Source: Chrysophaeum taylorii
Lineage: Eukaryota > Sar > Pelagophyceae > Pelagomonadales > Pelagomonadaceae
Assembly (NCBI GenBank): GCA_029834535.1
Contig: JAQMWT010000325.1
Coordinates: forward strand, 1-64,000
DNA length: 64,000 nucleotides
Direction: 5' to 3'
In this document: positions 1-64,000 of the stretch, piece by piece
How the letters are laid out: each line of letters begins with the position of its first letter
Position numbering within the stretch: the stretch's first letter is position 1
Made by a program: the position numbers and the translations under genes
Notes under the pieces: model-generated
What the model was told of the DNA's origin: nothing
Database searches by the model: none
What the model saw: the letters and a program-made list of their open reading frames with translations, nothing else

Positions 1-1010
1 ACTGCACATCCTAATAAACTACGTGCAGTAATGCTTTTAGCTTACCATTACTATGAGACAGTGTCTTGTACAGATGTTACTGAGCTTAAATCTCAGTTTA
101 ATCGAATGTCTTTAAATGTTAATTGGTATGCCCATGTATTTGTCGAACAACTCCTTGCTTTCAATCTCAGGCAAAGCAATTAAATAATGATGAAGCATCA
201 ATCCAATTTAATAACTCCATAATCACTCTTAAAGCTCACGAGGAGATCTACCGTCTATATGCTAATCCCTCGGATCACGAGCGCTATTCTCAATCTTTAT
301 TGGAATGGTGTAAACTCTACGAGACACGCTCTGGGAACAACTCGATTCACGATCCTGAATTGTTAAAGCTAGTTGATCCTAACGACGTTCGTCCGTTATG
401 GAGTTCTTGTTAAAGATATACAATGACCAAACAACGCTTACTCGTTGTTAGCTACTGTAGCTGGACAGTCTGGCTTCAACGCTCGTAAGCTTCGTAATGC
501 AAAGACAAAGCATCGACAATTTTACCTCGTGACACGTCGTACTATCGTCCACCTTCAAATTATAACGTCAAAGGTACCAGCTTCGATCGTCCTGTCTACT
601 CACCCTCCTCTAACCGTAATGCACGCTCTAATATGTCTCTATGGACCGGGCTACTTATCAAGTTGATCGTCTTCGCCACCTGTTTGGTAAATTACAGGAA
701 GCGAATCCCAACCCCTCTACCGACTCTAAAATGGTACAGGAAATGAAGCTTACTGAGTACCCTCTGGACAAGCCTTCTCAAGCTTCGACACAGTTCTTAG
801 ATCCTGACGAAGCCACCCAAATTCATCTCTACTTATCTCGAGTTGATACTATGTCCAATACCATATGAACCTCTTAGAAGCCGATAAGGAATCTCGTGTT
901 TCAGAAGAAAAGTATCAAACTGAAACATCTGCTCCTGAAGCGTCCCCCAGTGATGCGGAGCAGGGGGGACTGCTGATACAGAGAAAATGTTCCACACTTT
1001 TCTGTCCATT
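1..1010 (+). pseudogene. Family A gag remnant
   Basis: Pieces of the capsid-like gag shared by families A and B. Recognisable landmarks are a NWYAHVFVEQ block near 120-150 (NWYVHVFIE in family B), WCKLYETRS near 310 (WCFIYETRS in B), FNARKLRN near 475 (FNARRLRN in B) and a DRLRHLFGKLQE helix near 665. The gag N-terminus lies outside the window. No CCHC zinc knuckle is visible. The fossil is broken in several places. Identity as gag rests on position upstream of the protease and on similarity to the two family B copies in this window. Confidence 0.75.
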
Positions 1011-1059
1011 AAAGATGATGAAATCGATAACATCCCTCAGCCGCTATTGCAGCACATAA

Positions 1060-1953
1060 ATGCTAAAGCTCAGAATGCTATCGTTCGTCGTCAAGCTCGG
1101 GAAACTTCTTCGCACTCTGAGCTCCTCAATAATCTACAACGAAGATAATGAAGATGGCACAGATCCCCCTGTGTTGCTACCAAAATTAAACACTGGTTTT
1201 ACACTCGTCGTTGTGCCTTCCGAACAAACGCAAAGTTTCATGACACAGTACGTGTTTGGTCAAAGCTCAACACATGCCTGTTATGCAACAATGCTTAAAC
1301 TGTACAACGAGTACAATTTGCCGCTAATGACTACGCCAGGATATGCTGACACATGTGCTTCTCAACATGTAATTAACTTTAAACGTTATGCTGATCCTAT
1401 CCACATCGTAAAGCTACCCGAGTCCTTATCACCTGCTATCCAGACTGCTACGGATACGCAGAGAATCACACATGCTATGATTATAAGGACCGTCATTCCC
1501 GCTCTCCCAAAGCATCCAAATGTGGGATATGTAAAGCTAGACGTTGCGCTTTTTCTACCCAAGCAAAACGACCATAACGATCCCGATCTGCACATCATCA
1601 GTATGACTCAATGGGGAGAAGATAAACTTGGTATACATCTTTATGGAGTTGAATTTAAAGGACAATCATCTATCCAGAGTAAAATTGATGATAATGTCAA
1701 GATTACTTTGTTTAGACTCAGTAACCTGTTGCCAACTCTACCAATTTATTCGCTACAACAAGCAAAAGCGCGTAAAATGGAACTTCGCTCACTACAGTTC
1801 AGACTATGTGCTTTTAATGAACAACGCGAAATGCTTAAACTATATTCCACCCTCATGGAACGCGTAATTTACGTCCCATGGCTTAAAACCATCCTGGAGT
1901 CAATGCATTCGCAGCTGCCTTACATACGCAAGCATTTCCCACCTCCCGTATGA
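1060..1953 (+). CDS. Family A retropepsin-containing ORF
   Basis: Open frame of 297 codons. The aspartic protease core is DTCASQHVI near base 1347, equivalent to the DS/TGA motif of copia proteases, followed by a conserved stretch on GYVKLDVALFLPKQ near 1525 that is also found after the protease in both family B copies (GYVKLDYALFLKP, GYVKIDFALCLKP). It would mature the polyprotein. The ORF ends with FPPPV at the same place where the family B protease ORFs end with TPPLA or TPPLTN, so the boundary between this ORF and the following methyltransferase-integrase ORF appears to be a family trait. Confidence 0.75.
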   Translation: MLKLRMLSFVVKLGKLLRTLSSSIIYNEDNEDGTDPPVLLPKLNTGFTLVVVPSEQTQSFMTQYVFGQSSTHACYATMLKLYNEYNLPLMTTPGYADTCASQHVINFKRYADPIHIVKLPESLSPAIQTATDTQRITHAMIIRTVIPALPKHPNVGYVKLDVALFLPKQNDHNDPDLHIISMTQWGEDKLGIHLYGVEFKGQSSIQSKIDDNVKITLFRLSNLLPTLPIYSLQQAKARKMELRSLQFRLCAFNEQREMLKLYSTLMERVIYVPWLKTILESMHSQLPYIRKHFPPPV

Positions 1954-1984
1954 CGCAAGGTTACGTTTGCTCCATACAGTAACT

Positions 1985-2790
1985 TCATCTCCTAGCCGAA
2001 TACCTACAGTAACTCTACTTTGCTCTGGGATGTCCACTCCTGCATTCTTGGTTTGCGCTTCTAATGACTTGCAAATCAACATCAACGTTAAAGTTCTTGT
2101 TGAGAGCGACGACAATATCACATGCTACGAAGACGTTTTGGTAATTCCATCGAAGTTTTCCCATCCCTACCTACGTTTCTGACATATCTCCATCGAGCAT
2201 CGGACGTTGAACATGCACGATATTACACCGATATAGTGGAATTGACATCACCATGCACAAATCGCAACATAATCAATGGGAGATCCATTTCCACCTTCGA
2301 GCGTGATATGGATGATTCCTTGTTTCCAAGTGCTCTAAGTGTACTTGAGCTTTTAAAGCCGCTTGTTCTTTTCATGGAAATGACACCCACCACTCCGCAT
2401 CGTATGAAGATCATATACGAGTTGCTAATCTCATCTTCTCAACGATGCACTATACGGTGGATATATGTGACCGATTTCCATGCTATCTGTGTGGAGATTA
2501 TCAAGCCAGAGAAAGATGGATCCTCGTTGCACGCAAATATAACACCGGCCCTCTTGATCTGCTTTCATGGCCTAAACAAACGAGTCACTTCCTTTCTGGA
2601 CATTGCAGACCACGCTAATTCCATCAGTCGCAAGTTAATAGTCGACGAACCTTGGACGCAGGTCTTTCCTGACATACCATTCGTGTCCACACCTAAAACC
2701 TACAACATTTTTTAGTCGTACAGGATCCGTGCGCTTAACTGTGACTGAGCTTGAAACCTTAACTATGCTGTTCCTTCGTCTGCACTCTAA
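1985..2790 (+). pseudogene. C5-cytosine methyltransferase-like domain, family A
   Basis: Same domain as in the family B copies, lying between protease and integrase. Visible blocks in order: TLLCSGMSTPAFL (motif I-like SAM-binding loop) near 2012-2050, VKVLVESDD near 2090, DIVELTSPCTNR (motif IV-like, Cys at 2254-2256), LLKPLVLFMEMTP (motif VI-like) near 2350-2390, and a VRLTVTELETL block (late motif, like RRLTPRE of C5-MTases) near 2730. Assignment as a methyltransferase is from motif order and spacing, not a search. The fossil is broken. Confidence 0.6.
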
Positions 2791-2819
2791 TAAAACAGTC
2801 GAACATCCCAGTCAAGATG

Positions 2820-3860
2820 AAATGGAGGGCATTTCTAACTTTCGCCTGGGATTCTTGACTAATTCAAGAAAACCACTTGCTTGCATGAGATCCCCTATTG
2901 AACTCAAAGCTTTCGTGCTCCTCTATAATATTATGGGACGCTTATTCCCTAAATCTATCACATTACCTGTGTCCTTTCGTATTACAACTATCGAATCTAA
3001 CCAACCATCTCACAGGTTATTCTTAAATAAATCCTCTACTTCCTCCATCATTTACATCACCGGTGGAAGACACACAGGCGGAGACATAACAGTTTCTAAC
3101 TCCTCTTCTAAATACCAGGCACATATAAATGCTTTTGGCGAAACCTACCTTCCTAACACATGATGCCGGAATCGATAAGACTGCTTCTCTCGAACGTGTT
3201 ACTGGTTTTCTTTGGCTTTGCCAAGCATACCATCATAATAATGAAAATCAAGACACGCGTCGTCTAGTACAAGCACTGGTCACCTATACTTCTCCTGTAT
3301 TTCACGATTCTTTTGTCTTCTACCCTCAGGAAAATCGTCTCGAATTTATCGATAAAATGTTTGCTTTAAGTGACATGCATTTGTCCCAAAGCAGATATCT
3401 GGGCTTTATTACATCAAGCGATAGGAAGATGGGTGCCAAAGTTCATTCTATATACACTCCCACTCCTACCATTCGTGGATTTGCTAATATGCTCGTGTAC
3501 GATCCACGACTCGATCGCATTCGACACTACTCAACTCGCGAATTGGCACGCGCCAATAACTTCACAGCGTACCAAATCAATTTTCTTTTGTCTTCGTCCC
3601 GGACCTATGCTGTGATATAATCGCTAATGCTATTCCAGCTGGAACATATCATATAATTCATAAACATTTGTGTCAGCTTGTCTATGACTTGCGTAATTTA
3701 ACGCTATCACCATCGTTTGACCCTGATCATGCCACTCTAACCAAAAACTATAGGTCGACCTTCTTCACAAATATATCAACAACAGATACATCCTTATTAT
3801 TACACCAGAGTTCCATTACAATGTTCTACATCTCAATAAAAACTCACATGTTGTGATAAT
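2820..3860 (+). pseudogene. Family A pre-integrase region
   Basis: Conserved region between the methyltransferase-like domain and the integrase zinc finger, shared by all A and B copies. Landmarks: SDRKMGAKVHSIYTPTPTI and RGFANMLVYDPR near 3417-3520, followed by a STRELARANN block. It corresponds in place to the GAG-pre-integrase region of copia pol but I cannot match it to that Pfam domain by eye. About 3860-4000 holds no readable domain. Confidence 0.55.
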
Positions 3861-3999
3861 CTTGCTTCTAACCACGAACTTCCATCTTTTCATCTCGATT
3901 CAGTAGCTCATGTCTTCCTCTCTCACCTCATCCGCAGATATCATCTCCTACTAAAGAAAAACAAATTACCTCTTATAACGCCAAGACAGCTCCATGAGA

Positions 4000-4985
4000 A
4001 GCATGCGCCCTTCGATAAGTTCATGCCAGGGCACCTTGCATTTCGAGATGCGCAACAACGAGCCACCAATTTTCACAACATCCACCATTCTAGTGATTCT
4101 CAAGCTATAAAAGCTGTTCAGGTTATTGCCAGTCCTGGACACCACCCATCTGACGTACCCTACCGTAAGTTCTGTGTGGATTGTACGATTCATAAAAAAC
4201 GCTTTCCTCATCCACATCACCTTACCAAGCAACCATCATTCGAAAAAGGTTTTCAACCTGGTGAAGCCTGGGCATGTGACGGTGGTTACGTATCCGTTCT
4301 CTCTGAATGGGGATCCTTTCGACATATCATTGTTTTTAAATGTCTCATTTCTAAATTTTTGAGCACTAACTGTCCAGCTTGTGAATTTTGTACGCCCTTG
4401 AGTTTGTCCGCAATTTTTGTTCTACTTATGTTCATGTACAACTCAAACAAATCTATTGTGATTCCTTTAAACCCTATTTATCTCAGCATGTTACAACCCC
4501 TTTCGTGTGGAACATGGTATTAACATGTCCGCGTTCCCCCCTTACTTACATGTCTTTAATCATGAAGTAGAAGCCGCTGTTGGTCACATAGCCACTGCCG
4601 CGTCTACACGACTCCGGCATATGCTTAATGTATCCTATAAAGGTCACCCCCTAACAGATCCGGCACCACAACCCGTGGGCTGTTATACATGCCATCAATC
4701 GTATAATCTCCTCCCTGACGTTTCCCTCGAACGTATTCACAATAAAGTCCTAAGCCCCCAACAAGTTTTGTTAGACCAATGTAATGTTCCCCAACAGGAC
4801 TACCTCAAACCTTTTGGTTCTGTTTGTTATCTGCATTTGGAACCTAACGAATTTCATAAACATGAACCGATGTCGTCCCTACATCTACTTATGTGGTGCT
4901 AACGTTATAAACCATTTAATAACACCTCATGTTAATCATTTAGCCGGTGATGTCCTTAATCATGAAAACGGGCAAGCCCGTGTCT
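4000..4985 (+). pseudogene. Family A integrase
   Basis: The N-terminal HHCC zinc finger is visible as FHNIHH (near 4070) and CVDC (near 4170). The catalytic core follows with WACDGGYV near 4270 (first Asp), CDSF near 4450 and FNHEVEAAVG near 4560. The C-terminal part (LSPQQVLLDQ, near 4750) matches LSPQQLLYNQ of family B. This enzyme would join element ends to target DNA. The domain is cut off on the right by a Helitron-type insertion at 4989. Confidence 0.8.
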
Positions 4986-4988
4986 TAA

Positions 4989-6020
4989 CTACTAATCGAC
5001 AGATGTTTGTCTGTCTGTTTGTTTGTTTGTTTGTCTGTCCCTCGATTTAGGGTAAGGATCAGGAAGGCGCGAGAGTAAGGATCAGGTAGGTGCGAGAGCC
5101 AGACAGTGATCCTCCAAGCCGTCTACGGCGACCTCGCAGACTATTTCCACGACCCGCGGCGGCTCTTTTAGCCAGCGCGCCATTCTCACGCCCAGTCGAA
5201 ACGATGTTGTCGATGCTGACAACGCGCGCATGACCTCCGCCTTATTTTCCCGGAGACGAGGCGTCGGAGTTCTTTTCGGCCGACTAGGTTGGGTCGGAAG
5301 ACGACGCCTCGCTCTTTGATGAGTTTTCAACTCCTGACAACCAACGGTATGCTGACTTTGATCGCAGCTCAAAGTCTTGCAACCCGACCCGTCGCACGGC
5401 CACTGCAACGGTACCAGATACATGATCGATCGTGTCGTTGTCACCGAGGCTCCTCCAACCTGTATCCCGTAAGGCCCTCCGACACCAAACGATCACCAAG
5501 AGCCAGGGCCAGACGCGCAAGATCGGCGTCCTCTTGCCCAAGCCCGTCTTCTGCCACGTCAGCTCTACGTGGCTCTCTGTCGATCCAGCAACCCAGGTCC
5601 TCTTTACAGGTCGACGACTCCACCCTACCCCACGTGCTGCGCAATGCCGATAAGCCCACTCCCGGCGTCTACACGCACGGTAACAGGTGAGCTTACTGGG
5701 ACCAGGTGGACTTACTGGGGTTAGAGATTGGGACTAGGTGAACTTATTGACCAGGTGAACTTACTAGGACCAAGTGAACTTACAGGGGTTTTGAGTGAAC
5801 GCAAGGCAGGCGGCGTGTACGGATCAAATCAGCTTAGATTGGCGGAGGTGAGAACGAGCTCGAAGGAGGGTGGGGTCAGTGGGTGTGAGCACGGTGGGCT
5901 TACACCAAACTTGCTGGGGTTAGGGTGGGACTAGGTGAACTTACTGGAGCCAGGTTAACTTACTGGGGTTAGAGATTGGGACCAGGTGAACTTACTGGCG
6001 AACTTACTGGCCTGCACTTG
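4989..6020 (+). mobile_element. Helitron-type fragment, copy 1 (PIF1-like helicase remnant plus 3' repeat array)
   Basis: Near-identical in layout to 10140-11117. It starts with a TCGACAGATG segment and a (TGTC/TTTG)n run, continues with a decayed PIF1-family helicase C-terminus, and ends with an array of GGTGAACTTACTGG units. Helicase signatures read in shifting frames: LQAVYGDLADYFHDP near 5110, then ITKSQGQT (motif V-like TINKSQGQT of Helitron helicases) near 5490 and IGVLLPKPVFCHV near 5525. Both copies are flanked by A on the left and T on the right, as expected for Helitron insertion between A and T; canonical TC and CTRR ends are not seen, so the subclass is open. It interrupts the family A integrase. 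Confidence 0.65.
5685..6012 (+). repeat. GGTGAACTTACTGG subterminal array, copy 1
   Basis: Roughly eight imperfect units of the form (GACCA)GGTGAACTTACTGG, interleaved with GGGGTTAGAGATTGGGACT. The same array closes the second copy at 10806-11110. Internal arrays near the 3' end are common in Helentron-like elements. Confidence 0.8.
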
Positions 6021-6840
6021 TTTCCTCTAAACTGACTTTTCCTCCTCTTATTTCTATATCTCCTCCTGATTATGAACAGCATCCACCTCCCGCACCTTCA
6101 CCCGACATTCCCTTCTCTGTTCTGGCACCCCAATGATGCGGCGCAGAGATACCTTATCGACATGACCAGAGAGGGACTCCTTCTTCTCCTCTCTATGCTC
6201 CCTCTCCCGCTCCCGCATGTGCTCCAGCTGCTTCTGCCCCCTTTACTTCCGCCACCACACCTACATCTGAAGTGTCTTCAGCACTTTGCCACTGTTACCA
6301 TCTTATCGGTCTCTCTATTCCCAGGATGTCTCCGTCTCTTACGTGGTCCCATCACCCGCAGCCTCGTCGCAAAAACCAATCTCAAGGATGTTCTTTACTC
6401 TCTTGCCTCGCCTACTGTGCTGCTTATAAACAAGCCGGTGGTACGCTTGCCGACTTCAAGTATGACCTCTCAAGCAGTACATAACCTTCTGCGTCCCACC
6501 CTCCTCCCACTAAATGCACTCATGGCATCCACTGGACGGCTATACCTCAGAGGTACCATCACTTCATCACCATGTGCACCAAGCGATTTCACATCCTCTT
6601 CCGTTATGTGTCATAGGAGCCATAGCCACCCATCGCCTGTCTCCTCAGTTCACTTCTGCGACGACGTCAACCTTGCAGACTTTCACCTTCCTCGAGCTCT
6701 CGTTCATTTAATTTCTGAACATGCTCACGCCTTTCAAGTTCCCCCCGCTCAATATGTTTATGCTTTGTTCACGCCCCACTCCATTCTGGATCATAATGAC
6801 GCTCTTATGGTGCCTCCGAACCTCACCTCTCCGCCATCGA
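6021..6840 (+). pseudogene. Family A linker domain between integrase and RT
   Basis: Proline-rich stretch followed by the block AAYKQAGGTLADFKYDL near 6415-6475, equivalent to GAYKAAGGKLADFRWDL in both family B copies, and further homology up to the RT start. The function of this block is unknown; it is conserved across families A and B, so it is a real part of the polyprotein. Broken in several places. Confidence 0.55.
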
Positions 6841-6989
6841 AGACTATATCACCGTGCAATCACATTACATTGAGGCCCACCTTGGTGATGCTCCTCTACT
6901 AGTTGTTCAACTCGTCGAAGATCCCGATCACGCTCATCCGCACGATAATGTCGCTTCTTGCGCACTTACTCATCTGACGACGACTCATG

Positions 6990-8740
6990 ACCCCAGCACT
7001 GTTGGTTCGGACGAATACAAGATTCAAGCCAAAGATATCAAAATTGATCCATATGAGTTTAACTGCCTCAAAGGTCTCTCAGACACTGATCGCAAAGCTT
7101 ACGTCGCCGCCATCTCCAAAGAGATTTTTGATATTGTTAAGTTTGGCTGCTTTAAACTAGCGCTGCCAATGGTCAACTCAAAGCCCGCTGACACCCGCCT
7201 CGTCCTACGTATAAAAACCAACGCTGCTGGTAAGTACATTAAGCATAAAGCACGCCTGGTCCTACGATTACCCTGATCGCCGACTGCGGTTGCGATGGAG
7301 GACGGTGCCTCATGAATCCTGAGCCTTGCGAGGGCATCCGCCCTCCCGGCGTAGGTTGGCACCTATTCGCCTCCCGGGCGGGCCGGTTGGCAGCCGGAAC
7401 GTTCGCAGTGGGTCGGGGTATGGCCTTGGTGAAGACGGAAGGTTGTCGACGAGTTGGTTGTCAGTCACATCGCGGTCTCCTCGTCGCATGGCGACAAGCT
7501 TGATGGTCACTCTCCGCCGACCGACCTTTCGGCGGTCCTCGTCTACAGGCCCGTGATTCCGGACTGGCTCCTGTCGGTCCGGCCTGGCTCCCATGCTCGG
7601 GAGAGGTCTGAAGTTAGTTAGTTAGTTAGGTCCTACGAGGCTTCTTAGCCTCTTTGGGCACCGATGTTTTCAACACATTCAGCCCTATGGCACAGCTTAC
7701 TGGCATCCGTTGTGTTCTGGCGCTAGCAGCTCATCTGCGACTTCCCGTCTACCATGTCGACGTCCCTAACGCTTTTGTTCAAGCTCCCATCGACTCTCAT
7801 ATCTATGTCAAACTGCCACAAGCCATTTACCTTCTCGATCCCGAAGATACCAAATACCAAGGCCGTCGTCTCCCAAAGCTACTTAAATCTCTCTATGGAT
7901 TACGTCAGAGCCCTGCCCTTTGGAATCAAACCATACACGGCTTCTTTGATTCATTAGGCTATACACGATTTCGAACAGACACCTGCATTTGCGCTAAAGT
8001 CCATGCTGGCGCTACATTTCTAATTTGCACGCTCTCGGTAGACGACGTCGTCATTACTTGCACTTCGAAAACTCTACGTCGTGAGTTCCAGCAAGCCCTG
8101 AAAAAGGAATACTCAGTCGACACCTTCGAGGAAGTCCATACTCTCTTAGGCATGCGCATAACGCGTACAACTGAAGGTTCTATATCACTGGACTGTCAGG
8201 CTAAACTTGATGCATTGTTCGAAGAGTACCCCATTTTAATGCAGTTACGTCCCACCTCCACACCGATGTCACCATCAACCACGTATAAAACTGGAGAGCC
8301 ATCTTCTGATATGGACAAGTTCATCCTTCACACCTTCTCCACTCTACTCGGCAAGCTCACGTTTGGCCTGTCGCCCCGATCTATCACAAAGTCTTAGTCG
8401 TTGCTCTCGAGGAATGCATAATCCAGCATTTCTACATGTTCAAGTACTAACAGGAACGCTCCGCTACTTGCGCAAGCCCGAAAATCGTAATCCTCGCCTC
8501 TGGTACTACTCTGGCTCTTCCGCTCTAATGGACCATCTTCGACTTCTTATCGGTAATCGTACTGACATGGCCACCATGTTGGATTACACTAAAGAACAAG
8601 TTAATTCAGGTAATTTTGATCCATTGGTCGCGTTCGTTGATGCCGATAATGCACCCTCTTATGAACAAGACCGCATGTCTACAACCGGTTACGCTATCTT
8701 TTTGTTTGGTTCTCTCATCACTCGGAAGTCTAAGTTGTAG
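6990..8740 (+). pseudogene. Family A reverse transcriptase
   Basis: RT_2 (copia-type) reverse transcriptase. It opens with VGSDEYK near 7000, ISKEIFDIVKFGCFKLALP near 7110-7165 and LVLRIKTNAAGKY near 7205, continues after a retroposon insertion (7268-7629) with FNTFSPMAQLTGIR near 7665, VDVPNAFVQAP near 7757, LYGLRQSPALWN near 7895 and the catalytic LSVDDVV near 8035. SVDD replaces the usual YVDD, as in all copies here. The first RNase H block, VDADNAPSYEQD, lies near 8635. Confidence 0.9.
7268..7629 (+). mobile_element. Short retroposon S1, copy 1 (full length)
   Basis: A 362-bp element flanked by a perfect 9-bp direct repeat GTCCTACGA (7259-7267 and 7630-7638). It begins TTACCCTGATCGCC, contains GAATCCTGAGCCTTGCGAGG, and ends with a short hairpin (CTCCCATGCTCGGGAG) followed by a (GTTA)n tail. 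Target duplications, a simple-repeat tail and 5' truncation of other copies indicate target-primed retroposition, i.e. a SINE or a LINE tail. I see no clear tRNA-type A/B boxes. The long open frame in it is shared by all copies but has no recognisable domain and is not called a gene. Confidence 0.85.
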
Positions 8741-8754
8741 CATATTACAGCTAC

Positions 8755-9064
8755 CTGAGCCTTGCGAGGGCATCCGCCCTCCCAGCGTAGGTTGGCACCT
8801 ATTCGCCTCCCGCGCGGGCCGGTTGGCAGCCGGAACGTTCGCAGTGGGACGGGGTATGGCCGGGGGGCGAAGACGGAAGGTTATCGACGAGTTGGTTGTC
8901 AGTCACATCGCGGTCTCCTCGTCGCATGGCGACAAGCTTGATGGTCACTCTCCGCCGACCGACCTTTCGGCGGTCCTCGTCTACAGGCCCGTGATTCCGG
9001 ACTGGCTCCTGTCGGTCCGGCCTGGCTCCCATGCTCGGGAGAGGTCTGAAGTTAGTTAGTTAGT
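8755..9064 (+). mobile_element. Short retroposon S1, copy 2 (5'-truncated)
   Basis: 310 bp, beginning at CTGAGCCTTGCGAGG, so it lacks the first about 50 bases of the full copy, and ending in the same hairpin and (GTTA)n tail. It is flanked by a perfect 12-bp duplication TATTACAGCTAC (8743-8754 and 9065-9076). Truncation at the 5' end with an intact 3' end and a target duplication is the signature of target-primed reverse transcription. It interrupts the family A RNase H. Confidence 0.9.
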
Positions 9065-9527
9065 TATTACAGCTACTTCTGCGCATGAGAGTGAACTTAT
9101 CGCCCTTAATATGTGTGCCGATGATGTGGTCTGGTTACGCAAATTGTTAACGGAAATGGCATTCGCTATAAATCCTCACTTCTATCTCCGCCAACCTTCA
9201 GGGAAAGACTTGCTACTAGATTATGATGCTCACGACAATCCCCTCCCATCGGACATGTCGTTCATACGTAACAGTCCTATACTCGGAGACTCTGCATCTG
9301 CTATTCATCTATCTAATAATCCCGACAGTGCGACTAAGGCCAAAGCTATTAGCACACGCTGGTTCCGTATTCGCGACTACGTACAGTTAAAACGTATACG
9401 TCTACATCATGTTTCCGGTACCCATAATATGGCCGATGGATTTACCAAACCCTTTGGAGCTCCACTCTTCAGCAGATTTCGCACGTTACTCGGCTTACAA
9501 CAACCCATAGCTCAACAAGATGGTTAA
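9065..9527 (+). pseudogene. Family A RNase H, C-terminal part
   Basis: Copia RNase H with AHESELIALNMCADDVVWL near 9083-9135, the DSASAIHLSNNP block near 9285-9325 and the end motif HHVSGTHNMADGFTKPF near 9405-9455. It degrades the RNA strand of the hybrid. The N-terminal part is upstream of the retroposon at 8755-9064. The order and motifs match the other copies in the window closely. Confidence 0.9.
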
Positions 9528-9601
9528 TCCTTACCCTTCATTATGTCCGAAGTGACTTTAAACTAACCCTCCCATGTAAAGGAATACTGGCTCGCTAAAA
9601 T

Positions 9602-12532
9602 GTGAAATGTAATGAAAGATGCGATGTGGATATTCCTTTTAAGATGAATCCCACTAAAAACAAAGATGCTGCGAGCCGGCGCCATTCTACCCTGAACCGT
9701 GGCCGTGGTGGTGTGTCGTCACTGTCCCCACCTTTTAATGCTCTAACTCCAAGCGTTGCTCCGACTAGTTCCCCTAATCGGAAGCATCAAACCTATTTGT
9801 CGGTGGCTCAAGGACATCAATCTACGCCCGTTACGCCTAAGGCGCCCAAGGCAACTGTCCAACAATTGTCTAAATCGCAAACATCAAAGTCTGAGTATTT
9901 CCTGCTTAAACATTGCAAATTTGACGCACTTGCGATGATGTCAGGGAATATCTCTGCCCTTGGTGCGTCCCCGCCGAATTTTCTCATCCCTCAGCATAAG
10001 GATCCTCAGTGTTGGCTTAAGTCTTTGCAGCAGCTGCTTACCGAAGCACAACAGACAGAATTGGTGGATAACGTCCATTATCTTAGTTCATTGTGGTGCG
10101 TCAAAGCAAAGCGCATTCGGAATGTCCCCGCTATCCTTACTACTAATCGACAGATGTTTGTCTGTCTGTCTGTCCCTCCATTTAGGGTAAGGATCAGGTA
10201 GGCCCGCGAGCCAGGCATTGATCCTCCAAGCCGTCTACGGCGACCTCGCAGACTATTTCCACGACCCGCGGCGGCTCTTTCAGCGCGCCATTCTCACGCC
10301 CCGTCGAAACGATGTTGTCGATGCTGACAACGCGCGCGTGACCGCGGCCTTTTTTTCCCGGAGACGAGGCGTTGGAGTTCTTTTCGGCCGACTAGGTTGG
10401 GTCGGAAGACGACGCCTCGCTCTTTACAGTCGAGTTTTCAACTCCCGGACAACCAGCGGCATGCTGACTTTGATCTCGAGCTTAAAGTCTTCGCAACCTC
10501 GACCCGTCGTACGGCCACTGCAACGGCACCCGATACATCATCGATAGTGTCGTGTCACCGAGGCTCCTCCAACCTGTATCCCTCAAGAGCCACCGACGCC
10601 AAACGATCAACAAGAGCCAGAGGCAGACGCCCCGCAAGGTCGGCGTCCTCTTGTCCTAGCCCATCTTCTGCCACGTCCAGCTCTACGTGGCTCTCTGTCG
10701 ATCGGCAACCCCGAGGATATGCTCTTCTGAGTCGACGACTCCACCCTACCCCACACGTGCTGCGCAATACCGATAAGCCCCCTCCCGGCGTCTACACGCG
10801 CACTGTAAGTGAACTTACCGGGACCAGGTGAACTTACTGGAACCAGGTGAACTTACGGAGGTTAGAGATTGGGACTAGGTGAAATTAGTGACCAGGCGAA
10901 CTTACTGGGACCAAGTGAGCTTACTGGGGTTTTTAGAATAAACTCAAAGGTTAGCGGCGTGTGCGGATCAAAGCAGCTTAGATTGGCGAGGGTGAGAGGG
11001 GCGAGTTCAAAGGAGAGGGGTGAGTGGATGTGAGCACGAGTGGGCTTACGCCGAACTTACTGGGGTTAGAGATTGGGACTAGGTGAACTTACTGGCGAAC
11101 TTACTGGCCTGCACTTGTATCGCCTAATGAAGGCATTCGCTTTCACCGCTTCCCACCCATTAAAGGGGTTGTCAAAGTACATGTGGCGTGTACAAAGTGT
11201 TACAATAAAACTGATATGCCGGGTACACCCCTTGTGCTCATCATATGTACTGAAGATGAGCTTAAAACTGACAGGATACGCCAAATTATTGAGGATCATC
11301 TCGCGTCTGCGCAACTTGCATCGCACTGCTTCGATGTACCGCGCCCTTTCTTTCTGTTGATTTGTGTGATGTGCAACTTGTCGAACCACGGGATAGCGTT
11401 GATTCGCAATAATCAGCACCCCTTCCAACTCTCCTGTTATAATGATCCAGCTGCCCACATAAGAGCTATAATCCTCCGCCTTGGAAAGTCCATTGCTATT
11501 AACAAGCTGCTCAGAGAGGCGCTCATGCAGACTGCAACATCCCTTAACGTTGATGCTTCTAAAATTCTCGTCAACCCTGACGCTAACGCCATGCTCTTAC
11601 TGCAGCTGCCCTTCATTTCGAGTGTAAATCTTGAGATTATTGTAGCAGCTTGGTCTTTGTTACAATCCGTTGAAGATAAAACCTGTGTAGTTACCAATCC
11701 TGAGGAGTTACTTAACGTGCTCATCGAACGCTTTATTAACGATGTTTCTCATGAACTTGACGCAACTTCTTCCGAGACGGTACCGCCAATGCTGCACTAC
11801 TTTCGCCAACTTCCACGAGATCAACAATTAGCATCTAAAAACGTGTTAATCCACGTTGGCTACCCATCCCATATCATTGATACCTTCTCTAATAATACCT
11901 CTTCTGAAGATGTGTCACCAGCGCCGATCGATAATCCACCCGCTGAGACCACGCCAGATAAAGCTAACGACAATATGGCTGAATCTTTACACCAATTAAA
12001 AGGAGAGATTCGGTCTTTATCCTTACGTCTCACTAACACCGCACAGCAATTGATGGCACGAGAACATCAACTATCGCATGCTCTAGCTTCTCTCACACAG
12101 ATGCAAGAAACCTACGAAACTCTTAATACTCAAGTGGCCGATAACATTAAAAATGTTTCTTTGTTAGATAACATTTTGTCAAGTCTTCAAATGCATCGGA
12201 ACACCACAATCCCGACCTCTGCTGTATTTGTCCATATCATTTCTCGGTCGCTTATCTCGTCTATTGGACAGTTCCCTTCAGATACGTATAATGAGGCACA
12301 GCGAGTTCTAATCGACGCAGCAGCTCATAACCTCCACACAGCTATGTCTGATGCACATGATCGTGTTATTCCTGCATTGGATCTACACGCTCTTACACCA
12401 GATGCTGCTATGTCTTTCCTTTCGTCTGTTATGTCACCCTTGGTCACCTTGAGTGATGCAATGACTACCACAACACCAACACTGCTAACGACCTATCCTC
12501 CGATGATCATAATTCGTCTTCTCCAGAGTTAA
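9602..12532 (+). CDS. Family A extra 3' ORF (ORF3), split by a Helitron-type insertion
   Basis: Downstream of RNase H, a position empty in ordinary copia elements. The left part (9602-10139) encodes a basic, Ser/Pro-rich start; the right part has a 449-codon open frame (11183-12532). In the right part I see CTKC (residues 3-6), CVMC (61-64), then FQLSC and C-x6-HIRA (C85, H92), and a heptad-rich segment around residues 270-330 likely to form a coiled coil. Family B has the same Cys/His spacing in its own ORF3 (38579-39847), so this is a conserved gene of unknown function. No signal peptide or membrane segment typical of an envelope is evident. Confidence 0.65.
10140..11117 (+). mobile_element. 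Helitron-type fragment, copy 2 (PIF1-like helicase remnant plus 3' repeat array)
   Basis: Second copy of the element at 4989-6020, in the same orientation. Helicase blocks are clearer here: LQAVYGDLADYFHDP and AILTPRRNDVVDADNARV near 10223-10345 (compare ILTPxNxDVxxxN of Helitron helicases), then in other frames SADSVGSEDDASLF near 10390-10430, HCNGTRYII near 10515, TINKSQRQT near 10600 and QLYVALCRS near 10680-10705. Flanks are A/T as in copy 1. It lies inside the family A ORF3. Confidence 0.7.
10806..11110 (+). repeat. GGTGAACTTACTGG subterminal array, copy 2
   Basis: Imperfect tandem units of GGTGAACTTACTGG with the interposed GGGGTTAGAGATTGGGACT segment, ending in TTACTGGCGAACTTACTGGC. 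Same order as in copy 1, so it is part of the element rather than a local expansion. Confidence 0.8.
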
Positions 12533-12753
12533 AGGAACTGGACGATAATAGCGAGGATGAATTGGACCACGCATCTGATGTTGTGGATACCGATACTGCT
12601 TCTTTGCGCAACATCACAACACGCTCGACGTCATAATTAATTTGTCCTGTTCTGTTGTTGTTTGTTCCACTGTTCACTGTTCTCATGTATATTGCACAAG
12701 TTCCGCCTCGAGAACGTCTGAAATGCATAAACCGCTCTCACACGTTGAGGGGG

Positions 12754-13147
12754 TCCAGAGAGCTACACTATTATGTGTGCGACACTTGAACATTTCACAC
12801 CTATCTCTACAAGAGGGTTTTCTCTCCGTAATACGGCTTTCCCTCTCTCCGTCCTTACCCTTCCGCAATTACTTATTCATGACTATGAAGAACCCAGTCT
12901 GAAGCTCTTTTCCAACATGGAGTAGGCCTCCAGGTGCGTACCGTCAGGTGCGGAGTTTTCTGTTTAATTAACAGAGGCTTCGTTCCTCGTTGTCAGTGTA
13001 AACGCTTCTATGGGACCTAATGTCCTTAAGGAGTTAGGGCTTAAATCCTTACCTTGTGTAGTGGCACGTGGCAAGCGGAATGGTCTGTACACGCCTAAGA
13101 CTGCACGCAGTCTCTACCATGTACCCGGAGAGGGTCAAATCTCTCCA
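12754..13147 (+). repeat. Family A 3' LTR
   Basis: 394 bp, starting TCCAGAGAGCTACAC directly after a polypurine tract TTGAGGGGG and ending TCTCTCCA. A matching LTR lies in reverse at 62550-62949. The two share long identical stretches (for instance TTAATTAACAGAGGCTTCG) but differ at many sites, so they come from separate insertions. The LTR would carry promoter and polyadenylation signals; I cannot point to them with confidence. Confidence 0.9.
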
Positions 13148-15003
13148 GAACCAGTAGCAAGATGCATACCTAGAAGAGAGCGAAACGTAGCAAAGTCGGC
13201 TGCAAGAGGATTTGTAAAGCCGCCAGCTACATTTAACTTGCCTGGGGCGTGGTGAACACGAATCTTCTGTAGTGCGACATATTCGCGAATTTTGAACCAT
13301 CGTGTCGAGGGGGCTTTGCTGCGAGAAGAGCCGTCAGGATTATTGGAAGTGTGCACGGCGGCAGCATTGTCAGACAAAAGAGGCAGGCTTCTGATGAAGC
13401 GCATGTCCTCGGCAATACGATTGTTGTCAGCGTCAAAATCGGATGGAGGGTCAGGTTGCGTGTTCATGTGGAATGTCGGATTAACCACAAACGAGAGTTC
13501 AAGGAGCAGCTTACGGAGCCAGACTGCTTCGTCAGCGCAGATGCTAAGGGCAATAAGCTCAGCTTCGTGGGTAGAACACGATACGATAGGTTGTAGTTTA
13601 CTTTTCCATGCGATGAGACAGTTGAACAAGTAGAAGACAAAACCCGTAGTGGACTTCCTGTCTTCCTGTTCCAGTGAAGGGGCATAGTCAGTATCCACCA
13701 TGGCAGCGAGGGGGTCGAACTTGCCGGTGTTGATATCTGTGGCCTGATAATCGACTATTGTCGATAGATAAGCCAACTCGATTTTCGGATATAATGCGTA
13801 GGTGAGTTTCAATAGCATTTCTTTTAGGGTGGAACCAGAGGCGAAGAGTTCGATTGGCGGGTTTACTGAGGCACCTTAGGAGGTGAAAGAGCATCTGGAC
13901 ATGCACATGAGTAGGTGAGTGCATACCTCGGGAACAGCGTCCTAGAGCTTGGGAGAAATCTGGGCGACAGGCAACTTGCATGAACACCAACTTGCCAGAA
14001 GTTGTCATGGATATAATTTTCCACATCAGTGGAGGGTGAGCCTTCTTTGTAGGAGAAGGTTGATGACATAGGATATTTCAGCGGAGTAAGTGTTTTCAAT
14101 ATGGGATGGTCGTCAAATAACGCATATAGCTTGGCTTGAACGTCTAGGGATATAGATCCATCCGGCTTTCGGCAGACACGCATTCCCAGAAGAGTATGGA
14201 CTGGCTCGAACTGTTCCACAGAGAAGCGCTTATGCAGTGCTTCTTGGAGCTCAGTGCGCAGTGTGTCGTCGATCGACACTATAACAAGGCGTCCACAGAT
14301 AGGCTGCAAATAACGAATTGAGCGTGCGGAGAAGTACGAACATGTAAACAAGTATCCGCATGGAGCCGCTTGTATCCAAGATTCCGAAAGAAGCTGTCGA
14401 TCTCTTTGTTCCAGAGAGAAGGAGATTGTCTGAGTCCATATAGCGACTTCAGCAGCTTGGGTAAACGACGGCACGGTATTTGGCGTCTTGAGGATCGAGT
14501 AACTTGATGCCTTCGGGGAGCTGTGCGTCGACGTGCGCATCGATATCAGATTGGACGAACGCGTTGGGCACGTCACTGTGGTACACGGGTAAGTTCTTGT
14601 ATGCAGCAATAGCTAAAATGACACGTATGGCGGTCATCGTTGCCATGGGACTAAACGTCCCAAAGAAATCGGCGCCAAGTGAAGCTAGGAAGCCACGCAG
14701 GACTAACCGAGCCTTGTGCTTGATATACTCCCCTGTGGAGTTTGTCTTGATCTTGAGTACCAGGCGACTATCAATTGGGCGAGTCGAAGCATCAGGTAGA
14801 GCTAGCTTGAAGCAACCGAAGCGCACTATATCGTGCAACTCCTTTGCGATCGCCTTGATATAAGCTTGTCTGTCTTCGGAAGAAAGTCCTTGTAGACACT
14901 TGAGCTTATACTCGTCGATATATACGTCGGCTTCTTGGACTTTGTATTCGTCCGGGCCTACGGTGGCTGGAGAGCCATAGTTTAACGACTTTTCGGTCGA
15001 AGC
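13148..15003 (-). pseudogene. Copy B1 reverse transcriptase and RNase H
   Basis: RT starts at ATVGPDEYK (near 14965) with RFGCFKLALPDAS, LVLKIKTNSTGEY, FGTFSPMATMTAIR and SDVPNAFVQSD following toward lower coordinates. RNase H is clear: DTDYAPSLEQEDRKSTTGF near 13690, STHEAELIALS near 13570, LLSDNAAAVHTSNNP near 13350, and VHHAPGKLNVAGGF near 13240. The end is replaced by the family A LTR. Closest relative in the window is copy B2. Confidence 0.9.
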
Positions 15004-15993
15004 AGTGTAAAGAACTTCAGGATAGGCGTGAGTGGCACAGGTGGATGGAGTGGAGGTATCAGGTTCCAACTCCACCACCAGGAGAGGTTCCTCATGAAGT
15101 ACCTGGGTAATGTGCTCGGTAGAGCAGAGGAGATATTCCTCCAGGTCAGATAGTTCTGCGGATGTAGCGCCAAACTCAGATGAGGAATGGTCATAAAGCT
15201 GGTAGGTACCAGGTAACTGTAAGCGTATTGCAATGGAGAAACACCGAAGGCCGAAGCGTGTTCCATGAACATGGCAATAAGTAGAGGCGGAAGGTGGCGA
15301 CATGGAGTGTCATCAGTGGTGAGGTGTGTGGCCACTGGAATGCTGGATGCGCATTTGGTTTGCGAGAAAACACCATCCAGTAGTAGTAGGGCATCGAGAT
15401 AGAAGATCGGTGCGCAATGGAAGGATGTGTTGAACCAGCATAGCGTGTTCCCCCTCTGGGCAGAGAGCCGTCCAGTGGATGCCACCAGAGGTGTTGAGGG
15501 CGGAGAGGGTGGGTGATTTGAAAGCGAGAAAGCGATGTTGAAGGTCCCAGCGGAAGTCAGCGAGTTTGCCACCAGCGGCTTTGTAGGCACCTACAGTGGA
15601 AGCTTGGAGCCGAGCAGTGACAGAGGCCATAGAGGAGGCTTTGCGTTGGTTGGGGCGCTTAGGACCTGGGCCAAGTCGAAGATTGTCTTGAGAAAACAAA
15701 TGTTTGTAAGAAGGACGTATTTGCGGTGGCGTAATAGTAGGAGCGTCAGCAGGAGTATTGTCGTCAGCAGGAGGTGAAGCTGCTGTGGGAGAAGTAGAGA
15801 GTGGAGGCGGAGTCTGCGACGGAGCGGGAGCAGCTGACGGAGCAGAGGCAGGAGGTGGGTGCCCCCTCTGAGTGTGAATCCCCCTCTGCAGCGCATCATC
15901 GGGGTCTTCATCTCGATGGCTAATGTCGAAGGACACAGGCGGAGCATCAGGTGGAGGAGCATGCTCAGGATCCAGGGTGGAGCGTTGGATCAC
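15000..15993 (-). pseudogene. Copy B1 linker domain between integrase and RT
   Basis: Proline/Ser-rich segment, then GAYKAAGGKLADFRWDL (near 15535-15590) and the conserved GGIHWTALCPEGEHAML block (near 15440-15490). The same domain is present in families A and B2. Its role is not known; its position suggests a spacer or RT-associated domain. Confidence 0.6.
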
Positions 15994-16066
15994 ATAGGTG
16001 AAGGTCAGCTTAAAGGAAACACGGAGCTGGCCATTTTCGGGATTAAGGACAACATCAGCTTGATGG

Positions 16067-17000
16067 TCAACATGGGGCGAGACAAGCGGGTTTTGGGAGT
16101 GTTAGCGGAGCACGGGTAGAGATAGCGTCGTCGAGACGGTTCATATGGTGCTCGTGAGGCTCAAGTAGGAGGAAGCACTCATTGCCAAAGATTTTGAGGA
16201 GATCATGTCGAGGTGTTGTTAGCTGATTATACAGAAACTGCTGCGGACTGATGATTGCATGGTGAATGCGTTCGAGCGAGGCATTTGGGGGAATGTTGTA
16301 CGATTGAATGGTGTGGATCACAGCCCACGGGAAGTGGATTGCAGGTTCCATGATCTTGGCGCCACGGTAATGAGCATTGATAAGGTTACGGAGGCGAGTT
16401 GAGGAGGCAGAAGCAATGAAGCCTGTACTCTGTTCGACTTCATGGTTAAAATGGTGAAGGTAAGGCGGGAAAGCGACAAGGTTGATGCCGTGCTCGACCC
16501 TATAAGGAGTGGTGATGTGTTGGCTGAAGTACGGCCGGAACGCGTCGGAGTATACTGTGCGTAGATGCACATTGAGTTGAGTCTTGCAGAAGGCATGTAG
16601 GTAATCGAGTGCCTGCGTGAACTCGGTCGTGTTGGTGGTGCGTGTAAAATAGGCTAGTAGGAACTTCGATAGTAGTTCTTTGAAGACAACAATGTGGGTG
16701 AAGCCGCCCCATTCCGAAGGTACGGTGACGTAACCACCATCGCAAGCCCAGACTTCACCTGGCCGGTGGGTCTGTTCAAAATTGGGCTTGGTCGCGTTCT
16801 CTTGGTCGTGACGGTGGAGTTACGGCAAACGCAGTCTATACTCATATCCCTGTAGGGAATATCGGATGCTGAGAAGCCAGGACGAGCAATGACGTCAGGG
16901 GCTTTGGCAGCAACGTTATCAGGGCAATGGTGTACATTGTGGATGCGATTGGTTCTTTGTTTGGCATTTAGGCATTCAACAGTGCCATGGGCGAGTGTTT
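16067..17000 (-). pseudogene. Copy B1 integrase
   Basis: The zinc-finger region lies near 16800-16960 with NRIHNVHHCPDN matching the family B finger; the catalytic core follows with WACDGGYV near 16740, VYSDAFRPYFSQH near 16540 and FNHEVEQSTGF near 16440, then the C-terminal IISPQQFLYNQL block near 16245. These are the D, D and E regions of copia integrase. Confidence 0.8.
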
Positions 17001-18190
17001 TGCGGGGAATTGCCTTGACAGGGATATGTCGCTTCCTACATTGAATTTGAGTTCTGTAGATGCATCTAATGAGGGAGCGTCAGGGTCATCGTTGGGGTGG
17101 CCGTCATCAGCAGTTGTGGTTGTAGAGAGTGCTTCTTCAGGTGTTGTTCCTGAGGAGCGGTAGTTTAACGACTTTTCGGTCCAGCTGCGGTTGGAGATGT
17201 AAGTCATGAATGCATCTGCCTGAGAGATAGTGTCTGAACTGTGACTGGAAAGAGATAGTTCACGAGTTAGGAAGGTGGACACATAGGTCTTCTTCACAGT
17301 GGCAATATCGTGTTGAAAGGAAGGGTCCAACATAAGGGACTTCATATCGACGACCATACGGCAGATGTGTATTAAAGAGTATGGTAAGTGCCCGCAGGCA
17401 AGGCATTGCTGAGAAGGTCGCAGCATAAATCTTTCTTCAGTGAGAGTAAGAAGGTTGCCTGGGAACGAGTATGATTGTTGGCTCTGATAAGCTCATAGCG
17501 AGTAGGGTAACGAAGTTTGTTATTACGAGGGTCCAGCGAGATCATATTTGCATATCCCCGTATGTTGGGCAGTGGAGCTAGCATGGACTGGATTTTGGAT
17601 CCGAGCTTGCGGTCGCTGCCGCGTAAGTAGCCAATAATATATCTGGCGTGAGAGAGATGGTAGTCTTCCAATGCGAAGTATCCGTATTGGTAATAGAGTC
17701 GATCGGACGGTTGATTATAAACAACACAGTTGGGCATGACAAGGGCGCACTGATGGAGCAGATTGCGGATGGCAGGAAGCTTACCGCGGGCTGTGTTGAC
17801 AGGTGGATAGTCTTGCACGAGCCACAGACAGCCTTGAAACGAATCGAGGTGAAGCGTCTTATCAGCGGGATTGTCGCTGGCAGTTAGGGTGTAGGTAGAT
17901 CCAAATGCGTCAATGTATGGAGGCATGATATTTGCCAGTCTTGTTTTCAACGAGTAGGTTGCCTTCAGAATGGTGTCCACTCGTACGGATGTGGATGTTG
18001 AAGGTGGATGAGGAAGCTGTAAGGAATAACCTAGGTGTGGGTTGGTTAGTTTCGAAAATCGTAACATAGTAGGACAGAGGTGTAGGGTTGTTCGGCGAGA
18101 TTCTGGCGAACAAATTGTATAGAGTGACGATGCCTTGAGGTGGATGGGATTGGATGATCCAGATAGTGGTTGGTTAGAGGATCTTATAAA
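17000..18190 (-). pseudogene. Copy B1 pre-integrase region
   Basis: Contains YLRGSDRKLGSKIQSMLAPL and NIRGYANMISLDPRNNKLRY (near 17510-17630), closely matching B2. It also holds one of the repeated TEKSLNY peptides (near 17161-17182) just before the integrase zinc finger. Confidence 0.6.
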
Positions 18191-18249
18191 ACCTAGGTGG
18201 TGATACGTGCATTCAGAGTGCGATTTGTGGGTATTTTGTTCGAGGGCTT

Positions 18250-19086
18250 GCTGTGAATGAAGCCTGAGAACATGAGGTTCAGAGTCTCAAGCTCATAGAA
18301 GCTTAGTCGAACAGAGCCTGTGCGAGAATACAGAAGAAATGTTTTGTGTGAGTGAACAAGCGGTGGATCTGGGTAAGTGCGAATCCAATTTTGAGCTAAC
18401 GGCTTAGGCAGACAGAATATTTTGGAGACAGAATGGATGTCATCAGCGATGTCCAAGAAACGCTTCGGGTGCTGGTTCGGCCAGGACAATATGTTTATTG
18501 GTCCAGTGTCGTACCTGCGAGCAATGCATATCCATCGTTCCCGAGATTGGTAATCGCCACAAAGTTAAGTAGGGAAGCGGTCGACCACATCAATGGTATA
18601 GTCCAGAGTGGCGTGAATGAGATTAGCCACTGAGATATGATCCCTGTGGATCTGCTTGTGTGGAGGCGTCATCTCCGCAAGTAGAACCAGGGGTTTCGAT
18701 AATTTGACGATGGATAGCATACTGTCGAAGAGAGAGTCGTCGAGCAAACTAACCAAGTCGGATGTTTTGGTGTTCTTGAGCAGGATCCGGTTGGTACACG
18801 GAGGAGTGATTTCTATCACGTCGCAATATAAGTGTCGTCTTTCTTCTTCTGATATAGCATGGAGATGGTTAATGAAAGAAGGAAGGGATTCGAAAACAAT
18901 GACATTTTGGAAGTGTTTGCGTAACATGCGCACAAGAGTTTCATCGGACTCAACGACGATCTTAACATCGATGTTCAAGGCCAAGTCATTTGAGGCTTGT
19001 GACAGAAACGCAGGTGTGGACAGTCCGGAACATAACAGCATGACTGTAGGTTTGCGAGAACCGTTGTTTGTGGTCGTTAAGAACAC
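18250..19086 (-). pseudogene. C5-cytosine methyltransferase-like domain, copy B1
   Basis: Lies between protease and integrase. Blocks in order: TVMLLCSGLSTPAFL (motif I-like), VKIVVESDE, DVIEITPPCTNR (motif IV-like; PPC at 18796-18804), LSKPLVLLAEMTPP (motif VI-like), CGDYQSRERWICIAR (motif VIII-like QxRxR; near 18510-18560), and VRLSFYELETLNLMF (late motif; near 18270-18310). Spacing and order match B2. This would transfer methyl groups from SAM to cytosine if active; activity is not inferable from a fossil. Confidence 0.75.
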
Positions 19087-19101
19087 TGGTCGAGTGCGTA
19101 G

Positions 19102-19877
19102 TCAAGCGAGAGGAGGGGTATTTTTCCTGACGTACTCGTTTTGTGTTCGAAGATTGATCAGTAGGGTGCGCAACCACGGGCGTGTGTTGAGTTTTGTAAC
19201 CATGTGATGGTAATACTGGCAAAGATCCCGGTTCTCGTTGTACTTCTTCAGCGGAAAAGCTAAAGAGCGGAGTTCAAGGTTCCTATCGCGTGCCAGTGCG
19301 TAGGGTAGACACGGTAATGCAGGGAGGTCGTGATCTACAAAATGAATAGGCACATTGACGTCTTTGTCAATCAAGCTTGTGAGGTGTGATAGGTTTGGTT
19401 GTTCGCTGTCATTAAGCGTGACAGTCAGTTGGGCCTTGTTCCACTCGGGAGCGCGGAGGATAAATAAATGTCGACCATTGACTGGTTTGAGGAACAGAGC
19501 GTAGTCCAGTTTTACGTAGCCGACACCAGGGTGATCAGGTAGTGGAGATTTGCTATTTTTCGTTATCATGATGTGCGACACTTGCTATTGTCCAGTGGCA
19601 GTTGGACAACGGGGGCACATTTTGGATCGATAGGGACGATATGGTTCGGTAGAGCGAAGTCAAACATGGTCATCAACGAGATGGAGGCACAGCTATCCAA
19701 ATATAGAAATTGGGAGTGAAGGGGGGGATTTAGATCTCGCCGATTTTTGGTGACAAAGGCATTCTCACGGGGCTCACTTGTCGAGGGGATGCTGGCCGCA
19801 AACGGGTCGGGTTGATTAAGGAGCTTGGAGGTGACGACCACTTGGGAGAAGGTAATAGGGACGATTATTGATGTCAA
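19102..19877 (-). pseudogene. Copy B1 protease
   Basis: Aspartic protease core LDSCASISLMTMFDFALPNH near 19640-19700, followed by LPDHPGVGYVKLDYALF near 19500-19545 and ending KNTPPLA. The DSCA sequence corresponds to the DTCA of family A. It lies just before the methyltransferase-like domain, as in the other copies. Confidence 0.75.
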
Positions 19878-19888
19878 ACGGAGATAGG

Positions 19889-21869
19889 TTATTTTGCGTG
19901 GTAGGGGATGAAGTGGCAGATTGAGATGTTGCTTGAGCAGTACTCTTGAGACACAGCAGTAACATGAGAGGAAAGCTCATTCAGCCGCTCAGGTGACAAT
20001 TGCGCTATAGCATCCGCAGTAAGACTGACTGGCTCGGTGGGAGGAGCGACGGATGGAGAGCTGTTCCCATTTGTGGTTAGTGAAGTAGAGGGGCTGGGTG
20101 CAGACTCAGACAGTTGGTCTGCCCCATAGTTTGACGACGCTGTGGTCGAATGCAGATGTATATCAACGTTCCGAACAATATCTTCGGCATAGGAAAGTTG
20201 ATCGTTAAGGCGGAGAAAGTCGGCGTTATCGTCCGAGGTAGAAGTAGCGATGATGTCAGCAGATTGCAGCAAAGTTTCAAACAGCTTGTTGATCTTATCT
20301 TGGAGTTGGGCCGTGGTTGCACTTTGGGTAGTATGCTTAGACAATTCGCGAAATTGATCTTTGAGGGCATGCACAGTGTGCTTTGTACGATCCAATAACT
20401 TCATACCCGATCGGGACGGTCTGTCAAAAGTGCGCGCATACGCAGGTCGGTCATTAGATTGGCCAGTGCTGCGAGCTCTGGTGACATAAGAGTCGCCAGA
20501 ACGGTAATAGCTAAGATCGTGAGGAGAAAAGGGCTGGCTAGCATCTTTCGAGTTACGAAGGCGTCGAGCGTTAAAAGCGGGTTTCGACTGTTGTCCATTA
20601 GCTGGAGTGGTAAGCGACGCGAAAACGTTAGCAGCGTGCGCCAGTTCAGTGTCAGTGTTATCCAAAAGTTGAGTTAATAGTAATTTTGGTTTTTGGTGGG
20701 TGGATAACCCTTCAACATGAGGAATCCAAGAGACTGGTGGTTCAAGACGTCTTTTATCGCTTGCGGTATTGGACACGGAATTGTAAAGGTCCAAAGCGAA
20801 CTCAAGGATGGACGAGGAATCAGACGGGTGACACAGTTTGTCAGCTTCAGGTCGAGCTCTGGCAGAAGAACGTGTTTCATAAATGAAACACCAGTCGACC
20901 CATATCGCATCGATTGTCGCTGGTATTGTCAGAGAAATGTTTATAAGTTTCTTCATATATTTTATGGCAAAGTGTAGACTCGTCGAACTGTAGATTTGTC
21001 TCTTCTTGGTTAAGCTGGAAATAAATATGCCTGAAGGACTGCACGCATTCAATGAAGACATGGACATACCAAATAGGATTGTACACGACAGCGTTAAATT
21101 GCTGTTTCAAATACGAAACATCGTTACTGGAGACAGAATCGTAAAGGTTAAAGGCTATGAGCATGATACCTCGGGTTTTATTGGGGTGGTAATGCCGATT
21201 GTATACTTCAGTAATGGCTGGCCAGGCCGCAAGAGCGGGCTTCCCCAAACTCTCATGGTTAAAGGAGGTATACAAAAAGGTGGAGTAGGTAGATTGGTAA
21301 ATTTGCCAATCGGCATGTGAAAAGGCAAAGGTGGACACTGGAGCGTTAATTCTTTCATCAAAGGCGAGCTCACGGGGGTAGTCGCGGTTGAGTTCCCGTT
21401 CAGCGTCTAAAAACAAGTTATTTATTTCGGGGCGAAGGGCCTTGACCTCATTATTGTAGCAGACAGTGGTCAACTGTGCAACTTCAGGGTCAGGTAAGTT
21501 AGGGAACGCCTCGGATGTAGAGGGCCAGCTCAGATATTCAGGAGGCAAGTCTTCGACATCTTGGAGGTTGAGGTCCTGCACTCTGGCGCGTTGCCAGTCC
21601 AGGAAAACCTGGTCTAGGAGCCTATTGCGCATGAATTCGTAGTCAGGGCAGGGCCTCGTATAAGCCGAATACGAGTCATATTCGAAGATGGCACCTGCGT
21701 GGTGAAAACGCAGTAGCTGTCTAATCTGTCTCACTTGGAGTGAGACCTTCCGACTTTGGAGTTGAAAGCGGTTCCCATCATAGAGAAACTCAACAACAGT
21801 GGCTTCTAATTTCAAAATATCTGCACCAGTGACTGCTTTGGGTGCGGCTCTTGCTGCTCGTTCCGCCAA
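19889..21869 (-). pseudogene. Copy B1 gag
   Basis: Starts MAERAARAAPKAVTGADIL (21869) and runs through DYEFMRNRLLDQVFLDWQR, NNEVKALRPEINNLF and NPIWYVHVFIECVQSF, then a more basic C-terminal part with FNARRLRN and a likely coiled coil around QDKINKLFETLLQSADI. No CCHC knuckle is seen. Near-identical gag blocks occur at 41430-42511 and, more distantly, at 29295-31380 and in the family A copies. Confidence 0.8.
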
Positions 21870-22365
21870 GAGGGTGGTGACGTGAGCCTATGGCTCAGTC
21901 AGAGAGCAGTTGACAACGGCTAGACATTCTAAGGGGGTCTGTCTAGCGGTGTCTATGTACACTCATCGGGCAAACAATGGAAGTTCATATATGGCAACTG
22001 TACAAACTGTGGTTCCTGCCAGTGTTAAAGGGCATGCACTGAACTGGCAGTTGGTAGGGGGGTGCTCAGAGAGCGGGCATGTTGTGTACTATCGTGGAGC
22101 ATCCTAGGTGGACGTACCCAAAATATCCCAAGCGCGCGTGCAATCAATACAGGACTTGTACAGACAACACACACAACGACACTTTCACGACAATACGATA
22201 CTATAAACAAGGGGGGCTCGCAGTCTTAACGTGTGCGGTGTAGCTATGTACACCCATGTTAAAGCGTATACAAACAGCTGTGTTGCATGGCGAGGCTAGA
22301 CCGGCGCGGTGACGGTCCAAAACGCATATGGCACGTGCATGCAACACATGATCCCTCAGGACCCC

Positions 22366-22380
22366 GCTGGGCCCATAACC
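22366..22380 (-). promoter_or_regulatory. Primer binding site, half initiator tRNA-Met type
   Basis: Directly after the 5' LTR the element reads GGTTATGGGCCCAGC, whose complement GCTGGGCCCATAACC is the anticodon arm (CAT anticodon) of eukaryotic initiator tRNA-Met. Drosophila copia is known to prime from an initiator tRNA cleaved in its anticodon loop; the match and its position argue for the same here. Confidence 0.8.
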
Positions 22381-22694
22381 TGCAGAGAATTCCGCTAGGC
22401 AGTGGTAAGATCACTGAGGAACCATCCCGTCTCACCGCGGGAGTCTGGCAGGGCAGAGTTCGGGGGACAAAGGGCACGGCCACCCTAGCCTCGGCAAGCG
22501 GCTGACGATACATAGAAACACACCAAGGCAACATGTAATTACTACATACCTACGGGGCGCGCTAGACCAGGATGATGAGCGTGAGCACAATATCGTAGAC
22601 TAAGGACTTGTGTAAAAGGGAAGAAGGAGGGTAAGGAAGAGATCGCGCTCTCAACGGACGGATAAGGGGTAAGGAGTCAGCCGATTTCTCTGCA
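22381..22694 (-). repeat. Copy B1 5' LTR
   Basis: 314 bp with inverted termini TGCAGAGA and TCTCTGCA. About 94% like the LTR at 27957-28270 by eye, and related to the two B2 LTRs. It is followed by the primer site and a leader of about 500 bp to the gag start. Confidence 0.9.
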
Positions 22695-22847
22695 GATGGG
22701 TCTTAGAGTATATTAGAGTATGATCAGTATTAGAGCACGCTCTAAGAGCCTCATTTGCGTCTTAGTTCGCGTTGAACCTAAAACAAATAGCAACCAAAAA
22801 AAAAAAGAGCACCCTTTTGTTATTATTATTATGGGAAAGCAGGAATT
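22695..22847. other. Short unassigned spacer
   Basis: Between the B1 LTR and the MULE. Holds a 6-bp-stem palindrome TTAGAGCACGCTCTAA near 22730, an A11 run near 22797 and a TTA-rich stretch. No gene seen. Confidence 0.6.
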
Positions 22848-23080
22848 GGGGGGGCGACAACGTTGAATTCTATATGTATTGGGGAGGCGACCTTAAAATA
22901 TAGTGTTTTTGGGGGGCGACCGTAATAAAAGTGGTGATTTTGGGGGGGCGACCTTATAAACATGTTGTTTTTGGGGGGGCGACCGTAAAAAAAGTGGTGA
23001 TTTTGGGGGGGCGGCCTTAAAACCATGCGTCGAAATTGGGGGGGCGACCGTAAAAAAAGTGGTGGTTTTGGGGGGGCGAC
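22848..23080 (+). repeat. MULE left terminal inverted repeat
   Basis: Eight units of a G-run followed by CGACC (or CGGCC), at a spacing of about 32 bp, separated by alternating AT-rich spacers such as GTAAAAAAAGTGGTGATTTT and CTTAAAACCATGCGTCGAAA. Mirrors the right repeat at 27660-27845. Confidence 0.9.
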
Positions 23081-23177
23081 GCTGTCCTGCTGCATACTAT
23101 AACCCTTATCAAGACTCATACTGTAATCTTGAGTATGTCTCACGAGCGCTCGTTGATGACCGCCTTCAGCTTGGCCT

Positions 23178-23900
23178 TCAAACGGGAAGCAAGCTCGACT
23201 GCGCCCTCGTGCTGCTGCTGAGACGGCTCATGGTCGTCCGGGGCGCTGGCTCCTCGACCGTCGACTCCGCTTCGATGGGCCATCCCGAGGGCGGAGTGAG
23301 GTCGCTGTAGCAGCCCTCCCTGTCGCTCTCGACAGCGCGATCGACAGCGGTACGCTCTTCGCTGACGAGGTCAGCCCAGCCTCGGCGCAGCTGTTCGAGT
23401 GGATGCCCAGAGCTCGGTCTTGGAATCCGGTCCCCAGGGCTGAATTCCGAGCGTAGTCTCGACGGGTCGACCAGCAACCGCCGAGCCTTTATGAGCTTCT
23501 TCCGGAGCTGCTCGCGCGCTCGCTTGGCCTCCTTCTCTGTGGCGAACTCCTTTCCCTCCAGCCCGGCGTCGAGTTCAACCTTGGTGCCCCTCAGAGCCAT
23601 TGTCTCGGATAGCTTGTTGACTCCAGCTTGTCGCAAGGAACGTAAAACTCGGCCAGTCCGCTGTGGAGCTTGAAGATCTGGCACGGGGCGTCGATGCCGA
23701 CGCCAATGAAGCTCGCCACCGCGAAGTGCGGGCCCTAGTATCCGTCTTCGTGGGCTAGCCAGCGACCCCGAGGGGCGAGGAGTGAGGTATGCTCGATGAT
23801 GTCATTGACGTCCAAGGCGCCGGGTACGTCGCCCCACTCTTGGTCTAGCTTTGTGCCGGCCTCCTCGCCGATGCACCTCCAGCACGAGCGCCAGGACCTC
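23178..23900 (-). pseudogene. Coding-like segment in the MULE left arm, possibly captured
   Basis: Not part of the transposase. On the minus strand a frame reads KLDQEWGDVPGALDVNDII and LLAPRGRWLAHEDGY (about 23740-23880), is closed by a stop, then resumes with GPHFAVASFIGVGIDAPCQI; another frame (23178-23684, 168 codons) is rich in Lys/Arg/Glu (KEAKRAREQLRKKLIKARRL). The periodic, compositionally normal peptide suggests decayed coding DNA, either a captured host gene piece (Pack-MULE style) or a second MULE gene. I do not recognise the family. Confidence 0.4.
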
Positions 23901-24480
23901 GTCCCTGTCCATTTAAGGTATTTTGCTTTGGAGACCCCGGATGGACCTGACGCCAGGGCGACGCGGAGCTAGCGAAAGCAAAGTTGACCGTCCCCCGAAG
24001 CCAGGTCCGTCCTAGGCGCAGGTCAAATTGATACTCGCAAACTCTGCCCTTGGACCTTATGGGGTCGGGCTGGCGGCGGCGGCGCCAACGAAAGCCTATT
24101 TGTGTTGGGGGGCAACGAAACCACCGAAGGGGCCCTACAAAGCTGGGTGCGGGTGGTTGCTTTCGAGAATATGCGGGCGGTATTTTTTTGCTGTAAGCGA
24201 CCCCGTCTCAGCAAATCTAGTGACGGAAATCAGAGTCTGCCGCGGTCAAACGGTTAGCAACGTCCCAGGGCACCGAGGTGCTGGGAGTAGTGGATTTTCG
24301 CGTTTTGCTGGCGGCGAAGAAAGCTTACGATAGCCCGGAGATGTTATGGGGGGAAGCACTTCAGAAGTGAGGGGCGTGATAGAGATAGACGGGGCGTTGC
24401 GAGGAGTCTTGGCGACGTTCAAATTCTTGGGTGTTGAGCATGCGCACTTCCTTGGAAAGTGGAACGTAGCACCAGGCAGG

Positions 24481-27242
24481 CTATGGGGCCTTTGCACCGG
24501 GAGCACGAGCCACGAGGCAACGGAGCTGAGAGTGAAAGGCGCAAGCGCGGGCGTTGCTAAACGTAGGCACCATGGTTGCCCTCGGTGTCGTTGTCGCCGC
24601 GGTCGTCGTCGCTGCTGTCGTCGTTGAGGGCACCAGCAAATTGCTTAAAAGGGCACTCCGCTGGTGCGTGGCCCTGGTCTTTACAGAGGCGGCAATAACG
24701 CACCCTAGTGCGCTTCCGCCGCCGTCCTCATGGGCGGAGTGGATACGGGCGCTGGGGTTCCTGGAGGGGCGTCCCTTTGGAGGGCGCATCGCAACCGGGA
24801 AGAGGATCGAGTGGTCCCGTGGAAGCTCGGAGATCTCTGCGGACGACGGAAGGTTGAAGTCGACGTCCTGAAACAGCTCCCGCCAGTGCTGAGTTGTGAG
24901 TTTTTTCGAAAAAAACCGCCAAACTTCGCGCTGGCCGCACTTGTCCACGATAACTCGAGCCCCGTGATAGCAGGGGAGGCCGGATCGATGGTAACAGCAG
25001 TCACACTCCGGCGGTCCCGTCGCATTCGCAGTGAAAGTTTTCTTGTGGACTTTCGATGGATCCACCTTGCTCCGGACGCGGGCCTCTACCTTAGTCTCGG
25101 CGTCAATCCACGAGACGTCGGGGTATCGCATGGCTTCCGCGATGATCCTGGCGAGGCGCTCCTCAACGCGCGGCGGAAGCGGCCCGACACAACCATCCGC
25201 CGCTGCTTTGTCATTTGGGAATTTCTGGCGCTGCGCCAAAAGCTCTGTCATGAGGATCACCGAGGGGCACGCCGATCGAACCTGAAGGGAATGTCAGATC
25301 AGATAACTGCACGCTCGCGATGGAATGCGACGCAACTTGTATTATGTTTATCGTCAGCGTTGTTCGATGACTCGACGGCCTGGCTTGTGACCTTTTCCGT
25401 GTCCTTGATCCCAGCGTAGATGGGAAAGATGTTCTCCTTCTTGCGATCATTTCCGAGAAGGTGTTCTTTCGCGGGATCAGACATGCGTTCCCAGATATTG
25501 TCGACTTTCCTCTTCGAGGGCGCACGGACACACAGCCAGAATCGGGCCACGTCCAAGGAATTCGACCTGACCTTTTGTTGTAGTTTCGGCGCCAGGTGCT
25601 TCGGGTCGAGCATGGCGTTCGTTTCGTTGGATTCCTTCTTATGGGCGGTGAACGTGCCTTTGTCGCCGTCCATGAGCAACACCGCGCCCGGTCGATCCAC
25701 ATGCGAAAGGAAACCGGCGCTTGCACCGTCGCACGCCGTTACCTCATTGACAAACTGAAAGAACAAGCGGTACGGATGTTCTCTCTCGTTGTCTGCGAAG
25801 TGCGAGAAGGCGACCTTGTTAATGTTGTCGTTCGAGTCTTACACCGTCCAATTGAAGATCGTGCCCAACGAGAACGCGCCCTTCCGTTCACAGTGCGCGC
25901 CGTCTATCTGATAGAAGGGGCGGGCAACTTCGGCTAGCCGCCTGCCCCAAGGTGACACGACGACCATGCCGTGGTAGTACTTCGCCGGGACATCCTCGCC
26001 ATCGACATTGACAGTATCCCTGATGTCGGAGATGTCGACGGTGCTTGGGTCGAAACCCACACGATCCGCCTCTGGCAGCTTCTTCTGCTTCTGGGCGTGC
26101 CGGTACGCCTCACAGGCGATACGGTTCTCTCGCATTTCGGCGGCATCCGAAAAAAAAAAGATGCGGACCTTGCAGCCGTACTCGTCGCAAAGCTTCTCGA
26201 CGAAGGCAGGGAGGCGCTGTAGCGCCGCGAGGCGGTCGCCGAGAAGAAGCAGTTGAGCTTGGCGCTTGATATCCCGGAGAAAGGGGAGTTTCAGGCTGTA
26301 CGAGACGAAGGGGGAGAGGAGAGTGTTGATGCCTTTGGAGGTCATTTTGGGACACTCGGCAAGGACAGGCACAACAAGACGGGCGAGACGCTGGGCCAAA
26401 TATTGACTGCGGCCGCGTTTCGATGCGATCGCAGCACAGCTTCGCGAGTGCTCCGTGTGGTTTCGCAAGACGAAGCGGCCGGTTGTCGGGGAACGTCGGT
26501 ATATCTCGACGAAAAGACACTCGGCTTGGGCCTCTTCGTCTGGCGTCGCCGCCCTAACACCACGCCGGGCCTTCTTGCTGGCGCGAGCTCGTGCCGTCTC
26601 CGCCGCACCGCAAACTACACAGAGGACGTCGTGCTTGCATTCGCGAGCTTTGAGCACGGTGCCAAATTTAGCCGATCGACCGCGCGCGAATTGTTCAGCC
26701 TGCCACCGAAACTCGAACGACGTTGCCCCGTCGCTCCCGGTCTCATTACCCACAACCAGCTCGCACGCGAGGAGCGGGTTGTGAATGCGCAGAGGCTCCC
26801 AGAAAAAGCCGCGTTCTTTCGCGAAGAGGAGCCGGCTTTGCTCCTCTACACGCCGTTTGTACGCCGCCTTCGACGCGTTGCGAGCCCGATTAATTTCCGC
26901 CGCATTCTCCTTCCTCCTTTTTTTAATGTGGCGCTTCTTCTCGCAGTTTTCGTCAGCGTCGTGGTTGTAAGAACTCGCGTCCGATTCCGTTTCACATTCA
27001 TCATCAGAATCATCGATATCGGACTCAGCCTCAACCGTCGACATAGGTACTGAGCGAGCCTCGCACGACGAGCCGACAGGAGGAGGCGGCGTCGCTCCGA
27101 AGTAGTTGCGAAGCGTTCGTAACGCTTGGTTCAGCCGCTGCATCACCTCGTGCGCCCGCTGGTCTTGCCATTTGTCCCCGTGGAACTGCCGCGCGAGGTC
27201 GCGGAACAATGCTTGCGCCTGCGCGCGGGGCGGAGACGTCAA
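24481..27242 (-). pseudogene. MULE transposase with SWIM zinc finger, interrupted
   Basis: N-terminal 467 codons (27242-25839) include an acidic/basic region (residues 75-115) and end at the first catalytic block FYQIDGAHCERKGAF near 25900. A single in-frame stop (25839-25841) separates it from the continuation in the same frame (25766-25299) that carries the second Asp, LLMDGDKGTF near 25670, and the Glu block SQAVESSNN near 25370. A frameshift around 25265-25300 leads to the last part (25260-24481) with the SWIM finger CDCCYHRSGLPCYH near 24955-25005. DDE plus SWIM is the MULE/MuDR layout. At least two inactivating changes mean this copy is not coding as it stands, unless one hides an intron. 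Confidence 0.85.
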
Positions 27243-27439
27243 AACTTTTCGAAGTCACGTCCTGCGACAGGACGCACCTTTTCGAGAGTGACACTTTTTC
27301 TCGCGCCTAGACCGTCACGGCGTCTGAGGCTGTCAGTATACGCGCGATGACGCGCTCCTTCGCCTCGTCGACTGACTCCTCCGACTCCCATGGCAGTGGT
27401 TGCAGCGCAACCGCTCCTGAATCGGTTTGGGCCGGTGGT

Positions 27440-27545
27440 GGCTATGGTGGAATCGGTGATTCCTCAAACGTTTGCGGCCGCGACCGCGACGGCGACGGCG
27501 GCGGCGACGGTGGCGGCGACGACGGCGATGGTGGAATAGGTACTC
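27440..27545 (+). repeat. GC-rich trinucleotide tract in the MULE
   Basis: Interrupted (GGCGAC)n/(GGC)n run upstream of the transposase start. Simple-sequence expansion; no gene. Confidence 0.7.
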
Positions 27546-27659
27546 CTGCAGTGTCTGCGTCCTCGCCCGCGACGGCGTAGACGCCATCGGCTGACGAAGA
27601 AATTTCCGTTGGCTCTTCGCTGAACTAAAGTCCTAACGTATTTTTCGACTCTCCAACCC

Positions 27660-27845
27660 CCACTTTTTTAGGTCGCCCCCCCAATTTCGACGCATGGTTT
27701 TAAGGTCGCCCCCCAAAAACGTCCACTAATTTTTTAAGGTCGGCCCCCCCAAATTCACCAGTTTTTTTACGGTCGCCCCCCCAAAAACACTATGTTTTTA
27801 AGGTCGCCCCCCCAATACATATAGAATCCAACGTTGTCGCCCCCC
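27660..27845 (-). repeat. MULE right terminal inverted repeat
   Basis: Reverse of the left repeat: GGTCGCCCCCCC units at about 32-bp spacing with the same spacers (CCATGCGTCGAAATT, ACATAGTGTTTTT), ending CAACGTTGTCGCCCCCC. It is somewhat shorter than the left arm. The stretch to 27956 is TTA-rich unassigned sequence. Confidence 0.9.
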
Positions 27846-27956
27846 TAATAGCAACATCACCCTATTATTATTATTACTACTATTATTGTGGTTTGCCACT
27901 CCCAGGCTCAAAGAGCCAGAATGGATGAGCGCAAGAAAACAAGGAAGCACCAAGAA

Positions 27957-28270
27957 TGCAGAGAAATCTGCTCACTCATTACCCCTTATCCGTCAGTTGA
28001 GAACGCGATCTCTTCCTTACCCTTCTTCTTCCCTTTCACACAAGTCATTAGTCTACGATATTGTGCTCACGCTCATCCTCATGGCCTAGCGCGTCCCTTA
28101 GGAACGTAGTAATCACATGTTGCCTCGGTGTGTTTCTACGTATCGTCAGCCGTTTGCCGAGGCTAGGGGGGCTGAGCCCTTTGTCCCCCGAACTCTGCCC
28201 TGCCAGACTCACGCGGTGAGACGGGATGGTTCCTCGGTGATCTTACCACTGCCTAGCGGAATTCTCTGCA
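27957..28270 (+). repeat. Copy B1' 5' LTR
   Basis: 314 bp, TGCAGAGAAATC at the start and TTCTCTGCA at the end, followed directly by GGTTATGGGCGCAGC, a one-mismatch version of the half initiator tRNA-Met primer site. Faces away from the B1 LTR at 22381-22694 across the MULE. Confidence 0.85.
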
Positions 28271-28461
28271 GGTTATGGGCGCAGCGGGGTCCTTAGGGAT
28301 CATGTGTTGCATGCACGTGCCATATGGGTTTTGGACAGATACCGCGCCGGTCTAGCCTCGCCATGCAACACAGCTGTTTGTATGCACCTTAACATGGGTT
28401 GTACATAGCTACACCGCACACGTTAAGACTGCGTGCCCCCTTGTTTATAGTATCGTGTTGT

Positions 28462-28773
28462 TGCAGATAAACCTGATGCCTCTTACCCTTATCCGTCTGT
28501 TGAGAGCGTGATCTCTTCCTTACCCTTCTTCTTCCCTCTCACACAAACTTATAGTCCTTAGTCTTGTGCTCAAGCTCATCACGATGTACTAGCGCGCCCC
28601 GAGGTATGTAGCACTATACACTTAACCTTTCTCGTGTAGTTCCAGATGCCGCCTGTCGTGTTCTGAGGATATAGGGAACATACCTTTCATTCCCCGAATT
28701 AACCTTCCAGACGTTCATGATGAGACGGGATGGTTTCCCAGGTGACTTACCACTGCATTCAGAATGCTCTGCA
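28462..28773 (+). repeat. Copy B2 5' LTR
   Basis: 312 bp, starting TGCAGATAAACC and ending GCTCTGCA. Differs from the 3' LTR (40793-41104) at about ten sites. Followed directly by the primer site. Confidence 0.9.
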
Positions 28774-28788
28774 GGTTATGGGCCCAGG
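28774..28788 (+). promoter_or_regulatory. B2 primer binding site, half initiator tRNA-Met type
   Basis: GGTTATGGGCCCAG directly after the LTR, complementary to the anticodon arm of initiator tRNA-Met, as in B1. The leader continues to the gag start near 29295 without an evident gene. Confidence 0.8.
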
Positions 28789-29294
28789 CGGGTCCCTGGG
28801 AACCCATGTGTTAAAGCGCGCACGTAACCTATGGGTTTTGGACTGTTACCGCGCCGGTCCAGCCTCGCCACGCAAACACGCTTGTCAATATAACGCCATT
28901 ACCATTGGGCTGTATATAGAATATTTTGCACACGTGATCGTGTAACCTTGTGTGCACCTGTTCATAGTATCGTGTTGTCGTGTTAATGTCGATGTGTGTG
29001 TAAGTGGCTAACCTGTACTCTTGCACGCATGTTATGGAATATTTTGGGTACGCCCACTCGCACAGTCCATGACAACGCACTTACCAAGCTCCTTGAGAGC
29101 ACCAAAATAACCAGCTGCCATGAGTGACTACGCTTCGCGAAACTACTCTGGACTCACAGCTTGCACAGTTGTCAAATAGACGTCTTTCCATCGATAACGC
29201 ATGAGTGTACATAGACACCGACAGACAGACCCCCTTAGAATGTCTAGACAGTGTCAACTGCGTGACTGAACCCACAGGTTCCCCGTCTACTGCG

Positions 29295-31380
29295 ATGGCA
29301 GAACACGCAGCACGAGCCGCACCCAAGGCGATCACAGGTGCGGACGTACTAAAGCTCGAAGCTCCTGTAGTTGAGTTACTGAACGAAGGAAATCGATTTC
29401 AGCTTCAAACTCGCAAGGTGTCCTTGCGCATTAAGCATATTAAGCAACTCTTACGGTCCAGCCATGCCGATGCCTTCTTCGAGTATGACTCGTACGAAGC
29501 ATACACTCGGTCATGCAAGGACTACGAGATCTCTCGGAATCAAATTCTCGATCGCGTTTTCCTGGAATGGAAGACCGATAGGGCTGCTGAATTCCATTTG
29601 GCTGTTGATGAATTGCCCCCTGAGTATCAGGAATGGCACTTCACCAACGAAGCTTTCCCCCACTTAACAGACGCAGACGTAGCTCAGCTCGCTACTGTCT
29701 GTTACGACAATGAAGTCAAGGCATTACGCCCTGAAATCAATGTTCGTTTCTTAGAAGAGGAACGAATCTTAAATCGCGCGCACCCGAAGGCATTGGCTTT
29801 CGACACCCGCGTTCGTGCCCCTGTTACCATGTTCTCGCTAACTGCTGCTGATTGGCACACCTATCAGAACACGTATGCTACATTCATGCATACTTACTTC
29901 AATCTTTAAAGTGTTGGAATACCGGCACTGGCGGCCTGGCCCGCCATCACTGAGGTGTATAACAAAAGTGATTTGCCCAACAAGGCTCGCGCCATTATGC
30001 TCATTGCCTTTAGTCACTACGAGTCTGTTACGACTACTGATGTATCCTACCTGAAACAGCAGTTTAACTCTGTTGCTTATAATCCTAACTGGTATGTCCA
30101 TGTCTTTATTGAAGCTGTCCTAGCATCTAGGCAAATCTCTTACCAACTTAACCAGGAAGAGACTGACCTTCAATTCGACTTTGGTACTCTTTGTATAAAA
30201 CGTTAGGACGAGATACATCGGCATTATGCCGATAATACCAGCAACAATCGTTACGATCGTGGTTGGGTAGACTGGTGTTATATGTATGAAACTCGATCTT
30301 CATCTCGGCATATGCCAGACGCTGAACGATTGTGTCATCCTACCAACCCTTGCTATATCTTAGAATACGCAGTAGACATAGATAATGTAGTATCAAATGG
30401 GTCGAATAAAAGACGCTTATAACGCCCTGTTGCTTGCCAACCTTACGTTGAAGGTTTGACACCGCAACCAAAACCGAAATTACTACTTACAAACACGCTG
30501 GATCTATCAGACAAAAGTATGACTCAAACTGCAAATGCTATTGCGTCTATTACTTCTTCTCAACCTGGAACATCCTCCGCATTTAACGCTAGACGCTTGC
30601 GTAACTCTAACGATGCATGCCAGCCTTTCTCTCGCAGCGACTTATCGTATTATCGTTCTGGTGATTCTTATGTCACCAAGAAAACTGCTGGACAGTCCCA
30701 TGACCGTCCAATTTATTATCGCACTTTCGACTGGTCTTCTCGATCTAACATGAAGTTATTGGATCGAACTAAGCACACTATAAATACACTGCAAGAGCAG
30801 TGTAGTGAACTTACGAAACATGTGACAGATAATGATATCACGGCTCAGCTACAACCCAGCTTCCTTACCCTGATCGCCGACCGCGTGGTTGCGATGGAGG
30901 ACGGTGCCTCATGAATCCTGAGCCTTGCGAGGGCATCCGCCCTCCCGGCGTAGGTTGGCACCTATTCGCCTCCCGGGCGGGCCGGTTGGCAGCCGGAACG
31001 TTCGCAGTGGGACGGGGTATGGCCGGGGGGCGCAGACGGAAGGTTATCGACGAGTTGGTTGTCAGTCACATCGCGGTCTCCTCTTCGCATGGCGACAAGC
31101 TTGATGATCACTCTTCGCCGACCCACCTTTCGGCGTCCCTCGTCTACAGGCCCGTGATTCCGGACTGGCTCCTGTCGGTCCGGCCTGGCTCCCATGCTCG
31201 GGAGAGGTCTGAAGTTAGTTAAGTTAGGCTCCGCTACAACAGAACATCGCCAAGTTGTTTGAGACTCTGTTGCAATCCGCCGATATTCTATCAACCACAT
31301 CAACTGAGGACAATGGTGACTTACTTCGTCTAAACGAACAACTCATGTTCGCCGAAGACATCATTTATGATGTAGACGTT
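29295..31380 (+). pseudogene. Copy B2 gag
   Basis: Starts MAEHAARAAPKAITGADVL. Conserved blocks: KDYEISRNQILDRVFLEWK near 29520-29575, NEVKALRPEINVRFLEEER near 29710-29765, NPNWYVHVFIEAV near 30085-30115, FNARRLRNSNDACQPFS near 30580-30630, and the helix NIAKLFETLLQSADIL near 31240-31290, which is interrupted just upstream by a retroposon. An upstream start at 29205 exists, but 29295 aligns with the B1 gag start. The region is a fossil with several breaks. Confidence 0.8.
30856..31232 (+). mobile_element. Short retroposon S1, copy 3
   Basis: About 377 bp, full length, with the CCTTACCCTGATCGCC start, the CTCCCATGCTCGGGAG hairpin and a short GTTA/TTAG tail. Flanked by GCTACAAC (30848-30855 and 31233-31240). 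Inserted in B2 gag, hence younger than B2. Confidence 0.85.
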
Positions 31381-32475
31381 CATCTATCCTCGACCGAAAA
31401 GTCGTTAAACTACGTGGAGCCACAACATCATACTGTTGCCACTGCTCCCACGCCAAAGGCAACACCTCCTACTACAGATACCAAGAATGCCTCCAACACA
31501 CAGGGTAACACCTCTGATGTAGTGCCTAACCTCTTTACTGCTTCCGCCATCTCGGCGTTACCACCAGCGTTATTGTCCTCGCTATCTTCGCAGGTCCAAT
31601 CAGCCATGAATCAACCACCACAAGCCGAAACCACAAGGGATGTCGACAAGACTTCGCTATCATCATTGGATGCGAAGTACGGCATGGCTGATGAGGCGGA
31701 CGAACCATCACCACCTGTTGAGCCGGTTATCATGCCGAATAACCTTTTATTTCTGGATAACTTCTTCACTGCCAGTCGCTCCACTACCTGCCCGCATTCG
31801 GAAAATGCCCTTTTAACGAAATATATGAAGGTAAACAGTGTTCCCCAACATTGTTCCTTTTTATGTTTTGACTCTTGTGCTACCATATCTTTAACGTCCA
31901 GCTACGACTACGCAATTCCGAATCATATTATTCCACTGGATCCCAAATACGCACCGATTATTATACAAACTGCCACTGGACAACAACGTGCCTCACATAT
32001 GATGTTAACACGTAACATAGTTGTTCCACTACCAGATCATCCACAAATCGGTTACGTGAAGATCGACTTCGCTTTATGTCTTAAACCAGTACACAACCGA
32101 CATCTCGCTATATTGAGCATGCTCGAGTGGAACCAGCCGAACTTGACCACTGTGTTCAGTGATCGATCTGAGCCAAAGCTCATCGCTGTCACGAGCCGCA
32201 TAGACAAAGATGTGCGTATTCCCATACATTACATAGCATCTAACTTGCCCGCTCTCCCTTGTCTCGCCTACAACATCGCCCGCGACAAGCAACTCGAACT
32301 ACGCTCCCTCGCATTTCCGCTCAAGCGACACCACGAAAACAGGGACCTACTGGCATATTATAACTATCTCCTCAAGAGAGTTTTACCAGGTCGCCCGCGG
32401 ATCCGCCCTTTGGTTCTTGATCTTCGGAAACAGAACAAATTTGTTCAGCAAAATACCCCACCATTAACTAACTAA
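31255..32475 (+). CDS. Copy B2 gag end and protease ORF
   Basis: Open frame of 406 codons. Begins in the gag helix FETLLQSADILST, passes the junction peptide STEKSLNYVEP (31390-31413), a Ser/Thr/Pro-rich spacer, and the aspartic protease with FDSCATISLTSSYDYAIPNH near 31868-31925 and IGYVKIDFALCLKP near 32047-32090. The catalytic Asp sits in DSCA, a variant of the usual DSGA. Ends TPPLTN, with the last codons in the tail of the retroposon at 32464. The next ORF starts in the same frame. Confidence 0.8.
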   Translation: MFETLLQSADILSTTSTEDNGDLLRLNEQLMFAEDIIYDVDVHLSSTEKSLNYVEPQHHTVATAPTPKATPPTTDTKNASNTQGNTSDVVPNLFTASAISALPPALLSSLSSQVQSAMNQPPQAETTRDVDKTSLSSLDAKYGMADEADEPSPPVEPVIMPNNLLFLDNFFTASRSTTCPHSENALLTKYMKVNSVPQHCSFLCFDSCATISLTSSYDYAIPNHIIPLDPKYAPIIIQTATGQQRASHMMLTRNIVVPLPDHPQIGYVKIDFALCLKPVHNRHLAILSMLEWNQPNLTTVFSDRSEPKLIAVTSRIDKDVRIPIHYIASNLPALPCLAYNIARDKQLELRSLAFPLKRHHENRDLLAYYNYLLKRVLPGRPRIRPLVLDLRKQNKFVQQNTPPLTN

Positions 32476-32610
32476 CTAACTTCGGACCTCTCCCGGGCAT
32501 GGGAGCCAGGCTGGGCCGGCAGTAGCCGGTCCCGGATCACAGAGCAAAAATCACACAGTTGGGGTAGAGGCGAGGGATGAAAGTGCGAGGATGGCGGACC
32601 GCCACTTCGC
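32464..32610 (-). mobile_element. Short retroposon S2, 5'-truncated copy
   Basis: Starts on + with the reverse complement of a (GTTA)n tail (TTAACTAACTAACTAACTTC), then the CTCCCGGGCATGGGAG hairpin and a head different from S1 (ATCACACAGTTGGGG, GGACCGCCACTTCG) that matches the full S2 copy at 54181-54578. Sits exactly at the boundary between the protease and methyltransferase ORFs of B2. Target duplication not resolved. Confidence 0.75.
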
Positions 32611-32613
32611 CCA

Positions 32614-35600
32614 GTGTTTCTCTCACAAGAGCCCAATCTTCGCAAACCCTCTGTCATGTTACTTTATTCTGGTTTGTCAACCCCAGCGTTCCTGTCTCAA
32701 GCCACTAATGACCAAGGCTTAAATATCAATGTAAAAGTTGTTGTTGAGTCTGATGATGCGCTTGTGCGCATGTTACGCCACCGTTTTCCTACAGTATTAT
32801 TATTTGAATCTTTGCCCGCCTTTATTAACCATCTTCATCAAATTTCACCAGAGGAAAGGCGCAAATTTTATTGTGATATTATCGAGATAACTCCACCATG
32901 CACTAACAGGAATCTATTAAAGCAGCATAAAACCGAAGACTTACACAGTCTGCTCGACGACTCCCTCTTTGACAGCATGCTGTCTGTCATCAAACTTCTC
33001 CAACCCTTGGTACTACTGGCTGAGATGACACCACCCCACAAGTACTGTCATCAAGACCACATAACTGTGGCCAATCTCATCCATTCCACACTCGATTACT
33101 GTGTTGATGTTGTTGACAGGTTCCCGACCTACCTATGTGGCGACTACCAATCTAGGGGAAGATGGATCTGCATCGCATGCAGGTATTATACTGGACCAAT
33201 TAACATACTCTCATGGCCTATCCATCACCCACGCCCCTTCTTTAAGATCGTGGATGACATACAAGCCTTTCCTAAACGACTTTGGCTATCCAAAGATATC
33301 GCCAAAGACTGGATCCGGGTGTTCCCCGATCCCCAAGATGTCCCCGTTCCTAAAACGTTTGCACCTTACTCTCGCACAGGTTCTGTTCAGCTTACTATGA
33401 CTGACCTTGAAACACTCAATTTATTATTTCTCCGCCTTCACTCACAACAGGCTCGCGAGCAACGCACGCACTCTGTTCAATCCGAGTGTACTTATCATCA
33501 GCAGAGTTTCAAACGCTCCTCCATGGAACCACTGCCACATGCAACTAATCCATTGCGTGTCAAGGCCTTCGCCATATTAGACAACTTGTTTGCCAGATTG
33601 CACACTAACTCACCCACTCCTGTGTCCTATTACAGGACCGTTTTCGAAACTGACCAACCGTCACATAGGTTACTACTTACAACCTCATCAACATCACACA
33701 ACACCTACTTCTTAACGGGTGGCCACCACACTGACGGCAACCTCACCGTAGAAAACGCCGCCACCAAATATCATGCTTCCATTGACGCGTTTGGAAGCAC
33801 GTATACGTTTACTGCCTCCAACGTCCCCCGCGATAGAGACAGATCTGTATATTTGGAGCCGTTTGTGGGTTTCTTGTGGATCATCCAAGCCCTTCCTCAA
33901 GTTGGCTCCGCTGCCGCCTATGGCACTGCCATACAAAAGCTCTTGTCCAGATACTCTATTGTGATGCCTGGCTGCCTTGCCTACAAGGCCACCGACATTT
34001 CTTTCGACTACGAGGACTCTCACTTTGCTTTGGAAGATCACCACTTGTCCCATAGTCGCCATATAGGGTATCTTCGTGGAAGTGACCGCAAACTTGGCTC
34101 TAAAATCCACTCCATGCTTGCTCCATTGCCCACCGTCCGAGGGTATGCAAACATTATCTTACTCGACCCTCGCAACGGGAAATTGCGCTATCCCACTCGA
34201 CCGGAGTTGATTCGTACTAACAACCACACCAGACAGCAGGAATCTTTCCTCTTGTCTCTGCGCCACGACCTTTGCTGTGACATGCTCAGCAATGCTCTGC
34301 CTGCCGGTACGTACAGCACACTGTACAAGCACCTCTCGCTCCTCGTTGCCGATATTAAGTCCCTTATGTTGGACCCTACCTTCCAACATGCTGCTGCCGT
34401 GATGAAGAAATCCTATGTATCCACCTTCATGACCTTTGATCCGGCCTCCACCACGTGCAGCACAGATACCTTGTCTTTGGCACAAGCCTTCATGACTCCT
34501 AGATCCAGCAACTGCTTGACCGAAATGTCGTTAAACTATATGTCTTCGTCATCCTACGAAGATACTTTAGCTACTTGTGATGATGAGGACGCACCTCCAA
34601 GTGACCCTGCTGCGCACCAGGATGACGACGCACCGTCTCCTCCTGCCTTGGACACCGAACTCAAGTTCGATGTTCGGCGCAAACGTCATATCCCCGCTCA
34701 TCCCATTACTCGCAAATCCCTCGCACACGGATCCGCTGAATATCTCAACGCCAAAGAACGTGCCAATCGCTTCCACCGGGTGCACCACTGCCCCGACAAC
34801 GTTGCAGCCAAGGCCCCCAACGTACTGGCTCGTCCTGGCTTCTCTGCCTCAGATCTACCGTATCGCGACTTATGCACCGACTGCATCGCGCACAACAAGC
34901 GCCACCCGCACAAGCACTTCAATCCGACCAAGCCCTCTTTTGAGCAAACTCACAAAGCCTGCGAAGTCTGGGCGTGCGACGGCGGCTATGTGACAATTCC
35001 GTCAGAATGGGGAGGCTTCACCCATATCATTGTGTTCAAGGAACTTATCTCGAAGTTTCTCTTGGTGTACTTTACACGCACCACCAACGCCACGGAGTTC
35101 ACTCAAGCTCTGGACTTTGTGTATGACTTTTGTCGTACACAACTCAACGTGCACCTGCGCACCCTCTACTCATATGCTTTCAAGCCCTATTATAGCCAGC
35201 ACATTACCGCCCCGTTCCGCGTCTATAAGGGCATTCAGCTCATCGCTTTCCCGCCATACATGCACCACTTCAACTTTGAAGTTGAGTCAGCCATCGGCTT
35301 CATCGCCTCCGCCTCCTCAACTCGCCTTCGCTCTCTCCTTAATGCTCATTATCGTGGCTCCAAGATCGTGGAACCAGCCATCATGTTTCCCTGGGCGGTG
35401 ATACACACCATCCAAAGCTACAACCTTCTCCCGAACGCCACGCTCGAGCGCATTCACCATGCTATCCTGAGTCCGCAACAGCTACTCTACAATCAACTGA
35501 GCACTCCCCAGCATGACATGCTCAAGATCTTCGGCGCTGAATGCTACCTTCTATTGGAACCCCACGAGCACCACAAGTGGGAACCGTGCCGCCGCAAATA

Positions 35601-36708
35601 CTTATATCTATGTTGCGCCAACGCGCAAAACCCGCTCGTCTCCCCACGTGTTGACCATATTGCCGACGTCGTCCTCAACCCTGAAAACGGACAAATCCGT
35701 GTTTCGTCCAAGCTGCAATTCCTCTACATGCTCCAGCATCCTACTCCTGATCCTGAACTTGCTCCTCCGCCTCACGCTCCTCCCGCGCCTTTCTCGCTCA
35801 CACCCCACGCTGCTATCCAAGACCATTTCATTCAGAGGGGGACACGGACACCTCATCCTCAGAGGGGGCACTCTCCACCTCCCTCAGCTCCTTCTTCGTC
35901 CCCTGCTCCTGCTTCTCCTCCTCCTTCCGACTCTCCTCCCGTCGACGATTCTGGCTCTATGCCACCGCCGCCCTTGCTTCCTTCTTACAAAGACCTTTTT
36001 GCACAAGATGACCTCGTTCTTGTCCCAGGTTCCAAACAACCTAACAACCGCAAGGCAACCTCCATGAAAAATATCCAAGCCCGGCTGCAAGCGTCTACTA
36101 TTGGTGCTTACAAAGCCGCTGGTGGCAAACTCGCCGATTTCCGCTGGGATCTTCGCCACCACTTTCTTACGTTCAAGTCTCCCGCCCTCTCCGCCCTGCA
36201 TATCAATGGTGGTATCCTCTGGTCTGCTATCTGCTCAGAGGGGGAACATGCGTTGTTAGCTCGTCTTCTTCTCCCGTTGCGCACTGACTTACTTGCCCGT
36301 TACCCTCACGTCGATGGTTACTTCGCCCACGCTAAGTGCGCATCCAGCATCCCAGCCGCAACCTTTCTAACTGCTGATGGTTCACCTACGCGCTCCATTC
36401 CTCAGCCTCTTTTAGCTGCGTTCACTGAGCACGCTGCTGCTTTGGCATCTCTTCACAACAGTATGCACTTACGTATCTGGCGCCGACCAGCTTTATCGAT
36501 CACAACTCTTCCGAGTTTGGCGCTAATTCTGCATCTCTGTCTGACTTGGAGGAATACCTTCTGGTCTCTACAGAGTATATCACTCAGGTCTTACATGCCG
36601 ACCCTACTATCCATATTCAACTGGAATCTGCTTCCTCTACCCCTCCTACTGACGCTGTTTCCGCTTATCCCGAAGTCGCGCACACTGCCTCGACCGCAAC
36701 GTCGTTAA
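32614..36708 (+). CDS. Copy B2 methyltransferase-integrase-linker polyprotein
   Basis: A single open frame of 1364 codons. Residues about 14-275 form the C5-MTase-like domain: VMLLYSGLSTPAFL (14-27), VVVESDD (42-48), CDIIEITPPCTNR (87-99, Cys96), LLQPLVLLAEMTPP (128-141), CGDYQSRGRWICIACR (175-190), VQLTMTDLETLNLLF (258-272). The pre-integrase region has RGSDRKLGSKIHSMLAPLP near 34080-34130. A TEMSLNY junction peptide lies at 34518-34538. Integrase follows: HRVHH and CTDC zinc finger (34770-34885), WACDGGY (34970-34990), FNFEVESAIGF (35270-35300). Then a proline-rich spacer and GAYKAAGGKLADFRWDL (36100-36150). No ATG is present near the start; the frame opens at the retroposon edge. Confidence 0.85.
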   Translation: MFLSQEPNLRKPSVMLLYSGLSTPAFLSQATNDQGLNINVKVVVESDDALVRMLRHRFPTVLLFESLPAFINHLHQISPEERRKFYCDIIEITPPCTNRNLLKQHKTEDLHSLLDDSLFDSMLSVIKLLQPLVLLAEMTPPHKYCHQDHITVANLIHSTLDYCVDVVDRFPTYLCGDYQSRGRWICIACRYYTGPINILSWPIHHPRPFFKIVDDIQAFPKRLWLSKDIAKDWIRVFPDPQDVPVPKTFAPYSRTGSVQLTMTDLETLNLLFLRLHSQQAREQRTHSVQSECTYHQQSFKRSSMEPLPHATNPLRVKAFAILDNLFARLHTNSPTPVSYYRTVFETDQPSHRLLLTTSSTSHNTYFLTGGHHTDGNLTVENAATKYHASIDAFGSTYTFTASNVPRDRDRSVYLEPFVGFLWIIQALPQVGSAAAYGTAIQKLLSRYSIVMPGCLAYKATDISFDYEDSHFALEDHHLSHSRHIGYLRGSDRKLGSKIHSMLAPLPTVRGYANIILLDPRNGKLRYPTRPELIRTNNHTRQQESFLLSLRHDLCCDMLSNALPAGTYSTLYKHLSLLVADIKSLMLDPTFQHAAAVMKKSYVSTFMTFDPASTTCSTDTLSLAQAFMTPRSSNCLTEMSLNYMSSSSYEDTLATCDDEDAPPSDPAAHQDDDAPSPPALDTELKFDVRRKRHIPAHPITRKSLAHGSAEYLNAKERANRFHRVHHCPDNVAAKAPNVLARPGFSASDLPYRDLCTDCIAHNKRHPHKHFNPTKPSFEQTHKACEVWACDGGYVTIPSEWGGFTHIIVFKELISKFLLVYFTRTTNATEFTQALDFVYDFCRTQLNVHLRTLYSYAFKPYYSQHITAPFRVYKGIQLIAFPPYMHHFNFEVESAIGFIASASSTRLRSLLNAHYRGSKIVEPAIMFPWAVIHTIQSYNLLPNATLERIHHAILSPQQLLYNQLSTPQHDMLKIFGAECYLLLEPHEHHKWEPCRRKYLYLCCANAQNPLVSPRVDHIADVVLNPENGQIRVSSKLQFLYMLQHPTPDPELAPPPHAPPAPFSLTPHAAIQDHFIQRGTRTPHPQRGHSPPPSAPSSSPAPASPPPSDSPPVDDSGSMPPPPLLPSYKDLFAQDDLVLVPGSKQPNNRKATSMKNIQARLQASTIGAYKAAGGKLADFRWDLRHHFLTFKSPALSALHINGGILWSAICSEGEHALLARLLLPLRTDLLARYPHVDGYFAHAKCASSIPAATFLTADGSPTRSIPQPLLAAFTEHAAALASLHNSMHLRIWRRPALSITTLPSLALILHLCLTWRNTFWSLQSISLRSYMPTLLSIFNWNLLPLPLLLTLFPLIPKSRTLPRPQRR
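32653..33439 (+). other. C5-cytosine DNA methyltransferase-like domain (best copy)
   Basis: Domain within the 1364-codon ORF. C5-MTases share ordered motifs: I (SAM loop, FxGxG), IV (PC catalytic Cys), VI (ENV), VIII (QxRxR) and IX/X. Here the order is SGLSTPAFL, then EITPPCTNR (PPC at 32893-32901), then KLLQPLVLLAEMT, then DYQSRGRWICIAC, then RTGSVQLTMTDLETL. VIII and IV match well; motif VI reads AEM for ENV and motif I lacks a clean GxG, so the enzyme is divergent or weak. The same architecture is kept in families A, B1 and, with different sequence, C. Recurrent capture of cytosine methyltransferases by retrotransposons has been reported in dinoflagellates and charophyte algae. Confidence 0.75.
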
Positions 36709-38582
36709 ACTATAGTTCACCAGCCACTGTTGGTCCTGATGAATACAAGGTCCAAGAAGCGGACGTCTCCATAGATGAATACAAACTCAAGTGCCTCCAC
36801 GGTATGTCGCCTGAAGACAGGCACGCCTACCTCAAGGCCATCGCCAAGGAACTCCACGACATTGTCCGCTTTGGCTGCTTCAAGCTTTCATTACCCGACG
36901 GTGTCTCTCGTCCTATTGACAGCAGGATGGTGCTGAAGATTAAAACGGACTCTGCAGGCAAATACGTTAAGCACAAGGCTCGCCTCGTGCTACGTGGCTT
37001 CCTAGCCTCCCTTGGCGCCGATTTCTTTGGCACCTTCAGCCCAATGGCCACAATGACCGCAATCCGGGTACTACTGGCGATTGCAGCATACAAGCAATTG
37101 CCTGTCTACCACGCAGACGTCCCGAACGCCTTCGTTCAGTCTGACATTGATGCCAACGTCTACGTTCAGTTACCAGACGGCATCAAGCTTATCGACCCCG
37201 ATGACGCTAAGTACAAGGGCCGACGCCAACCGAAACTGCTGAAGTCACTTTATGGACTTCGGCAATCACCATCTCTTTGGAACAAAGAGATAGGCGGCTT
37301 CTTCCGTAGCCTTGGCTACAAGCGCCTGCATTCGGACTCTTGCCTATATGCTCGAGTATCCGCACATGCTAAGTTCGTCGTATGCAGTCTGTCTGTAGAC
37401 GACATTGTTATTGTGTCCAATGATGACACTCTTCGTACTGAGTTACAGGATGCCCTCCACAAACGGTATGCTGTAGAGCAGTTTGAACCTGTCCATACTC
37501 TCCTAGGCATGCGTGTGTGTCGTACATCTGATGGATCCATCTCCCTGGATGTGCAAGCCAAGCTTGATGAACTCTTCGCTGATCATCCTGTCTTGCAGCA
37601 ACTTACCCCGCTTAAATATCCTATGTCCTCGTCCTTCAAGTATAAAGATGGCACTCCCAGCTCTGAAACAGAGTTGTATATCAACTCACACTTTGCAACC
37701 CTCCTTGGCAAGCTGGTGTTCATGCAGGTCGCCTGCAGACCTGACTTCTCGCAGGCCTTGGGCAGATGTTCGCGTGGTATGCATGCACCCACGTACGTTC
37801 ATGTCCAGATGCTAGAACACCTGCTCCGCTACCTGAGGAAGCCGGAAAACCGCTCACTTCGCCTCTGGTTTCATCCTAAAGGTAATGCTATTGAAGCTCA
37901 CCTTCGCACTGTTTCCGCTAATCGAATCGATCTCTCTACTGTGGTCGACTACCAACCGCAGGATGTATCCACAGGACAGTTTGATCCCTTAGTAGCCATG
38001 GTCGACGCTGACAATGCCCCTTCCCTAGCACAGGAAGATAGGAAATCTACCACCGGGTTTGTCTTCTATCTTTTCAACTGCCTTATTTGTTGGAAAAGCA
38101 AGCTTCAACCGATTGTCTCCTGCTCAACTCACGAAGCTGAGTTGATTGCCCTCAGTATTTGTGCTGATGAAGCTGTTTGGCTACGCAAGCTGCTGTTGGA
38201 ACTTTCCTTTGTCGTCAACCCCACCTTCTACGTCAACAATGTTAATGGTGAGAACGCCGCTGATCCTGTTGACTTCGATGACAACGACAACCCAATTGCT
38301 GAAGATATGCGCTTCATCAGAAGCCTCCCTCTCTTGTCTGACAATGCTGCTGCTGTTCACACCTCTAATAACCCAGATGGATCCTCTCGCTCCAAGGCAC
38401 TGTCGACCAGATGGTTTAAGATCCGTGAGTACATCTCGCTACAGAAAATTCGAGTCCATCATGTTCCCGGCAAGCTAAACGTGGCTGATGGTTTTACAAA
38501 GCCACTTGCTGCTGAGTTCTCCACTTTTCGTTCTCTACTCGGTATGCATCATGCCTCTGATGACAAGCCTCTACAGGATTGA
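36546..38582 (+). CDS. Copy B2 reverse transcriptase-RNase H
   Basis: 678 codons. After a TATSLNYSSPA junction peptide (36690-36713), RT runs from VGPDEYKVQEADV through RFGCFKLSLPDGV, LVLRGFLASLGADFFGTFS, HADVPNAFVQSD, SLYGLRQSPSLWN (near 37245-37285) and the catalytic LSVDDIVIV (near 37390-37415). RNase H has VDADNAPSLAQEDRKSTTGF (38004-38063), STHEAELIALS (38120-38155), LLSDNAAAVHTSNNPDGSS (38330-38390) and VHHVPGKLNVADGFTKPL (38455-38510). All catalytic blocks are readable and the frame is uninterrupted. It overlaps the previous ORF in another frame. Confidence 0.9.
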   Translation: MEEYLLVSTEYITQVLHADPTIHIQLESASSTPPTDAVSAYPEVAHTASTATSLNYSSPATVGPDEYKVQEADVSIDEYKLKCLHGMSPEDRHAYLKAIAKELHDIVRFGCFKLSLPDGVSRPIDSRMVLKIKTDSAGKYVKHKARLVLRGFLASLGADFFGTFSPMATMTAIRVLLAIAAYKQLPVYHADVPNAFVQSDIDANVYVQLPDGIKLIDPDDAKYKGRRQPKLLKSLYGLRQSPSLWNKEIGGFFRSLGYKRLHSDSCLYARVSAHAKFVVCSLSVDDIVIVSNDDTLRTELQDALHKRYAVEQFEPVHTLLGMRVCRTSDGSISLDVQAKLDELFADHPVLQQLTPLKYPMSSSFKYKDGTPSSETELYINSHFATLLGKLVFMQVACRPDFSQALGRCSRGMHAPTYVHVQMLEHLLRYLRKPENRSLRLWFHPKGNAIEAHLRTVSANRIDLSTVVDYQPQDVSTGQFDPLVAMVDADNAPSLAQEDRKSTTGFVFYLFNCLICWKSKLQPIVSCSTHEAELIALSICADEAVWLRKLLLELSFVVNPTFYVNNVNGENAADPVDFDDNDNPIAEDMRFIRSLPLLSDNAAAVHTSNNPDGSSRSKALSTRWFKIREYISLQKIRVHHVPGKLNVADGFTKPLAAEFSTFRSLLGMHHASDDKPLQD

Positions 38583-39847
38583 AGATGCCTAACCCCAGTG
38601 ACCGCAACGTCGTTAAACTAGCCCTGGCCCTACCTTCTTTTGCCACAAACTCTTTTGTGCGTGTGAGTGTGTCGCCAATGTCGTTTTCTTGGCACTCCCG
38701 TGGCCGCGGCTTCTCCCCAGTCGTTCGAAGGACAGTCCCACGCTCGCTCTCCACGGCCGAACCTTCCCCCAGGTTGTCGCAAAAGCGACAAACCATGACT
38801 GCTGCTACCACACAGGCTGCTGCTGTTGCACCGACACCAGCCGTGCATGTCTCACCTCAGTCGCTGACGTTCCAGGACTGCCTCAGCATTGACTATGCTG
38901 CGTACGAGCGAGGAATCTCTCTCTTTGAGGCCTACCGTGTCCCTGTCACCCCATTTCTCTCTTCTTTTATGCGAGTGGAACTCATTACTGCTCTTCATTC
39001 CGTTTATGAGTCTAATGACTCTTCATTATTTGTGGAATTGGTTACATTCATATCCATGCGCTTGCCCATCACTATCCCTTGGGAAGCTGCTCCTGCTATT
39101 GCTTCTATTGGCTGCTATAGAGGCCCCAAACGCGAACGTTTCATTTTGTCGTCCTTTTGTACGCAATGCCTCGATGATCTTGGACAACCAACTTTCCTCG
39201 ACTCAACAACTTATAACTCAAAGGCTCAAACGCCTCGTGAACTACCTACCAAGGTAATGAGTCACCTCAACATGGACGACCATAAGAAGAATGGTCACAT
39301 CCCCATTTCTGCTATTACTGTTGGCTTGTGCCTCGCGTGTCAAAATACTGATCAGGTGCCTACGCAACCTACCGTATATGCTCGCAATGATACTTCTCTC
39401 CAATTCCCGTGTGATGCGCGCTCAGCTGGTCATATACGCGCTACCCTCATACGCGTCTATCATTTGTCAAGGGAGTTATATACTCTTTTGACAAGTATGT
39501 TAGCTCAGCAACCGTCGATTGTTAGCTTGGTCTTGTCCGTATCCGCTAATGCCACCGACCCCACCACACAATTGCCATTCGCACTGGATCTTCGGCTTAT
39601 AACACAGATGCACCTTGAGCATCTTAATTTCCTTGTGACTCTTGTTCGAACACAGAGTCGCAAAGCTCAGGCTATGTTCAAACCATCCAGGTTCCAGCAT
39701 GTGGTCACTACTGTTGCTCAATCTTGGGTACAACATCTTGACGACTACGTATCATCTTCAGATGATACAAAACCGCCGTCACTTCTGGATGAGATGTTCG
39801 GCCCCACTTATACTCAGGCAGAACATCAAGACTTTCTGCGCTTTTAA
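38579..39847 (+). CDS. Copy B2 ORF3a, extra gene after RNase H
   Basis: 422 codons, overlapping the end of the RT-RNase H ORF by a few bases. A Ser/Arg/Pro-rich start is followed by a globular part with CTQC (194-197), CLAC (251-254), C278 and H285 in the block FPCDARSAGHIRATLIRV. The family A ORF3 has CTKC, 54 residues, CVMC, 20 residues, C-x6-HIRA: nearly the same spacing, so a metal-binding fold is likely. No homology to gag, pol or envelope is recognised and no membrane segment stands out. A nucleotide copy of the junction motif lies at 38600-38620 but in another frame. Confidence 0.7.
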   Translation: MKMPNPSDRNVVKLALALPSFATNSFVRVSVSPMSFSWHSRGRGFSPVVRRTVPRSLSTAEPSPRLSQKRQTMTAATTQAAAVAPTPAVHVSPQSLTFQDCLSIDYAAYERGISLFEAYRVPVTPFLSSFMRVELITALHSVYESNDSSLFVELVTFISMRLPITIPWEAAPAIASIGCYRGPKRERFILSSFCTQCLDDLGQPTFLDSTTYNSKAQTPRELPTKVMSHLNMDDHKKNGHIPISAITVGLCLACQNTDQVPTQPTVYARNDTSLQFPCDARSAGHIRATLIRVYHLSRELYTLLTSMLAQQPSIVSLVLSVSANATDPTTQLPFALDLRLITQMHLEHLNFLVTLVRTQSRKAQAMFKPSRFQHVVTTVAQSWVQHLDDYVSSSDDTKPPSLLDEMFGPTYTQAEHQDFLRF

Positions 39848-39880
39848 AACTCGAAATACCCTTCACTTGCACTGGGTGTT

Positions 39881-40648
39881 TTGACCGAAACGTCGTTAAA
39901 CTACTCACACTCGACGTCAGACCCTACACTGGAAATATCTTCGCCATCGTCACATCCTACGCCTTCTGCTTCGCTTGCTGATTTCGACGCCTTGCGTCAA
40001 CAAGTCGAACAGCTCCAGGAAACTCTTCGAGTCCATGTTCGCAAGGTCAACGCTCTCAGTGCTGAGAATCTGTCCCTGCGTACAGATCTACAGGCTGCTA
40101 TTGCTTCAATCACTTCCCTGGAGAACCGGCTCTTTCCTCCTACAGCCAACGCTCATGTGTTACTTATAACACTGTACAAGATCACGGAGCTGTTGTCTCG
40201 CTTAACATTAACCGCACATGAACAACATGTCTCCAATCACCCTTCCCCGGACGATCACCTTCTTCATCTGCGTGACAAGTTACTGTCATGTATTCAGAGT
40301 ATTCCTCTCTCATGCGAATCGGAAGACTCTTCTATCTTCACGGATCCGTTCGCCGAGTCCAATTTCCTGGAAAACCAACTGGACACCTTACAACTTGATT
40401 CACTTGTTCCATCCATACTGAATGCTTTACTTGCACTCACATTTCGCATGGCACCACACCATTCAGCTATTGGTGTTCACCACCTTACAGCAGAAGCTGA
40501 CGACGATTCCAACACTCTCGAACCAGTAACGATGTCTACCACCTCAGATAATCCTAACACACTATCTGTTGTACCTTCTGCTGTGTTTCGTAACGTTCTG
40601 GTCAAAAGCATCAAATCTACTCTCAGTTCCACCAAATCTAAGCCTTAA
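39881..40648 (+). CDS. Copy B2 ORF3b, coiled-coil protein
   Basis: 255 codons. Opens with TETSLNYSHS, another junction peptide (39883-39903), which suggests that it is released from the product of ORF3a. Residues about 30-85 carry a heptad pattern (FDALRQQVEQLQETLRVHV, LSAENLSLRTDLQAAIASI) typical of a coiled coil. The family A ORF3 has a comparable coiled coil in its C-terminal part after the Cys/His block, so ORF3a plus ORF3b correspond to the single family A ORF3. Initiation codon uncertain (TTG at 39881). Confidence 0.65.
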   Translation: MTETSLNYSHSTSDPTLEISSPSSHPTPSASLADFDALRQQVEQLQETLRVHVRKVNALSAENLSLRTDLQAAIASITSLENRLFPPTANAHVLLITLYKITELLSRLTLTAHEQHVSNHPSPDDHLLHLRDKLLSCIQSIPLSCESEDSSIFTDPFAESNFLENQLDTLQLDSLVPSILNALLALTFRMAPHHSAIGVHHLTAEADDDSNTLEPVTMSTTSDNPNTLSVVPSAVFRNVLVKSIKSTLSSTKSKP

Positions 40649-40782
40649 GACACTCCTTCTATACTCTTGATGCTTCGTATGTGACCTCTGCGGCCATCAA
40701 GACTGTATACTCCTTTTTTCCCCCCCTTCATCATCATCTTTCTCAAGAGATGTTCTATGGTCGCACCTTGCGCTTAGGACAT

Positions 40783-40792
40783 CTCGAGGGGG
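40783..40792 (+). promoter_or_regulatory. B2 polypurine tract
   Basis: CTCGAGGGGG immediately upstream of the 3' LTR start TGCAGAGA. Family A has TTGAGGGGG in the same place. Primes plus-strand synthesis in LTR elements. Confidence 0.75.
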
Positions 40793-41104
40793 TGCAGAGA
40801 AATCTGATGCCTCTTACCCTTATCCGTCCGTTGAGAACGTGATCTCTTCCTTACCCTTCTTCTTCCCTCTCACACAAACTTATAGTCCTTAGTCTTGTGC
40901 TCAAGCTCATCACGATGTACTAGCGCGCCCCGAGGTATGTAGCACTATACACTTAACCTTTCTCGTGTAGTTCTAGATGCCGCCTGTCGTGTTCTGAGGA
41001 TAGAGGGAACATGCCTTTCATTCCCCGAATTAACCTTCCAGACGTTCATGATGAGACGGGGTGGTTTCCCAGGTGACTTACCACTGCATGCAGCATGCTC
41101 TGCC
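40793..41104 (+). repeat. Copy B2 3' LTR
   Basis: 312 bp, TGCAGAGAAATC at the start and GCTCTGCC at the end; the same length as the 5' LTR. What follows (ATTGTCGTGAAAGTG) is the leader of B1'. Confidence 0.9.
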
Positions 41105-41429
41105 ATTGTCGTGAAAGTGTCATTGTGTGTGTTGTCTGTACAAGTCATGTATTGATTGCACGCGCGCTTGGGATATTTTGGGTACGTCCACCGAGGATGC
41201 TCCACGATAGTACACAACATGCCCGCTCTCTGAGCACCCCCCCTATCAACTGCCAGTTCAGTGCATGCCCTTTAACACTGGCAGGAACCACAGTTTGTAC
41301 AGTTGCCATATAGGCACTTCCATTGTCTGCCTGATGAGTGTACATAGACACCGCTAGGACAGACCCCCTTAGAATGTCTAACCGCTGTCAACTGCTCACT
41401 GACTGAACCATAGGTTCACATCACCGTCC

Positions 41430-42511
41430 TCTTGGCGGAACGAGCAGCAAGAGCCGCACCCAAGCAGTCGCTGGTGCGGATATTTTGAAATAAGAAGCCC
41501 CTGTTGTTGAGTTTCTCAATGATGGGAACCGCTTTCAACTCCAAAGTCGGAAGGTCTCACTCCAAGTGAGACACATTATACAGGTGTTGCGTTTTCACCA
41601 CGCAGGAGCCATCTTCGAATATGACTCGTATTCGGCTTATACGAGGTCCTGCCCTGACTACGAAGTCATGCGCAATAGGATCCTAGACCAGGTTTTCCTG
41701 GACTGGCAACGCGCCAGGGTGCAGGACCTCAACCTCCAAGATGTTGAAGACTTGCCTCCTGAATATCCGAGCTGGCACTTCACATCCGAGGCGTTCCCTA
41801 ACTTACCTGACCCTGAAGTTGCACAGTTGGCCACTGTCTGCTACAATAATGAGGTCAAGGCCCTTCGCCCCGAAATAAATAACTTGTTCTTAGACGCTGA
41901 ACGGGAGCTCAACCGCGACTACCCCCGTGAGCTCGCCTTTGATGAAAGAATTGACGCTCCAGTGTCCACCTTTGCCTTTTCACATGCCGACTGGCAAATT
42001 TACCAATCTACCTACGCCACCTTTTTGTATACCTTCTTTGACCATGAGAGTGTGGGGAAACCCGCGCTCGCGGCCTGGCCAGCCATTACTGAGGTGTACA
42101 ACCGGCATTACCACCCCAATAAAACCTGAGCTATCATGCTCATTGCCTTTAACTTGTACGAAACTGTCCCCAGTAATGATGTTTCGTATTTGAAACAGCA
42201 ATTTAACGCTGTCGTGCATAATCCTAATTTGTATGTCCATGTCTTCATTGAATGCGTGCAGTCCTTCAGGCACCTCTCTTTCCAGCTTAACCAAGAAGAG
42301 ACAAATCTACAATTCGACGAATCTACAATTTGCCGAAAAGTATATTACGAAATTTATAAGCACTTCTCTGACAATACCAGCAACAATCGATACGATAGGG
42401 GATGGGTCGACTGGGTTTTGTGTGTGTGTGTGTGTTTTCGTTTATGAAACACGTTCTTCTGCCAGAGCTCGACCTGAAGCTGACAAACTGTATCACCCGT
42501 CTGATTCCTCG
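41430..42511 (+). pseudogene. Copy B1' gag, cut by family C
   Basis: Nearly the same sequence as the B1 gag on the other strand: DYEVMRNRILDQVFLDWQRA, NNEVKALRPEINNLFLDAER, ADWQIYQSTYATFLYTFF, NPNLYVHVFIECVQSF. A (TG)n run lies at 42417-42435. Homology stops at 42511 (CTGATTCCTCG) where the family C LTR starts. Fossil with a few breaks. Confidence 0.8.
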
Positions 42512-42707
42512 TAGAGGACAGTAATTTCGACTGTGCTACCCTTCAGCAGAGTGAGAGCAGTGGTAGGCTACCCTCGTCCTGTCTCTAGCAACGAGGAGAG
42601 CACGGTGTTGAATAACACAGCGTTTTTCTGAATTTTAATGCTAGAATAAGAGAGAGCTAACCCTAGGATAGGGGGTTACTAACCCTAAATCAAATTTTCT
42701 ATCTCTA
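42512..42707 (-). repeat. Family C 3' LTR
   Basis: 196 bp; in element orientation it starts TAGAGATAGAAAA after GTGAGGGCG and ends GTCCTCTA. Same termini and clear similarity to both D LTRs (50950-51135, 59691-59876), with shared TTTAGGGTTAG and GACAGGACGA blocks. Confidence 0.85.
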
Positions 42708-42752
42708 CGCCCTCACAGATTGAACTCGGGAATGAGCGAAATCTGGATCAAA

Positions 42753-43822
42753 CTAAGCAGAAAGCGTCTTTCCATCGACGAGTATGTAGAGAGTGTTCTG
42801 GACGGAATTGTACGGTGGAAGAGTAGCAGAAAGAGCAACTTGATGAGATGGTGGTGAAGAAGAGGTGGAATGAACACCGTAGGCGTTCTTGAACTTGTGG
42901 AATAAATTGCGAGAAAGAAGTTTCGAAAAATGATCAGCGATCTGGTAGTGAGTAGGACACCAGAGAGGACGGATGATCGAATTGGCTTGGTAGTCACGGA
43001 TGCGGAATTCTCGTAAATTGATATGACGAGAGGGAGCACTGACTTTAGGGTGATTAGCGACATGTAATGCGCTAGCGTTGTCAATAAGCAGGGGGATAGC
43101 GTGAGCTTGATCACGTGAAAACAGATAAGGGTGAGAAGAGAAGATCTTATGAAACCATTGGCATTCATCAGCGGCTGCGCTAGCGGCGATGAGTTCGGCT
43201 TCCATGGTGCTCTTGTCAGTAAGCGTTTGGCGTTTGCTAGACCAAAATACGAGGCTGCCAAATACGAAAATACATGCACCAGGATGAGATCGTAAGCGAG
43301 GGTCAGAACTGTCAGCGAAACTGGCATCAGTGAAACAAATAATAGGTGAACTAAGATGATGCAATTCGGGGTAATGGCTGATAAGATGCTGAATAGAGGG
43401 CGTAATAGAGGGGCTGTTGGGTGAATATTCTATAGAATCATTCGGGGTACCCTTCAAGTAGCGAAGTAAAACACACAAATGTAGAAGATGGGTCTGCTCA
43501 GGGTTGTGCATGCCTTTGCAGCATTTGTTGCACAGAGTAGTGATATCAGGACGGCATGTGACAGACAAGTAAATACTAGTGCCACAGTAATGGGGAAAAT
43601 GCTTGCGTAAAATTTCTAAGGTAGGAGCCAAGTCTGAAGGGAGCTTAGCAGAAGGTTTCTGAGTGAGTATTTCAGAGTAAGGGACGTCAGAGCTACGAAG
43701 GTTGGGCTCATGCTCTGCGACCATCTTTTTTATCTTTGCTGCTACATTCATAGTGAGATGACCAGCGGAGACATTGTAATGCACGTCGATATCAAGAAAA
43801 GATCGAACATTGACGTGCCAAG
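42753..43822 (-). pseudogene. Family C RT end and RNase H
   Basis: An open stretch of 343 codons. It carries the RT thumb region (STSIYLSVTCRPDITTLCNK equivalent near 43540) and copia RNase H: FTDASFADSSDPRLRSHPGA near 43275-43335, KSTMEAELIAASAAADECQW near 43155-43215, IDNASALHVANHP near 43050-43090 and HYQIADHFSKLL near 42915-42955. Ends shortly before the LTR, so family C lacks the ORF3 of A and B. Confidence 0.85.
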
Positions 43823-43824
43823 TA

Positions 43825-43846
43825 CAGGCGGGTCGACACTAAAAAT
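43825..43846 (+). repeat. Left outer inverted repeat of the Tc1/pogo-like element
   Basis: CAGGCGGGTCGACACTAAAA, matched in reverse at 45423-45444. The inner partner repeats are at 44006-44024 and 45402-45420. Confidence 0.85.
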
Positions 43847-44060
43847 TACTGTTTTGTTGCAATGGCCGTACCATGGACCGAACTCGACCAACGAGCGATG
43901 TGAGACGCCCAGGAGTACCCCCGACCACTCTCCTTTCGGACCTGGGGCACGCCATACCCCAGTTTAGCGTGATCGTGGCATGGTGTGGGGTGATGTCTAG
44001 CAGTGCCCGACACTAAAAATTACCAGGCATGAGGAACGGGAGGATGGCTCACTAGGGGCA

Positions 44061-45227
44061 CTAGGTGTCAAAATAAGCATGACCGTAGCTCCCGAAGTGT
44101 CGGTGGGGACCCTGGGAGCTGCTTTGGGCGGGTCTCAGGTAGCTGGTTGGTTCGTGGCTGGGGTCGCCGACAGCGGCGACGATCGTGACCGATCTCGCGC
44201 TCGAATTCGGCGTTGCTGTCCTCCTCCTCCTCTCCTCATATTCAGCATCAGCATCATCCGGCACGGCAAATGCAAGATCCTCCAGCGCCTTTTTGCACGC
44301 CTTCTTACTGCACGGCTTCCATTTGAGGTCCCCGCTGATCTCGCAGTACTTGAGTTTGCTGGCGTCGCACACGGCGCCGTTGTCAAGGCCGCAGACGCAG
44401 CCGTCCTTGCAGCTGCCACGCCTCGAAGCATGCCGAGACAGCCGCATCCATCGCGGCCCGCACAGGCCCCAGCACATCATGACAGTGTTGCAGTCGCGGT
44501 AGTCATAGGCCTCGGCCCAGCAGACGTCACCTTTGCCGGCCCCAAGCTTGGTCTTGGCGTTCCCTTTGTTGTCGGCGTAGTCCACGAACTGGGGCGTCTC
44601 GTCGAGTTTCAGGACAAGGCGGGGGTCCGATATGGCCCCGTGCTCGTCCATAATCCCCGCGGCCTTGAGCTCGGCGCGAAGTCCGTGGATGCCCGCAAAG
44701 TACTCCTCGACCATCTCGTCGCAGTTCACGGCGGCACGCTTCGCCTCGATTATTTTGCTTGATCTTCGTGCTGGTCCGGTGCGAGTTGCGGGCGAAGAAA
44801 CCTGTGAATAATTCTTCCGACGGCGAATGGCCGCACACAAGTTTGTAGTTGGCGTTGTTGAACGGGACTTTCTTACGTCCGCCGCGCCGGTTCTGATGTC
44901 GACGATTAAGTAAAATATGGCGCACTTTGACTCCAATCACTTCGCAGCTTGGCGCGGCGCGGGTTTGTTGCTCTCAACAATCCATTTCACAAGCGCCTGC
45001 TCCTCCTTCGGCGTGAGCAACATCCGGTCCGAGCGAGTGTGCATCGCGGCTGTTTTATCAAACAAGACACGCTCCTTCAGTCTATCGTCGAGCTGTCTCC
45101 AGGTGATGAGCTCAATCCACTCTGGGTGGTCAGTCATGCACTTCTTGGCCCCTACTCCTTCCTTCTCGCAATATGCTAAGGCCTCCGGGAAGACTTTCTG
45201 CTGCTGGCGTTTCTTTTCCGCGTCCAA
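44061..45227 (-). pseudogene. Tc1/pogo-like transposase
   Basis: N-terminal part (45227-44937): a basic start and a helix-turn-helix of the CENP-B/Psq type, MLLTPKEEQALVKWIVESN. The frame then meets a stop; the following coding-like segment lies in another frame (about 44940-44760; NANYKLVCGHSPSEELFTGF), and the first frame resumes with EYFAGIHGLRAELKAAGIMD and the DDE entry LVLKLDETPQFVDYADNKGN near 44555-44640. A Cys-rich block (CKDGCVCG, CDASKLKYC) follows near 44330-44410. Two frame changes or an intron make it non-functional as it stands. Confidence 0.7.
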
Positions 45228-45445
45228 CGCAGCCGTTTTTCTTGTTGAAAGCTAGCTTCGGTGCCGTTTTTTCTCGCTGCCGCTTCTCCCGGGCTGTCAT
45301 AGGGGCCCGCCCAGGCTCCTTCCATGCCTTGGGGCGCTTCGCCACCTTCGGCTTGGCTCTGGTTGCCTCCCTAGCCGCGGAAGCTGAGCTTCGAAAGAGC
45401 GGGTAATTTTTAGTGTCGGGTGATTTTTAGTGTCGACCCGCCTGT

Positions 45446-46051
45446 ACCTTTGCCATATTCCTTCTCCAAAGCGGTGCGAAGAGATGTGATTTTGGCGGTG
45501 TTGGTACCAGTGATCAAGAGATCATCGACAGAGACGGATAGGAGAACCCATCTGTTAATAGATCGATCCCAACTGATATATAGACAAGTGTCGACTTGCG
45601 AGCGTTCAAACTCGTGTTGTCGAAGAAACGAGTCAAGCTTAATGTTCCACAACAAAGCTGACTGTTTGAGATCATAGAGAGCCTTCACGAGTCGCAGGGC
45701 TAACTTGGACTCTGGGTGGTTCTTCTGTATCTGCTGAATAAGGTTCTGCGAGACACGAATTCCACGAGGCAAGTCGATCCATACCGGGCGATCAAGCGCC
45801 GATTGGATGAAGGCCTGGGGAATGTCCGCGTGCGCGACGGGGAGCTTGTGCTTCACAGCGATGGCGAGCAATAACCGGTTGGTGGCGAGCATCGCGGTCG
45901 GTGAAGATTCGGTATAAAAGTCGATGCGGACGCGTGCCAAGAAACCTCGGGCAACAAGACGAGCCTTGTAGCGGTCTGGATTGCCGTCAGCAAAATACTA
46001 GATACTTGATCTTCAGCACGAGTTTCGTCGAGATAGACGAACGGTCTGGGG
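45446..46051 (-). pseudogene. Family C RT, middle part
   Basis: RT palm: LLLAIAVKHKLPVAHADIP near 45815-45870, QAFIQSALDRPVWIDLPRGI, ALYDLKQSALLWNIKLDS near 45625-45680 and catalytic SVSVDDLLITG near 45500-45535. Upstream, LVLKIK near 46000 marks the fingers. Bounded by the inverted-repeat element on the right and the pogo-like element on the left. Confidence 0.85.
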
Positions 46052-46888
46052 CTTGGCGACAGCCGCGTCCGGGGGGGCGCGAGAACAACGTTTTGCTGGG
46101 CGGGGGGGGCGCCACCCCCCTGCGCCAAAGTTTTGTGTCCGGGGGGGAATCTGCGACCTCCCAGCACGAAAGTTTCGTGCTAGGGGGGTGACTGACCACC
46201 GCGCACGCACTCTAGAAGAGGCCTCGAATGCTTGCCGAGCGCCCAGGTGGTCAGCAGAGCTATAGAACTACGGACGGCCACGGACTGGGTGCCGGCGACT
46301 CGGCCGGGAGGGAGCGCCTCTGCTAGCCTCGCGCTCTTCGCGGGCATAGGCGTCAAAAGAATCGGACCAGAGGAGGCGCGGCTGCAGGAAAATCACTGTG
46401 GCTTAGCAATACGCGCGACTCCGAGCCGTAAAACTTGTCGGGATATTGTACGCGTCCTGTCCTCAAGACGGCGATGATGACGACAACGAACCGCCCCCCG
46501 CGAACATGGCGAGGTCAACGACCCAGAGTCCGTCGACGAGCCAGCCCTCGATGAGGAGGAGGATGAGAGCCCAGCTCCCGAGGAGAACCTCCGCGACTAC
46601 CTCATGGAACTCGGAGACGCCACATTCTACCATGAGGCCGCCACATTCCTTGCGACCCATTCAGCGTCGCCAAACACCCCCCTCAAAACCCAATTTCCCT
46701 GCCAGACTGTAGCCTACATTGTAGAGCCACTCAGGTGCTGCGGTGCCCGTCGTCCTAGGGGGGGGGGGCGATCCCTCCGCGCTATAGGCGAGGCCTAGGG
46801 GAGGGGACACCGACCCCCCAGCGCTATGCTTTCGTGCTGGGGTGGCGTTCTTTTCGCGTTCTCGCCCCCGGATGCGGCTCTCGCCAAG
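46052..46888. mobile_element. 837-bp inverted-repeat element with G-rich arms
   Basis: Left end CTTGGCGACAGCCGCGTCCG and right end, in reverse, CTTGGCGAGAGCCGCATCCG, then G-runs on both sides and CGAGAAC. Inside the arms are hairpins such as AGCACGAAACTTTCGTGCT-like repeats near 46160. It interrupts family C RT between FKLEPLPP and LVLKIK. A non-autonomous DNA transposon is likely; the target duplication is not clear. Confidence 0.65.
46497..46798 (+). pseudogene. Coding-like segment inside the inverted-repeat element
   Basis: Open frame reading VNDPESVDEPALDEEEDESP, then ENLRDYLMELGDATFYHEAA and TPLKTQFPCQTVAYIVEPLR before entering the right arm. Acidic start followed by a well-composed, possibly helical sequence. 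Unlike any transposase I know; it may be a captured exon. Family not recognised. Confidence 0.35.
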
Positions 46889-47076
46889 CGTGGCGGCAAA
46901 GGCTCTAACTTAAAGACGCCGCTGGAACACAGTCCTTCAATCCCCTTGCGAATCGAATCAATATGCTTGAGCTTATCCTCTTCGCTGAGGCCTTTGAGTT
47001 CGACAATCTTCTCGGGCTCATAGACAATGTCATCAGCAGTCACGAGCTGTAACACGACATGGTCGATGTGCTGCAA
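46889..47076 (-). pseudogene. Family C RT start
   Basis: Reads VYEPEKIVELKGLSEEDKLK and SIRKGIEGLCSSGVFKLEPL, the same block that opens RT in the B copies (IDEYKLKCLHGMSPEDRHAY, RFGCFKLSL). Cut on the left by the inverted-repeat element. Confidence 0.8.
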
Positions 47077-47084
47077 GTCATAGT

Positions 47085-48440
47085 CTAATAGTCTATGACT
47101 TCTTGGAGAATGTCTTGATTCGGATCACTTTGACTTAGAAAGAGGTGTCCGAGTTCGCCAGAATCATGCATGAAGGGGTGTCTGTGACGAGAACCTAAAT
47201 GGTAGTGCTGATGCGCGGAGATGTCCCATAAGAGAGAGGAACTCATACAACAGAATTCTTGGTTCCATTGACGCGCATAGTACTCTGCCGGTGACAATTC
47301 GTCGTGGCATACATAATTCTCGAGAACAGAGTTGTCGTTGTCCAGGTGATCAACCAGAACAGACGAATGATACGGCTTCTTTGGGAAGTTGACGTACAAG
47401 AGTTCTGCATCGGTTTCTCTCTGCAGATCCAGTGCAGTGCCGCCCATCATACCATAGTCTTGGGTGGTATGTGCGAGGAGGCATCCTATCGGGACATCAT
47501 CTGGCGGCTTTGCGTCCCTTCTAATGTTGAGGTCAGATGCGATGCTGGCGGCATGGCCTTGATGCAGAGCGCTGACACTGATGAGGAACATCAACGTGCT
47601 GGACAGATTGGCTGTGGCGCGAGCAGTGGGTTGCTCCTGCTGGTATTTCCAGTTGCGACCATACTCTGATGCGATAGTGCGTCTTGTGACCAGCTGCCCA
47701 TCATCAACACGTTTCACTATGTAAAGTTGGTTTTTGGGAATGCGGAATCCGCGCTCGTCCTTGAGATCTGCCTTGAGTTTGTCACGTTGGTTGCGATGCA
47801 CAAAGACTGGGGTAAAACCTGGATCGTCGAGAACAACCTCTAGTCGATCTTGTCGCTTGGGCATCGGAGTGCTTCCATCCGGCGGAGGTGGCCTGTTGAG
47901 GAACGAAAAGTCATGTTCAGGTGTCTCGTCGCCGACGGGACTTGGACCGGTAACAGAGTTTTGATCTGGTTCCTTATCCTTGTCTACGCCATCGGGTTTG
48001 TCGTCATGGTTGTTGTCATGAGTCTCGCCCTCATTTTGCGGTTCCTGTCTAAGTTCCGGCATTGGCTGGTCGCTTATAGCTGGAAGCGGGTCCTCTTGCC
48101 GTGCTTCTGCTGGAAACTGTGCCTGTGCTTTAATGCGCTCAAATTCTTTGTTGCGATTGACCACCATATCCACATCGACGTGGAAGTCGTTCGAGGTTAC
48201 GATTTTCCCATATCGCCCTTGATGTACAAGCAGGATGGAGCTGTGAACACCACGGATAAATCGGTCCGTGCCAGGGAGATTCGGGAGATAGTTGTTGCTA
48301 TGAAGGTAAGAGGCGGAGACGCTGGAGGGTTCCAGTTTTTGGCTTTGCGGGTACACGAATGTGACAGGCTCGCCAAAGGGGACGAGCTTCAAGAGTGGTG
48401 CCGTAGGTGACATAATGCGCCTGGGGACGATGCAAGGCAT
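47085..48440 (-). CDS. Family C integrase C-terminal and linker ORF
   Basis: An open frame of 451 codons between integrase core and RT. N-terminal part (FGEPVTFVYPQSQKLEPSSV, SSILLVHQGRYGKIVTSNDF) corresponds to the capsid-like/SH3-like C-terminal part of copia integrase; the rest is an acidic Pro-rich spacer and a basic stretch around RLEVVLDDPGFTPVFVHRNQ and GFRIPKNQLYIVKRVDDGQL. Its linker does not resemble the GGKLADFRWDL domain of A and B. Confidence 0.65.
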   Translation of the reverse strand: MPCIVPRRIMSPTAPLLKLVPFGEPVTFVYPQSQKLEPSSVSASYLHSNNYLPNLPGTDRFIRGVHSSILLVHQGRYGKIVTSNDFHVDVDMVVNRNKEFERIKAQAQFPAEARQEDPLPAISDQPMPELRQEPQNEGETHDNNHDDKPDGVDKDKEPDQNSVTGPSPVGDETPEHDFSFLNRPPPPDGSTPMPKRQDRLEVVLDDPGFTPVFVHRNQRDKLKADLKDERGFRIPKNQLYIVKRVDDGQLVTRRTIASEYGRNWKYQQEQPTARATANLSSTLMFLISVSALHQGHAASIASDLNIRRDAKPPDDVPIGCLLAHTTQDYGMMGGTALDLQRETDAELLYVNFPKKPYHSSVLVDHLDNDNSVLENYVCHDELSPAEYYARQWNQEFCCMSSSLLWDISAHQHYHLGSRHRHPFMHDSGELGHLFLSQSDPNQDILQEVIDY

Positions 48441-48499
48441 GTGGGTGCGCGAGGGCCGTCCATGGGAGCGCTGGTTGTCTGCTTGGATCTTATGCAGCA

Positions 48500-49200
48500 G
48501 AGCAAACGGGTGGTAATACTCGGCGCGAATGGGCTTTCCTTCAATGCGGACGCTGCGCAGATTCAGAAGGCGACCGACAGTGCCCCGGGTATTTCTTTGA
48601 TGATGTTTTCCGCTAAGTTCCGCTGGTGGTGGCGACCAATGATTTGAAACTGGATACCGAGCTGCACCTTGAGCGGGTGAAAAGCTTCGGAGCGGAATGT
48701 GGAAAAAGCATCAGATGAGATGATTTTCACACTTACATCGAATTCGACCTTAATCACATTGATCACGTAGAGGATGCCAGCAAGAACATCTTGCGCGTCC
48801 AGTTTCCTAAGGAAGTATACCCATTTGTGGGCCGAAATAACGCACACGAAGTGCATGATGTAGCGGAATCCGCCGTAGCACTTGCGGAAGCTCGCCTAGG
48901 ATGGATCCATGTGGAGATGTTGGCCAGGTGCGTAGGCCAGTTCACCCTGTGACCAGGAAGCGACTTTATGGGTGAAGCTGACATGCGATTGACAGCCTTG
49001 CATTCGCTGCAGTCTTGCAGATACCGATCATCACATGGGCGGAGGGTCGTTACGTTTGCGGCAATCGTGCGGCGAAGAATCTCTGGTTGCTGGTGGTGAA
49101 TGCGGTGCCAGCGAGTGACCAGAAGCACCCTTTTTGCGTGCTGAATGGTGCCAGGCTTGTGCAAGGGGGGCAGTGCTGCAGTTGAAGCGCTAGAGGGGCT
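48500..49200 (-). pseudogene. Family C integrase
   Basis: Zinc finger RWHRIHHQQPEIL near 49080-49115 and LQDCSECKAV near 48995-49020 (HHCC). Core: MHFVCVISAHKWVYFLRKLD near 48800-48856, SSDAFSTFRSEAF near 48685-48720 and HHQRNLAENIIKEIPGAL near 48580-48630 (D, then N-x3-E region). Reads from high to low coordinate. Confidence 0.8.
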
Positions 49201-50270
49201 GGGCCGCTTGTCGACTCTGACTTTTGCAACTGTGGCCTCGGCAATTAGCGTCTCGAGGTTTTTCGATTTGCGTGGCTTGCGGATCGCAGCATGGTGGGCA
49301 TCTGCAACAGCATTGAAGAGGGAGGTGAGGTGGAGGTCCTCCACTGCTAAGAGACGGCTGGAGATGTTCAAGAAGAATTCTGCAACCTGATTGATGTCTC
49401 CGGGACTGGGAATGCCATTGCGCATGGTTGCCCATTCGATGTGAAGGTTCACGTGGTGATGCGATTCGTGGAGTGCGAGGACGGCGCTGTACTTAGCCAG
49501 CAGCATGTTGTGCGGGACGGCGTTGTCTAGTACCTTAAACGCGAAGTACGGCGGGTGCTGTTGGAACAAGCGAAGCAGTTCCGGGTCCGAGTGGTGTCCG
49601 AATTTTGCGATTTCGTTGAGAGTCGCGTATCGGATGTGGTCGGGAGAGATCAGCAGTAGTGCGTTGGAGTAGCTCGTGTTGGTTGGGTACGAGGCAGTGA
49701 GTAGCACTTGGTGCTTTTCTGGAGCGTGTCGCCGATGTGGCCGACTTAGTCCGCGCAAGTGGGACGTGCTTCGGACATTCTGAGTCCCGTGGGGTCATCG
49801 AGGTGATTCGCCCTCGTGAATCGATCGCGGCAAAGCCGGGATGCAAGGGATTCATGTAGTGGACCCACGTGGAGGGGCGCGAGCAGCTGTGAGCAGCGGC
49901 CAATGAGTTGGTGTAGGCTAGGACCGGAAAGGCGGTGCCCTTGGGGACATCCAGGGAGAAGGTGAGCGTTGGGGAAAAGACGGCGGGTTGGTGTGGGCAG
50001 TCCAATATCCGAGGGGGGCGTGAATGCAAGGTGAGGGATGCGCGCGGGAAGTAGCCGCATGCAACGGCGGTGGCGGCAGTGCCGGAGATGGCTCCATCCA
50101 GGTGGTAAGCACATTGAGACTCGGAGGCGTGAAAACAGCGGAGTGTGTTCCAGGCGGCGAGAGTAGGGTGTTGCGACAAATGATTGTGCAGCAATGTAAA
50201 TACCAAGAGATGTGGGATGGTGGTCATCGAGGCATAGGGGGTGCCGTCGGCGTCCAGTCCTAGATCCGTG
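49200..50270 (-). pseudogene. Family C region between methyltransferase and integrase
   Basis: Decayed coding sequence with blocks such as LGLDADGTPYASMTTIPHLL near 50195-50250 and VAEFFLNISSRLLAVEDLHL near 49320-49380. It corresponds in place to the pre-integrase region of families A and B but shows no clear sequence similarity to it. No domain assigned. Confidence 0.4.
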
Positions 50271-50944
50271 AATGACCTCTTCCGACGTGCAAGCATTTGG
50301 CAGATGCGTGCGTTATCGGGAATCGAGAGTCGAGCAGCATTGGCGGTGCATATGAGAAAGTGGCTTTGTTCTGATAGTAATCCAAGGTGGAGCGAGTCAC
50401 TGTGCCGCGAAGAGCGGGGTTGGATATCCAGAGATCTTCTGGAATAGTGTGACTTGGATCCAGGGGGGGGGAACATCTCGGAGGGGATATTAACCAGGAA
50501 GAAGCGGTTTTCTCGAGGTTGTAGCCGTTTAGCGGGTGCCGAGCGAAGACAGCGAGGTATCGATTCTTGCTTATGACGTCGCCAAAGGCGGTGGCATTTT
50601 AGACACCGGAGTGTCGGAAGTAACCCATGCTTTGATTGCATTTTGCGATTTGCATGTACTCTTGGTGGGTTTTCGGGTTTGGTGGTACGTTCTCGACAAT
50701 GGTGTATGTCGGGAGCGTGCAACGAACAAAGCGAATTTATTCTTTGACGAAGAGATCGGCAGTTGCTGGTGTGGCATAGCCATCGTAGTCTTTCATTACA
50801 CTCAGGTGTTGACAAGGCAAGGTGAAGACAGCCAAGTCAAGTTGAGGTAGTCGTGATTTGCCTCCTTGCAAGGCGGCAGTGAGTTTTCTGAGATCCTTAT
50901 AATGCAGAGCTTGCGGGAACAGTTGCTGCGCGCGGGCGCGCATT
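50270..50944 (-). pseudogene. Family C C5-cytosine methyltransferase, main part
   Basis: Begins ARAQQLFPQALHYKDLRKLT, typical of the segment after motif II, then LDLAVFTLPCQHLSVMKDYD (motif IV with PCQ; about 50800-50850), TIVENVPPNPKTH (motif VI; about 50670-50705), AFGDVISKNRYLAVFARHP (motif VIII; about 50530-50590) and a late SIPDNARICQML block. The motifs are closer to textbook C5-MTases than those of A and B. The motif I part lies at 59877-59985, beyond element D, which inserted here. Broken fossil. Confidence 0.8.
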
Positions 50945-50949
50945 GTTGG
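50945..50949 (+). repeat. Target site duplication of element D, left
   Basis: GTTGG, repeated at 59877-59881 immediately after the D 3' LTR. A 5-bp duplication is the copia integrase norm. Confidence 0.85.
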
Positions 50950-51135
50950 TAGAGATAGAAAATTCCATTTAGGGTTAGGAACCCCCCCCCTTTAACCTCA
51001 CACTCACATTACAACCACAAAATCGCTGTGTCGTACACCGTGCTGCTTTTTGTGTCGTTAGAGGACAGGACGAAAGGCAGCACTACCACTGCCACCGTTC
51101 TCTACCAGAGGGACAGTGACTTTTAATGTTCTCTC
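50950..51135 (+). repeat. Element D 5' LTR
   Basis: 186 bp with inverted termini TAGAGA and TCTCT(A/C). About eleven differences from the 3' LTR. Contains a C9 run near 50990. Confidence 0.9.
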
Positions 51136-51155
51136 GGTTTGGACCCAGTCCGGTA
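51136..51155 (+). promoter_or_regulatory. Element D primer binding site candidate
   Basis: GGTTTGGACCCAGTCCGG directly after the LTR. Its complement CCGGACTGGGTCCAAACC could be the anticodon arm of a tRNA with a CCA anticodon (Trp), again a half-tRNA primer. The identity of the tRNA is inference. Confidence 0.5.
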
Positions 51156-51299
51156 CTGGTAGATAAGCGTCCTCCGAAAGACATCGATATCGATCGACGT
51201 CTCGGACGAAGACTCAGGATTTCCAGGCAAGAGCAATCCTGAAGTTACTGAAGGTTTTAAGACCGTAGTCAAGTCTCATCGCTTGCTACTGGTGAACAA

Positions 51300-53297
51300 G
51301 TGCGAAAAAGTGTGAAAGGCAACCAACAACGCGCAAAACGCAACCCGAAAACGACGTCGACTCACGACCCACAAGTCCCGAGTCTGGAAGTAGCGACGCA
51401 GTTCGCTACACAACAAGCTCTCTGGCACCAGCTCCAAGCAAATATGCAGCAGCTCAAAGCTAACTTAGATCAACTCGCCGCCGATAACGCTGCCTTAACA
51501 GCCAAAATCGCCGCTGATTATGCCGCTGATTACGCTGATCTCAGAGCCAAAATCACTGCCGCAATCGAAGCTCGAGACGAGCAACTTGATCAAGACGTGC
51601 AACTCGATCAAGACGAGCAACTTGAACAAGCTCCCCAACCAGCTGTTCTTCCGGCAACTCCCCTCAAGCACAAGCAAACTTCTCACGAAGTCGCGACCCA
51701 AGACCTGATCATCTCGATGGTCACCCCCCCTGAAGCCGACAACCCCACCGGATGTCAAACACCCCACGGCAAAGTCTCCGACCCCACTGCCTTCCCTCCG
51801 GACCCAGGCATAGCCAAGGTTACTCCACAACCTGGTACACCCCACATTCACAAGGACACTCCGCCTTTTTCAAATATCGCAACAGCAATGTTGAACACAC
51901 CACCACCAATAAACATTACTCCCTTCACTCCACCAACCCCACCGGAGCCTCCACCTCCTTCACTGGAGCCTAACTCCCCACTATCGGCGACTCCCGCTAC
52001 ACCACCTATACAACTTGTAGTTCCCCAACATCCTCGTCAACCCCCTCGCCGCACCACTCATCTCCTTGATGATCATGCCATATACGGCCATGACGGCCCC
52101 GGCACCTTCATCCCTGACCAAGCCCCCACCGCGGCTCAAGCTCATGCCGCCCCACTGTCGGATTCCCTTGTCCGATATCCATCATCTTCCGCAAGTCGCT
52201 CTCCTCCGGACTTTCCTCTCCATCCACAAGACCATGCCACCTACGGCCACGACGGCCCCGGCACTTCCATTTCTACCACAGCTCCTTCCGCGGCTCAAGT
52301 TCCTGCCGCCCAACCATCGGACCCTCCTGACAGACCTTCATCACCTTTCGAAAGTCGCTGTTCCCCCGGTTTGCCCCTCCACCCGCGTGACTATGCATTC
52401 CACGACTACGATTCCTCCGTCCCCACTCAAGCAACCACCCACCTTCTTTCTCAAAGTTCCAATGCACCTCCGTCTGAGCTCCAACGCGAGTTGGCCACAA
52501 CTAAGGCTGCACTCCGCTCCCAAACCGCTGAATTGGCCGCAACCAAGGCCACGCTCATTCGCAAGGATGACGCTTTGTCCTCCGCAGCCAACAACCTCAC
52601 CGGCACCGACGCCGCCCTGGCTTTCGCCACTGCCCAGCTCGCCATCCAAACCGACGAACTGGTCTCCACCCACGCTGAACTCCATCTCACCCACACCCAG
52701 CTCAAGGCACTCCAAACTGCCCACGCTGACATCCGCAGCTCCCACCTTGACATCAACGCCGTCCTCCAGACCATTCTTACCTCATTGGATGCCACCCACC
52801 CCAACCAAGATGCTGCATCGCATCTTTCACCTCCTTTCCCCATCCACAACCAACCCTCATCCCTTCCGAACCAACCTCCGATGCCTCTCCCCCGATTCTC
52901 CCAGAGTACCATCACCACCTCCACGGATGCCCTGGACCCGGTTCTCCTGGTTCACCACCCACGCCACCTATCTGTTCTCAACCCCCCGCCATCTCTGGCC
53001 CCTCCTCCTCTACCCACTCACTCGTCGCCTCTCTGGCACCCCCTGAACCCCTTTGCACCCGCTCGCCTTATCAGCCATCTGGTTCATTCCAACTCGACCA
53101 CATCCCCACGTCCGAGTTGCGAGGGCGTACATTCAACACCGGCGACCGTACCCCTACCACCAGCGACGATCACCACGTGCAAAGTCCCACCAAGAATCAA
53201 GACCACCCACATCCAGAGTCGACAAGTTCCGAACTATCAAAAGACAGCTCTTTGCCTGATGATCATGCTCACCATCATGCTGCCAAGACATGCATAA
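51300..53297 (+). CDS. Element D ORF1, large coiled-coil and repeat protein
   Basis: 665 codons, first ORF after the leader. Residues about 25-100 and 400-500 are rich in heptads (QLQANMQQLKANLDQLAADN; AELAATKATLIRKDDALSSA). Between them is a long Pro-rich region with three imperfect repeats built on DHAxYGHDGPGT (near 52075, 52230 and a weaker one near 52390). There is no gag zinc knuckle. In position and size it would be the gag-like structural gene of D. The ATG choice is not certain: the frame starts GTG at 51300 and the next in-frame starts lie downstream. Confidence 0.65.
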   Translation: MRKSVKGNQQRAKRNPKTTSTHDPQVPSLEVATQFATQQALWHQLQANMQQLKANLDQLAADNAALTAKIAADYAADYADLRAKITAAIEARDEQLDQDVQLDQDEQLEQAPQPAVLPATPLKHKQTSHEVATQDLIISMVTPPEADNPTGCQTPHGKVSDPTAFPPDPGIAKVTPQPGTPHIHKDTPPFSNIATAMLNTPPPINITPFTPPTPPEPPPPSLEPNSPLSATPATPPIQLVVPQHPRQPPRRTTHLLDDHAIYGHDGPGTFIPDQAPTAAQAHAAPLSDSLVRYPSSSASRSPPDFPLHPQDHATYGHDGPGTSISTTAPSAAQVPAAQPSDPPDRPSSPFESRCSPGLPLHPRDYAFHDYDSSVPTQATTHLLSQSSNAPPSELQRELATTKAALRSQTAELAATKATLIRKDDALSSAANNLTGTDAALAFATAQLAIQTDELVSTHAELHLTHTQLKALQTAHADIRSSHLDINAVLQTILTSLDATHPNQDAASHLSPPFPIHNQPSSLPNQPPMPLPRFSQSTITTSTDALDPVLLVHHPRHLSVLNPPPSLAPPPLPTHSSPLWHPLNPFAPARLISHLVHSNSTTSPRPSCEGVHSTPATVPLPPATITTCKVPPRIKTTHIQSRQVPNYQKTALCLMIMLTIMLPRHA

Positions 53298-54186
53298 GGG
53301 CTTCTTCTGTCTTCGGGCACAACGGCCCAGGAAGCAATCTTGCCGAAGAAACACCAAGCGACCTCGTTCCCACTTTCGACGAGCCAAAGAAAAAGACAAA
53401 GACACCTCGAGATGTTCCCGAGTATTACGCCTACATCGACTATGGCAACCACACCCAAGAATCAAAGGCTCCGCCGTATTCTATGCCCCGGGCACGACAG
53501 CCGCAGGTCACTGACAACATCCCCTCTGATTCAGTCCCCTGGTATGATGCATACAACGAAGTAGCAAGACCCTCTTCACAAGCCTCGAAGTTGGTCTCCT
53601 CGACCATTCCAGATCAGCCGCCTGATCCAAACACCACCAATGACCCCGCATGCCGTATCCACAAGGACAAGACACGCTGTCGACGGTCCCACGCTCACCA
53701 TACTCGCAGGCACTCACCGCACCTGCAGGTATCAGCTCAGATTCACCAGGCACTCCCGCCTTGTTCGATGTCTCTCGATCAGCAGCTCCCGATCACTTCG
53801 AAGCTGGTTCCGCCTCGCCGCATCCCCTCCTCGAAGACAGGCGCGCACTGCCGCTCACCGGCGCTTGCTGCTGCACCCACCGTCCACCTTCTCGGTTGGA
53901 TGCACGGGATGACACTGCTCAGCAGGTTGCATGGAGCCATCTGCGACCACCATGTAACGATTTGATGGAGGTCTTCGCACGAGCGCCAGTCGCAGCACCT
54001 GATCACCCGCTCCCCAACTTTCGGTCAGAGGACGCACTCCTTTCGACTGCCGATCCTTATGTCTCACCGCGACCAAGCCTCTGGGAGCCTTTCCCCATGG
54101 CTGCAGTAACAGACCACGATTTCGAGAGTTCTGAACGACCCGATCAGCCGCAAACTATGCACGATTCCATTGCGACCACTAACTAA
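53117..54186 (+). CDS. Element D open stretch downstream of ORF1
   Basis: Overlapping open frames (53117-53965 and 53650-54186) that carry a further FGHNGPGSN repeat near 53315, recalling the DGPGT repeats of ORF1, and Asp/Pro/Ser-rich sequence. Likely a continuation of the structural gene in decayed form. No domain recognised. Confidence 0.4.
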
Positions 54187-54578
54187 CTAACTCCAGACCT
54201 CAGACCTCTCCCGAGCATGGGAGCCAGGCCGGACAGGCAGGAGCCGATCCGGAATCACAGAGGAAAATCACGCACTTGGGGCTGAGGCGAGGGACGAGGA
54301 CTCGTTGATGACGGACCGCCACTGCGCGCGGTCTTGTGCGAAGTCGTGCAAAAGCGTCGCAGGCCGCAAACGTGTTGGTCCACGAACAATCGACCTGTCC
54401 GTCGCGTTCTGCCCAACCGAGCGAACCCCATCCCAGCGCGGACTTTCCGGGTGCTAACCGGCCAGCCCGGGAGGCGAGCAGGCACCGTCTCACTCCGGGA
54501 CGGCCGGGGCCGCCGCAGGGAGCAAGCGTGTTAGGCGCCGTACTCCATCGCAACCAACGGTTAGCGATCGCAGGGTTA
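54181..54578 (-). mobile_element. Short retroposon S2, full-length copy
   Basis: 398 bp, minus orientation, with AACTAACTAACT at its 3' tail (left), the CTCCCGAGCATGGGAG hairpin and a head ending in CCATCGCAACCAACGGTTAG that resembles the S1 head. Flanked by GACCACT (54174-54180 and 54579-54585). Shares its last about 60 bp with S1 but differs internally, so S1 and S2 are subfamilies with a common 3' tail. Confidence 0.85.
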
Positions 54579-54603
54579 GACCACTTCGGTCCTGTATGTC
54601 CCC

Positions 54604-55863
54604 TTGCATAGCTCGCTTCTGGACGCCACACGCTGGCGCTGCCTCCGGAAAATCGACGTTGCGCTCTCAGGAAACATTCGCCGCGCACTATGCACAGATT
54701 CGCTCCAACTGACCCACTTCTGCAAGCATCTTCGCATCACTGGAATGCACGACAAACGTTCCACACCAGCTGCCGGCTCCACCACAAACATGCTCCCAAG
54801 ACACGTACGTTGCCTCCCTCAAAAGCGTCTTGTCGCTCCGCACGTCACTCCTCATTTGAGGACGCATGTCACATGCCCGCACCTTCGAATGCTCTACACG
54901 CCTAAGGGCAACCCTGGTCACTACGGCACTCACTGCTCTGGTCCCAGCATCTCCGCTATTAAGGATGCACCCAGCAGGACTGACCATTTCATCGCCTTTG
55001 GTTCAACTGCACTCTCCTTCGGCGACCCCTCTTTTCGCATTCCCGCACTGGACCCCAAGTGTTTCAGGCCGGATACTCTCCACCACGGGATCTCAGCTCA
55101 CGCGCCCATCTGCCCTACATTGCAGACAGGTCAGCCGCGAGCCATACTCCTTTTGGCACTGACGTCGGACCACCCGCATCACGCGCTTCTGCTCTTGGAG
55201 CACGACACGCTTTTCGATGCTCTCCGCGTCACCGCCTCTAACACCACGACACTCGTCATTTCCACCGACACTCCGCGCCACAACGTATCTCACGACCTTC
55301 AGATCACCAACATAAGTCGCTCGCGCCCGCACCACGTCGCGCACGCCTTACGAGGGCGTATTTCAATTGGTGACCTCACAGGTCTTTCGATGCATTTTCC
55401 GACGTCCGACTTTGAACTTACGAGTTACTTTATGGCAATCCCCAATGCCAAGACGTCTGAAGCTGCGCAATCATGTCTCTGGAACTCCAACGCAACAGAA
55501 ACTGCCAGGCAAGAAAGTACTCAACTCTCGACGGCTGCTCAACAGCTACTCATAATCTCGCACATAGCAACCAGTACTATCTCGCAGTCTCTATTGGACG
55601 ACAAGACGAAAGATAAGACCACAACGGCCAGCTACACCAGCCAGCTCATTGATGTAGCAGACGAGACAACGCAAACCAACTGCACAGCACGGTTCCAGAC
55701 TATGCAGACGATGCTCAGGTCCAACGCTCAATTGCTCGACCACGCACACGTTCTGTCACCTGACCTTGCACTGCTACTGGCTCTTGTCTCATTCATAGCT
55801 GATGCGCCCCATCCGATGGACCAATGCTTAAGATATGTCCCGCTCGCAGAAGTACCACCATAG
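54604..55863 (+). CDS. Element D open reading frame of 419 codons, unknown
   Basis: A long uninterrupted frame in the middle of element D. Contains a Thr/His/Ser-rich composition, HFIAFGSTALSFGDPSFRIP near 54990-55045 and a possibly helical C-terminal third (STAAQQLLIISHIATSTISQ; LDHAHVLSPDLALLLALVSF). No retroviral motif is recognised. Length makes chance possible but unlikely at this base composition. Confidence 0.4.
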   Translation: MHSSLLDATRWRCLRKIDVALSGNIRRALCTDSLQLTHFCKHLRITGMHDKRSTPAAGSTTNMLPRHVRCLPQKRLVAPHVTPHLRTHVTCPHLRMLYTPKGNPGHYGTHCSGPSISAIKDAPSRTDHFIAFGSTALSFGDPSFRIPALDPKCFRPDTLHHGISAHAPICPTLQTGQPRAILLLALTSDHPHHALLLLEHDTLFDALRVTASNTTTLVISTDTPRHNVSHDLQITNISRSRPHHVAHALRGRISIGDLTGLSMHFPTSDFELTSYFMAIPNAKTSEAAQSCLWNSNATETARQESTQLSTAAQQLLIISHIATSTISQSLLDDKTKDKTTTASYTSQLIDVADETTQTNCTARFQTMQTMLRSNAQLLDHAHVLSPDLALLLALVSFIADAPHPMDQCLRYVPLAEVPP

Positions 55864-58800
55864 GACACAAAGGTGCATCATGAAGACACAGGTAAGCGCA
55901 CCACGATCATGCGCACAAGCTAATTGCGCCTATCCGACCACGACGAGACGAAGCTACAGCTTTGCTTGTTCCCTTCGCCGCTGGAAGACAAAGGCCGCCG
56001 CTCGGCCTCCCAGGCACCTGACCCCTCCCTGTCGCTGCTATCCGTATTAGCACAGACGATCTCGCCTCCCTGCACGACTGCAGATCAGGCACAAGCCAAT
56101 ATCAGCACTCTGCAGAGTTATGCGCACCCGCTGGAACCTTACCAGCACGGCCACCTCAGCCAGTCAGGTCACTGCACCACCTCGGTCTCCCCTGACACCA
56201 GGTCGACGTATCGCTCATTCGCGACCACCTCAAGTCATATAATGGACGACTATGATCTCGAGCATGAACTCATTGCAACGCTTGAGTCATACCCAAGAAG
56301 GAATCCTACTTGGAGTCACCTCAACCACTCCCACATGAACTTTGGCCACCAGACGCCACCCATGTGCTCGTGGTTTCTCCATTGGTTTCCTACAAAGCTT
56401 TTGACTATAGCAGAGACAAAATGCAACCTTCCCATGCGACTATAACCTCATTCTCGTTTGGGACACAAGCATTTACTTCACGTCATTTGTTTACGCCCAT
56501 AGTACCGCGACACACGGCAACCAAGATAGAAGTGGACTGCGTTCCACCCTCATCTCTGAGTGCTACCCCCGACATGCTGCTCCCGGCACTACTAGCCAGT
56601 CCCACCACGTCTGATTCAGCTCCCATCGCTTTGTATGACGTCATATGTCATATTCCGATTAAAGCCCAGACACCGCACAGGCTACTATGCACTCGCGACG
56701 GCACGCTCACCGCCCCTCTCGGTTTAGACTACGAACATTGCGCCATACCCATGGTACACTCACAGTCAACTGAGACGCACGCTCGCTTGTCGCACAGTAC
56801 GATGCCCGAACACCTTTTGATTCAAGATACGCAGAACACTGTCGTCTCAGCCACCGCTGAAGCGCCTCCTCCGACCGCCGCCCGGCTCTGCACTCGTTTC
56901 GCCATCATGGTCTCTCCGTCTCGCCGGCAATTCGAAGATTTCACCCAGTTCGAATTACCGAGGGCGCATTAGTTTTCCACCGACGACAAGATTCGTTTCG
57001 ATTCGTATCAGTCATGGCTCCTATGGCTATTCTGGCTACATCGGAACTCAGTTCAAGGCACGTACCGAAGTCCCTCTTTCTAAGGACCTCTGTCACACGC
57101 CAAGACCTGATGAGTATTCGTCGTTCTTCCCCGCTTCAACGCGACTCCCGACGACCAAATCCCCGACGATTTGTGATGCCACAAAGTTCCGTCATCAATG
57201 CAATTCAGAGCCTCCCACGCTCTTCCGCCAATCTCTTGCAGGTCACACCTCACAAGTTTCAGCATTCCACCCTCGCTCGATTTTATCCAGCATGCTGCCA
57301 TATGCAAACGAAGTTCAGTCACGCCAACGCCACACGCCGCAGTTATCGCCAGTCTCGCGCAATAAATGCCCGCCACCAAATGATAGCCGCACGCAGAGTC
57401 CTCTACTCACCTCCTTTCACGTCCCTCCCAGCACTATGCTTGACGTTGAAGCTCTGCACCACTATGGTTCGGTTACAACACCACTTCACGCGAAATCCTC
57501 GTCCAGTTCTGATCATATCTCGCATCTGTCGACATTGTTATCGGAATCATGCTTCGGACACAGCTCAGACAGCACTAGCGTACTACGCTCCCATGACGCA
57601 CTCGGTTCGCTCCTCTCCGTTCGCACTGCAGGTTCCATCTTACCGAACTCTGAGCCCAACAGCTGCCATCGCGATTCGCACCCAGCCGACGCTTTCCGTA
57701 GCACCCGCGAAGATAACCCCTAATCTCCACAGGTTGGACACGCGCTCTGCTCTAAGCATTCCACCGAATCTCACTGCCGCACACCGCTAGCCCCACCCAG
57801 TTGTGTTACGAATCAAGGGAAGTTAACTGCCATGACAATTCACTTCTTCATTCCCACACACTCGCTGCTAGCCACAGTCTCGCATGACTCATTGTCGGAC
57901 AGTTATCGCATTATGGACAGGACCTCACATCATGTCCATTCTTCGGACATACCCCGTCCACAGATCAATCCTCTCTTGAAACATACGCTCCCTACACGTT
58001 GTATACTGTACAGCTCTCGCATATCGACAACACCCTTCTGTCGAATGTCTCCCCTTTCAGTCACTGCACGATTCACCAGGGATGCACCACGCTCCCTCGC
58101 GCTTGTACATCAAGGGAAGTTCGATTCTGGTGAAAGCGCTTCGTTTGATTCTGATGTCAACGACTCCGGACATGAACTGATTGGATCAGTCGATTGTCAC
58201 AGTTAGGATTACTTTGCAACATAGAACACGAAAGATGCGACTTTGACCATACCTTTGAAGTCAACTCTCCCATTCGAGGCCATCCGCGTTGTCGCCGCCC
58301 GTGACGTCTCTGATGACGCCGTGGTCGTCGGCTGCATTACCGCCCTCGCCATCAAGCGCGATGGCACGCAGAAGGTTCGCTTCTGCTACGACGGGGCTCA
58401 AGCCAAACGGACCGAGACTGCGCATGCGCTCGCCGTCCCGGAGGACCACGACGATGCGCCTTGCACCGTCACTGCGGTTTCACCCTCGAACGCGTCGCCA
58501 TGCGCTGACAACAATGCCGTACTCGTCTTCGTGGCCGTCTGCAACCGCTACGTTTTTTTAAGTCAACTCTCCCCCTGGCACGGACACTATCTTCAAGCAG
58601 TCCATCGCCTTCAGGCATTATCGTCTGTTGCCCGACCCTTCTACATTTTCTGCACAGGGCACCGACTCGTCAGCACAGGACACACACCTGTATCCACCAT
58701 CATACGCGATACGCTCGCAAACCTCAGTCTCCGCCCAATCATCTTTCGATGATAGCCACTGGCGACTTACACGAGACTTCGAACCCAAAGCTGCAGCAAA

Positions 58801-59690
58801 TTTGGAGTTTTCATATTTATGGCCATCCCCAGACAACTTTATCCCGACGTCCTCATCGCGCTACGATTATCCATATATTATTTTAGACGCTCATAGCCTA
58901 GCTTCAGCTGTCTCACGCTACACTCAGGACGACAGCATTGACACGTATGTGACAGACAATTCTGTTCCCTCATCTTCCAGAAACAGCTCCGCCTTACTCG
59001 CTCTCATTACGACGATTACCTTGCCATATCGAAACCGATTTGGTTAAATGGTCTTATCTCTTCATGGGATCACGCTGGCGCTCCGTCACATCGCCACATC
59101 TTTACTAGCAAAACTAGTCACGATAGGATCACATCCCTACGACCACTTTCACTATTCGCTTTTCGATCAACCATTGGTCTGCTGCGCAATTCCCGACTGC
59201 CTGGCCCATGATCCCTCCTGTTATTATCCGTTAGACCACCCGCTCTACTCCGATGCTCCCCAGCCACTTAGGATTTATCCACCGGTACGCACCGTCCCCT
59301 ATCTCATTAGCCACTGAGCAAGATGATGATCTGATCTCTCGCACAACATTCGCCATACTTCATCGTTAGCCTACCTGGCATCTTCATCCACTTTTCTTCT
59401 TACTCACGATCGATGCTTGTTCTTTTCTTTGATCATCCACCTCTTCTTGCAATACCCTCTTTCTTTTGCTCCCCATCTCAACCGATTATACACTCGACTT
59501 CACGCTCGTTCTGCTCTTTCTCCTTTCTCACACACACCTACTTGCGTTTCGTTTTCCTCTATCTCTTTCATGCACTTCGCACACTTTCCTTCAACGCCTC
59601 CTCACGACTCGACATCCATTTGTCCTTGGTCAGACATTTGTTTTGTTTGTCCCAGATTTCGCTCATCACCGAGTTCAATCTGCGAGGGCG
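55864..59690 (+). other. Element D 3' region without a convincing gene
   Basis: Several short overlapping frames (for example 56310-56972, 57014-57790, 58243-58752). The last reads AIKRDGTQKVRFCYDGAQAK near 58350-58405, faintly like the fingers of copia RT (KIKRDGTxKARL), perhaps a remnant of the parent pol. The terminal about 50 bp match family C and include the polypurine-like TGCGAGGGCG. Confidence 0.5.
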
Positions 59691-59876
59691 TAGAGATAGA
59701 AAACTCCATTTAGGGTTAGGAACCCCCCCCCCTTAACCTCACACTCGCATTACAACCACAAAATCGCGGTGTCGTACACCGTGCTGCTCTTTGTGTCGTT
59801 AGAGGACAGGACGAAAGGCAGCACTACCACTGCCACCGTTCTCTACCAGAGGCACAGTGATTTTCGCTGTTCTCTA
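59691..59876 (+). repeat. Element D 3' LTR
   Basis: 186 bp, TAGAGATAGAAAA to TTCTCTA, followed by the target duplication GTTGG (59877-59881). Confidence 0.9.
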
Positions 59877-59985
59877 GTTGGGTTGATTTCACAGGCGGCA
59901 ACGACAACTATGCGCTTGTCGAAGCGTTTGCGGAAAGAGGCAAAACCCTCTTGATGAAGTCCACCTGCAATAGTGGCTGTGTGTA
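59877..59985 (-). pseudogene. Family C methyltransferase, motif I segment
   Basis: Reads TIAGGLHQEGFASFRKRFDK and then RIVVVAACEINP on the minus strand: a glycine-rich SAM-binding loop followed by a beta-strand and an acidic residue, as in motifs I and II of C5-MTases. It is separated from the rest of the domain by element D. Confidence 0.75.
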
Positions 59986-59995
59986 GTGGAGGGGG

Positions 59996-60868
59996 TTATG
60001 CTTGCACAGAGAGGTCCGCGGTGCCAGTGAATGCATATTGGACGAAAGGACGCGGCAGTCCTATTAATTCCGTCAGGAATGCAGAGTGGTTTTGCAGTTT
60101 GGCGAAATCGAGGAGGTGAGATTGCGAGCGCGTCTTTGCTACTTTTTGTGTTATGTTTGCGAGTTCATCCTTGAGGGACAGTTTACTACCGGTGTGGAAA
60201 CTGATCACAGTGTGGAATGTATGCTTTGGATGAGATTGCAGTGACAAAAGGCCATTCGTTTGGCGATTGGCGAGAACTACTGCGGTTGTGCCTAGAAGCT
60301 TTTTGTAGTCGTGCGGATCTGAGGTGGTGTTTTTCAGAAGTTCATACAAGTAAGGTTCGTGTGGCAGTGGTGGGTCTGTTGCCTGTACATTCAGAGCTTT
60401 TAGTTGAGAGGTCGCTATAACCTGTAAACCTGGCCTGAAGTGCGGGACGACCAAGAAGACCAAGTATAATACGTAGCCTTTGGAGTCTTTGATATCCTTC
60501 GAGGAGAGACCTGTAGCCTGCAAATACAGCGGTTTGACACCGATGAAATGGCTGGTTAAGGTGCCTCTGCCCATGCGGATGGTATGTTCGGGAATCCTGC
60601 GTATGGACTCGGGAACAAAATGTTGTATTGTTCGAGTGAAGCAAAAGGATGCGCCACCGTCAATTAAAGAAACTTCTGTGCCGGGGCCGTTGCATCCGTG
60701 CAGCGAGTTGGTCTTTGTGGGGGCCTTTCCTGTAGTGTAAGTGGCACAAAGAAATTCTGCGACTCTGGGGGAAATTGTCGATGATGTTGGGAAATTTGTC
60801 ATCGTGAGGCTTGGTGCCTGATTTAGTAGAGTTTGGTTGGCGGCACAGGCGTCGTCGTCAACCTTCAT
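59996..60868 (-). CDS. Family C protease ORF
   Basis: 290 codons. Retropepsin-like core EVSLIDGGASFCFTRTIQHF near 60590-60660 (DGGA in place of DSGA), followed by TIRMGRGTLTSHFIGVKPLY and the strand-rich YVLYLVFLVVPHFRPGLQVI near 60420-60480, typical of copia proteases (flap and the hydrophobic ILG-like region). It precedes the methyltransferase domain, as in families A and B. A GCNGPGTE peptide just before the core faintly recalls the DGPGT repeats of element D. Confidence 0.75.
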   Translation of the reverse strand: MKVDDDACAANQTLLNQAPSLTMTNFPTSSTISPRVAEFLCATYTTGKAPTKTNSLHGCNGPGTEVSLIDGGASFCFTRTIQHFVPESIRRIPEHTIRMGRGTLTSHFIGVKPLYLQATGLSSKDIKDSKGYVLYLVFLVVPHFRPGLQVIATSQLKALNVQATDPPLPHEPYLYELLKNTTSDPHDYKKLLGTTAVVLANRQTNGLLSLQSHPKHTFHTVISFHTGSKLSLKDELANITQKVAKTRSQSHLLDFAKLQNHSAFLTELIGLPRPFVQYAFTGTADLSVQA

Positions 60869-61083
60869 CGAAAAAGCTGGCTCCGGTGTAGAGCACGCAT
60901 ATAGTCTTGGTGACGTTGTGCGTAGTCTTCGGCGGAATCGTCTTCGTCTTCGATTTCGGGGATTTGATCATCGTATAGGCATAGTTGACCATGATCATCG
61001 TAAAAACCGAGTTGGCCTTGGTCATCAGCATCGTCGGCTTCGCCCTCATCTGGTGGATCATCCTGCGTTTCGGATTGGCGAGT
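60838..61083 (-). pseudogene. Family C gag tail
   Basis: A strongly acidic frame on the minus strand (TQDDPPDEGEADDADDQGQ, YDDQIPEIEDEDDSAEDYAQ) leading into MRALHRSQLFR. Typical of a gag C-terminal linker before protease; no zinc knuckle. It joins directly to family A gag at about 61083. Confidence 0.5.
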
Positions 61084-61089
61084 GCGGGG

Positions 61090-62000
61090 CGCTCTTGTGA
61101 TTCTAGATTAAAGAATGTGTACAAGAAACCAGCGTAAGTTTCGCAGTGTTTGATCCAATCGACATTAGAGAGACCTGTAGAGGATATGTTAGTTGGAGAT
61201 GAATCATACACAATTGCTTTAGGGAATCGGGTATCTAATAAAGCGAGGACACGTTTAACTAACTAACTAACTTCAGACCTCTCCCGAGCATGGGAGCCAG
61301 GCCGGACCGACAGGTGCCAGTCCGGAATCACGGGCCTGTAGACGAGGAGCGCCGAAAGGTCGGTCGGCGGAGAGTGACCATCAAGCTTGTCGCCATGCGA
61401 CGAGGAGACCGCGATGTGACTGACAACCAACTCGTCGATAACCTTCCGTCTTCGCCCCCCGGCCATACCCCGTCCCACTGCGAACGTTCCGGCTGCCAAC
61501 CGGCCCGCCCGGGAGGCGAATAGGTGCCAACCTACGCCGGGAGGGCGGATGCCCTCGCAAGGCTCAGGATTCATGAGGCACCGTCCTCCATCGCAACCGC
61601 AGTCGGCGATCAGGGTAAGGTTTTTAACGTTTAACATCCTCATTTAATTCGGGACGAACGAGATTGTATGACTCTTGGAAGTAAAGTCGTTCAAGATTAT
61701 TACGAACATCAACTGATAGTTGATGTGATGAATTGACGTGCCAAGTTTTAAGATGATCAGGCAAGGCATCTTCATTAGGTAAGTGTAAATCGTTTACTTG
61801 TTCAGCTTTCCATTGAGCGAAGATGATATCAACTTCTTGTTCAAGAAGTTGGTTATACTCCGGAGCATTCCGGGTGTAAGCTTCGTGCGAAATCGAAACA
61901 GAATAACGCGTCCACGTATGGACTTGTCATATACCTGCGAAGCACCTCGATTTGCAAGCTTACCTTCGTTGAATTGTCTTGGAAGCGCAATCCAGCGTTA
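61090..62000 (-). pseudogene. Copy A2 gag fragment
   Basis: Before the retroposon: EYNQLLEQEVDIIFAQWKAE, LPDHLKTWHVNSSHQL and YNLVRPELNEDVKR (61640-61860), matching ILDQVFLDWQR, LPPEYPSWHFTSEAF and KALRPEIN of family B gag. After it: DWIKHCETYAGFLYTFFNLE (61090-61170), matching DWQIYQSTYATFLYTFF. This anchors the identity of the gag shared by A and B. Confidence 0.75.
61260..61626 (-). mobile_element. Short retroposon S1, copy 4 (full length, minus strand)
   Basis: 367 bp with the complete head (CCTTACCCTGATCGCC), hairpin and (GTTA)n tail; flanked by ACGTTTAAC (61251-61259 and 61627-61635). Inserted in A2 gag. Confidence 0.9.
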
Positions 62001-62534
62001 ATTTTATCAACGAGGATTTGTTCTTGTTTATAAATATCCGTAGTGGAAATTGGTTTTTGTTTTTACATAGTTCTGACCTATTAGAAATAGGTTATAGGAT
62101 TGATAGACAGATTCGACACATAATAATGAAGGGCTTCTTGAGTGCGGGTCATATGTACAGTACGCTATTTTAAGCGCGGGGTTATACAAGACCAAACAAA
62201 TCAACATGCTATTTAAAACAGGATGACTTGAGACTGAAGAATGGATTAATTATCGAGCAGTCAGTCTTTTGTTGGGGAATGGGAGGAAAAAACCCGTACA
62301 AGTTTCCGCGGCTTGTGTAGGAAAATTTTTAATTTTATTGGCTATGCGAGTGCATATAACCAGTGGCCGACCCAACTCGGTCACCAACCAAATTAACTGG
62401 TGGTCAAATACCGTCACACAACAGATATGTACAGTAGACTACCGCCAAACACATTGTCGCATTGTACTCGTAATCAGGCGTAAACTGATCACTCCATTAT
62501 ACGCACAACACAGTTGGGCTGACACACCTACGCA

Positions 62535-62549
62535 TCTGGGCCCGCAACC
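62535..62549 (-). promoter_or_regulatory. Copy A2 primer binding site
   Basis: GGTTGCGGGCCCAG next to the LTR; the family B site GGTTATGGGCCCAG with two changes over the anticodon position. Either a decayed initiator tRNA-Met site or a site for another tRNA. Confidence 0.6.
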
Positions 62550-62949
62550 TGGCGAGATTTGACCCTCACCGGGTACATGGTAGAGACTGCGTGCAGTCTT
62601 AGGCGTGTACAGACCATTCCGCTTGTCACATGCTACTACACAAGGTAGGGATTTAAGCCCTAACTCCTTAAGGACATTAGGTCCCATAGCAGCGTTTACA
62701 CTGACAACGAGGAACGAAGCCTCTGTTAATTAAACAAGAACACCCCACACCGGACGGTACGCACCTGGAGGCCTACTCCATGTTGGAAGAGAGCTTCCGA
62801 CGGTATTCTTCATAGTCATGAATAAGTATTTACGGAAGGGTAAGGAAAGAGGGAAAGCCGCATTACGGAGAGAAAACCCTCTTGCAGAGATATGTGTGAA
62901 AGGCGCGAAATGTTCCAGTGTCGTAGACATAATAGTGTAGCTCTCTGGA
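62550..62949 (-). repeat. Copy A2 5' LTR
   Basis: 400 bp, TCCAGAGAGCTACAC to TCTCGCCA in element orientation. Homologous along its whole length to the family A 3' LTR at 12754-13147. Confidence 0.9.
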
Positions 62950-64000
62950 GGTGTTGGAAGAAGGTTTGTGTTCGAGAGGGGCATTGATGGGGGATGATGG
63001 TGGTTAGGAGATGGCCTGGATGTTGTTTTTTTCGAGGAAGATTCCGGCGTGTTCGAGAGGGTGCGGATGGTGGGCTATGAGTATTTTATTATTTTTATAG
63101 AAACGCATGGACATACATTGACGAATGGAGGGATACTAGAGTGCCTGGGGGGGGGGGGGGTCGGCATCATTTCTTCGGCGCTTTCCGTCGGTTGTACTTT
63201 GTGAGGCGTCACGACGAGTTCTTCGCGGCATTCTTGCAATTTTTGGACCGCTGAACGGTTTCAAGCTTCATTGAACATTTAATTTTCCAACTTTCCATCG
63301 GTTCTACTTCCGGAGGCGTGACGACGAGTTCTTGAAGGTTGAGTGATCAATCAGGTTGAGGGGCAAGAGCGCGTCATTTGTCATCTTTTTTGTCGCGTGC
63401 GGCGAGTCGCGAACGACAAGGTTCCCAAAACCGAGTTCTCTAGACGAAAGGGCCCACAGGTAGCCCGCAAGGAAAGGGGCAAATGAATCGAATCTTCTAG
63501 AGATCCCGTACCGCGCTTCGTACCCCTCGGCGGCGCCGAGTCCGTGTCCTGTTCCGGAACGTGCTCACTCAGCAACAAAATCCTTCTTTAAACTTCTCAA
63601 AACTTCTCAAACCTTCTCGGAACTTCTCAGAACTTCTCAAAACTTATCAAAACTTCTCTTGTTTTCGACGGTCAAAATGCCCACCTAGTAAGTAAGAAAT
63701 AGTATTGAAAAAAATCCTTTGGTTGAAAAACTAGCCCTCTCGAAGAGAGGCTTGTTTGCCAAAGACCTTCGGGTGATTAATGCGTGCGCGAAACCCGTCG
63801 TCGCCAGCTCAGTATGTCAGTATGATCGATACTAAACGGATCGCAAAAAACGGGAAGTTCAATGTGCGTCCCGTCTGTCTGTTTGTCCTGTCAGTCTTCC
63901 GTATTTTCTTCTGAGTTCAAACAGAAAGAAAGAACATAAAGAAGAAAGATAAGCCGCAAAGAAAAAAGATAAGCCGTAAGTAACTTGCTTGAAAGAGAAA
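62950..64000. other. Right flank, no gene seen
   Basis: Contains G14 near 63148, an imperfect duplication of about 45 bp (63183-63230 and 63293-63338; shared GGCGT and ACGACGAGTTCTT), a 10-bp minisatellite (63585-63655) and AG-rich sequence at the end. The short minus frame at 63381-63578 shows no recognisable domain. Likely host intergenic DNA or very old repeats. Confidence 0.5.
63585..63655 (+). repeat. AACTTCTCAA minisatellite
   Basis: About seven imperfect 10-bp units of AACTTCTCAA in tandem. Confidence 0.85.

Follow-up and report, generated by a model that had tools for sequence, protein, structure and literature searches.

The window, by which we mean the whole 64,000-nucleotide stretch analyzed here (start of contig JAQMWT010000325.1 of the pelagophyte Chrysophaeum taylorii, whose assembly is 70.8 Mb), holds an element of ~12.6 kb in all that is bounded by long terminal repeats (LTRs) and whose Pol frame opens with a domain resembling C5-cytosine methyltransferases (C5-MTases). 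Its features, all on the plus strand, are the following.

28462..28772, plus: 5' LTR (local alignment with the 3' LTR, 301/311 identical)
28774..28788, plus: putative primer-binding site GGTTATGGGCCCAGG, one base past the aligned 5' LTR end (sequence)
29205..29909, plus: ORF where gag would be expected, its frame interrupted downstream (ORF list)
31255..32475, plus: protease-like ORF with an FDSCAT motif, in-frame stop just before the MTase frame
32473..32580, plus: protease-MTase border with in-frame stops TAA (32473-32475) and TGA (32578-32580)
32614..36708, plus: Pol frame of 1364 codons with MTase domain, spacer and integrase (ORF list, Pfam)
32641..33513, plus: C5-cytosine-methyltransferase-like domain, 291 aa (motifs, dN/dS, profile alignment, predicted fold)
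34954..35622, plus: integrase core (rve, weak) and copia-type SH3 domain (SH3_retrovirus) (Pfam)
36546..38582, plus: ORF of reverse transcriptase (RVT_2) and RNase H, out of frame with the Pol frame and sharing 163 bases with it
38579-39847 and 39881-40648, plus: two ORFs between reverse transcriptase and 3' LTR (ORF list, Pfam)
40793..41103, plus: 3' LTR (local alignment with the 5' LTR)

By its LTRs, its RVT_2 reverse transcriptase (E 5.1e-42 over residues 116-337 of the ORF) and an integrase placed before the reverse transcriptase, a position that comes from weak rve and SH3_retrovirus matches (E 0.17 and 3.6e-4, both under the curated cut-offs), the element is, as judged from sequence, a Ty1/copia-type LTR retrotransposon (Pseudoviridae), with integrase and protease assigned by sub-cut-off matches and motifs. 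It differs from Ty1/copia in its extra MTase, the border TGA, two extra ORFs after the reverse transcriptase and its length. Those two ORFs matched no Pfam family over cut-off, the second giving weak coiled-coil-like matches, and a Pfam scan of the protease-like ORF found no match. We take its FDSCAT motif to be protease-like, and the RNase H part of the reverse transcriptase ORF is putative; the primer-binding site is, we assume, like the initiator-tRNA anticodon-arm primer of Drosophila copia. The gag region is split over several frames in the ORF list, and the N-terminus of the gag-position ORF is by eye similar to ORF 20877-21869 (minus strand) of a second copy. Counted from a GTG, as the bacterial start rule allows, the Pol frame has 1364 codons; from stop to stop it has 1375 open codons. 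Target-site duplication is at best a one-mismatch one (GTTGT in the 5' flank, ATTGT one base past the aligned 3' LTR end).

Directly upstream of the 5' LTR, 27983-28368 contains stretches 74-88% like the LTR and its following leader, probably the remnant of a related element. Further upstream, ORFs in 24481-27242 (minus strand) carry a CxC...CxH zinc-like stretch and are presumably like MULE-type transposases; no Pfam family exceeded its cut-off in a scan of 25839-27239.

Motifs, selection and predicted fold of the domain

The motifs of the domain, again on the plus strand, are as follows.

32656..32688, plus: motif I region MLLYSGLSTPA, FxGxG partly kept, paired by hhalign with FYSGLGG of DNMT2
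32893..32901, plus: motif IV PPC, catalytic Cys at domain residue 87, paired by hhalign with SPPC of DNMT2
33022..33030, plus: motif VI EMT in place of ENV, Glu at domain residue 128 (alignments, model)
33148..33162, plus: motif VIII QSRGR, a QxRxR at domain residues 170-174 (alignments, model)
33382..33411, plus: motif IX/X-like SVQLTMTDLE, following a short putative target-recognition stretch

An earlier, sequence-only reading had drawn a C5-MTase-like domain at 32653..33439 inside a copia polyprotein. Its motif blocks occur in the given order in the frame 32614-36708, with the Cys of PPC at ORF residue 96 as claimed; the extent is better drawn as in the feature list, and the position between protease-like ORF and integrase stands, although an in-frame stop sets the Pol frame off from the protease ORF. 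Motif I is indeed divergent: the window copy reads YSGLS, the first Gly is kept in 10/11 sequences (Ala in copy L046) and the second Gly of FxGxG is missing. Motif VIII is not divergent. Cys87, Glu128 (in the context EMT, not ENV), Gln170, Arg172 and Arg174 are invariant in 19/19 copies without stops and in 11/11 sequences of a second set that shares six sequences with the first. The assignment of SVQLTMTDLE is uncertain, hhalign pairing this region with GTGSVL of DNMT2 or with the matching part of a second element family (family B, below).

Composition alone places a PC and a QxRxR 60-110 residues apart in 200 of 50,000 shuffles of the domain. The motif blocks nevertheless lie beyond chance, because their residues are invariant in 19/19 copies and because mean dN/dS of the domain is 0.18 (22 copies, 231 pairs) versus 1.46 and 2.12 in two shifted frames. 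These 22 are drawn from 28 distinct copies, six of other lengths being dropped and copies with stops being kept with the stop codons skipped. In a comparison of 18 copies, restricted to those matching over at least 80% or 70% of a piece, dN/dS was 0.16 for the domain and 0.08 for the protease piece (0.08 over 16 copies for the second half of the protease-like ORF, 31846-32472), with 0.21-0.29 for four pieces further downstream, all in frame and two overlapping. The retrotransposon thus exists in many copies and has the MTase-like domain in its coding frame, under purifying selection. Its lowest ratio (0.09) falls at residues 1-30 and 121-180, and the stretch after motif VIII evolves fastest (0.23-0.31, residues 181-270). 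The altered motifs I and VI and this fast stretch would suit a relative that has lost catalysis and is retained in Pol for binding nucleic acid or for structure, an option that the sequence-only reading had left standing as a binding-only domain; we disfavor it and consider it improbable, because Cys, Glu and QxRxR are all retained, and the lowest dN/dS at residues 1-30 and 121-180 also speaks against it. Catalytic chemistry is probable.

The full-length AlphaFold model was poor (pLDDT 43.8), too poor for use alone: Foldseek with this model returned nothing at E<=0.001, the best match being human DNMT2 at E 0.013, and its VIA-align list was mixed, with C5-MTases in 11/50 rows. The predicted model of residues 1-195 (pLDDT 55.8; 4/5 models of the trimmed run at 40-43) shows the class I SAM-MTase sheet, the Rossmann-like architecture on which the domain's identity had been staked, and its best PDB matches are C5-MTases. 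In this model motif I lies on strand 4-8, Glu128 ends strand 125-128 and QxRxR stands just before strand 175-180. The top four Foldseek matches are human and insect DNMT2, and TM-scores by query length run from 0.44 to 0.59 among the matches; VIA-align ranks DNMT1, M.HhaI and M.HaeIII level with or above DNMT2, with rows tied across DNMT1, HhaI, DNMT3 and DNMT2. Assignment to the C5-MTase superfamily follows the predicted fold, the motif IV Cys and the motif VIII QxRxR.

Profile searches had been expected to match the domain to PF00145, and did so in part. A Pfam scan of the window domain gave no match at E<=10, whereas PF00145 was the sole family matched by any of 19 close copies, in two of them and under the curated cut-off (best E 0.0053); it was the only family of copy L035 (E 0.031), and in copy L058 (E 0.18) it stood level with the unrelated DUF2441. 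With copies under the cut-off and the window copy unmatched, we do not file the domain as a PF00145 member. Against a DNMT2-like reference profile (112/120 proteins, chosen by length), hhalign gave a colinear alignment with 17% identity over aligned columns, in which part of family A, the window element's family, aligns with the DNMT2 segment CFTKSYGRYVRGTGSVL. In a shuffle test using every third of the 112 proteins, the highest shuffle came close to the observed score.

Family profiles were built as A1 (19/29 full-length rows, leaving out eight with stops, the window copy L001 and L041), A2 (pieces from 11/18 family B loci) and A4 (six sequences from A1 plus five of the sister subfamily A3). 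A PDB sequence search with A1 and A4 found no MTase, and viral contigs scanned with A4, A2 and the host DNMT2-like protein (L009) gave no match. Pol frame residues 1-310 and the domain of a third family (C) found no homologues at E<=1 or E<=0.01 in a collection of 5.8 billion proteins, a negative limited to targets 0.55-1.75 times the query length that share 5-residue words with it.

The missing Pfam match of the window copy and the shuffle frequency of the motif pair would be expected of an ordinary fast-evolving copia Pol spacer with accidental PC and QxRxR words and no methyltransferase at all. That explanation is largely refuted, and made highly improbable, by the fold match, by the colinear alignment of profiles, by the close copies matching no family but PF00145, and by family B of this genome, in which PF00145-positive domains follow a protease-like motif. 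The C5-MTase-like interpretation is supported. The analysis shows a predicted C5-MTase fold, the kept Cys, Glu and QxRxR, purifying selection, high copy number and the position between protease-like ORF and integrase.

Copies, related families and a conserved border stop

Three further MTase-like regions lie in the window.

18188..19056, minus: second MTase copy (identity 70-71%), interrupted by one stop and one frame change
1997..2803, plus: third MTase copy, belonging to sister subfamily A3, 49-69% identical depending on the piece, with a broken frame
50216..50943, minus: MTase domain of family B (a second copia-type family), split, with its N-terminal part at 59882-59986 and an LTR element between

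Across the genome there are at least 136 matches to A, from 134 scored out of 1099 candidates, and at least 150 to A3, from 150 scored out of 640, a few being split copies in each case; dN/dS in A3 is 0.09 (seven copies). A long ORF (11183-12532) lies downstream of the third copy. At another locus, L034:3988-4203 (minus strand) is a fragment 50% like the family C MTase N-terminus, <2 kb from an A copy, and may be a nested insertion or a chance neighbor.

The protease-like ORF and the MTase share one reading frame, interrupted by a stop. In 19/22 A copies the in-frame stop nearest to the domain on its upstream side is a TGA 15-16 codons away; L033 has the border TGA plus an extra TAG, and L044 has no border stop, its frame having changed upstream. 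A TGA 18 codons upstream is found in 10/11 A3 copies (L054-L064). The base after the TGA in the 19 A copies is C in ten (CTA in eight) and A in nine (ATG in six); TGA-CTA is a leaky stop context. A border TGA in two subfamilies, often as TGA-CTA or TGA-ATG, is a candidate for programmed readthrough or reinitiation, by which the MTase-integrase-reverse transcriptase part would be made with the MTase as its first domain. The window copy carries at this border an insertion with the TAA and the TGA that the other copies compared lack. A 68-base inverted repeat (31154-31221 / 32473-32540, 87% complementary) has its second arm within this insertion.

PF00145 has 124 matches in the genome, of which we read L009, L010, L011-L028, L049, L050, L051, L052 and L065; they include two other element families of C. 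taylorii, B and C, that exceed the cut-off. Family B occupies 18/18 of the loci L011-L028, with motifs TLPCQ and VENVPP, PF00145 at E 4.1e-9 in one copy and a dN/dS of 0.12 (seven copies). Several B loci have a protease-like motif and the MTase in one frame, as does family C. The broken B copy of the window has a copia-type reverse transcriptase nearby on the same strand (RVT_2 E 5.5e-32). The LTR element inserted within its MTase domain (50949-59875; repeats 50949-51134 / 59690-59875, 95%) showed by eye no reverse transcriptase in its longest frames. A match to the family B MTase at 54625-55080 (E 9.3e-6) was rejected for want of MTase motifs in place and of a Pfam match, the likeness probably reflecting chance or composition.

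The short N-terminal PF00145 matches L049, L050 (E 3.6e-6), L051 and L065 are all family C, and L052 (E 7.6e-9) is a divergent relative. In L065 the MTase (E 4.4e-5) is followed in one frame by RVT_1 (E 1.7e-12) and RNase H, with an integrase in a later frame, which marks family C as Ty3/gypsy-type; its sole pair has a dN/dS of 0.74 at dS 0.029, too close to judge. Aligned by hhalign, A4 and B gave E 0.024, with 3/200 shuffles reaching the score and reversed B scoring higher (24.6 versus 22.5), so that this comparison alone does not show A-B kinship and the colinear A-B alignment no more than hints at a possible common capture. A4 against C gave E 0.011 with 0/200 shuffles, and B against C gave nothing.

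The host has MTase genes of its own. L009 is a DNMT2-like gene 100% identical to CTAYLR_008533, and a DNMT5-like gene (L010, L066) has, by coordinates, PF00145 (E 7.9e-18) and SNF2 (E 1.1e-13) in one 2086-codon frame; passages of PMC9998398 report DNMT5a from pelagophytes.

A possible role, and relation to known elements

We propose, with a probability of roughly 0.6, that Pol begins with a captured, fast-diverged C5-MTase that methylates the element's own nucleic acid in the particle, so that the new copy is tolerated or protected. Readthrough or reinitiation at the TGA would yield a low-ratio MTase-integrase-reverse transcriptase product, like retroviral Pol, which would enter the particle together with the reverse transcriptase; there the MTase would methylate cytosines, most likely of new cDNA, before integration, and the integrating copy would arrive already marked. 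As its likeliest role we infer that the domain methylates nucleic acid of the element inside the particle; marking of element DNA or countering of silencing, the functions suggested by the sequence-only reading, remain tentative.

The domain might instead be an RNA cytosine methyltransferase that modifies element RNA or a tRNA, such as the primer, as DNMT2 does, and not DNA. The DNMT2 structures at the top of the Foldseek list, the aligned DNMT2 segment and a putative primer-binding site that points to a tRNA primer would fit, although the tied VIA-align rows weaken the first and DNMT2 likeness of the profile is not discriminating because the reference held DNMT2-like proteins only. Unlike this domain, DNMT2 (TRDMT1) is a free-standing host tRNA enzyme, and C. 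taylorii has its own. Mutational patterns also bear on this choice. C-to-T differences between copies (231 pairs) were 0.092 at CG, 0.092 at CT, 0.082 at CA and 0.077 at CC, and in 60 close pairs CG was highest by a small margin (0.032 versus 0.024-0.029); with CG changes no commoner than CT, there is no clear mutational trace of CG methylation, which would fit an RNA enzyme. The ratio of observed to expected CpG is 0.91 for the element, 0.75 for the domain (TpG+CpA 1.27) and 1.26 and 1.46 at two host loci; a domain this poor in CpG would be compatible with some methylation of DNA. Lasting CG methylation is thus neither clearly indicated nor clearly contradicted. In the relevant passages of PMC5890265, de Mendoza et al. 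consider that the SymbioLINE DNMT, inactive on DNA in yeast, might methylate RNA. On balance we regard an RNA substrate as doubtful and retain methylation of element cDNA as the preferred reading.

Retrotransposons with a C5-MTase in their coding frame, high copy number and purifying selection are known: the same passages describe SymbioDIRS-Dnmt3 and SymbioLINE-Dnmt of Symbiodinium, which are DIRS and LINE elements, not LTR copia, and whose enzymes are of Dnmt3 or orphan class with key residues conserved, whereas the C. taylorii domain is divergent. SymbioDIRS-Dnmt3 enzymes methylated CG de novo in yeast, and self-methylation of cDNA was proposed by those authors (PMC5890265, in part). Copia elements of Symbiodinium are described there as lacking a DNMT domain, and apart from SymbioLINE the described DNMT-bearing retrotransposons are of Dnmt3 class. 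KnitGypsy-Dnmt3 of Klebsormidium nitens (same passages of PMC5890265) is likewise an LTR element with the MTase inside Pol, and has Ka/Ks < 0.2; it is of Gypsy type with a Dnmt3, for which family C is the gypsy-type counterpart, whereas C. taylorii A is of copia type, carries its domain between protease-like ORF and integrase behind a conserved TGA, and lies beyond PF00145. One sentence of PMC12344493, citing the 2018 paper, places some DNMT3 in LTR Copia and DIRS elements; it concerns streptophytes and dinoflagellates, the passages seen show no element, and Copia may be a slip, because the cited paper calls the charophyte element Gypsy. Our literature search, partly of passages, found no copia MTase in a stramenopile, and the main text of the C. 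taylorii genome paper (PMC10366177) does not contain the words retrotransposon, transposable, repeat or LTR. Elements of this kind are therefore already known. Four features look new: the copia context, with the domain between protease and integrase; the TGA at the border; a divergence that takes the domain past PF00145; and a gypsy family co-occurring in the same alga.

A bolder reading, which we hold tentatively and consider unlikely, is that pelagophyte LTR retrotransposons took up C5-MTases at least twice, in an old copia capture now represented by several families with the domain between protease and integrase and in a separate gypsy-type one before the reverse transcriptase; the conserved UGA would make the MTase the first Pol domain in two copia subfamilies, and inside the particle the enzyme would work, perhaps on RNA or on the primer tRNA in the manner of DNMT2 and not on CG of DNA, a new job for a captured DNMT.

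Dinoflagellates and a charophyte have already presented the puzzle of elements that carry a silencing enzyme of the host's kind. Several hundred matches in two LTR superfamilies, one set of which PF00145 missed, suggest that DNMT capture may exceed what PF00145 surveys find, and the host's DNMT2-like and DNMT5-like genes make DNA versus RNA marking by the elements testable. Because the MTase-like domain is conserved and other elements of this alga carry such domains, these genomic parasites may mark their own nucleic acid.
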